Under the pieces are notes generated by a model. The model was not told the origin of the DNA. It saw nothing but the letters and a program-made list of their open reading frames with translations, and did not search any database. From positions 6,921,232 through 6,985,231 of the forward strand of contig CANTUZ010000014.1 of assembly GCA_947846985.1 (NCBI GenBank): DNA of 64,000 bases, written 5' to 3'. The stretch comes from Fratercula arctica (Eukaryota > Chordata > Aves > Charadriiformes > Alcidae). Shown here in pieces: positions 1 through 64,000 of the stretch (position 1 is the stretch's first letter; every line of letters begins with the position of its first letter). A program made the translations under genes and the position numbers.

Positions 1-133
1 CCCCCCCCAACCCAAACGCTTGGTCCCCCCACCCCGGGGTGGGGGTTGGGGTGCAGCCGGACGCTTGGGTTCCCCCCCCCCCCGCCACCCCCCCACCCCC
101 CCCATCCGGGGCTTTCCCGGGCTGCGGTTCAGG

Positions 134-389
134 CTGGAGTCGCTCAAGCGCTGGAATGGGGAGGGGGTGGCGTGGTGTGAGAAGGGGGTGCAGGTGCTGC
201 TCACGGCGGTGGGGGCCTTCGCCGCCTTCGGCCTCATGACCATCGCCATCGGCACCGACTACTGGCTCTACGCCCGCGCCTTCATCTGCAACACCAGCAA
301 CGCCTCGGGGGAGGACGCGGCCCACCGCGACCGCCGCGACCCCGGCGGCCTCACCCACTCCGGCCTCTGGCGGATCTGCTGCCTCGAAG
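134..389 (+). CDS. CACNG8: CACNG8 exon 1 (N terminus, TM1, first extracellular loop)
   Basis: Encodes ESLKRWN through CCLE and ends in phase 1 before a GTGGGG donor. The expected initiator is CTG at 134-136, with A at -3 and G at +4. No ATG precedes it in frame within the window. The next in-frame Met lies inside TM1 (GLMTIAIG) and would truncate it. Confidence 0.93.
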
Positions 390-3300
390 GTGGGGGTTCG
401 GGGGGGGGGGGGTTTGGGGGGGGGGCGGGGAGGCGGCGTGGCACCGGCGGGGACGTTCGTGGCACTGTCGGGGGAAGCTCGCAGCGTGGTGGCATCGCTG
501 GGGACGTTCGTGGCACTGTCGGGGGAAGCTCGCAGCGTGGTGGCATCGCTGGGGACATTCGTGGCACTGTCAGGGGAAGCTCGCAGCGCGGTGGCATCGC
601 TGGGGACACCGGTGGCACTGTCAGGGGAAGCTCGCAGCGCGGTGGCATCGCTGGGGACACCGGTGGCACTGTCAGGGGAAGCTCGCAGCGCGGTGGCATC
701 GCTGGGGACATTCGTGGCACTGTCAGGGGAAGCTCGCAGCGCGGTGGCATCGCTGGGGACACCGGTGGCACTGTCAGGGGAAGCTCGCAGCGCGGTGGCA
801 TCGCTGGGGACAACCGGTGGCACTGTCAGGGGAAGCTCGCAGCGCGGTGGCATCGCTGGGGACACCGGTGGCACTGTCAGGGGAAGCTCGCAGCGCGGTG
901 GCATCGCCGGGGACATTCGTGGCACTGTCAGGGGAAGCTCGCAGCGCGGTGGCATCGCTGGGGACATTCGTGGCACTGTCAGGGGAAGCTCGCAGCGCGG
1001 TGGCATCGCTGGGGACACCGGTGGCACTGTCAGGGGAAGCTCGCAGCGCGGTGGCATCGCTGGGGACATTCGTGGCACTGTCAGGGGAAGCTCGCAGCGC
1101 GGTGGCATCGCTGGGGACACCGTGGCACTGTCAGGGGAAGCTCGCAGCGTGGTGGCATCACTGGGGACACTGGTGGCACTGTCAGGGGAAGCTCGCAGCG
1201 CGGTGGCATCGCTGGGGACACCGGTGGCACTGTCAGGGGAAGCTCGCAGCGTGGTGGCACTGCTGGGGACACCGGTGGCACTGTCAGGGGAAGCTCGCAG
1301 CGCGGTGGCATCGCTGGGGACACCGGTGGCACTGTCAGGGGAAGCTCGCAGCGCGGTGGCATCGCTGGGGACACCGGTGGCACTGTCAGGGGAAGCTCGC
1401 AGCGCGGTGGCACCGCTGGGGACATTCGTGGCACTGTCAGGGGAAGCTCGCAGCGCGGTGGCATCGCTGGGGACACCGGTGGCACTGTCAGGGGAAGCTC
1501 GCAGCGCGGTGGCATCGCTGGGGACACCGGTGGCACTGTCAGGGGAAGCTCGCAGCGCGGTGGCATCGCTGGGGACACCGGTGGCACTGTCAGGGGAAGC
1601 TCGCAGCGCGGTGGCATCGCTGGGGACACCGGTGGCACTGTCAGGGGAAGCTCGCAGCGCGGTGGCATCGCTGGGGACACCGGTGGCACTGTCAGGGGAA
1701 GCTCGCAGCGCGGTGGCACCGCTGGGGACACCGGTGGCACTGTCAGGGGAAGCTCGCAGCGCGGTGGCATCGCTGGGGACATTCGTGGCACTGTCAGGGG
1801 AAGCTCGCAGCGCGGTGGCATCGCTGGGGACATTCGTGGCACTGTCAGGGGAAGCTCGCAGCGCGGTGGCACCGCTGGGGACACCGGTGGCACTGTCAGG
1901 GGAAGCTCGCAGCGCGGTGGCATCGCTGGGGACACCGGTGGCACTGTCAGGGGAAGCTCGCAGCGCGGTGGCATCGCTGGGGACATTCGTGACACTGTCA
2001 GGGGAAGCTCGCAGCGCGGTGGCATCGCTGGGGACGCTGGTGGCACTGTCAGGGGAAGCTCGCAGCGCGGTGGCATCGCTGGGGACATTCGTGGCACTGT
2101 CAGGGGAAGCTCGCAGCGCGGTGGCATCGCCGGGGACACCGGTGGCACTGTCAGGGGAAGCTCGCAGCGCGGTGGCATCGCTGGGGACATTCGTGGCACT
2201 GTCAGGGGAAGCTCGCAGCGCGGTGGCATCGCTGGGGACACCGGTGGCACTGTCAGGGGAAGCTCACAGCGCGGTGGCATCGCTGGGGACATTCGTGGCA
2301 CTGTCAGGGGAAGCTCGCAGCGTGGTGGCATCGCTGGGGACACCGGTGGCCACTGTCAGGGGAAGCTCGCAGCGCGGTGGCATCCGCTGGGGACACCGGT
2401 GGCACTGTCAGGGAAGCTCACAGCGTGGTGGCATCGCTGGGGACATTCGTGGCACTGTCATGGGAAGCTCGCAGCGCGGTGGCATCGCTGGGGACAACCG
2501 GTGGCACTGTCAGGGGAAGCTCACAGCGCGGTGGCATTGCTGGGGGACACCGGTGGCACTGTCAGGGAAGCTCGCAGCGCGGTGGCATCGGCCGGGGACA
2601 TTCGTAGGCACTGTCAGGGGAAGCTCGCAGCGCGGTGGCATCGGCTGGGGACATTCGTGGCACTGTCAGGGGAAAGCTCGCAAGCGCGGTGGCATCGCTG
2701 GGGGACACCGGTGGCACTGTCGAGGGGAAGCTCGCAGCGTCGGTGCATCGCTGGGGACATTCGTGGCACTGTCAGGGGAAGCTCGCAGCGCGGTGGCATC
2801 GCCGGGGACACCGGTGGCACTGTCAGGGGAAGCTCGCAGCGCGGTGGCATCGCCGGGGACATTCGTGGCACTGTCAGGGGAAGCTCGCAGCGCGGTGGCA
2901 TCGCTGGGGACACCGGTGGCACTGTCAGGGGAAGCTCGCAGCGCGGTGGCATCGCTGGGGACATTCGTGGCACTGTCAGGGGAAGCTCGCAGCGCGGTGG
3001 CATCGCTGGGGACACCGGTGGCACTGTCAGGGGAAGCTCGCAGCGCGGTGGCATCGCTGGGGACACCGGTGGCACTGTCAGGGGAAGCTCGCAGCGCGGT
3101 GGCATCGCTGGGGACATTCGTGGCACTGTCAGGGGAAGCTCGCAGCGCGGTGGCATCGCTGGGGACACCGGTGGCACTGTCAGGGGAAGCTCGCAGCGCG
3201 GTGGCATCGCTGGGGACATTCGTGGCACTGTCAGGGGAAGCTCGCAGCGCGGTGGCATCGCTGGGGACATTCGTGGCACTGTCAGGGGAAGCTCGCAGCG

Positions 3301-6300
3301 CGGTGGCATCGCTGGGGACATTCCGGTGGCCCACTGTTCCGATCGGGAAGGCTCGCAGCGGGTGGGCATCGGGGCTGGGGACATCTCGTGCACTGTCAGG
3401 GGAAGCTCGCAGCGCGGTGGCACCGCTGGGGACATTCGTGGCACTGTCAGGGGAAGCTCGCAGCGTGGTGGCATCGCTGGGGACATTCGTGGCACTGTCA
3501 GGGGAAGCTCGCAGCGCGGTGGCATCGCTGGGGACATTCGTGGCACTGTCAGGGAAGCTCGCAGCGCGGTGGCATCGCTGGGGACATTCGTGGCACTGTC
3601 AGGGGAAGCTCGCAGCGCGGTGGCATCGCTGGGGACATTCGTGGCACTGTCCAGGGGAAGCTCGCAGCGTGGTGGCATCGCTGGGGACACCGGTGGCACT
3701 GTCAGGGGAAGCTCGCAGCGTGGTGGCATCGCTGGGGACATTCGTGGCACTGTCAGGGGAAGCTCGCAGCATGGTGGCATCGCTGGGGACATTCGTGGCA
3801 CTGTCAGGGGAAGCTCGCAGCGTGGTGGCATCGCTGGGGACATTCGGTGGCACTGTTAGGGGAAGCTCGCAGCATGGTGGCATCGCTGGGGACATTCGTG
3901 GCACTGTCAGGGGAAGCTCGCAGCGTGGTGGCATCGCTGGGGACATTCGTGGCACTGTCAGGGGAAGCTCGCAGCGCGGTGGCATCGCTGGGGACATTCG
4001 TGGCACTGTCAGGGGAAGCTCGCAGCGCGGTGGCATCGCTGGGGACATTCGTGGCACTGTCAGGGGAAGCTCGCAGCGCGGTGGCATCGCTGGGGACATT
4101 CGTGGCACTGTCAGGGGAAGCTCGCAGCGTGGTGGCATCGCTGGGGACACCGGTGGCACTGTCAGGGGAAGCTCGCAGCGTGGTGGCATCGCTGGGGACA
4201 CCGGTGGCACTGTCAGGGGAAGCTCGCAGCGCGGTGGCATCGCTGGGGACACCGGTGGCACTGTCAGGGGAAGCTCGCAGCGCGGTGGCATCGCCGGGGA
4301 CATTCGTGGCACTGTCAGGGGAAGCTCGCAGCGTGGTGGCATCGCTGGGGACATTCGTGGCACTGTCAGGGGAAGCTCGCAGCGCGGTGGCATCGCCGGG
4401 GACACCGGTGGCACTGTCAGGGGAAGCTCGCAGCGTGGTGGCATCGCTGGGGACCACCGGTGGCACTGTCAGGGGAAGCTCGCAGCGCGGTGGCATCGCT
4501 GGGGACACCGGTGGCACTGTCAGGGGAAGCTCGCAGCGCTGGTGGCATCGCCGGGGGACATTCGTGGCACTGTCAGGGGAAGCTCGCAGCGTGGTGGCAT
4601 CGCTGGGGACATTCGTGGCACTGTCAGGGGAAGCTCGCAGCGCGGTGGCACCGCTGGGGACATTCGTGGCACTGTCAGGGGAAGCTCGCAGCGCGGTGGC
4701 ATCGCCGGGGACATTCGTGGCACTGTCAGGGGAAGCTCGCAGCGCGGTGGCATCGCTGGGGACATTCGTGGCACTGTCAGGGGAAGCTCGCAGCGCCGGT
4801 GGCATCGCTGGGGACACCGGTGGCACTGTCAGGGGAAGCTCGCAGCGCGGTGGGCATCGCCGGGGACACCGGTGGCACTGTCAGGGGAAGCTCGCAGCGC
4901 GGTGGCATCGCTGGGGACACCGGTGGCACTGTCAGGGGAAGCTCGCAGCGCGGGTGGCATCGCTGGGGACATTCGTGGCACTGTCAGGGGAAGCTCGCAG
5001 CGCGGTGGCATCGCCGGGGACACCGTGGCACTGTCAGGGGAAGCTCCCAGCGCGGTGGCATCGCCGGGGACACCGGTGGCAACTGTCAGGGGAAGCTCGC
5101 AGCGCGGTGGCATCGCCGGGGACACCGGTGACACTGTCAGGGGAAGCTCGCAGCGCGGTGGCATCGCTGGGGACACCGGTGGCACTGTCAGGGGAAGCTC
5201 GCAGCGCGGTGGCATCGCTGGGGACACCGGTGGCACTGTCAGGGGAAGCTCGCAGCGCGGTGGCACCGCTGGGGACACCGGTGGCACTGTCAGGGGAAGC
5301 TCGCAGCGCGGTGACATCGCTGGGGACACCGGTGGCACTGTCAGGGGAAGCTCGCAGCGCGGTGCCATCGCTGGGGACATTCGTGGCACTGTCAGGGGAA
5401 GCTCGCAGCACGGTGGCATCGCTGGGGACACCGGTGGCACTGTCAGGGGAAGCTCGCAGCGCGGTGGCACCGCTGGGGACATTCGTGGCACTGTCAGGGG
5501 AAGCTCGCAGCGCGGTGGCATCGCTGGGGACACCGGTGGCACTGTCAGGGGAAGCTCGCAGCGCGGTGGCACCGCTGGGGACACCGGTGGCACTGTCAGG
5601 GGAAGCTCGCAGCGCGGTGGCATCACTGGGGACATTCGTGACACTGTCAGGGGAAGCTCGCAGCGCGGTGGCACCGCTGGGGACATTCGTGGCACTGTCA
5701 GGGGAAGCTCGCAGCGCGGTGGCACTGCTGGGGACACCGGTGGCACTGTCAGGGGAAGCTCGCAGCGCGGTGGCATCGCTGGGGACACCGGTGGCACTGT
5801 CAGGGGAAGCTCGCAGCGCGGTGGCATCGCTGGGGACACCGGTGGCACTGTCGGGGAAGCTCGCAGCGCGGTGGCATCGCTGGGGACACCGGTGCACTGT
5901 CGGGGAAGCTCGCAGCGCGGTGGCAGCACTGGGGACACCGGTGGCACTGTCAGGGGAAGCTCGCAGCGCGGTGGCACCGCTGGGGACATTCGTGGCACTG
6001 TCAGGGGAAGCTCGCAGCGCGGTGGCATCGCTGGGGACATTCGGTGGCACTGTCAGGGAAGCTCGCAGCGCGGTGGCATCGCTGGGGGACACCGGTGGCA
6101 CTGTCAGGGGAAGCTCGCAGCGCGGTGGCATCGCTGGGGACATTCGTGGCACTGTCAGGGGAAGCTCGCAGCGCGGTGGCACCGCTGGGGACACCGGTGG
6201 CACTGTCAGGGGAAGCTCGCAGCGCGGTGGCATCGCTGGGGACATTCGTGGCACTGTCAGGGGAAGCTCGCAGCGCGGTGGCACTGCTGGGGACACCGTG

Positions 6301-9300
6301 GCACTGTCAGGGGAAGCTCGCAGCGCGGTGGCATCGCTGGGGACACTCGTGGCACTGTCAGGGGAAGCTCGCAGCGCGGTGGCATCGCTGGGGACATTCG
6401 TGGCACTGTCAGGGGAAGCTCGCAGCGCGGTGGCATCCGCTGGGACATTCGTGGCACTGTCAGGGGAAGCTCGCAGCGCGGTGGCATCGCTGGGGACACC
6501 GGTGGCACTGTCAGGGGAAGCTCGCAGCACGGTGGCATCGCTGGGGACACCGGTGCACTGTCAGGGGAAGCTCGCAGCGCGGTGGCATCGCTGGGGACAT
6601 TCGTGGCACTGTCAGGGGAAGCTCGCAGCGCGGTGGCATCGCTGGGACAACCGGTGGCACTGTCAGGGGAAGCTCGCAGCGCGGTGGCACCGCTGGGGAC
6701 ATTCGTGGCACTGTCAGGGGAAGCTCGCAGCGCGGTGGCATCACTGGGGACACCGGTGGCACTGTTGGGGGGAAGCTCGCAGCGCGGTGGCATCGCTGGG
6801 GACATTCGTGGCACTGTCAGGGGAAGCTCGCAGCGCGGTGGCATCGCTGGGGACACCGGTGGCACTGTCAGGGGAAGCTCGCAGCGTGGTGGCATCGCTG
6901 GGGACACCGGTGGCACTGTCAGGGGAAGCTCGCAGCGCGGTGGCATCGCCGGGGACATTCATGGCACTGTCAGGGGAAGCTCGCAGCGCGGTGGCATCGC
7001 TGGGGACACCGGTGGCACTGTCAGGGGAAGCTCGCAGCGCGGTGGCATCGCTGGGGACACCGGTGGCACTGTCAGGGGAAGCTCGCAGCGCGGTGGCACC
7101 GCTGGGGACATTCGTGGCACTGTCAGGGGAAGCTCGCAGCGCGGTGGCACCGCTGGGGACACCGGTGGCACTGTCAGGGGAAGCTCGCAGCGCGGTGGCA
7201 TCGCTGGGGACACCGGTGGCACTGTCAGGGGAAGCTCGCAGCGTGGTGGCATCGCTGGGGACACCGGTGGCACTGTCAGGGGAAGCTCGCAGCGCGGTGG
7301 CATCGCCGGGGACATTCGTGGCACTGTCAGGGGAAGCTCGCAGCGCGGTGGCATCGCTGGGGACACCGTGGCACTGTCAGGGGAAGCTCGCAGCGCGGTG
7401 GCATCGCTGGGGACACCGGTGGCACTGTCAGGGGAAGCTCGCAGCGCGGTGGCATCGCTGGGGACATTCGTGGCACTGTCAGGGGGAAGCTCGCAGCGCG
7501 GTGGCACCGCTGGGGACACCGGTGGCACTGTCAGGGGAAGCTCGCAGCGCGGTGGCATCGCTGGGGACACCGGTGGCACTGTCAGGGGAAGCTCGCAGCA
7601 CGGTGGCATCGCTGGGGACACCGGTGGCACTGTCAGGGAAGCTCGCAGCACGGTGGCATCGCCGGGGACACCGGTGGCACTGTCAGGGGAAGCTCGCAGC
7701 GCGGTGGCATCGCTGGGGACATTCGTGGCACTGTCAGGGGAAGCTCGCAGCACGGTGGCATCGCTGGGGACATTCGTGGCACTGTCAGGGGAAGCTCGCA
7801 GCGCGGTGGCACTGCTGGGGACATTCGTGGCACTGTCAGGGGAAGCTCGCAGCGCGGTGGCACTGCTGGGGACATTCGTGGCACTGTCAGGGGAAGCTCG
7901 CAGCGCGGTGGCACTGCTGGGGACATTCGTGGCACTGTCAGGGGAAGCTCGCAGCGCGGTGGCATCGCTGGGGACACCGGTGGCACTGTCAGGGGAAGCT
8001 CGCAGCGCGGTGGCATCGCTGGGGACACCGGTGGCACTGTCAGGGGAAGCTCGCAGCGCGGTGGCACTGCTGGGGACATTCGTGGCACTGTCAGGGGAAG
8101 CTCGCAGCGCGGTGGCATCGCCGGGGACACCGGTGGCACTGTCAGGGGAAGCTCGCAGCGCGGTGGCATCGCCGGGGACACCGGTGGCACTGTCAGGGGA
8201 AGCTCGCAGCGCGGTGGCATCGCTGGGGACACCGGTGGCACTGTCAGGGGAAGCTCGCAGCGCGGTGGCATCGCTGGGGACACCGGTGGCACTGTCAGGG
8301 GAAGCTCGCAGCGCGGTGGCATCGCTGGGGACATTCGTGGCACTGTCAGGGGAAGCTCGCAGCGCGGTGGCATCGCTGGGGACATTCGTGGCACTGTCAG
8401 GGGAAGCTCGCAGCGCGGTGGCACTGCTGGGGACACCGGTGGCACTGTCAGGGGAAGCTCGCAGCGCGGTGGCATCGCTGGGGACATTCGGTGGCACTGT
8501 CAGGGGAAGCTTCGCAGCGCGGTGGCACCGCTGGGGACAACCGGTGGCACTGTCAGGGGAAGCTCGCAGCGCGGTGGCATCGCTGGGGACATTCGTGGCA
8601 CTGTCAGGGGAAGCTCGCAGCGCGGTGGCACCGCTGGGGACACCGGTGGCACTGTCAGGGGAAGCTCGCAGCGCGGTGGCACCGCTGGGGACACTGGTGA
8701 CAGTGTCGGGGGCAGCTCGCGGGGGGACAGGGGGGACCCGCCGCCCCGCGGTGGCACGGTTGGAGGTGTCCCATGGTGTCCCCAACCCCGTCCCTGTGGT
8801 GTCCCCCCCCCCCCCGTGACGTCCCTGTCCCCACCACGTCCCCATCCCCGTGGTGTCCCCACCCCCACGGTGTCCCCACCCCTGTCCCCACGGTGTCCCC
8901 ATCCCTCCAATGTCCCTGTCCCCACAACGGCCCCATCCCTGTCCTTGTGGTGTCCCCGTCCCCGTGGTGTCCCCAACCCCATCCCCGTGGTGTCCCCAAC
9001 CCTACAGCGTCCCCAACCCCATCCCCATGGTGTCCCCAACCCTGTCCCCACAGTGTCCCCATCCCTGTGGTGTCCCCAACCCCATCCCTGTGGTGTCCCC
9101 AACCCTACAGCGTCCCCAACCCCATCCCCATGGTGTCCCCAACCCTACAGCGTCCCCAACCCCGTCCCCGTGGTGTCCCCAACCCCATCCCCGTGGTGTC
9201 CCCGTACCCTACAGCGTCCCCAACCCCATCCCTGTGGTGTCCCCGTCCCTGTGGTGTCCCCATCCCTGCAGCATCCCTGTCCTCATGGTGTCCCCGTCCC

Positions 9301-12300
9301 CGTCCCTGAGGTGTCCCCCATCTCCACGATGTCCCCAACCCTGTCCCTGCAGTGTCCCTGTCCTCAGGGTGTCCCCATCCCTGTCCTCCTGGTGTCCCCG
9401 TCCCCGCAGTGTCTCCATGGTGTCCTCGTCACCGTCCCTGTGGTGTCCCTGTCCCCATCACGTCCCCGTCCCCGCGGTGCCCCTGTCCCCGTGGTGTCCC
9501 TGGTGCCATGATGTCCCTGTGTCCGCGGTGTCCCCGTGGTGTCCTTGTCCCCACGATGTCCCTGTCCCCATCTTGTCCCTGTCCCCGTCCCCACGGTGTC
9601 CCCGTCCCCACTGTGTCCCCATCCCCATGGTGTCCCCATCCCTGTGGTGTCTCCGTCCCCGCAGTGTCCCCGTCCCCACGGTGTCCCTGTCCCTCGGGTG
9701 TCCCTGTCCCCCGCGGTGTCCCCATCCCCACGGTGTCCCCATCCCCACGGTGTCCCCGTCCCTGCTGTGTCCCCGTCCCCACGGTGTCCCTGTCCCTCGG
9801 GTGTCCCTGTCCCTGTCCCCCGCGGTGTCCCCGTCCCCGCGGCAGCCGTCCCCGTGTCCCCGCAGGCCTGAAGCGAGGGCTGTGCCTGAAGATCAACCAC
9901 TTCCCCGAGGACATGGAGTACGACCACGACAGCGCCGAGTACCTGCTGCGTGAGTCGCCCCGGCAACCGCCCCGTCGCCATGGCAACCGCCCCGCCATCA
10001 CCCCGGCAACTGCCAAGCAACCGCCCCGCCATCACCATGGCAACTACCCCGCATCACCTGCCCCGCCATCACCCCGGCGACCATCCCGCCATCACCATGG
10101 CAACTGCCCTGCATCACCTGCCCCGCCATCACCCCGGCAACTGCCAAGCAACCGCCCCGCCATCACCATGGCAACTGCCCTGCATCACCTGCCCCGCCAT
10201 CACCCCGGCGACCATCCCGCCGTCACCATGGCAACCGCCCCGCCATCACCATGGCAACCGCCCCGCCGTCACCCCAGCCATGTCCTGGCGTTATCCCGAC
10301 GTCACCCCAGCAACCGCTGTGGTGTTGCCATGGCAACCTCCTGCCCCCCGGCATCGTCACGGCAATGCCTTGACAACCGGCTTGGCATCGTCTTGGCAAC
10401 GGGGCTGTCATCGTCCCCGGGGATGCCCCGGCGTTGCCATGGTGATGCCCTGGCAACCGCCCTTGCGTTGCCCCGGCAACGGCCTTGGCATCGCCCTGGC
10501 AACTGCCCCAGCCATGCCGCTGCCATGGCAACCGAGTCGCTAGCCACGCCCCCTAGCAACGGGGGTCCCATGGAAGCCCCTCCCATAGCAACCGGGCCCC
10601 TTGGCAACGGGGATGCCATGGCAACGACCCTCCCCTAGCAACAGGGATGCCGGGGCGAGGTTCTGCCTTTTGATTGGCTGCTGTGCCAGGAAGCCTGCCC
10701 CGCTGATTGGCTGGTGGTCCAATGACGGTGAGCACGTGCCCGGTTCTGATTGGCTGCTGACCACAGTCCTTTCTCCTCATTGGTCCCCACCCTCAAGCAC
10801 CCTCTCCTCTGATTGGCTGATGCCTTTAAGGGCTCTGATTGGCTGTGGCCCGGAGAGCTCCCATTGGCTGGTGCTGGTAGATCTTAGCGCACCTGTGGGC
10901 TCTGATTGGCTGGGGGCTGATGGATCCCAGGGTGCTCATGGGCTCCGATTGGCTGCCAGCCTGGAGCGATGCCATTGGCTGGAGCTGACAGATTCCCCCA
11001 CCATTTGTGCACTCTGATTGGCCGCCAGCCCCCGGGGCTGCCATTGGCCGGGGCTAGCGGATCCCACGCCCTTCCTTCTCCCTGATTGGCCGCCATCCCC
11101 GGGGCTGCCATTGGCCGGGGCTAGCAGATCCCGCTGCCATTGGCTGGGGCTAGCGGATCCCACGCCCTTCCTTCTCCCTGATTGGCCGCCATCCCCGGGG
11201 CTGCCATTGGCCGGGGCTAGCGGATCCCGCTGCCATTGGCTGGGGCTAGCGGATCCCACGCCCTTCCTTCTCCTTGATTGGCCGCCATCCCCGGGGCTGC
11301 CATTGGCCGGGGCTAGCGGATCCCACGCCCTTCCTTCTCCCTCATTGGCCACCATCCCCGGGGCTGCCATTGGCCGGGGCTAGCGGATCCCACGCCCTTC
11401 CTTCTCCCTCATTGGCCGCCATCCCCGGGGCTGCCATTGGCCGGGGCTAGCAGATCCCACGCCCTTCCTTCTCCCTGATTGGCCGCCATCCCCGGGGCTG
11501 CCATTGGCCAGGGCTAGCGGATCCCACGCCCTTCCTTCTCCCTCATTGGCCGCCATCCCCGGGGCTGCCATTGGCCGGGGCTAGCGGATCCCGCTGCCAT
11601 TGGCCGGGGCTAGCGGATCCCACGCCCTTCCTTCTCCCTGATTGGCCGCCATCCCCGGGGCTGTCATTGGCCGGGGCTAGCAGATCCCACGCCCTTCCTT
11701 CTCCCTGATTGGCCGCCATCCCCGGGGCTGCCATTGGCCGGGGCTAGCGGATCCCGCTGCCATTGGCTGGGGCTAGCGGATCCCACGCCCTTCCTCTCCT
11801 TGATTGGCCGCCATCCCCGGGGCTGCCATTGGCCGGGGCTAGCGGATCCCACGCCCTTCCTTCTCCCTCATTGGCCGCCATCCCCGGGGCTGCCATTGGC
11901 CGGGGCTAGCGGATCCCACGCCCTTCCTTCTCCCTGATTGGCCGCCATCCCCGGGGCTGCCATTGGCTGGGGCTAGCGGATCCCACGCCCTTCCTTCTCC
12001 CTGATTGGCCGCCATCCCCGGGGCGGCCATTGGCTGGGGCTAGCGGATCCCACGCCCTTCCTTCTCCCTCATTGGCCGCCATCCCCGGGGCTGCCATTGG
12101 CCGGGGCTAGCGGATCCCGCTGCCATTGGCCGGGGCTAACGAGGGCCCGTGGTCCCGCAGGGGTGGTCCGGGCCTCCAGCATCTTCCCGATCCTGAGCGC
12201 GGTGCTGCTGCTGCTGGGGGGGGTCTGCGTGGCCGCCAGCCGCCTGCGCCGGGCACGCACCAGCCTGGTCCTGGGCGCCGGCATCCTCTTCGTCGCCGCC

Positions 12301-14376
12301 GGTCAGTGGGGGGGGGGGGTGAGGGGGGGTCCCCGGGGCTTTTGGGGAGGGGGCCCCGATCCCAGCCTCGCCCCCTTGGGTGAAGGGATCTCCCCCACGT
12401 CCCAGTAGGATCCCTGGGAGAGGGTGGGGGGGTCCCCAGGGCGCTCGGGGAGGGGGGGGGCTGAGCCCAGCCGAGGGGTCCCCCCCTGGGGGGGTGAGGG
12501 GGTCCCCCACGTCCCAGGGGATCCCTTGGGGAGGGGGGTCCCCAGGTCTCCTGGGGAGGGGTCCCCAAGCCCAGCCTCACCCCCTGTCCCTTGTCCCTTG
12601 ACCTGTCCCACGTCTCCCTTTGTCCCCTGTCCCTTGTTCCCCCTCCCCTGCTTGTCCCACGTCCCCCCTCATCCCATCTCCCTTGTCCCCTCCCTGTCCC
12701 ATGTCCCCTGTCCCTTGTCCCCCATCCCCTGCCTGTCCCTTGTCCCCTGTCCTTCATCCCTTGTCCCCTCCCTGTCCCTTTGTCCCCTGTCCCTTGTCCC
12801 CCCTCCCCTTCTTGTCCCACGTCCCCCCTCATCCCCTGTCCCTTGTCCTTCATCCCTTCTCCCTTCCTTGTCCCCTGTCCCTTGTCCCCCCTCCCCTCCC
12901 TGTCCCCTGTCCCTTGTCCCCTGTCCTTCATCCCTTGTCCCCTCCCTGTCCCCTGTCCCCTGTCCCCCATCCCCTCCCTGTCCCTTGTCCCCTGTCCCTT
13001 GTCCCCATCCCCTGTCTGTCCCTTGTCCCCTGTCCCTTGTCCCCATCCCCTGCTTGTCCCACGTCCCCCCTCATCCCCTGTCCCTTGTCCTTCATCCCTT
13101 CTCCCTTCCTTGTCCCCTGTCCCTTGTCCCCCCTCCTCTGCCTGTCCCTTGTCCCTTGTCCTTCATCCCTTGTCCCCTCCCTGTCCCCTGTCCCCTGTCC
13201 CTTGTCCCCCATCCCCTCCCTGTCCCCTGTCCCTTGTCCCTGTCCTTCATCCCTTGTCCCCTCCCTGTCCCCTGTCCCCTGTCCCTTGTCCCCCTCCCCT
13301 GCCTGTCCCTTGTCCCTTGTCCTTCATCCCTTGTCCCCTCCCTGTCCCCTGTCCCCTGTCCCTTGTCCCCCATCCCCTGCCTGTCCCCTGTCCCTTGTCC
13401 CCGTCCTTCATCCCTTGTCCCCTCCCTGTCCCCTGTCCCTTGTCCCCATCCCCTGCTTGTCCCACGTCCTCCCTCATCCCATCTCCTTTGTCCTTCATCC
13501 CTTCTCCCTTCCTTGTCCCCTGTCCCTTGTCCCCCCTCCCCTCCCTGTCCCCTGTCCCTTGTCCCCTGTCCTTCATCCCTTGTCCCCTCCCTGTCCCCTA
13601 TCCCTTGTGCCCTGTCCTTCATCCCTTCTCCCTTCCTTGTCCCCTGTCCCTTGTCCCCTGTCCCTTGTCCCTTGTCCTTCATCCCTTCTCCTCTCCCGGT
13701 CCCACGTCCCCTGCCACCACGTCCCCCGCCTGTCCCCCCCCCCCACCTTGTCTGTCACGTCCCTTGTGTCCCCCCCCGTCCGTCCGTCCCGTCCCCCCCC
13801 CAGGCCTCAGCAACATCATCGGGGTGATCGTCTACATCTCGGCCAACGCGGGGGACCCGGGGACGAAGCGGGACGAGGACAAGAAGAGCCATTACTCCTA
13901 CGGCTGGTCCTTCTACTTCGGGGGGCTCTCCTTCATCCTGGCCGAGGCCATCGGGGTCCTGGCCGTCAACCTCTACATCGAGCGGCACCGCAAAGCCCGG
14001 GGGGGCCCCGGGGGGGGGCCGGGACCCCCCCCGCCTCCCCCCCCTCCCCGCGTCCCCCCCGGTCCCCGACCTCGTCCCCGCCGTCGCTCCCGCTCCAGCT
14101 CTCGCTCCAGCGAACCGGGGCGCTCCCGGGATGCCTCCCCCCCCCCCGCCGCCCCCCCTGCCCCCCCCCGGAAAATCGGGGGGAGGGGGGGCCCCCCCGG
14201 CCGATATCTCCATGTACACCCTATCGCGGGAGGGACCCCCCGGGCCGCCCCCCCCCGGCACCCCTGGACCCCCCTTTTTGCAGCTGCATAACGCCTTTGG
14301 GAAGGACCCCCCCGGGGGCCCCCCCGACAGCGCCTCGGGGACCAGCACCCTCAACCGCAAGACCACCCCCGTCTAG
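134..14376 (+). CDS. CACNG8: CACNG8, TARP gamma-8, AMPA-receptor auxiliary subunit (4 exons)
   Basis: Exons are 134-389, 9866-9949, 12161-12301 and 13804-14376, all joined by GT-AG introns in compatible phase. The product is a four-helix claudin-like TARP that binds AMPA receptors in the postsynaptic membrane. Visible marks are ESLKRWN at the N terminus (shared with gamma-8, not gamma-2/3/4), TM1 around residues 19-39, sequons in NTSNAS, the claudin-family [12 protein letters not shown]2 in exon 3, TM3 and TM4 in exon 4, an [13 protein letters not shown] serine/arginine tail, [10 protein letters not shown], and the PDZ ligand NRKTTPV before the stop. It has about 350 codons, against roughly 425 in human, with a shorter Gly/Pro tail. 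Two oddities: the family's Met start reads CTG here, and exon 4 needs one 1-nt shift between about 14131 and 14195, in runs of C and G, to join the RRRSRS part to the DISMYT part. Identity is near certain; the start is not. Confidence 0.95.
445..8730. repeat. 51-bp minisatellite, about 160 copies, CACNG8 intron 1
   Basis: Tandem array of a 51-bp unit containing ggcactgtcaggggaagctc and cgcagcgcggtggcatcgct. The main variants differ at ggggacaccggtggc versus ggggacattcgtggc. Because 51 is divisible by 3 and the unit lacks stops, frames on both strands stay open for thousands of bases; one frame reads [17 protein letters not shown] over and over. It lies between verified splice sites of exons 1 and 2, so this is not coding. 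Copies with small indels cluster at about 2349-2760 and 3320-3390. Confidence 0.97.
8760..9860. repeat. GTGTCCCC-type pyrimidine-rich array, CACNG8 intron 1
   Basis: About 1.1 kb of short degenerate units such as ccccatccctgtggtgtccc, running up to the exon 2 acceptor. The + strand carries almost uninterrupted C/T tracts. Confidence 0.9.
9866..9949 (+). CDS. CACNG8: CACNG8 exon 2
   Basis: 84 bp encoding [18 protein letters not shown] through AEYLL, the end of the first extracellular loop. Acceptor CGCAG, donor GTGAGT; phase 1 in, phase 1 out. Confidence 0.96.
9955..10655. repeat. CCATGGCAACCGCC array with RFX X-box-like sites, CACNG8 intron 2
   Basis: Irregular tandem units of the form catcaccatggcaaccgccc. 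Many copies contain CCATGGCAAC, an arm of the RFX X-box; the array includes a perfect palindromic site at 10324-10337. It starts just after the exon 2 donor. Confidence 0.88.
10324..10337. promoter_or_regulatory. Perfect palindromic X-box (RFX-type) motif
   Basis: GTTGCCATGGCAAC matches the RFX consensus GTNRCC-N(0-3)-RGYAAC with both arms intact. Binding is not shown; the site sits in an intronic array of half-site copies. Confidence 0.6.
10668..12140. repeat. 67-bp array rich in ATTGG (inverted CCAAT), CACNG8 intron 2
   Basis: From about 11010 the unit is 67 bp and contains gattggccgccatccccggg, ctgccattggccggggctag and cggatcccacgcccttcctt, usually giving two ATTGG pentamers per unit. A more degenerate leader with ATTGGCTG covers 10668-11010. 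I count about 45 ATTGG over the whole stretch, nearly all in one orientation, ending about 25 bp before exon 3. Confidence 0.93.
12161..12301 (+). CDS. CACNG8: CACNG8 exon 3 (TM2)
   Basis: 141 bp encoding [20 protein letters not shown] through ILFVAA. Acceptor CCCGCAG, donor GTCAGT. It follows directly on the ATTGG-rich array of intron 2. Confidence 0.96.
12583..13795. repeat. CCCTTGTCCCCTGTCC array, CACNG8 intron 3
   Basis: 1.2 kb of short degenerate units such as cttgtcccctgtccttcatc, pure pyrimidine for long stretches on the + strand. It fills intron 3 up to the exon 4 acceptor. Confidence 0.92.
13804..14376 (+). CDS. CACNG8: CACNG8 exon 4 (TM3-TM4, cytoplasmic tail, PDZ ligand)
   Basis: Begins [17 protein letters not shown], passes through [20 protein letters not shown] and the [11 protein letters not shown] segment, and ends LNRKTTPV with TAG at 14374-14376. 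The N-terminal and C-terminal parts lie in different frames because of one G/C-run indel near 14131-14195. Confidence 0.93.
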
Positions 14377-14735
14377 GGGCACCCCCGGACCCCCCGGGAC
14401 CCCTGGGACACCCCCCCCCGGGGACCAGCACCCTCAACCGCAAGACCACCCCCGTCTAGGGGCACCCCCGGACCCCCCCAGGACCCCTGGGACCCCCCCC
14501 GGGGGACCAGCACCCTCAATGACAAGACCACCCCCCTCTAGGGGCACCCTCAGACCCCCCCGGGACCCCCCCAGGGACCCCCCCGGGGACCAGCACCCTC
14601 AACCTCAACACCAGCCCTGTCTAAGGGCATCCCTGGCTCCCCAGGGACCCCCCCAGGACCCCCCCAGACCCTCCTGGGACCCCCCCAGGGGACCAGCACC
14701 CTCAACGACAAGACCACCCCCCTCTAGGGGTGCCC
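14377..14735 (+). repeat. Tandem copies of the CACNG8 C-terminal coding end
   Basis: After the true stop, the segment ggggaccagcaccctcaacc with its following codons and stop recurs at about 14415-14462, 14500-14541, 14588-14632 and 14690-14728, in units of roughly 80-100 bp. Copies would read [21 protein letters not shown] or degenerate forms, each ending in a stop-like tag. They are in the 3' UTR. Confidence 0.88.
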
Positions 14736-14929
14736 CCAGAACCACCTCCCCCCCCCCCCCCGAACCTCTGGGACCCCCCCAGAGCCCTGGGCACCCCCAG
14801 GGACCCCCCAGGGACAGCCCAGCCCCCCCGGGGACACCCAGCCCCCCCCCCCCGGGACCCCCTTGGGGCCGACAGTGAGAGCAGCCCCACCTGAGGGACC
14901 CCCTTGCACACCCCCCCCCGCCCCAGCTC

Positions 14930-15540
14930 CTGCGCTCTTCAGCCTCATCTTCCTCCTCATCCTCACCTTCCTCCTCCTCTCCTCACCTTCCTCCTCCTCT
15001 TCTCCTCCTCTTCCTCCTTCTCCTCACCCTCACCTTCCTCCTGCCCTCTTCATCCTCCCCTCCTCCCCCTCACCTTCCTCCTGCCTTCCTCATCCTCTTC
15101 CTCCTCCTGCCTTCCTCATCCTCATCCTCCTTCTGCCTTCCTCCTTCTCCTCCTGCCCTCTTCATCCTCCCCTCCTCACCCTCACCTTCATCCTGCCTTC
15201 CTCATCCTCTTCCTCCTCCTGCCTTCCTCCTCCTCCCCTCCTCACCCTCACCTTCCTCCTGCCTTCCTCATCCTCATCCTCCTCCTGCCTTCCTCATCCT
15301 CATCCTCCTTCTGCCTTCCTCCTTCTCCTCCTGCCTTCCTCCTCCTCCCTCCTCACCCTCACCTTCCTCCTTCCTTCCTCATCCTCTTCCTCCTCCTGCC
15401 TTCCTCCTCCTCCCCTCCTCCCCCTCACCTTCCTCCTGCCTTCCTCATCCTCTTCCTCCTCCTGCCTTCCTCCTCCTCCCCTCCTCACCCTCACCTTCCT
15501 CCTGCCTTCCTCATCTTCATCTTCCTCCTCCCCCCTCCCT
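14930..15540. repeat. TTCCTCCTGCC polypyrimidine array, CACNG8 3' UTR
   Basis: About 600 bp built from ttcctcctgccttcctcatc and ctcctcaccctc units. Strong purine/pyrimidine strand bias, capable of triplex (H-DNA) structure. No coding signal. Confidence 0.92.
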
Positions 15541-15654
15541 GCCCCTGCCCTCCCGCAGGCAGGCAGGGCTGTGCCCCCCCCATGTGCTGTGGGGGGGGAT
15601 TTGGGGGGGGTCCCCAAGGGCTAAACTCCACTCCAGCTCCAAGCCCTCCCCACA

Positions 15655-16170
15655 GGGGCCCCCCCAACCACTGTCTCTTGGGGGGGGGTCCCCAAAACCG
15701 CTGTCTCTTGGGGCGGGAGCCTTGAAACCACCATCTCTTTGGGAGGGGAGCCCAAAACCACCATGTCTTTGGCGGGGGGGCGGGGGGGGGGGGGGGAGGT
15801 GTCCCTTGAAACCGTCATCTCTTGGGAGGTGGGGCCAAAATCGCCATCTCTTTGGGGGTCCCCTCCAAAAGTGCCGTCTTTTTGGGAGGGGTCCCCGAAA
15901 CTGTTGTCTCTTTTGGGGGTCCCTTGAAACCGCCATCTCTTGGGGGGGGTGTCCTTGAAACCACTGTCTCTTGGGGTCCCCAAAACAACCGTCTCTTGGG
16001 GGGGACCCAAAAAAACCTGCCATGTATTTGGGGGTCCCTTGAAACTGTCATCTCTTGGGGGGGGGGGGGTGTCCTTGAAACCACCATCTCTTGGGTGGGG
16101 TGTACCTAAACCCTCCATTTCTTGCAGGGGGGTCCCCGAAACTGCCGTCTCTTGAGGGCCCCCCTCAAAC
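15655..16170. repeat. Degenerate cttgaaaccaccatctcttg array, CACNG8 3' UTR
   Basis: Around fourteen irregular copies of a motif like ccatctcttgggggggtccc plus cttgaaacc, with variable G runs. No gene seen on either strand. Confidence 0.85.
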
Positions 16171-16329
16171 CTCTGTCTCTCCCCACCCCCCCCACTCCTT
16201 TTTGGGGGGGTCCCCAGGGACATCCCCCCCTACACAGCCCGGGGGGGGTCCCTGTGCCTTAGGGGGGGCTGTGGGGATGGGGCCCAGGCTGGGGGGGGGG
16301 GCAGTGGGACCCCTGGGATCCCCCCTCTC

Positions 16330-16915
16330 CCCCCCCAGAGCAGCTCCCTGAGCAATATGGACCAGTATGGCCCAGTCCCTGGGCAGTATCAAACCAGTAT
16401 CTCCCAGTTCCATGGCCAGTAAGGGACCAGTAAAACCCAGTTTCCTCAATAGTGTCAAACCAGTATGGCCTAGTTCCCTGGGCAGTATCAGACCAGTACA
16501 GCCCAGTTTGCTCAATAGTGTCAAACCAGTATGGCCCGGACCAGTACAGCCCGGTCTGCAGGCAGTGCCGTGCCAATAGCTCCCAGTTCACCCAGTGCTC
16601 CCAGTATCCCCCAGTGCCCTGGGCTGGCTGCAGAGCTGGGCTCTCCCATGCAGTCTCAGTCCAGTTGCTCCCAGTAACCGCCCAGTTGCTCGCAGTGCCC
16701 CCTGGTCACTCCCAGTCTCCCCCAGTTGGTCCCAGTCTCCCCCCCCCCATTACTCTCAGTCCCCCCCATCATTCCCAGTCACTCCCAGTTGCTCCCAGTC
16801 CCCCCCAATCACTCTCAGTGCCCCCCCCATTGCTCCCAGTTCTCCCCCCATCACTCCCAGTCACTCCCAGTTCCTCCCTATCGATCCCAGTCACTCCCAG
16901 TGCCCCCCACCCGGC
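16330..16915. repeat. CCAGTA / CTCCCAGT array, CACNG8 3' UTR
   Basis: Short units carrying accagtatggcccagt, later cactcccagtcccccc. Low-complexity continuation of the CACNG8 3' UTR. Confidence 0.85.
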
Positions 16916-16932
16916 CCCGTTAACGAATGTCA

Positions 16933-18295
<1,363 letters not shown>

Positions 18296-18314
18296 ATGGA
18301 GGACGGAGTATATG
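18296..18314 (+). CDS. CYTH2: CYTH2 exon 1
   Basis: Encodes MEDGVY plus one base, with a good Kozak context (gccgccATGg). Donor GTAGGC. Confidence 0.96.
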
Positions 18315-21300
18315 GTAGGCCCGGCGGGGGGGGTCGGGGGGGGGGGGGGGGGGGCGTTTGACCCCCCCCCTCCGGGATGAGGGAGGGTGGAGGGGGGGCT
18401 CCGGTGGCCGCGTGGGGCCCTGTCCCGAGGGTGAGGGGCGGGGTCACGTGACAAGGCCTCACCACTCCCCTCCCGCGAGGTGTGGGGGGCCCGTGGTGGG
18501 TGAGACCATTCAATGGCGGGGGGGGGGGGGGGGGAATGGCTGTTGCCTGTCATGCCACGCCCCACTTTCTGCCAGGCCACACCCCCTTTCCGCCAGGCCC
18601 CGCCCCTCCGTCGACCCGTCCCCTGCGCGTGGAGCTGCGTGTGGGCGGGGCTTACGCGGGGAAGGGGCGGGGCTAAAACGGTTGGGGGCGTGGCCTTGGA
18701 CGGGTCTTTGCAGAAACGGGGCGTGGTTATACCAGAGAGGGCGGGGTTTTGCCGGAGGGGGCGTGGTTAAAGTTAAGGGGCGTGGTCAGAACCGAGGGGG
18801 CGGGGCTAGGACTCGGCTCTGGGTCTGTTTCCTGGGGCAGGGAGGGGGCGGGGCCTCTGGAGAGGGGGCGGGGCCAGGGGAAGTGGGCGGGGGCGGGTGG
18901 GGGGGGCGACAGCAGAGTTGTGACACCCACCCCCACCCACCCCCCCCCCCCTTCCCCCCGGGACCTCCCTAGTGCCCCCCGACCTGACGGCGGAGGAGCG
19001 GCTGGAGCTGGAGAGCATCCGGCGGCGCAAGCAGGAGCTGCTGGGGGAGATCCAGCGCCTGCGGGAGGAGCTGAGCGAGGCCATGAGCGAGGTGGAGGGG
19101 CTGGAGGCCAACGAGGGCAGGTACCTCCCAAATACCCCCTCCCAGGGCCCCCAGATACCCCCCCGAGACCCCAGAAACCCTCCCATGGCCCCCCGAGACC
19201 CCTGAAATCCTCCCAGGGCCCCCCAATACCCCCCCCGAGACCCCTGAAATCCTCCCATGGCCCCCAAATACCCCCCCGAGGCCCCAGAAACCCTTTCAGG
19301 ACCCCCAAATACCCCCCAAAGACCCTAGAAACTCTCCCAGGGCCCCTAAATACCCCTTCAGGGCCCCCAAATATCCCCCTGAGACCCCAGAAACCCTCCC
19401 AGGGCCCCCACATACACCCCAGCACCCACAAATACTCCTGCAGGAACACCATTCACCTGTGAGGCTCTCAAATATCTCCCCAGGACCCCTAAATACCCCC
19501 GAGACCCCCAAAACCCCTTCAGGGCCCCCAAATACCCCCCAAATGTCCCCCAGGACCCCCAGACATCTGCCTTGGGGTCCTCTGTACAGAGAGACCCCCT
19601 TCACCCACCAGGATGTACCTTCCCAGGCATGGAGAGACCCCCAAACTCTGGCCCTGAGACCCCAATGTGCCCCCTTGCTGCATGGGGTGGACCCAGACGC
19701 CCTGTGGACCCCCCCAAAATCTACCCCAGCATCCCTGAGTACCCCCTGACAACACCATGGTCCCACCTCTGGGGGCTTTGTGTCTTCTTAGTCTCTGTCA
19801 GGGCCCAGGGGACCACCAAAACCCTCCCCCAGAACTACCCCCCTGTCTCTGGGGACCCCAAAACTTCCCCTGAAGGTTCTGGGGAATCCCCCTAACCCTG
19901 GTTTATAACATACACCCCCCCCCCACCTTCAGCAAAACCCTCCAGAGGAACCGAAAGATGGGGATGGGCCGCAAGAAATTCAACATGGACCCCAAAAAGG
20001 TGAGGGGCTCCCAAACGCCACGTCGTCCCCACCCCCCAGCGTGGGGTTCCCGGATGCCTGGGTGTCGTCCCACCCCCACCCCCCGGGTGGTCCCTGATGG
20101 TTTTGGGGTGCAGGGGATCCAGTTCCTGGTGGAGAACGAGCTGCTGCGGCACACGGCCGAGGACATCGCCCGCTTCCTCTACAAGGGCGAGGGGCTCAAC
20201 AAGACGGCCATCGGCGACTACCTGGGCGAGAGGTGGGCTACCTGGGGGGGGGGGGGGGGGGGCTACCTGGGAGGGGGAGGGTCTTCCTGAAAGGGGGGGG
20301 AGCTTCGCCAAGGACCACCTGCCCCCCCAGAGATGTGACCGGCCCGTTGGTTTGAGCCTGGGGAGGGTCTGGGTGATTGACAGCGTGGTGGGCGGGGTTT
20401 ATTGGAAGGGGAGTGACTTTTTGGAAGGGGGAGTGGCTTCATGAGGGGGAGGGGCTTACTGGAAGGGGTGGGGCTTCCCCAAGGACCTCCCACCCACCCC
20501 CCCAGAGGTGGGAGCAGCCCCTTGGGTTGAGCTTGGAGGGCGTTGGGGTGATTGACAGCATGGTGGGTGGGGCTTCCTGGAAGGGGCGGGGCTTCCTGGG
20601 GGAGGGGCTTCATGAAATGGGTGTGGCTTTGTGAAAGGGGCGGGGCTTCCCCAAGGACCACCCACCCACCCCCCCCAGAGGTGGGAGCAGCCCCTTGGGT
20701 TGAGCTTGGAGGGCGTTGGGGTGATTGACAGCATGGTGGGCAGGGCTTCCTGGAAGGGGCGGGGCTTCCTGGGGGGAGGGGCTTCATGAAATGGGTGTGG
20801 CTTTGTGAAAGGGGCGGGGCTTCCCCAAGGACCACCCCCCCACCCCCCTCTCCAGGGATGGGAGCAGCCCCTTGGGTTGAGGCTGGGTGTCGGGCTGGGT
20901 GATTGACAGCGTGGTGGGCGGGGTTTAAGTGGGTGGGTCTCGGGGGGGTGGGCAGGGCTTGGTGGTGATTGACAGCTCGGTTCCGCCCCCCCCCCATCCC
21001 CAGGGAGGAGTTCAATATCGGGGTCCTGCACGCCTTCGTGGACCTCCACGAGTTCACGGACCTCAACCTGGTGCAGGCGCTGAGGTGAGGGGGCTGGGGG
21101 GGGCACTTGGGGGGCTGGGGGGGCTCTTGGCGGGGGGAGGGGGGGGGTTGGGAAGACACCTGGAGGGCGCTGGGGACTTTGGGGGGCATATTCAGGGCTC
21201 CAAGGAGGGTTAGGGACAGCCGGGAGGAGGACTGGGGGGTCTGGGGGATCCCTTGAAGATTTTTGAAGGGGCTCACGTGGAGTATTATGGGGGGGGGGGG

Positions 21301-24300
21301 TGGGGAGGTCCCAGGGAGGATTCTGGGGGTCCCAGGGAGGATTTTCAGGATCTGCTGGAGGATTTGGGGGGGATGATGGAGGGTTTGGGGGTCCTGGGGA
21401 GGATTTTGGGGGTCCCGGGAAGAATTTGAGGGATTTGTTGGAGGACTTGGGGATCTGATGGAGGATTTGGGGGTCCTGGGGATGATTTTGGGGGTCCCGG
21501 GAAGAATTTGAGGGATTTGTTGGAGGACTTGGGGATCTGATGGAGGATTTGGGGGTCCTGGGGAGGGTTTGGGGGTCCTGGGGATGATTTTGGGGGTCCC
21601 GGGAAGAATTTGAGGGATCTGTTGGAGGACTTGGGGATCTGATGGAGGATTTGGGGGTCCTGGGGAGGATTTTGGGGGTCCCGGGAAGAATTTGAGGGAT
21701 CTGTTGGAGGACTTGGGGATCTGATGGAGGATTTGGGGGTCCTGGGGAGGATTTGGGAGATCCTGGGGGGGGGGGGAGTGTTGGGGGCCCCGTGGAGGTT
21801 TGGGGGGCAGTGGAGGATTTGGGGTGCCCCCCTGTTCCGCCCCCTCCCCCAGGCAGTTCCTGTGGAGCTTTCGGCTGCCGGGGGAGGCGCAGAAGATCGA
21901 CCGGATGATGGAGGCCTTCGCCCAGCGCTACTGTCTCTGCAACCCCGGCGTCTTCCAGTGCACGGGTAGGGCCATGCTCCGCCCCCCCCCGGCCACGCCC
22001 GGCCACGCCCAGCCACCCTCCTCCCTCCCCCCGCCCCCCGCCATGTCCCCAAATGGGCCAGACGCCTGGCTGTCCCGTCCCCATTTCCCCCATGGCCGCT
22101 GGGGTCCCCCCGGGTGACCTGGATGCTGGTGTCCCCCCCCCTCCCATGGCCCCCCTGTACTGCCAGGGTTCTCTTGGGACCCCCCCTCTGGCTGTTGGGG
22201 TCCCCCTGCACACACCACCCCCCCTCCCCAAAAGTCACCTGGATGTTGGGGTTCCCCTGTGCCCTCCCTGTCTCTTGGGGTCCCCCCATGTTCCCCCCAG
22301 CTGCGGGGGGGTCCTCATGACCCCCCACATCTTTTGGGGGTCCCCTTTGCCACCTGGCTGTTGGGGTCCCCATCCCCTTGTGCCCGCCCCCCCGTATGTC
22401 GGGGTCCCCTGTACCCTCCATGCTATCAGGGTCCCCCCATCCCCTCGTGTCCCCCTGTGCTGTGGGGGTCCCCCTATGCCCCCCCCCAAGCTGTGGGGGT
22501 TTCCCCATGACCCGCCCCCCCCCATCTATTGGGATCCCCTTTGCCACCCCATCCCCTTGTTTTCTCACTGCTTTTGGGGTCACCCGCGTCCCCCTGTGCC
22601 ATCCCCCCCCCCCCCCCCCCCCCATCCCCTGGCTGTGGGGGTCCCCCCCCGTGACCCCCCCTGCCCCCAGACACGTGCTACGTCCTCTCCTTCGCCGTCA
22701 TCATGCTCAACACCAGCCTGCACAACCCCAACGTGCGGGACAAGCCCTCGGCCGAGCGCTTCGTGGCCATGAACCGCGGCATCAACGATGGCGGGGACCT
22801 GCCCGAGGAGCTGCTGCGGGTAGGGCGGGGCGTGGAGGGGCGGGGCTTGGAGGGAGGGTGGGGCCGTGGGGGTGGAGGGGTCAGGGATGGGAGAGACCGG
22901 GGGGGGCGTGGTCTGGGGAGGGGTGGGGCCTGGGGGCGGGGCTTGGAGGGAGGGTGGGGCCACGGGGGTGGAGGGGTCAGGGATGGGAGAGACCTGGGGA
23001 GCTGGGGGGGGGGGTAGTCTGGGGGGGGGGGGGGCCTGGGGGGCGGGGCTTGGAGGGAGGGTGGGGCCGTGGGGGGTGGAGGGAGCTGTGATGGGAGAGA
23101 CCTGGGGGAGCGGGGGGGGGGCGTGGCCTGGGGAGGGGTGGGGCCTGGGGGCGGGGCTTGGAGGGAGGGTGGGGCCACGGGGGTGGAGGGGTCAGGGATG
23201 GGAGAGACCTGGGGGAGCTGGGGGGGGGGGCGTGGCCTGGGGGGGGGTGGGGCCTGGGGCGGGGCTTGGAGGGAGGGTGGGGCCATGGGGGGGAGGGGTC
23301 AGGGATGGGAGAGACCGGAGGGGGCGTGGTCTGGGGAGGGGTGGGGCCTGGGGGCGGGGCTTGGAGGGAGGGTGGGGCCGTGGGGGTGGAGGGGTCTGTG
23401 ATGGGAGAGACCGGGGGGGGCGTGGTCTGGGGAGGGGTGGGGCCTGGGGGCGGGGCTTGGAGGGAGGGTGGGGCCATGGGGGTGGAGGGGTCAGGGATGG
23501 GAGAGACCTGGGGGAGCTGGGGGGGGGCGTGGTCTGGGGAGGGGTGGGGCCTGGGGGCGGGGCTTGGAGGGAGGGTGGGGCCACGGGGGTGGAGGGGTCA
23601 GGGATGGGAGAGACCTGGGGGAGCTGGGGGGTGGGGGGGTGTGGTCTGGGGAGGGGTGGGGCCTGGGGGCGGGGCTTGGAGAGAGGGTGGGGCCGTGGGG
23701 GTGGAGGGGTCAGGGATGGGAGAGACCTGGGGGAGCTGGGGGCGGGGGGGGGTAGTCTGGGGAGGGGTGGGGCCTGGGGGCGGGGCTTGGAGGGAGGGTG
23801 GGGCCATGGGGGGGGAGGGGTCAGGATGGGAGAGACCGGGGGGTGTGGCCTGGGGAGGGGTGGGGCCTGGGGGCGGGGCTTGGAGGGAGGGTGGGGCCGT
23901 GGGGGTGGAGGGAGCTGTGATGGGAGAGACCTGGGGGAGCTGGGGGGGGTGTGGCCTGGGGAGGGGTGGGGCCTGGGGGCGGGGCTTGGAGGGAGGGTGG
24001 GGCCACGGGGGTGGAGGGGTCAGGGATGGAGAGACCGGGGGGGGCGTGGTCTGGGAGGGTGGGGCCTGGGGGCGGGGCTTGGAGGGAGGGTGGGGCCATG
24101 GGGGTGGAGGGGTCAGGGATGGGAGAGACCTGGAGGAGCTGCTAGGGGGTGTGGTCTGGAAGGGGGCGTGGTCTGTAGGGGCGTGTCTTATCGGGGCGGG
24201 GCTTGGAGGGGTGATGGGGCCATGGGGGTGGAGGGGTTGGGGATGGGAGAGACGGGGGGGCGTGGTCTGGATGGGGGTGTGGTCTGGATGGGTGTAGGGC

Positions 24301-27300
24301 GGGGCCTGAGCAATGGGCTGGGGTGCAGTCTCGGGGGTGTGGCTTGAAGGGGTGTGGCCTGGAAGGGGGGGCAGGGCTTGTTGTGCTGTGGGCGGGGCCA
24401 GCGGCTGTGGGCGGGGCTTGTGGCTCTAGATGGGGCCGGTGGCTCTGTGGGTGGGGGGGTGGTTGTGGGCGGGGCTTGAGGTGCTGTGGGCGGGGCTGGT
24501 GGCTCTGTAGGCGGGGCTTGTGCTGTTGTGGGCGGGGCTTGTGCTGTTGTGGGCGGGGCTTGTGGTGCTGTGGGCATACAGACCTGGAGCCCTGGGTGGG
24601 GGGGGGGGGAGGGCGTGTGCTGCCCTAGGGGTGGGGTGGGTGGGTGTGGCCAAGGTGGGCGTGGCTTGGGCCTGACCCCGCCCTCTCTGCCCCCTCCCCA
24701 GAACCTGTACGAGAGCATCCGCAGCGAGCCCTTCAAGATCCCTGAGGACGACGGCAACGACCTGACCCACACCTTCTTCAACCCCGACCGCGAGGGCTGG
24801 CTGCTCAAGCTGGGTGAGCCACGCCCCCTCCCCGGCCACGCCCCCTCCCCGGCCACGCCCCTTCCCCCTGACCCCGCCCCCTCCCCTCCCCTGGGTCCTG
24901 TCTCTTCTCTGTCTCTGTCCCCTCTGCGCCTGCCCTGGGTCCCCGCTGCTCTTTATGGCCGTCCCCCCGCAAACTGGGCAAGAACCAGCTTCTCCCAGTA
25001 TCCCCCAGTCTGGCTCGGTCTCTCACGATATCTTCCCGGACCTTCCCAGTGCCCCCCAGTCCCGTCCCCCCCCCCCCAGTTCACTCCTGGATGCATCCCA
25101 GTGCCCCTCAGTCCTGCTCAGTCTCTCTCAATATATTCCTGGACCCTCCCAGTGCCCCCCAGTTTACCCTTGAATGCATCCCAGTGCCCCTCTGGACCTT
25201 CCCAGTGCCTCCCAGCTCTGCTCAGTCCCTCCCGATATCTTCCTGGACCTTCCCGGTGCCTCCCAGTTCATCCCTGGACCTTCCCAGTGCCTCCCAGTCC
25301 TGTTCAGTCCCTCCCCATGCCTCCTGGGGCCTTCCTAGTGCCCCCCAGTTCCTCTCTGGACCTTCCCAGTTCCTCACAGTGCCCCCAGATGCCCTCCCAG
25401 GACCCCCCCAGTTCCCTCCCAGTGCTCCCCAGTTCCCCCAGGGGTTCGCGGTGGGGGGGGGGGGGGGGGGGGAGGGGGGGCGGTTCCCGTGTGGACGTGA
25501 CTGACGTTTCCTCTCTCTCTTCCTCCGTCTGTCTGTCCCCGCCTGTCCCTCCCCGTCCCTGTCACCCCCCGGCCCCCCCCAATTCCGCCCACCCCCCCCA
25601 CCCCCGCTGCCGACGCCCGGCCCGGCCCCCCCAGGAGGTATGTACTGGGGTGGGTGGGGGGGCAACACCCCGGGACACCCCCCCCCCAAAAAAAAAACCC
25701 CACTGTGCCCCCCCCCCCCCCCCCCCAACCCCAGCATGTTTTGGGGCCTCCCAGGATGATCTGGGGCTTATGCCCCCCCCCCAAATCTATCTCCCCCCCC
25801 CCCCCCCCCCCCCCATCCCCTACCTCAATCAGTTCCCCCCGTCCCCAATTCCCCTCGGAACCCCCTCAAAATCCCTGTGGCTCCTTGGGGACCCCTGGAT
25901 CCCTCCTGAGCTCCCCCCCCCGCCCCCGGGTGTCATCCCCTTCCCTCCCCGACCCTCCTGCCCCCCCCAGCCCCCCCTGAGCCCCCCCTGTCCCCCCCCA
26001 GGCGGGCGGGTGAAGACGTGGAAGCGGCGCTGGTTCATCCTCACCGACAACTGTCTCTACTACTTCGAGTACACCACGGTGAGACCCCCCCCCGCCCCAA
26101 ACCCCCCCTCGGGGTCCCCCCAAACTCCCCCTTGGGCATCCCCAAACTGCCCAGGGGGGGCCCGATCCCCTCTACCCCCCCCCCCCAAACTCCTCTGGGA
26201 CCCCCTGAGTCCCAAATTGACTGGACTTTTTTCGGTACCTCAGGGTGATGACACCCTCCCCCCCCCCTCCCTCCCCCAGGGACCCCTTGGTTCTCTCTGG
26301 CCCCCCCTGACCCTGTTGGGGACCCCCTTATGCCCCCCCGCCCCTGGGGCTCCCAAAAGACCCCCCCATATCCCCCTGGACCCGCACTCCAGGGTCCCCT
26401 CTGAGCCCCTGGGAGCCCCCCCAAACCCCCAGGCACCCCCTTGGGACACCCCAACCCCTTGGTGTCCCCCGGAGACCCCCCCCCCCGAGTCCCTTGGACC
26501 CCCCCCAAACCCCCTGGACTTCCCCAGGGACCCCCCCCCAACCATTTAGGGCCCCCTGGACACCCCCAGGGACCCCCTTGAGCCTCTGGGGACCCCTCCA
26601 AACCCCCCCCTTGACATCCAGGGACCCCCCCCCAGGGTGTCCGCTGACCCCCCCAGGGCCCCCCTGAACCCCTTAGAAACCCCAGGGACCCTCCGAAGCC
26701 CTTGGGGGGGACACCCCCAGAGACACCCCTGACCCCCTGTGACCCCCCCCCCCCCAGGATAAGGAGCCGCGGGGCATCATCCCCCTGGAGAACCTGAGCA
26801 TCCGCGAGGTGGAGGACCCCCGCAAGCCGGTGAGTCCCCCCCGTGTCCCCCCCGGGCTCCCCCTGTGTCCCCCGTCCCCATCCCTGGATGTCCCAAGGAC
26901 CCCCTCCCCCAGATTTGGGGGGGGTCAGCTGTGCCCCCCATTTCCCCCCAACAAGGGTCTCTATTCCCCCCTGGGCTCCCCAATCCCCCCCATCCTTCCC
27001 TGTCCCCAACTCCCCCCTCAGCCCCCCACCCCCGCCCCCCCCCAGCCCCACCATTCCCCTTGTCCCCACGTGTCCCTGTGTCCCCCAGCCCCAGAACCCC
27101 CCCCACATTTTGGGGGCGCCAGCCGTACCCCCCCATCTGCTCCTCCATCTCCCCCCAACAAGGGGCTCTATTCCCCCCTGGGGTCCCCAATCCCCCCCAT
27201 CCTTCCCTGTCCCCAACTGCCCCCCCCCCAGCCCCACCATTCCCCTTGTCCCCACGTGTCCCTGTGTCCCCCAGCCCCAAGACCCCCCCACATTTTTGGG

Positions 27301-28520
27301 GGCGCCAGCCGTACCCCCCCATCTGCTCCTCCATCTCCCCCCAACAAGGGGCTCTATTCCCCCCTGGGGTCCCCAATCCCCCCCATCCTTCCCTGTCCCC
27401 AACTCCCCTCGCCCCCCCCCCACCCCCCCCACCCCCCCAGCCCCCCCAGCCTGACCCGTTGCCCCCCCCCCCAGCACTGCTTCGAGCTCTACATCCCCAA
27501 CAACAAGGGGCAGCTCATCAAGGCCTGTAAGACGGAGGCGGACGGGCGGGTGGTGGAGGGGAACCACGTCGTCTACCGCATCTCCGCCCCCACCCGCGAC
27601 CAGAAGGACGAGTGGATCAAATCCATCCAGTGAGCACCCCAAAACCCACCCCCCCCCCTCCCCGGCACCCCCAAATCCTCCTGGGGGGTCCTCACCCCCC
27701 CCCACCCCCCATTCCCCCAACCAGGGGCTTCCTATGGGGTGGCGATGCGGGAAGATGCTGTGGAGCATCTGGGGGGACCCGGGTGTCTTTTGGGGGGGGG
27801 GGGGGTGTGCAAAGGGAGGGGGCACCCCAAAACCCCCTCTTGGGGACCCTCAACCCCCCCAGGCACCCCCCAAATTCCCCCGGGGGGTCCTCAAACCCCG
27901 CTTTGGGTCTTTCTATGGGGCGGGGATGCTCCAAGATGCTGTGGAGCATCTGGGGGGATCCAGGCGTCTGGGGGGGGGGGGGTGCAAAGGGAGGGACCAC
28001 TCCAAACCTCCCCCCCCCCCCCCCGGAGACCCCAGACCCCTCTGGGGACCCCCCCCCAATCCTCCTGGGGACTCTGAACCCCCCCAGGCACCTCCAAATT
28101 CCCCTGGGGGGGTCCTCAGACCCCTCCTTGGGGCTTCCTGTGGGGTGGGGATGCTCCAAGATGCTGTGGAGCATCTGGGGGGGTGCACAGGGAGGGGCCA
28201 CTCCAAACTCCCCCCCCTCCATGGACCCCCCAACCCCCCCGGCGACCCCCCCAATCCTCCTGGGGCCCCTCAACCCCCCCCGGAGACCCCTGAATCCTCC
28301 CAGGGTCCTCAAAGTCCCCCAGGGCTTCCTGTGGGGCGGGGGTGCAGGAAGAGGCTGTGGGGCATCTGGGGGGTCCCGGGGGTCCCGGGGCGGGGGGGGG
28401 CATCCCAAAACGCCTTCGTGGCCCCCCCGCAGGGCGGCGGTGAGCGTCGACCCCTTCTACGAGATGTTGGCCGCCCGCAAGAAGCGCATCTCGGTGAAGA
28501 AAAAGCAGGAGCAGCCCTGA
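18296..28520 (+). CDS. CYTH2: CYTH2, cytohesin-2 (ARNO), ARF guanine-nucleotide exchange factor
   Basis: Exons: 18296-18314, 18973-19120, 19933-19999, 20114-20232, 21004-21084, 21853-21965, 22671-22819, 24702-24813, (25635-25637), 26002-26078, 26758-26829, 27475-27629, 28433-28520. The total is 1200 nt, or 399 codons plus stop, and 400 with the microexon, the human lengths. Every phase closes and there are no frame breaks. Order: coiled coil (about 10-62), Sec7 exchange domain (about 72-201) with the glutamic finger E156 in [12 protein letters not shown], linker, PH domain (about 259-376) with [20 protein letters not shown], and a polybasic tail [15 protein letters not shown]. The protein loads GTP on ARF1/ARF6 at membranes recruited by phosphoinositides. 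The start MEDGVY matches the family. Its neighbour LMTK3 is also adjacent in human 19q13.33. Confidence 0.97.
18320..18970. repeat. CYTH2 intron 1: G runs and GC-box-like repeats
   Basis: A G-run near 18320-18355 is followed by scattered copies of ggggcgtgg and gggcggggc up to about 18895, on the island side of the promoter. No exon seen. Confidence 0.7.
18973..19120 (+). CDS. CYTH2: CYTH2 exon 2 (coiled coil)
   Basis: Encodes [20 protein letters not shown] to LEANEG, the heptad-rich dimerisation and partner-binding segment. Acceptor CCCTAG, donor GTACCT. Confidence 0.97.
19125..19560. repeat. CYTH2 intron 2 array
   Basis: Units such as cccccgagaccccagaaacc and tcccagggcccccaaatacc. The rest of the intron to 19932 is non-repetitive sequence without a recognisable gene. 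Confidence 0.85.
19933..19999 (+). CDS. CYTH2: CYTH2 exon 3
   Basis: 67 bp encoding [20 protein letters not shown] and KK, leading into the Sec7 domain. Acceptor CTTCAG, donor GTGAGG. Confidence 0.97.
20114..20232 (+). CDS. CYTH2: CYTH2 exon 4 (Sec7)
   Basis: Encodes [20 protein letters not shown] to AIGDYLGE. Acceptor GTGCAG, donor GTGGGC. Confidence 0.97.
20233..21003. repeat. CYTH2 intron 4: about 185-bp units
   Basis: Three to four copies carrying ggcggggcttccccaagga, gcagccccttgggttgagct and ggtgattgacagcatggtgg. Between the donor and about 20290 there are two extra copies of ggctacctggg, like the end of exon 4 (gactacctgggcgagag). Confidence 0.85.
21004..21084 (+). CDS. CYTH2: CYTH2 exon 5 (Sec7)
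   Basis: 81 bp encoding [20 protein letters not shown] to VQAL. Acceptor CCCCAG, donor GTGAGG. Confidence 0.97.
21290..21790. repeat. CYTH2 intron 5: roughly 80-100-bp units
   Basis: Copies contain gggtcccgggaagaatttga, gggatctgttggaggacttg and ggatctgatggaggatttgg. Not coding. Confidence 0.88.
21853..21965 (+). CDS. CYTH2: CYTH2 exon 6 (Sec7, glutamic finger)
   Basis: Encodes [20 protein letters not shown] to GVFQCT. The Glu of LPGEAQ falls at residue 156, the catalytic finger of ARNO. Confidence 0.97.
21970..22665. repeat. CYTH2 intron 6 degenerate array
   Basis: Irregular units like ggctgttggggtccccctg with C runs. No gene seen. Confidence 0.75.
22671..22819 (+). CDS. CYTH2: CYTH2 exon 7 (Sec7)
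   Basis: Encodes [20 protein letters not shown] to GDLPEELLR, including the ARF-groove motif with NTSLHNPNV. Donor GTAGGG; the downstream array resembles this exon end. Confidence 0.97.
22820..24580. repeat. CYTH2 intron 7: array of roughly 100-130-bp units plus GGGCGGGGCTTGTG units
   Basis: Ten or more copies with ggcggggcttggagggaggg, tggaggggtcagggatggga and gagacctgggggagctgggg; from about 24320 it changes to gtgggcggggcttgtg units. The unit includes a degenerate copy of the exon 7 end and donor. Confidence 0.9.
24702..24813 (+). CDS. CYTH2: CYTH2 exon 8 (linker, start of PH domain)
   Basis: Encodes [20 protein letters not shown] to GWLLKL plus one base of the glycine motif. Confidence 0.97.
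24960..25445. repeat. CYTH2 intron 8 CCCAGTGCCCCCCAGT array
   Basis: Units such as ggaccttcccagtgcctccc, ending about 190 bp before the microexon. Confidence 0.85.
25635..25637 (+). CDS. CYTH2: CYTH2 3-nt alternative microexon (diglycine/triglycine switch)
   Basis: A lone GAG flanked by a perfect CCCCCCAG acceptor and a GTATGT donor, downstream of a strong pyrimidine tract (ctctctcttcctccgtctgt). Inclusion turns KLGGRVK into KLGGGRVK without a frame change. Cytohesins are known to use a 3-nt GAG microexon here; the triglycine form loses strong preference for PIP3 over PIP2. Confidence 0.85.
26002..26078 (+). CDS. CYTH2: CYTH2 exon 9 (PH domain)
   Basis: Encodes [20 protein letters not shown] to EYTT, with the basic phosphoinositide-binding residues K-x-W-K-R-R. 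Confidence 0.97.
26085..26750. repeat. CYTH2 intron 9, low-complexity C-rich DNA
   Basis: Degenerate gggacccccccc units throughout. No exon or gene recognised. Confidence 0.7.
26758..26829 (+). CDS. CYTH2: CYTH2 exon 10 (PH domain)
   Basis: 72 bp encoding [20 protein letters not shown] and PRKP. Confidence 0.97.
26930..27420. repeat. CYTH2 intron 10: about 180-bp units, 2-3 copies
   Basis: Copies share tccccccaacaaggggctct, ccccatccttccctgtcccc and cattccccttgtccccacgt. Confidence 0.88.
27475..27629 (+). CDS. CYTH2: CYTH2 exon 11 (PH domain)
   Basis: Encodes [20 protein letters not shown] to DEWIKSI; the first residue is His where human has Asn. Donor GTGAGC splits the codon for Gln. Confidence 0.97.
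27700..28400. repeat. CYTH2 intron 11: about 200-bp units with a hairpin
   Basis: Four copies; three contain the inverted repeat gatgctgtggagcatc (27752, 27932 and 28159 area), and a fourth is degenerate near 28350. Confidence 0.85.
28433..28520 (+). CDS. CYTH2: CYTH2 exon 12 (C-terminal polybasic region)
   Basis: Encodes [20 protein letters not shown] to KKKQEQP, TGA at 28518-28520. Confidence 0.97.
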
Positions 28521-28529
28521 GGGGGGGGG

Positions 28530-29110
28530 GCCGGGACCCCCCAGGGACCCCCCCGGGACCACGAGGGCCCACTGGGGCCACGAGGGACCCCCCGAGGACC
28601 ACGAGGGACCCCCCCAGACTGTGAGGGATCCCCCTGGGACCCCCCCAGGACTATGAGGACGCCCCTGAGGACCACGAGGGACCCCCCCCCAGGACCACGA
28701 GGGGCCCCCCCGGCCCCCCCAGCACCACGAGGGACCCCCCCCCAAGGACCACAAGGACCCCCCCCCCCGCCCCGCCCCACGAGGGACCCCCCCCAAGGAC
28801 CACGAGGGACCCTCCAGGACCACACGGACCCCCCCGGCCCTCAAGGGACCCCCCCTCCAGGACCATGACGGACCCCTCCCAAGGTGACCCAGCACCACCA
28901 GGAGACACCCCCCCCCCCCGGGGCCCTGCCCCCCCCCAAGGACAACAGGGGACCCCCCCCGGATCTTGAGGGCCCCCCAGGACCATAAGGGGGTCCCCCC
29001 TCGTCCCCCCCCCAGCACAACCTGGGACCCCCAAGACCTGGAGGCCCCCCCCCTCCCCGGACCGTGGGGCCCCCCCAGACCCTGATGGGACCCCAAGGGC
29101 CCCCCCCCAA
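28530..29110. repeat. CYTH2 3' UTR GACCACGAGGGACCCCCC array
   Basis: Short degenerate units of ggaccacgagggacccccc, gradually becoming unstructured. Follows directly on the CYTH2 stop. Confidence 0.88.
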
Positions 29111-29254
29111 ACCCCGAGGGACCCTGGGGACACCCCTCTTGGCGGGGGGGGGAACACACAGGCCCCCGCGTCCCCACACACGTGTGCATGGACACGGACA
29201 CCCCCCCGGAGCACACGTGTGTTGGGGGGGGGCTTCTGCTGGGCAGAAGCAGGA

Positions 29255-29945
29255 GGCTGGCGTGTGCCAGGCGTGTGCGAGTGTGCACACGCGTGTGCGA
29301 GGCGTGTGTGAGGTGCGAGGCGTGTATAAGCCATGCAGAGGCGTGTGCCAGGCATGTGCGAGGCATGCACACGCGTGTGCGAGGCGTGTGTGAGGCATGT
29401 ATGAGCCATGCAGAGGCGTGTGCCAGGCATGTGCGAGGCATGCACACGCGTGTGCGAGGCGTGTGTGAGGCATGTATGAGCCATGCAGAGGCGTGTGCGA
29501 GTGTGCACACACGTGTGCCAGGCGTGTGTGAGGTGCAAGGCATGTATGAGCCATGCAGAGGTGTGTGCCAGGCATGTGCGAGGCATGCACACGCGTGTGC
29601 GAGGCGTGTGTGAGGCATGTATGAGCCATGCAGAGGCGTGTGCGAGCATGCACACGCGTGTGTGAGGCATGTGCCAGGCATGTGCGAGTGTGCGCACGCG
29701 TGTGCGAGGCATGTGTGAGGTGTGAGGCATGTATGAGCCATGCAGAGGCGTGTGCGAGGCGTGTGCAAGTATGCACACGCGTGTGCGAGGCATGTGCCAG
29801 GCGTGTGTGAGCGTGCACACGTGTGTGCGAGGCATGTGTGAGGTGTGAGGCATGTATGAGCCATGCAGAGGCGTGTGCAAGGCGTGTGCAAGCGTGCACA
29901 CGCGTGTGCGAGGCATGTGCCAGGCGTGTGCGAGGCGTGTGCGTG
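29255..29945. repeat. CACACGCGTGTGCGAGGC array, CYTH2 3' UTR
   Basis: Many copies of gcacacgcgtgtgcgaggc mixed with gccatgcagaggcgtgtgc. The core CACACGCGTGTG is a 12-bp palindrome with alternating purine-pyrimidine, a Z-DNA-prone sequence. The same core in inverted context recurs at 39825-40760. Confidence 0.92.
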
Positions 29946-30089
29946 GACAAACCCCACCTGCAGCCCCCCCCCCGCCCCTCTTTCCTCCCAGTTCACCCCA
30001 GTCCCTCCCAGTTTGGCTCCGGGGGGACCTTGGAGGGGGGGTCTCTGCGCCCCCCCCCCCCCATCGCCCTTTATTTATGGCTCTGCCCC

Positions 30090-30095
30090 ATTAAA
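30090..30095 (+). terminator. CYTH2: Probable CYTH2 polyadenylation signal ATTAAA
   Basis: ATTAAA in ccccattaaagctgg followed by a G-rich stretch. It gives CYTH2 a 3' UTR of about 1.6 kb. Confidence 0.65.
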
Positions 30096-30181
30096 GCTGG
30101 TGAACACGGGGGGGGTCCGGCCTTTTTCGGGGGGGGGGGGGTTTGAGGGCGCAGGGGGGGGGTGGCGGCTCCTTGTAAGGT

Positions 30182-30187
30182 TTTATT
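30182..30187 (-). terminator. Probable polyadenylation signal of the pentraxin gene
   Basis: TTTATT on the + strand is AATAAA on the - strand, in an AT-rich island (ttttattttacatatttttt). It lies about 1.3 kb past the pentraxin stop and 86 bp from the opposing CYTH2 signal. A second TTTATT at about 30070-30075 is an alternative. Confidence 0.6.
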
Positions 30188-30318
30188 TTACATATTTTTT
30201 GGGGGAAAAAGCAGCATTTTGGGGGTGGATGGGGCTGCCCCCCCCCCCCAATGGGGAATCCAGGCCTTTGGGGCCCCCCCCCCCTTCCCGGTTTCTCCCC
30301 AAGGGGAGGGGCCCAGGT

Positions 30319-30353
<35 letters not shown>

Positions 30354-30429
30354 GGTTGGGGCTCTCTTTTGGGGGGGGGCGGGGGGAGGATGGACCCCCC
30401 CCCCCCAAGAGTGGCCCTGGGGGGGGACA

Positions 30430-31430
30430 CCCAGGTGTCTGGGGGGGGCAGGGACAGGGGTCAGAGGGCAAGACGGACCCCCCCAAAAGTGGACCCAGGT
30501 GTCTGGGGGGGGGGGGGGGTGTAGTGTCAGGGACAGGGGTCAAAGGTCAGGGTGGTGACCCCTAAAAGTGGACCCAGGTGTTGGGAGGGGGGGGGATGGG
30601 GGACACGACCCAGGTATCCGGGGGGGGGGTCAGGGGTCAAAGGGCAAGATGAAACCCCCCCCCCTCCAAAATTGGCCCCAGGTGTCTTGGGGGGGGGACA
30701 CGCAGGTGTCTGGGGGGGTCAGGGCCAGGGTCAAAGGGCAAGATGGACCCCCCCCCCAAAATTGGCCCCAGGTGTCTTGGGGGGGGACGCAGGTGTCTGG
30801 GGGGGTCAGGGCCAGGGGTCAAAGGGCAAGATGGACCCCCCCCCCCAAAATTGGCCCCAGGTGTCTTGGGGGGGGGACACGCAGGTGTCTGGGGGGGTCA
30901 GGGCCAGGGTCAAAGGGCAAGATGAAACCCCCCCCCCAAAATTGGCCCCAGGTGTCTTGGGGGGGGGGGACGCAGGTGTCTGGGGGGGGGATCAGGGGAC
31001 AGGGGTCAAAGGGCAAGATGAACCCCCCCCCCCCCTCCAAAATTGGCCCCAGGTGTCTTGGGGGGGGGGGGACGCAGGTGTCTGGGGGGGGTCAGGGCCA
31101 GGGGTCAAAGGGCAAGATGGACCCCCCCCCCCCAAAATTGGCCCCAGGTGTCTTGGGGGGGGACACGCAGGTGTCTGGGGGGGGTCAGGGCCAGGGGTCA
31201 AAGGGCAAGATGAAACCCCCCCCCCCAAAATTGGCCCCAGGTGTCTTGGGGGGGGGGGACGCAGGTGTCTGGGGGGGTCAGGGCCAGGGGTCAAAGGGCA
31301 AGATGGACCCCCCCCCCCAAAATTGGCCCCAGGTGTCTTGGGGGGGGGGGACGCAGGTGTCTGGGGGGGTCAGGGACAGGGGTCAAAGGGCAAGACGGAC
31401 CCCCCTAAAAGCGGCCCCAGTGTGTCTCGG
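30430..31430. repeat. Roughly 100-bp array derived from the pentraxin coding end
   Basis: About ten units containing ggtcaaagggcaagatggac, aaaattggccccaggtgtct and cgcaggtgtctgggggggtc. On the - strand the first part reads ILPFDPGP followed by Asp-Pro-Pro, nearly the LPFDPCP-stop that ends the pentraxin. It occupies the pentraxin 3' UTR. Confidence 0.88.
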
Positions 31431-31509
31431 GGGGGGGGGGGATGGGGACACCCAGGTGACCAGGAGGGACCAAGGTTGTCGGGGGGGGGGGGGGGGGGGG
31501 GGGGGGGTG

Positions 31510-31719
31510 TCAGGGGCAGGGGTCGAAGGGCAGGGTGGTGACCCCCCCGTGCAGCTCCAGCCCCCCCTCGGCCCAGGCCAGCAGGTCGCCGGCCGGGCGG
31601 GCGCCGCAGGTGGCCACCGCCGCCACCTCCCCCGCGTCCAGCACCCGGCTCCAGAGGTGGAACTCCGAGATCTCCCCCACGAAGGCCTGAGTGGCGTCGA
31701 AGCGCCCGCCCAGCGCGTC
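31510..31719 (-). CDS. Pentraxin exon 5 (C terminus)
   Basis: 70 codons in one frame: DALGGRFDATQAFVGEISEF to GGVTTLPFDPCP and TGA at 31512-31510. QEQD at the exon 4/5 join supplies Ca-binding residues typical of pentraxins, and the late Cys is conserved with NPTX1/2. Confidence 0.93.
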   Translation of the reverse strand, partial: DALGGRFDATQAFVGEISEFHLWSRVLDAGEVAAVATCGARPAGDLLAWAEGGLELHGGVTTLPFDPCP

Positions 31720-34700
31720 CTGGGGACACGGGGGGACACGGGGACGTGGCACCCGTGTGGCGCGGGGACACGGCACCCGCTGGGCACGGGGACACGGGGA
31801 CACGGGGACACGGCACCCGCTGGGCATGGGGACACGGGGACACGGGGACATGGCACCAGTGTGGCACAGGGACATGGGGACATGGCACCCCCTGGGCATG
31901 GGGACACAGGGACATGGTACCCACTGGGCATGGGGACACGGGGACATGGCACCCGTGTGGCGCGGGGACACAGCACCCACCAGGCACGGGGACATGGGGA
32001 CACGGGGACACGGCACCCACTGGGCACGGGGACATGGGGACACGGGGACATGGCACCCGTGTGGCGCAGGGACACGGGGACACGGCACCCACTGGGCACA
32101 GGGACACGGGGACATGGCACCAGTGTGGCACAGGGACATGGCACCCGCTGGGCATGGGGACATGGGGACACGGCACCAGTGTGGCACGGGGACACGGCAC
32201 CTGCCAGGCACGGGGACATGGGGACACGGGGAGACGGGGACACAGCACCCGCTGGGCATGGGGACATGGGGACCTGGCACCAGTGTGGCACAGGGACACG
32301 GGGACACGGCACCCACTGGGCATAGGGACATGGGGACCTGGCACCAGTGTGGCACAGGGACACGGGGACACAGCACCCGCTGGGCATGGGGACATGGGGA
32401 CCTGGCACCAGTGTGGCACAGGGACACGGGGACATGGCACCCGCTGGGCATGGGGACATGGGGACACAGGGACACGGCACCCGCTGGGCACAGGGACACA
32501 GGGACACGGGGACACGGCACCAGTGTGGCACGGGGACATGGGGACATGGCACCCACTGGGCACGGGGACATGGGGACACGGGGACATGGCACCCGTGTGG
32601 CGCAGGGACATGGGGACACGGCACCCACTGGGCACGGGGACATGGGGACACGGGGACATGGCACCCGTGTGGCGCAGGGACATGGGGACACGGCACCCAC
32701 TGGGCACGGGGACATGGGGACACGGGGACATGGCACCTGTGTGGCGCAGGGACATGGGGACACGGCACCCACTGGGGATGGGGACACAGGGACCTGGCAC
32801 CAGTGTGGCATAGGAACATGGGGACACGGCACCTGCTGGGCATGGGGACACGGGGACATGGCACCCACTGGGCATAGGGACATGGGGACCTGGCACCAGT
32901 GTGGCACGGGGACATGGCACCCGCTGGGCATGGGGACATGGGGACACGGCACCCGCTGGGCACAGGGACACGGGGACACGGGGACGTGGGGACACGGCAC
33001 CCGCCTGGCACAGGGACACGGGGACACGGCACCCGTGTGGCGCAGGGATGTGGCACTGGTGTGGATGGGGACAGAGGGCGTGTCCCCCGTGACCCCAGGG
33101 TGCCCCCGTGACCCCGGGGAGTTCCCGTGACCCCAGGGAGCCCAGTGTCCCCTGTACCCCCCCACCGTGTGTGTCCCCCCGTATCCCCCCGTCCCCCCCC
33201 CGTATGTCCCCCCCGTGTCCCCCATCCCACCCCGTGTGTCCCCCCCCGTGTCTCCCCCTGTGTCCCCTGTCCCTCCCCCCATGTGCCCCCCCGTGTGTCC
33301 CCCCATCTCCCCCCCGTGTGTGTGTCCCCCTGTGACCCCGTCCCCCCCGTCCCCCCCCCGTGTTCCCTGTCCCCTCCCCGTGCCCCCCCCCGTGCCCCCC
33401 TGTGTGTGTCCCCCGTCCCCCCATCCCCCCCGTCTCCCCCCCCGTGTCCCCCCCCCGTGTCCCCCCGTCCCACCCCATGTGTGTGTCCCCCCCCGTGTCC
33501 CGTGTCCCCCCCCCGTGTCCCCCCGTCCCACCCCATGTGTGTCCCCCCCCCCGTGTGCCCCCCCCTGTCCCCCCGTCCCACCCCATGTGTGTCCCCCCCC
33601 CGTGTCCCGTGTCCCCCCCCCCCGCCGTACCTGCTCCTGCCCGAGCACGAGGACGCCGCGGGGGCGCAGGGGGTGTCCGGCCGCCAGCCCCCCCCCGCCC
33701 CCCCGGGGGACCCCATCCTGGAAACTGCGCCAGGTGCCCCCCCGCCGCCGCCCAGGTGACACAGACGTGCTGCCAGCGCCCCGGCGACGGGGACAGCGCC
33801 AGCGGCACCGCCTGGGGGGGGGACGGGGGGTCGGGGGGGGGCACACGGTCCCCGGCCCCACAGACCCCCCCCATAGCCCCTCAGAGCCCACCCATCACCC
33901 CCCCAGACCCCCCCAGCCCCAGTCCCACATAACCCCCCCAGGCCCCCCCATCACCCCCCATCACCCCCCATCCCTCCCCCATCATCCCCCCCACCCCCCA
34001 TGCCTGCCCCCCCACCCCCCATCACCCCCCATCCCTCGCCCCCCACCCCCCCATCACCCCCCATCCCCCCCCCATCCCTCCCCCCACACCCCCCATCACT
34101 CCTCCATCACCCCCCCATCCCTCGCCCCCCACCCCCCCATCCCTCCCCATCACTCCCCCCCATCCCCCCCATCCCTTCCCGCTCCCCCCCATCACCCCCC
34201 ATCACCCCCCCATCCCTCGCCCCCCACCCCCCCATCACCCCCCCATCACTTCCCCATCACTCCCCCATCCCTCCCCCCCATCACCCCCCCATCCCTTCCC
34301 ACTCCCCCCCCATCACTCCCCCATCACCCCCCATCCCTCCCCCCCCCACCCCCATCACCCCCCATCACCCCCCCATCACCCCCCCATCACCCCCCATCCC
34401 TCCCCCCCCACCCCCCGTCACCCCCCCGTCACCCCCCATCACCCCCCATCACCCCCCATCCCTCCCCCCCCACCCCCCATCACCCCCCATCACCCCCCCC
34501 ATCACCCCCCCATCACCCCCCATCCCTCCCCCCCACCCCCCATCACCCCCCCATCACCCCCCACATCACCCCCCCATCCCTCGCCCCCCACCCCCCCATC
34601 ACCCCCCCATCACTCCCCATCACTCCCCCCATCCCTCCCCCCCATCACCCCCCCCCATCCCTTCCCACCCCCCCCCACCCCCATCACCCCCCCACCCCCA

Positions 34701-37700
34701 TCACTCCTCCATCACCCCCCCATCCCTCCCCCCCATCACCCCCCATCCCTCCCCCCCCATCACCCCCCCATCCCTTCCCACTCCCCCCCCATCACCCCCC
34801 ATCACCCCCCATCCCTCCCCCCCCCGCCCCCATCCCTCCCCCCCCCCCCATCACCCCCCCCCTCCCCCCCCAACCTGGTCGTCCACCAGCAGCTCCATGG
34901 GCCGCCCCCCCAGGCCAGCAGCACCAGCTCGTTGGGCTGCCCGGGGGCGGCGTAGGAGAAGGGGGTGCCGAGGGCGGGGGCCCCCCCGGGGCGCAGCCAG
35001 AGGCAGGCGGAGAGGGCCCGCAGCGCCCGCCGCACCGTGCCCCGCGCCCGCGCGAACATGTAGTTGGTGCGGAGGGGGAAGGCCACGCGGAAACCCCCCC
35101 GCGCGCCTGCGGGGACCCCCCACCCCCACCCCCCCCCGACCTGCGTCACACGGTGGGGGGGGGGGGGGGGGGCAACGACACCCCCCTGGGCCCCGCGGGG
35201 ACCGGAGCTGGGGGGGGGGGTCCCAAAGCTCCGCGTCCCCTGGGGGGCCCAATACCGGGGGTCCCATCCCTGGGGGTCCCAAAGCCCCCCGTCCCCTGGG
35301 GGGCCCAATACCGGGGGTCCCATCCCCGGGGGTCCCATCCCTGGGGGTCCCCAATCCCTCTGTCCCCTGGGGGGCCCAATACCGGGGGTCCCATCCCCGG
35401 GGGTCCCAAAGCCCCCCGTCCCCTGGGGGGCCCAATACTGGGGGTCCCATCCCTCCATCCCTCCGGCCCTGGGGGGTCCCATCCCTGGGGGGTCCCAATC
35501 CCCCTGTCCCCAAGGGAACCCCATCCCTGGGGGGACAAGTCCTGGGGGTCCCCAATCCCTCTGTCCCCTGGGGGTCCCATCCCTGGGGGGTCCCTTCCCT
35601 CCCATCTCTGGGAGGTCCCATCCCTGGGGGTCCCAATCTTGGGGGTCCCCAAGCCCCCTGTCCCCGAGGGACCCCATCCCTGGGGGGTCCCAATCATTGG
35701 GGGTGGGGTGGGGGGTCCCATCCTTCTGTCTCCAAGTGTCCCCAGCCCTGGGGGGTTCCCAGCCTTAGGGGTCCCCAACCTTCCGTCCCCAGGTGTCCCC
35801 ATCCCCAGGGGTCCCCATCCCTGGTGGTCCCCGGGGGTCCCCGTCCCCGGGGGTCCCTGTCCTTCCGTCCCCAGGTGTCCCCATCCCCAGGGGTCCCCAT
35901 CCCTGGTGGTCCCCGGGGGTCCCCGTCCCCGGGGGTCCCTGTCCTTCCGTCCCCAGGTGTCCCCATCCCCAGGGGTCCCCATCCCTGGTGGTCCCCGGGG
36001 GTCCCCGTCCCCGGGGGTCCCTGTCCTTCTGTCCCCAGGTGTCCCCGACCCCTCGTGTCCCCATCCCCGGGTGTCCCCATGGTCCCCGACGGTCCCCATC
36101 CCTGGGGGTCCCCACCGCTGGTGTCCCCATCCCAGGGGTCCCCAACCCCTGGTGTCCCCAACCCCAGGTGTCCCCCCCCCCTCCCCGCCCCGGGGGTCCC
36201 CGTCCCTCCCCTGTCCCCTCACCCTTGTGCTTGTCCTGGGGGTCCTGGGGGTCCCCGTGCTCCTCGGGGGCGTCGTGGTCCTCCTCCTCCTCCTCCTCCT
36301 CCCGGTGGGCCTCGGGGTCGCCGTGGCGATGGCCGTGGGCCCGGGGATGCTGGGGGTGGTTGCCGTGGAGACGGGCGTGCTTGCTGTGGTCCCCGTGGTG
36401 GTTGCCGTGGTTGTCGTAGTGGTTGCCATGGAGATGGGTGTGGTGGTTGCCATGGCGATCCTCGAAGGGGTGGCCGGGGAGGTGGTTGTGCTTGCCGTGG
36501 TCCCCGTGGGGGTCGCCATGGGGACCGTGGTAGTGGTTGCCATGGAGGATGCCGTGGGGGTTGCCGTGGTCGCCGGCCTTGCTGTGGTTGCCATGGCGAT
36601 CGAGGGGCTCGCCGTGGTCACCGTGGTGACCGTGGGGGTCGCCAGGGGGGATGCTGTGGGGCTCGGCGTGGTCGCTCAGCTTGCCGTGGTGACCGTGGAG
36701 ACCATCGTGGTGGTTGCCATGGAGACCCTGCTGGGGGTTGCCATGGAGGATGCCGTGGGGGTTGCCGCGGTCCCCGGCCTTGCCGTGGTCGCCGTGGTGA
36801 CCGTGGTGGTTGCCATGGAGACCCTCGTGGTGGTCGCCATGCTTCTCGTGGTCGCCGTGGTGACCGTGGTGGTTGCCATGGAGACCCTCGTGGTGGTCGC
36901 CATGCTTCTCGTGGTCGCCGTGGTGACCGTGGTGGTTGCCATGGAGACCCTCGTGGTGGTCGCCATGCTTCTCGTGGTCGCCGTGGTGACTGTGGTGGTT
37001 GCCATGGAGGTTCTCATGATGGTTGCCATGCTTCTCGTGGTCGCCGTGGTGACCATGGTGGTTGCCATGGCTGCCGTGATGGTTGCCATGGTGGTTGCCA
37101 TGGTCGCCGTGATGCTTGCCGTGGTCGCCGTGGTGGTTGCCGTAGTGGCCGCCGTGGTGGTCCCCGTGCTTGAGGTGGTGGTCGCTGTGGTGGCCGTGCT
37201 CGTGGCCGTGGTGGCCACCGTGGTGGTGGCCGTGGTGGTCGCCGTGGGGGTGGCTGCCGTTGCCGTGGTGACGGAGCTGCAGCTCCAGCAGCCCGATCTT
37301 CTTCTGCAGCGCCTCCCGCAGCCCCGACACGTTGCGGCTCTGCTGGGGGGGAGCGTCACCCCTCCGGACCCACAGCCGGACCCACAACCTGCCCCCCAAC
37401 CTGCCCCACAGACCCGCCCTGACCCACAGCCTGCCCCACAGACCCTCCCTGACCCACAGCCTGACCCCCAACCTGCCCCACAGACCCTCCCTGACCCACA
37501 ACCTGCCCCACAGACCCGCCCTGACCCACAGCCTGACCCACAACCTGCCCCACAGACCCACCCTGACCCACAACCTGACCCACAGACCCTCCCTGACCCA
37601 CAGCCTGACCCCCAACCTGCCCCACAGACCCTCCCTGCCCCACAGCCGGACCCACAACCTGCCCCACAGACCCCCCCTGCCCCACAACCTGCCCCACAGA

Positions 37701-39708
37701 CCCTCCCTGACCCACAGCCTGACCCACAGCCTGACCCACAGACCTGCCCTGACCCACAGCCTGACCCACAACCTGCCCCACAGCCCCCTCCCTGACCCAC
37801 AACCTGCCCCACAGCCCCCTCCTGCCCCACAACCTGCCCCACAGACCCTCCCTGACCCACAGCCTGACCCACAGCTCCCTCCTGCCCCACAACCTGCCCC
37901 CCAGACCCTCCCTGCCCCACAGCCTGACCCACAGCTCCCTCCTGCCCCACAACCTGCCCCCCAGACCCTCCCTGCCCCACAGCCTGCCCCACAGCCCCCT
38001 CCCTGCCCCACAACCTGCCCCACAGCCCCCTCCCTGACCCACAACCTGCCCCACAACCTGCCCCACAGCCCCCTCCCTGCCCCACAACCTGTCCCAGACC
38101 CCCATCCACCCCCCCAGCCCCCCATCTTGCCCCACAGACCCCCCCCCAACCTGCCCCCCAGCCCCCATCCAGCCCCTTTCCTGCCCCCCCCATTCCCTCC
38201 CTGCCCCCCAAGTGCCCCCATTCCCCCCCCCCGGGGTATATTTAGCCCAAGGGCGGCCCCGGCGCTGCCCCGTTAATCCCCCCCCCGCCCCCCCGGGGTT
38301 AATCAGCGGCGGGTTAATGAGGGCGGGGGGGGGGGGGGGGGGGCACACAGGCATCCGGGCCCCCCCCTCCCCCCCCCTTAAAGCCACCAGCTGGGCCCCA
38401 AAGAGGATCAAGGGACAAAGCCCGGGGGGGGGGGGGGGGGGGCGGGCAGACGCCTGTGTCCCTCCCAGCCCCTCCCCCCCCGGGCTGTTGCACCAGGGGG
38501 GTGTTGCACCAGGGGGTGTTGCACCGGGGGGTGTTGCACCAGGGGGGTGTTGCACGGGGGGGTGTTGCACCGGGGGGTGTTGCACCAGGGGGGTGTTGCA
38601 CGAGGGGGTGTTGCACCAGGGGGGTGTTGCACCAGGGGTTGTTGCACCAGGGGGGTGTTGCACAAGGGGGTGTTGCACCGGGGGGTGTTGCACCAGGGGG
38701 GTGTTGCACCGGGGGGTGTTGCACCAGGGGGTGTTGCACCAGGGGATGTTGCACGAGGGGGTGTTGCAGCAGGGGGTGTTGCATGGGGGGGTGTTGCACA
38801 ACGGGGGTGTTGCACCGGGGGGTGTTGCACGGGGGGGTGTTGCACGAGGGGGGTGTTGCACGAGGGGGGTGTTGCACCAGGGGGTGTTGCACGAGGGGGT
38901 GTTGCACCAGGGGGTGTTGCACCAGGGGATGTTGCACCAGGGGTGTGTGTTGCACCGGGGGGGGGGTGTTGCACGAGGGTCCGGTGCACAGGGAGGGGGG
39001 TGTGTGTTGTGTGCAAAGTGGGGGGGGGGGAGGTCGCAGGGAGACGTTGGATGAGGGGGGGGGGCGACGCCCGAGGACGGTGGTGAAAAGGGAGCGGGGC
39101 ACGAGGCCGGCGCCGCACGAGGAGGTCGCGCACGAGGATGGTGCCCCCAGGAAGCGCCGCACGAGGCCGGGGGGGGGGGGGGCCGTCGCACACCCCCATT
39201 TCCCCCCCACCCACCCCCCCCCCACACCCCCCCCCCCCCCCCCATCCTCACCTGCAGCTGCTGCAGCCGCTGCCGCAGCCCCTGCAGCGCCCGCTGCGCC
39301 CCGGCCCCTCGTGCGGCGTCCTCGTGCGAGGCCATGGCTCCTTCCTCCTCCTCCTCCTCCTCATCCTCATCCTCCTCATCCTCCTCGTGGCCGGGGGGGT
39401 CCCAAATCCTCCCGTCCCCCCCCCGGGCCCTGCAGCGCCGCAGTTGCGCCGCCAGCTCCAGCGCCGCCTCCCGCTGCTGCACCAGCGCCTCCCGCAGCCG
39501 CAGGATGGTGCCCCGCGAGCCCTCGTGCAAATCCTCGTGCGAGGGCCGCGGCGGGGGGCGGGGGCGGGGGCGGGGGGGGGGGGCCGGGGGCGCAGGCCGG
39601 GTCCAGCTCCGGGGGGAGGGGGGTGCAGACGAAGCGGGGGAGGGGCTCGGCGCCCCCCCCCAGCAGCACCCCCAGGGCCAGCAGGGCCAGGGCACGGGGC
39701 ACGGGCAT
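31510..39708 (-). CDS. Histidine-rich neuronal-pentraxin-family gene (fourth NPTX-type locus)
   Basis: Exons: 39708-39252, 37342-36223, 35106-34875, 33811-33631, 31719-31510, about 730 codons against roughly 430 in NPTX1/2. Exon 1: signal peptide MPVPRALALLALGVLLGGG, then RFVCTPLPPEL and a coiled coil ILRLREALVQQREAALELAA, as in NPTX1/2, then an acidic run. Exon 2 adds NVSGLREALQKKIGLLELQL and a long His-rich segment. Exons 3-5 are a pentraxin domain: FPLRTNYMFAR, GTPFSYAAPGQPNELVLLAW, GRWQHVCVTW, GVLVLGQEQ, GRFDATQAFVGE, terminal Cys. The five-exon layout and boundaries match NPTX genes. Family role: secreted multimers that cluster AMPA receptors. Exons 1, 3 and 4 each need a 1-nt correction at G/C runs (about 39560-39590, 34905-34911, 33737-33743). 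No closer paralogue assignment is possible by eye; it is none of NPTX1, NPTX2 or NPTXR. Confidence 0.88.
31725..33080. repeat. Pentraxin intron 4 ggggacacggcacccgctgg array
   Basis: Units such as cgctgggcatggggacatg and caccagtgtggcacagggac, beginning within a few bases of the exon 5 acceptor and running 1.3 kb. Confidence 0.92.
33140..33625. repeat. Pentraxin intron 4 CCCCGTGTCCCCCCGTCCCA array
   Basis: Units such as cccaccccatgtgtgtcccc up to the exon 4 donor. No gene. Confidence 0.9.
33631..33811 (-). CDS. Pentraxin exon 4 (pentraxin signature)
   Basis: Encodes AVPLALSPSPGRWQHVCVTW, then FQDGV and GVLVLGQEQ. The signature H-x-C-x-T-W is present, but the last Ser/Thr of the family pattern is Ala. 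One indel in the C7 run at 33737-33743 is needed. Confidence 0.9.
33880..34870. repeat. Pentraxin intron 3 CCCCATCACCCCCCATCCCT array
   Basis: About 1 kb of cccatcacc and ccatccctccccc units, almost pure C/A/T, filling the intron. Confidence 0.92.
34875..35106 (-). CDS. Pentraxin exon 3 (pentraxin domain, N-terminal part)
   Basis: Encodes RGGFRVAFPLRTNYMFARAR to PMELLVDDQ. Joining NELVLLAWGG to PMELLVDDQ needs one extra base in the C7 run at 34905-34911; exon length also falls one short of a closed frame. Confidence 0.9.
35220..36210. repeat. Pentraxin intron 2 gggggtcccatccctgggg array
   Basis: Irregular units; in 35860-36030 longer 70-80-bp repeats with ccccatccccaggggtcccc appear. No exon recognised. 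Confidence 0.9.
36223..37342 (-). CDS. Pentraxin exon 2: coiled coil plus giant His-rich segment
   Basis: 1120 nt, open throughout, from acceptor CCCCCAG to donor GTGAGG. It is entered in phase 0 and left in phase 1, exactly what exons 1 and 3 need. After SRNVSGLREALQKKIGLLEL it runs for over 300 residues of HGDHHGNHHG-type sequence with Asp, Gly, Asn, Lys, Glu and few hydrophobics, then EEEEEEED and DKHKG. Sequons NVS and NGS lie near its start. It replaces the second half of the coiled coil of other neuronal pentraxins. Metal (zinc) binding is inference from composition. Confidence 0.88.
36775..37050 (-). repeat. In-frame 63-bp coding minisatellite in the His-rich exon
   Basis: Four near-identical 63-bp units, with gcttctc at 36841, 36904, 36967 and 37030. 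On the - strand each encodes 21 residues including HGDHEKHGDHHEGLHGNHHG. The frame is kept in every copy. Confidence 0.9.
37365..38100. repeat. Pentraxin intron 1 CTGACCCACAACCTGCCCCA array
   Basis: Units such as cctgccccacagaccctccc, starting 20-30 bp upstream of the exon 2 acceptor on the - strand. Confidence 0.92.
38480..38985. repeat. Pentraxin intron 1 TGTTGCACCAGGGGG array
   Basis: About 25-30 copies of a 17-19-bp unit tgttgcaccaggggggt with variant last bases. Confidence 0.93.
39252..39708 (-). CDS. Pentraxin exon 1 (signal peptide, N-terminal Cys, coiled coil, acidic run)
   Basis: ATG at 39708-39706; donor GTGAGG at 39251. After a hydrophobic leader it carries RFVC, DPAC and QLRRC cysteines comparable to those that link neuronal pentraxins into multimers, then [16 protein letters not shown]. 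The 457-nt length is one off a closed frame, in G/C runs near 39560-39590. Confidence 0.87.
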
Positions 39709-39824
39709 GGCGGGGGCACACGCGTGTGCAAGGCGGGGGGGGGGGGGGGGGGGGGGGGGGGGTCCGGGCGGGGTCCTGGAAGGGAAAAGAGGGTCCTTGC
39801 GCACACGCGTGTGCGAGACGGGGC

Positions 39825-40760
39825 ACGGCCCCCGCGCACACGCGTGGGAGGCGAGCGGCAGCCCCTCGCACACGCGTGTGAGACGTGAAACAGCCCCTCG
39901 CACACGCGTGTGAGACACAAAACAGCCCCTCGCACACGCGTGTGAGACACAAAACAGCCCCTCGCACACGCATGTGAGACGTGAAACAGCCCCTCGCACA
40001 CGCGTGTGAGACGTGAAACAGCCCCTCGCGCACACGTGTGAGACACAAACAGCCCCTCGCACACACGTGTGCCAGAAGCCCTCGCACACGTGTGTGACAT
40101 GAAACAGCCCCTCACACACGCGTGTGACGCAAGAAAGCCCCTCGCACACGCGTGTGAGACGTGAAACAGCCCCTCGCACACGCATGTGAGACACAAAACA
40201 GCCCCTCGCACACGCGTGTGACACAAGAAAGCCCCTCGCACACGCGTGTGACACAAGAAAGCCCCTCGCACACGCGTGTGAGACGTGAAACAGCCCCTCC
40301 AACCGCATGGGAGACACAAAACAGCCCCTCGCACACGCATGTGACGCAAGAAAGCCCCTCGCACACGCGTGTGAGACACGAAACAGCCCCTCGCACACAC
40401 GTGTGACATGACAAACAGCCCCTGGCACACGCGTGTGCACTGCAGGCAGCCCCCCCCCCCGCACACGTGTGAGCTGAGCCCGCTCCCCTCGCACACGCGT
40501 GTGCAATGGGCGTGGTGTGTGGCCCCCCCCCGCACACACGGGCCCCTCCAGCCCTCGCACACGCGTGTGCAAGCCCCCCCCCCACCTTGCACACGCATGT
40601 CCCCCCCCCTCCCCTCAGCCCCCCCCCCCCCCCCCGCGGAAGCGACACCATCGCACACGCGTGTGCAAGGCCCCCCCCATCCGCCTCCCCTCGCACACGC
40701 GTGTGCGACACCCCCCTCCCGGCCCGTACCTGTGCACACGCGTGTGCGATGCCCCACGGC
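39825..40760. repeat. CACACGCGTGTG array upstream of the pentraxin start
   Basis: Roughly 30-bp units of cccctcgcacacgcgtgtga plus gacacaaaacag, regular to about 40440 and then scattered. It occupies the likely promoter or 5' UTR of the pentraxin gene. On the - strand it contains CACACGCGTGTGCGAGG, the core of the 29255-29945 array. Confidence 0.9.
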
Positions 40761-40929
40761 CCCTCGCACGCTCGCGGCCGCCGCCGCCGCCCAGTGCCCC
40801 GTAATGGGCTTTACTGGGCTTTACTGGGAGCACTGGAGGGGGCGGGGGGAGGGGATCAGAGCGGCTCAGGGCAGGGGGGGGGGGGAGGGGTGGCTGAACT
40901 GCCCCTCCCCCACCCATGGCAGGGGGCAG

Positions 40930-41360
40930 CTCTGACCCATAAGTGCCCCCCCCGCCCCCTAAGTGCCCCCCCCCCCCCCCCCAGCTGACCCATAAGTGCC
41001 CCCCGCCCCCCCAGCTGCCCCTAAGTGCCCCCTCACCCCCCCCAGCTGCCCCATAAGTGCCCCCCCGCCCCCCCCAGCTGCCCCATAAGTGCCACCCCCC
41101 GCCCCCTAAGTGCCCCACCACCCCCCAGCTGACCCATAAGTGCCCCCCCGCCCCCTAAGTGCCCCCCCACCCCCCCCAGCTGACCCATAAGTGCCCCCCC
41201 CGCCCCCTAAGTGCCTCCCCAGCCCCACACCTGCCCCATAAGTGCCCCCCCGCCCCCTAAGTGCCCCACCACCCCCCCCAGCTGCCCCATAAGTGCCCCC
41301 CCGCCCCCTAAGTGCCCCCCCAGCCCCACACCTGCCCCATAAGTGCCCCCCCAGCCCCAT
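40930..41360. repeat. CCCATAAGTGCCCCCCCGCC array between LMTK3 and the pentraxin
   Basis: Units with gcccataagtgcccccc and gccccctaagtgccccc, length about 35-60 bp. Intergenic, downstream of LMTK3. Confidence 0.9.
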
Positions 41361-41459
41361 ATCAGCCCCCCCCCCCCCCCCCCCAGTACAAACCAGTACA
41401 CGTCACGCTGTTCCCAGTAAAAGCCAGGCCTGGAGTTTTTGTTTTGTTTTGTTTTGTTT

Positions 41460-41465
41460 TTTAAT
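41460..41465 (-). terminator. LMTK3: Probable LMTK3 polyadenylation signal ATTAAA
   Basis: TTTAAT on the + strand (ATTAAA on -) next to an ACAAA-repeat island, about 480 bp past the LMTK3 stop. Confidence 0.55.
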
Positions 41466-41944
41466 GCCCCCCCCCCCCCCCCTCCCCCCCCAACTCTGAC
41501 CCTCCCCCCACCCCCAAATCCGCCCCTCCCCCACCCCGGGGGGGGGGGGTTCGTCCTCGGGAGCCCCAAGTTTGGCACCGGGGGGGGGGGGCTACATGGG
41601 GGGGGAGGGCCCCCCCCCCTTGCTGGGTCTGGGGGAGGGGGCGGGAGGGGCCCCCCCCCCCCCCCCCCTTTTGGCACCGGGTGATGGGGGGAGGGGCGTC
41701 CCCCCCCACACCTTTTCCCACCCCTCCCCCCCCCCCCCCCCAAAAAAAATCACTGTAGAAAAGGAGCGTGGGGGGAAGGGGGGGGGCCCAAATCTGGTCG
41801 TACCCCTCCCCCCACCCCCCCCCCATGGGAAATGGGGGCGGGGGGGGGGTTGGGGGGGGGGGGGGGCAGCGGTGCGGCCCCCCCCCCCCCCAAAGTGGCT
41901 GCGATGGAGGGGGGGGGAGGGGCTCCCGACCCCCCCCCCCCCGG

Positions 41945-61214
<19,270 letters not shown>

Positions 61215-61219
61215 CTGGG

Positions 61220-62440
61220 GGGGTCGAGGGGGGGGGGGAAAGGGGAGAAGTGGTTTTTTTTGGGGGGGTGTGTGGTGGTGGGGCGCACCCCAGGGCTGGG
61301 GGGAGGGATTTGGTGGGGGGGGGGGTTGGGGTTGATGGGGGGGGGCAGCCTGGCTGCGGGGGTGGGGGGGTGGATTTGGGGGGGGCCCATGGGGCTGGGG
61401 GGCCCATGGGGGTGTTTTGGGGGGGCTCCCAGGGGGCTGGGGGGGCCCAGGGAGTGATCTGGGGGGGGGGCCTTGGGGTGATGGGGGGGCACCCTGGCTT
61501 TGGGGGGGGCCCATGGGGCTGGGGGGGCCCAGGGGGTGATTTGGGGGGGGCCCTGACTGGGAAGGGGGGGGCGTGGGGTAGATTTGGGGGGCCCATGAGG
61601 CTGGGGGGAGGGTGTCCCATGGGGGGGGTGTCCCAAGGAGGGGGGGGGGGGTCCGGGGGTGGGTGGTCCCGGGCGGGGGGGGGTCCCTTTGGCCATTTCC
61701 CACCATCTGAGCCCCGGGGGGGGGTCCAGCCCCCACATCCCCCACATCCCCCCCCCCCAGGGGCCCGATCCTGTCCTGGAGAGGAGGGGGGGGGGGGTGT
61801 GCACCGGCCGCCTGGGTGCCCTCCCCCCAGACTCCCCCCACCCCCCCCATTTCCCAGCCGGGGGGGGGGGACAATGTGGGGCTGGGGACAGGGGAGGGGG
61901 GGGGACAACGGGGGAGGGGGGGGGCGGGGGACGGACGACAGGGATGGGGACAACGGGAGGCTGGGGACAATGGCCGGGGGGGGGCGGGATGGGGGCGGGG
62001 GGGGCACAGGGACACTGGGGGGGGGGGGGCTGGGGACTGGGAGGGGTTGGGATGGGGGGGGGATGAAGGGGACAACAGAGGGATGGGGGGAAGGGGGGGG
62101 ACAAGGGGTGAGATGGGGGGGGGACACACAGGGGGACGTGGGGGGGGGACACCGGGGGGACAGAGGGACGGGGGGGGGTGTGGAGGGGGGGGACAGACGG
62201 GTGGGGGGCCGGAGGGACGGGGGGGGTGCGGGGGGGGGGACACAGACGGGTGGGGGGGAGGCCGTGAGGGGACGGGGGGGGGGGTGTGGGACGGAGGGGG
62301 GGGGACAGGACGGGTGGGGGGGGGGCACAGACGGGTGGGGGACGGGGACTGGGGGGGCTGCGGGGAGGGGTGGGGGGACAGACGGGTGGGGGGCCGGAGG
62401 GACGGGCAGGGTGAGGGGTGAAGGCGGTGACGGGGGGACG
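61220..62440. repeat. G-rich array, LMTK3 intron 1
   Basis: gggggggcccatggggctgg units to about 61690, then ggggggggacagacgggtgg units. The LMTK3 signal-peptide exon was looked for here and not found. Confidence 0.85.
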
Positions 62441-62444
62441 CGGT

Positions 62445-63995
62445 GACGGGCGGCCATGAGGATGGACGGAGATGGTGACAGGGGACGGACGGACACAGGG
62501 ACGGAGGGACGGATGGACGTGGGGACGGATGGAGACGGTGAGGGACGGACAGGCGGCCGTGGGAATGGAGGGACGGACACGGTGACGGATGGACACGGTG
62601 ACGGATGGACACGGTGACGGACGGACGGCCATGAGGATGGATGGAGATGGTGAGGGACAGACGGACGGCCACGGGGATGGAGGGAGGGAGGGATGGAGGG
62701 ATGGAGGGATGGACGGAGGGATGGAGGGAGGGATGGATGGAGGGATGGAGGGAGGGATGGAGGATGGAGGGAGGGATGGAGGGATGGATGGATGGATGAT
62801 GGAGGGATGGAGGGAGGGATGGATGGAGGGATGGAGGGATGGAGGGATGGAGGGAGGGATGGGGATGGATGGAGGAGGGATGGAGGGATGGATGGAGGGA
62901 TGGAGGGATGGAGGGAGGGATGGAGGGATGGAGGGATGGATGGATGGATGGATGGAGGGATGGAGGGATGGATGGAGGGATGGAGGGAGGGATGGAGGGG
63001 AGGGAGGGATGGAGGGATGGAGGGATGGATGGAGGGAGGGATGGAGGGATGGATGGAGGGATGGAGGGATGGATGGAGGGAGGGATGGATGGAGGGATGG
63101 AGGGATGGGATGGAGGGATGGATGGAGGGATGGAGGGATGGATGGAGGGATGGATGGAGGGAGGGATGGATGGAGGGATGGATGGAGGGATGGAGGGAGG
63201 GATGGATGGAGGGATGGAGGGAGGGAGGGATGGAGGGATGGATGGAGGGATGGATGGACGGTGACAGAGGGACAGACGGCCGTGGGGATGGATGGAGCCA
63301 GTGAGGGACAGATGGCCGTGGGGAGGGAGGGATGGATGGACAGATGGATGGAGGGATGGAGGGATGGAGGGATGGACGGAGACAGTGGCACAGACGGCCG
63401 TGGGGATGGATGGAGGGATGGACGGAGGGATGGAGGGAGGGATGGACGGAGACGGTGACAGAGGGACAGACGGCCGCGGGGATGGATGGAGGGAGGGATG
63501 GACAGAGACGGTGACAGAGGGACAGACGGCCGCGGGGATGGAGGGATGGAGGGAGGGATGGACGGAGACGGTGACAGAGGGACAGACGGCCGCGGGGATG
63601 GAGGGATGGAGGGATGGACGGAGACGGTGACAGAGGGACAGACGGCCGTGGGGATGGATGGAGGGATGGAGGGAGGGATGGAGGGATGGAGGGATGGAGG
63701 GATGGATGGAGGGATGGAGGGAGGGATGGAGGGATGGAGGGAGGGATGGAGGGATGGAGGGATGGAGGGATGGATGGAGGGATGGAGGGAGGGATGGACG
63801 GAGACGGTGACAGAGGGACAGACGGCCGTGGGATGGATGGAGGGATGGAGGGAGGGATGGAGGGATGGAGGGAGGGATGGACGGAGACGGTGACAGAGGG
63901 ACAGACGGCCGCGGGGATGGACGGGCGGATGGAGATGGTGGGGGACAGACGGAGGGACACGGTGACAGAGGGACATGAGGATGGATGGCGGTGGC
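62445..63995. repeat. GGATGGAGGGATGGAGGGAG array, LMTK3 intron 1
   Basis: Two interleaved families: a (GGATGGAG)n purine tract and, from about 63255, a longer unit with gacggtgacagagggacaga and cggccgtggggatgga. It runs to the end of the window. Confidence 0.94.
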
Positions 63996-64000
63996 GAGGG

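Follow-up and report, generated by a model that had tools for sequence, protein, structure and literature searches.

A fourth neuronal pentraxin lineage with a histidine-rich linker, apparently lost in mammals, represented in the genome of Fratercula arctica

A five-exon gene in a 64,000-nt stretch of DNA from Fratercula arctica (the whole of which is called the window below) belongs to a fourth neuronal pentraxin lineage, which is apparently as old as jawed vertebrates, retained in fishes, amphibians, reptiles and birds and lost in mammals. Neuronal pentraxins gather glutamate receptors at synapses. Taken as a whole, it is probable that the gene is an ancient fourth member of this family, discarded by mammals, whose product would gather AMPA receptors and carry a zinc- or pH-responsive linker, and that the breaks in its reading frame are errors of the assembly.

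The neuronal pentraxins are termed a family of three in a review (PMC8866268). Judged by titles and the starts of abstracts among the matches listed, no description of a fourth neuronal pentraxin was found in the open-licence literature.

Gene structure and genomic setting

The gene lies on the minus strand, from 39708 to 31510, and its exons (Table 1) have GT/AG borders with intron phases 0, 1, 0 and 0, at positions that we take to be those of the neuronal pentraxin family. The original prediction of five exons was thus retained, but its claim of correct phase throughout was not, as the reading frame is interrupted by one break each in exons 1, 3 and 4. The predicted NPTX-type order was borne out by a signal-peptide-like start, coiled-coil-like parts and a pentraxin domain. 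The N-terminal part of the protein was inspected by eye and has a signal-peptide-like start, coiled-coil-like pieces and three cysteines, and the protein matches the Pfam pentraxin domain PF00354 with an E value of 2.4e-27. The closest structures were human NPTX1 (6ype, E 2.4e-71) and NPTX2 (9lad, E 1.5e-70), the next best reaching 6.5e-23, and the domain is nearest to NPTX1 and NPTX2, not to CRP, SAP or PTX3. PTX3 and PTX4 resemble the window gene in having a long N-terminus followed by a pentraxin domain, but PTX3 is far by score (E 1e-19 vs 1e-71 for a neuronal pentraxin), and no match named PTX4 was present among those listed. Chance open frames in GC-rich DNA were ruled out by the E values for domain and structure. 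A structure model of the budgerigar protein (P0002), with helices at 41-73 and 122-140, had low overall confidence (pLDDT 53.5); its best PDB matches were likewise 6ype and 9lad, and it adds little to the sequence search. The locus in the window is GC-rich and crowded with minisatellites.

Table 1. Positions of the pentraxin exons and of neighbouring genes in the window
Feature	Positions	Strand	Remarks
CACNG8 (TARP gamma-8) exons	200..14376	+	Beyond CYTH2
CYTH2 (cytohesin-2) exons	19979..28520 (end approximate)	+	Sec7 score; neighbour on one side
Pentraxin exon 5	31510..31719	-	End of pentraxin domain, LELHGG motif, last Cys, one residue and stop
Pentraxin exon 4	33631..33811	-	Middle of pentraxin domain, up to LGQEQ
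Pentraxin exon 3	34875..35106	-	First part of pentraxin domain
Pentraxin exon 2	36223..37342	-	Coiled-coil piece (QSRNVSGLREALQKKIGLLELQL), then histidine-rich linker
Pentraxin exon 1	39252..39708	-	Start codon, signal-peptide-like stretch, conserved Cys motif, coiled coil 1, acidic linker
Open piece, probably of the same LMTK gene	49582-49671		
LMTK kinase exons, most likely LMTK3	50417..58382	-	Kinase match; neighbour on the other side

Residues of the Ca2+ site, the identities of which we assume to be transferable from CRP and SAP, are kept in the window alignment (the N of QPNE, LGQEQD and GGRFDATQ), and so are the cysteines in CLWLR, HVCVTW and VATC and the last cysteine. The window gene has these residues in common with NPTX1, NPTX2 (Narp) and NPTXR, together with the coiled-coil-like N-terminus and C-terminal pentraxin domain, and differs from them by its separate clade.

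The gene, which adjoins a cluster of synapse genes, had been placed between CYTH2 and LMTK3. On the CYTH2 side this position was upheld, with 207 bits for ARNO/cytohesin-2 vs 178 for cytohesin-1 in the Sec7 part; cytohesin-3 was the best overall row for the region (227.6 bits), as three stretches are matched by its longer chain. The other neighbour is an LMTK gene (LMTK3 6seq, E 2.1e-53; next best 1.3e-15), for which the search does not distinguish LMTK3 from LMTK1 or LMTK2. As LMTK1 and LMTK2 chains are absent from the match list, we assume its assignment to LMTK3 from its sequence and place. The gene beyond CYTH2, which the original prediction did not mention, matches gamma-8 at 7.7e-64 vs 3.8e-43 for gamma-2, and its end lies ~17 kb from the pentraxin gene. 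TARPs and neuronal pentraxins both act on AMPA receptors. Given the human locations that we presume for the paralogues of CACNG8, CYTH2 and LMTK3 and for the NPTX1, NPTX2 and NPTXR blocks, including 19q13, CACNG8 and CYTH2 are the paralogues expected on the 19q13 branch, with an LMTK kinase also present.

Phylogeny and distribution of the lineage

The domain tree groups the window gene and three proteins from birds with those of reptiles, amphibians, lobe-finned and ray-finned fishes and rays in one clade (support 100/98). The clade was also recovered with outgroups and without birds (98/98), and on full-length sequences with two birds included (100/100). AU tests on the domain rejected forcing the birds to NPTX1 (p=0.0024), NPTX2 (0.0021) and NPTXR (0.0072), and on full-length sequences they rejected the birds with NPTX1 or NPTXR (0.0002 each). 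NPTX2 is represented in the trees by one human domain only, because a protein search seeded with P0106 gave no NPTX2-named match among those listed, the best 120 of 1358 matches being named NPTXR or lacking a telling name. With its own clade and AU p values of 0.002-0.007, the gene does not look like a recent duplicate of any of NPTX1, NPTX2 and NPTXR, in line with the original proposal; it did not nest within any of them.

The bird pentraxin domain evolved very fast. At 1.01 changes per column its branch is very long, and its composition is odd, with a GARP fraction of 0.42-0.49 vs 0.24-0.29 in nine other printed rows. Inside the clade, the domain tree places the birds with ray-finned fish (80/34) and not with reptiles; joining birds and reptiles was not rejected by the AU test (p 0.19 for the domain, 0.139 for full length). 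A quick FastTree analysis of 125 rows, rooted with Limulus and PTX3, left the birds outside every neuronal pentraxin (89) and grouped one ray with NPTX1, NPTX2 and NPTXR. Given the mixture-model trees, these placements were dismissed as a long-branch effect.

Members of the fourth clade were found in Alligator, turtles, squamates, frogs, salamanders, lungfish, coelacanth, Polypterus, paddlefish, teleosts, rays and birds, and other sauropsids and fishes carry the same gene lineage as the window. No named mammal was present among the 120 listed of 1307 matches (two of the 120 were unnamed), and the mammal proteins among the 120 listed of 174 matches were only NPTX1 and NPTXR. Database entries for the clade carry names of other paralogues or of clones, namely 'neuronal pentraxin-1-like', 'neuronal pentraxin-2-like', si:dkey-283b15.2 and si:dkey-14o18.2. 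No open-licence paper was found under the two clone names; 'neuronal pentraxin-1-like' is used once, for brown trout (PMC8770521), and 'neuronal pentraxin-2-like' once, for coral (PMC7006924).

The lineage most likely arose as the fourth copy in the two rounds of whole-genome duplication. The prediction that the window gene is the missing member of this quartet, an ohnolog, is largely supported by its own clade, by the lineage in other sauropsids and fishes and by the neighbours CACNG8 and CYTH2, but the branching order among the four neuronal pentraxins is weakly resolved (94/67).

The fourth clade also differs in sequence from NPTX1 and NPTXR. The protein ends one residue after the last cysteine in 133 of the 156 clade members (18 unscorable) vs 1 of 135 proteins outside (2 unscorable). 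This short C-terminus and the ELHGG motif, which is present in most fourth-clade rows compared, are common to the window gene and the clade and are not found in the NPTX1 and NPTXR rows compared. Binding of NP1 and NP2 to the AMPA receptor amino-terminal domain is reported in one paper, which puts W419 of NP2 near the probable receptor site (PMC12799932). The equivalent tryptophan is present in none of the printed fourth-clade rows, the position being Leu in the window and in most of them and Met, His, Tyr, Phe or Arg in some.

The histidine-rich linker

A histidine-rich linker, unmentioned in the original prediction, is the clearest trait of the fourth lineage. In the window, exon 2 is one open frame of ~373 codons, 121 of them for histidine, with 63-bp tandem units at 36784-37070. 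Some 60-residue stretch with at least 9 histidines was found in 128 of 155 scorable clade members (156 proteins, one too short to score) vs none of the 135 proteins fetched from outside the clade. The other 27 of the 155 fall below 9 per 60 residues, and rays have only 7-8. In the seven NPTX1 and NPTXR rows measured, histidine makes up 0-4% of the linker; this measurement covers 29 of 33 rows, as Protopterus, Latimeria, Hemitrygon and Pristis are without landmarks, and the landmark of NPTXR_Pan is doubtful.

The motif and position of the histidines vary between lineages and their density persists: fishes, amphibians, a crocodilian and squamates have high histidine in differing repeat motifs and in two different linkers, often accompanied by acidic residues. 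It is a substantial possibility, if short of a likely one, that the stretch has no role in metal binding or pH sensing and is simply a minisatellite that drifts because the linker tolerates it. The window array is largely open in all three frames, the locus is rich in minisatellites, and a codon-position test of the exon 2 repeat gave no signal of selection at the amino-acid level, third positions being C-saturated. Such drift is opposed by the recurrence of high histidine in distant lineages, with different motifs and at two linkers, and by the low histidine of the NPTX1 and NPTXR rows.

Histidine-rich glycoprotein and the histidine-rich loops of zinc transporters likewise have dense repetitive histidine, often with acidic residues; the likeness is one of composition alone, and they are not known to share a domain with the fourth pentraxin. 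Histidine-rich glycoprotein binds heparan sulfate and acidic lipids in a pH- and zinc-dependent manner. A linker that, when protonated, binds heparan sulfate or acidic lipids in this way and so fixes the oligomer to the matrix, dependent on pH and zinc, would agree with the histidine density and its frequent acidic company, but appears rather improbable for the fourth pentraxin, the motifs of which are unlike the repeat of histidine-rich glycoprotein.

Frame breaks and proposed function

In exon 1 the frame changes between 39583 and 39539, where a C12 run (39583-39572) lies at the break or next to it; the breaks in exons 3 and 4 lie at G7 runs (34911-34905 and 33743-33737). All three thus coincide with or adjoin G/C runs of 7-12. 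Exon 2 is 1120 bp long, contains a single run of 6 and is unbroken. The last exon of CACNG8 in the same window has a similar break between 14141 and 14200. Most likely, the frame breaks of the window reflect homopolymer errors in the assembly and not gene death. A bird-specific decaying relic, that is, a fourth neuronal pentraxin working in other vertebrates and broken in the window species, is unlikely. Three broken exons among five would also be expected of a dying gene. The bird branch is very fast, shifted stretches occur in exons 3 and 4 of the house sparrow protein (P0084) as well, and no break was seen in the pieces of CYTH2 and LMTK inspected in the window. Decay is at odds with the position of the breaks at or next to G/C runs, with the break in CACNG8, with the retained Ca2+-site and cysteine residues, with the absence of the breaks of exons 3 and 4 from the proteins deposited for Melopsittacus (P0002) and Patagioenas (P0001), and with the 84% identity between the window domain and that of Patagioenas. 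It is very unlikely that a copy of NPTX1, NPTX2 or NPTXR came to lie between CYTH2 and LMTK3 and then evolved fast: relatives are often named 'neuronal pentraxin-1-like' or '-2-like' in databases, but every such placement was rejected by the AU tests, and the linker, ELHGG and short C-terminus are those of the fourth clade and differ from the NPTX1 and NPTXR rows compared.

Read as an ancient fourth neuronal pentraxin, the gene may, from its sequence, encode a secreted synaptic organiser with a zinc-binding or pH-sensing linker. The protein would be secreted at synapses and form disulfide-linked coiled-coil oligomers, the Ca2+-bound pentraxin domains of which would gather AMPA-type receptors, as those of NPTX1 and NPTX2 do. 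Less surely, the flexible histidine-rich linker might bind Zn2+ (or Cu2+) at resting pH and let go of it when the cleft is acidified, and zinc and pH could thereby tune oligomer compaction or clustering. Only tentatively do we suggest the further reading, itself doubtful, that this protein is a standard synaptic organiser of non-mammalian jawed vertebrates, that its fast-turnover yet persistently histidine-rich linker makes receptor clustering sensitive to synaptic zinc and pH, and that mammals discarded this branch of synapse control.

If the fourth non-mammalian lineage is real, the receptor-clustering machinery would differ between mammals and fish, frog and bird models. None of the NPTX1 and NPTXR proteins examined has a linker of this type, which would offer a direct test of whether zinc or pH tunes such clustering.

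Gene structure and neighbourhood

The window is gap-free, has a GC content of 70% and is rich in tandem repeats (155 rows with a score of at least 200). Its closest protein matches and base composition point to a bird. Five minus-strand exons encode a long pentraxin, with intron phases 0, 1, 0 and 0. The encoded protein matched the Pfam family Pentaxin (E 2.4e-27) and, among PDB entries, NPTX1 (2.4e-71) and NPTX2 (1.5e-70), the next family following only at 6.5e-23. It retains LGQEQD, GGRFDATQ and PNE, as well as the cysteines of the domain and three more near the N terminus.

Coordinates of genes and tandem arrays in the window
Feature	Position	Strand	Description
CACNG8 (TARP gamma-8) exons	200-14376	+	
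Minisatellite	458-8720		51 bp, ~161 copies, between first two CACNG8 exon pieces
Tandem array	11037-12118		67/96-bp units, high-copy, CACNG8 intron
C-terminal repeat of CACNG8	14338-14727	+	period 82-103 bp
Pentraxin gene	39708-31510	-	five exons
Exon 1	39708-39252	-	start MPVPRALALLALGVLLGGG, motif RFVCTPLP, coiled-coil-like piece
Tandem array	38482-38963		15-bp units, high-copy, intron 1 of pentraxin gene
Exon 2	37342-36223	-	begins QSRNVSGLREALQKKIGLLELQL, then histidine-rich stretch; 121 His, no interruption
Exon 3	35106-34875	-	part of pentraxin domain
Exon 4	33811-33631	-	part of pentraxin domain
Exon 5	31719-31510	-	part of pentraxin domain

The original prediction placed this gene between CYTH2 and LMTK3. 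CYTH2 was assigned from the score of its Sec7 part (ARNO 207 bits vs. 178 for cytohesin-1), the overall top row being cytohesin-3 (227.6 bits) with a longer chain. The other neighbour is an LMTK kinase, which matched LMTK3 at 2.1e-53 (next match 1.3e-15). As no LMTK1 or LMTK2 chain was among the matches listed, the choice of LMTK3 as the most probable of these paralogues is made on known sequence and place. The CACNG8 assignment was clear (gamma-8 7.7e-64 vs. gamma-2, the next paralogue, 3.8e-43). The coding end of CACNG8 is tandemly repeated together with its stop, in five copies with changes (TTPV, TTPV, TTPL, TSPV, TTPL). CYTH1 and AATK lie close to NPTX1, LMTK2 to NPTX2, and CYTH4 and CACNG2 to NPTXR.

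Frame breaks in the pentraxin gene

The five exons had been described as in correct phase, which held for their number and phased GT/AG borders but not for the interior of exons 1, 3 and 4. In exon 1 the frame changes at or beside a C12 run, within 39583-39539, and exons 3 and 4 each contain one change at a G7 run; exon 2 (1120 bp, one run of six) has no break. G/C runs of exactly seven occur 306 times in the window. Assembly error is the likeliest explanation, and it is possible that the breaks are genuine and the gene is decaying. As a control for homopolymer errors, the last CACNG8 exon (+) also changes frame, between 14141 and 14200, among C11, C7 and C9 runs; the inspected CYTH2 and LMTK exon pieces were unbroken, so one of three neighbouring genes carries a break. 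The exon 3 and exon 4 breaks are lacking in P0002, the budgerigar protein, and in P0001, from the band-tailed pigeon, although P0001 contains a repeated stretch resembling translated intron; the house sparrow protein (P0084) is frame-shifted in both exons.

A fourth neuronal pentraxin clade and its distribution

Relatives were gathered by protein searches, and 291 proteins were fetched. A domain tree of 45 rows (a selection of these, together with the window and two human domains from the PDB; without Limulus and PTX3) placed 27 in a fourth clade (100/98) and grouped NPTX2 with NPTXR (99/94). That the gene is no recent copy within a known paralogue, as originally proposed, was upheld by AU tests, which rejected joining the birds to NPTX1 (p 0.0024), NPTX2 (0.0021), NPTXR (0.0072) or NPTX2+NPTXR (0.0029). 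The fourth clade without birds, a group defined after the tree was seen, gave p 0.032; joining the birds to reptile members gave 0.19 and to Alligator 0.289. With birds removed and outgroups added, the clade persisted (98/98), apparently nearer NPTX2+NPTXR than NPTX1 (94/67), and its grouping with NPTX1 gave p 0.0348. The full-length tree of 40 rows, omitting four domain-only rows and the partial or short models of Patagioenas, Passer and Naja, recovered it at 100/100, and joining the two remaining birds to NPTX1 or NPTXR gave p 0.0002. A quick tree conflicted with this placement. The bird branch measured ~1.0 change per column in both the domain and full-length trees; G, A, R and P make up 42-49% of bird domains vs. 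24-29% in the nine others printed.

Deposited proteins extend the lineage to three birds, Alligator, turtles, lizards, snakes, frogs, salamanders, lungfish, coelacanth, Polypterus, paddlefish, teleosts and rays. No mammal was found among the named rows of the best 120 of 1307 matches (two rows were nameless), from which bird fourth-lineage proteins were also absent, so a fast mammalian member could be missed. Heterodontus P0277, among the same 120, was placed beside NPTX1, outside the clade.

Neuronal pentraxins are termed a family of three in a review (PMC8866268). No paper describing a fourth lineage was among the literature matches listed, and the literature search found none for the clone names of its members. 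Term counts gave 0 occurrences of nptx, lmtk3 and cyth2 in the searched text of PMC10416458 and PMC13192246. CYTH2, LMTK3, CACNG7 and CACNG8 are tabulated as chicken genes predicted missing and later found by RNA-seq (PMC5470226), a source in whose searched text 'pentraxin' and 'nptx' occur 0 times.

The histidine-rich linker and predicted function

The fourth clade is distinguished by a histidine-rich linker, scored as the maximum His count in any 60-residue stretch. Of 156 clade members, 155 could be scored, having 60 or more residues ahead of the domain; a count of at least 9 was reached by 128 of these 155 (median 17) and by 0 of 135 proteins outside (median 3, maximum 7), these being ~124 NPTXR-side and 11 NPTX1-side by name, search and tree, with no known full-length NPTX2. 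The 27 lower members include two rays (7 and 8), and a large share of the remainder seem to be short products of automatic annotation. Exon-1 (first) and exon-2 (second) linkers were measured in 29 of 33 rows. In Alligator, squamates and amphibians the first is the richer (19-30% His), in the window, Melopsittacus and turtles the second (11-34%, the window having 34%), and both are rich in ray-finned fish rows (14-34%); the turtle Emydura is the weakest of the measured His-rich rows (10 and 11%). Repeat motifs vary from lineage to lineage. Histidine density is thus maintained as the sequence and position of the stretch shift, a pattern that reads as probable selection for composition; a codon-position test within the window repeat gave no support for selection. 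The His-coding array (36223-37342, -) is largely open in each of its three frames, the alternatives being Thr/Ala-rich and Pro/Arg-rich, and the house sparrow model starts with a Thr-rich reading.

Aligned fourth-clade rows carry ELHGG (ELRGG in the ray Hemitrygon; two snake rows deviate, at domain ends), unlike human NPTX1 (EIYGG), human NPTX2 (DVFGG) and chimpanzee NPTXR (EAFGG). An equivalent of Trp419 of NP2 was absent from the fourth-clade rows printed. According to PMC12799932, the amino-terminal domain of GluA4 is a micromolar-affinity partner of both NP1 and NP2; two Ca2+ sites are present in the NP1 domain, and NP2 forms larger oligomers in response to Ca2+. By analogy, the fourth protein may behave similarly towards receptor and Ca2+. 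Most likely, it would be a secreted synaptic organiser like NPTX1 and NPTX2, to which the histidine-rich linker may add zinc or pH sensing.
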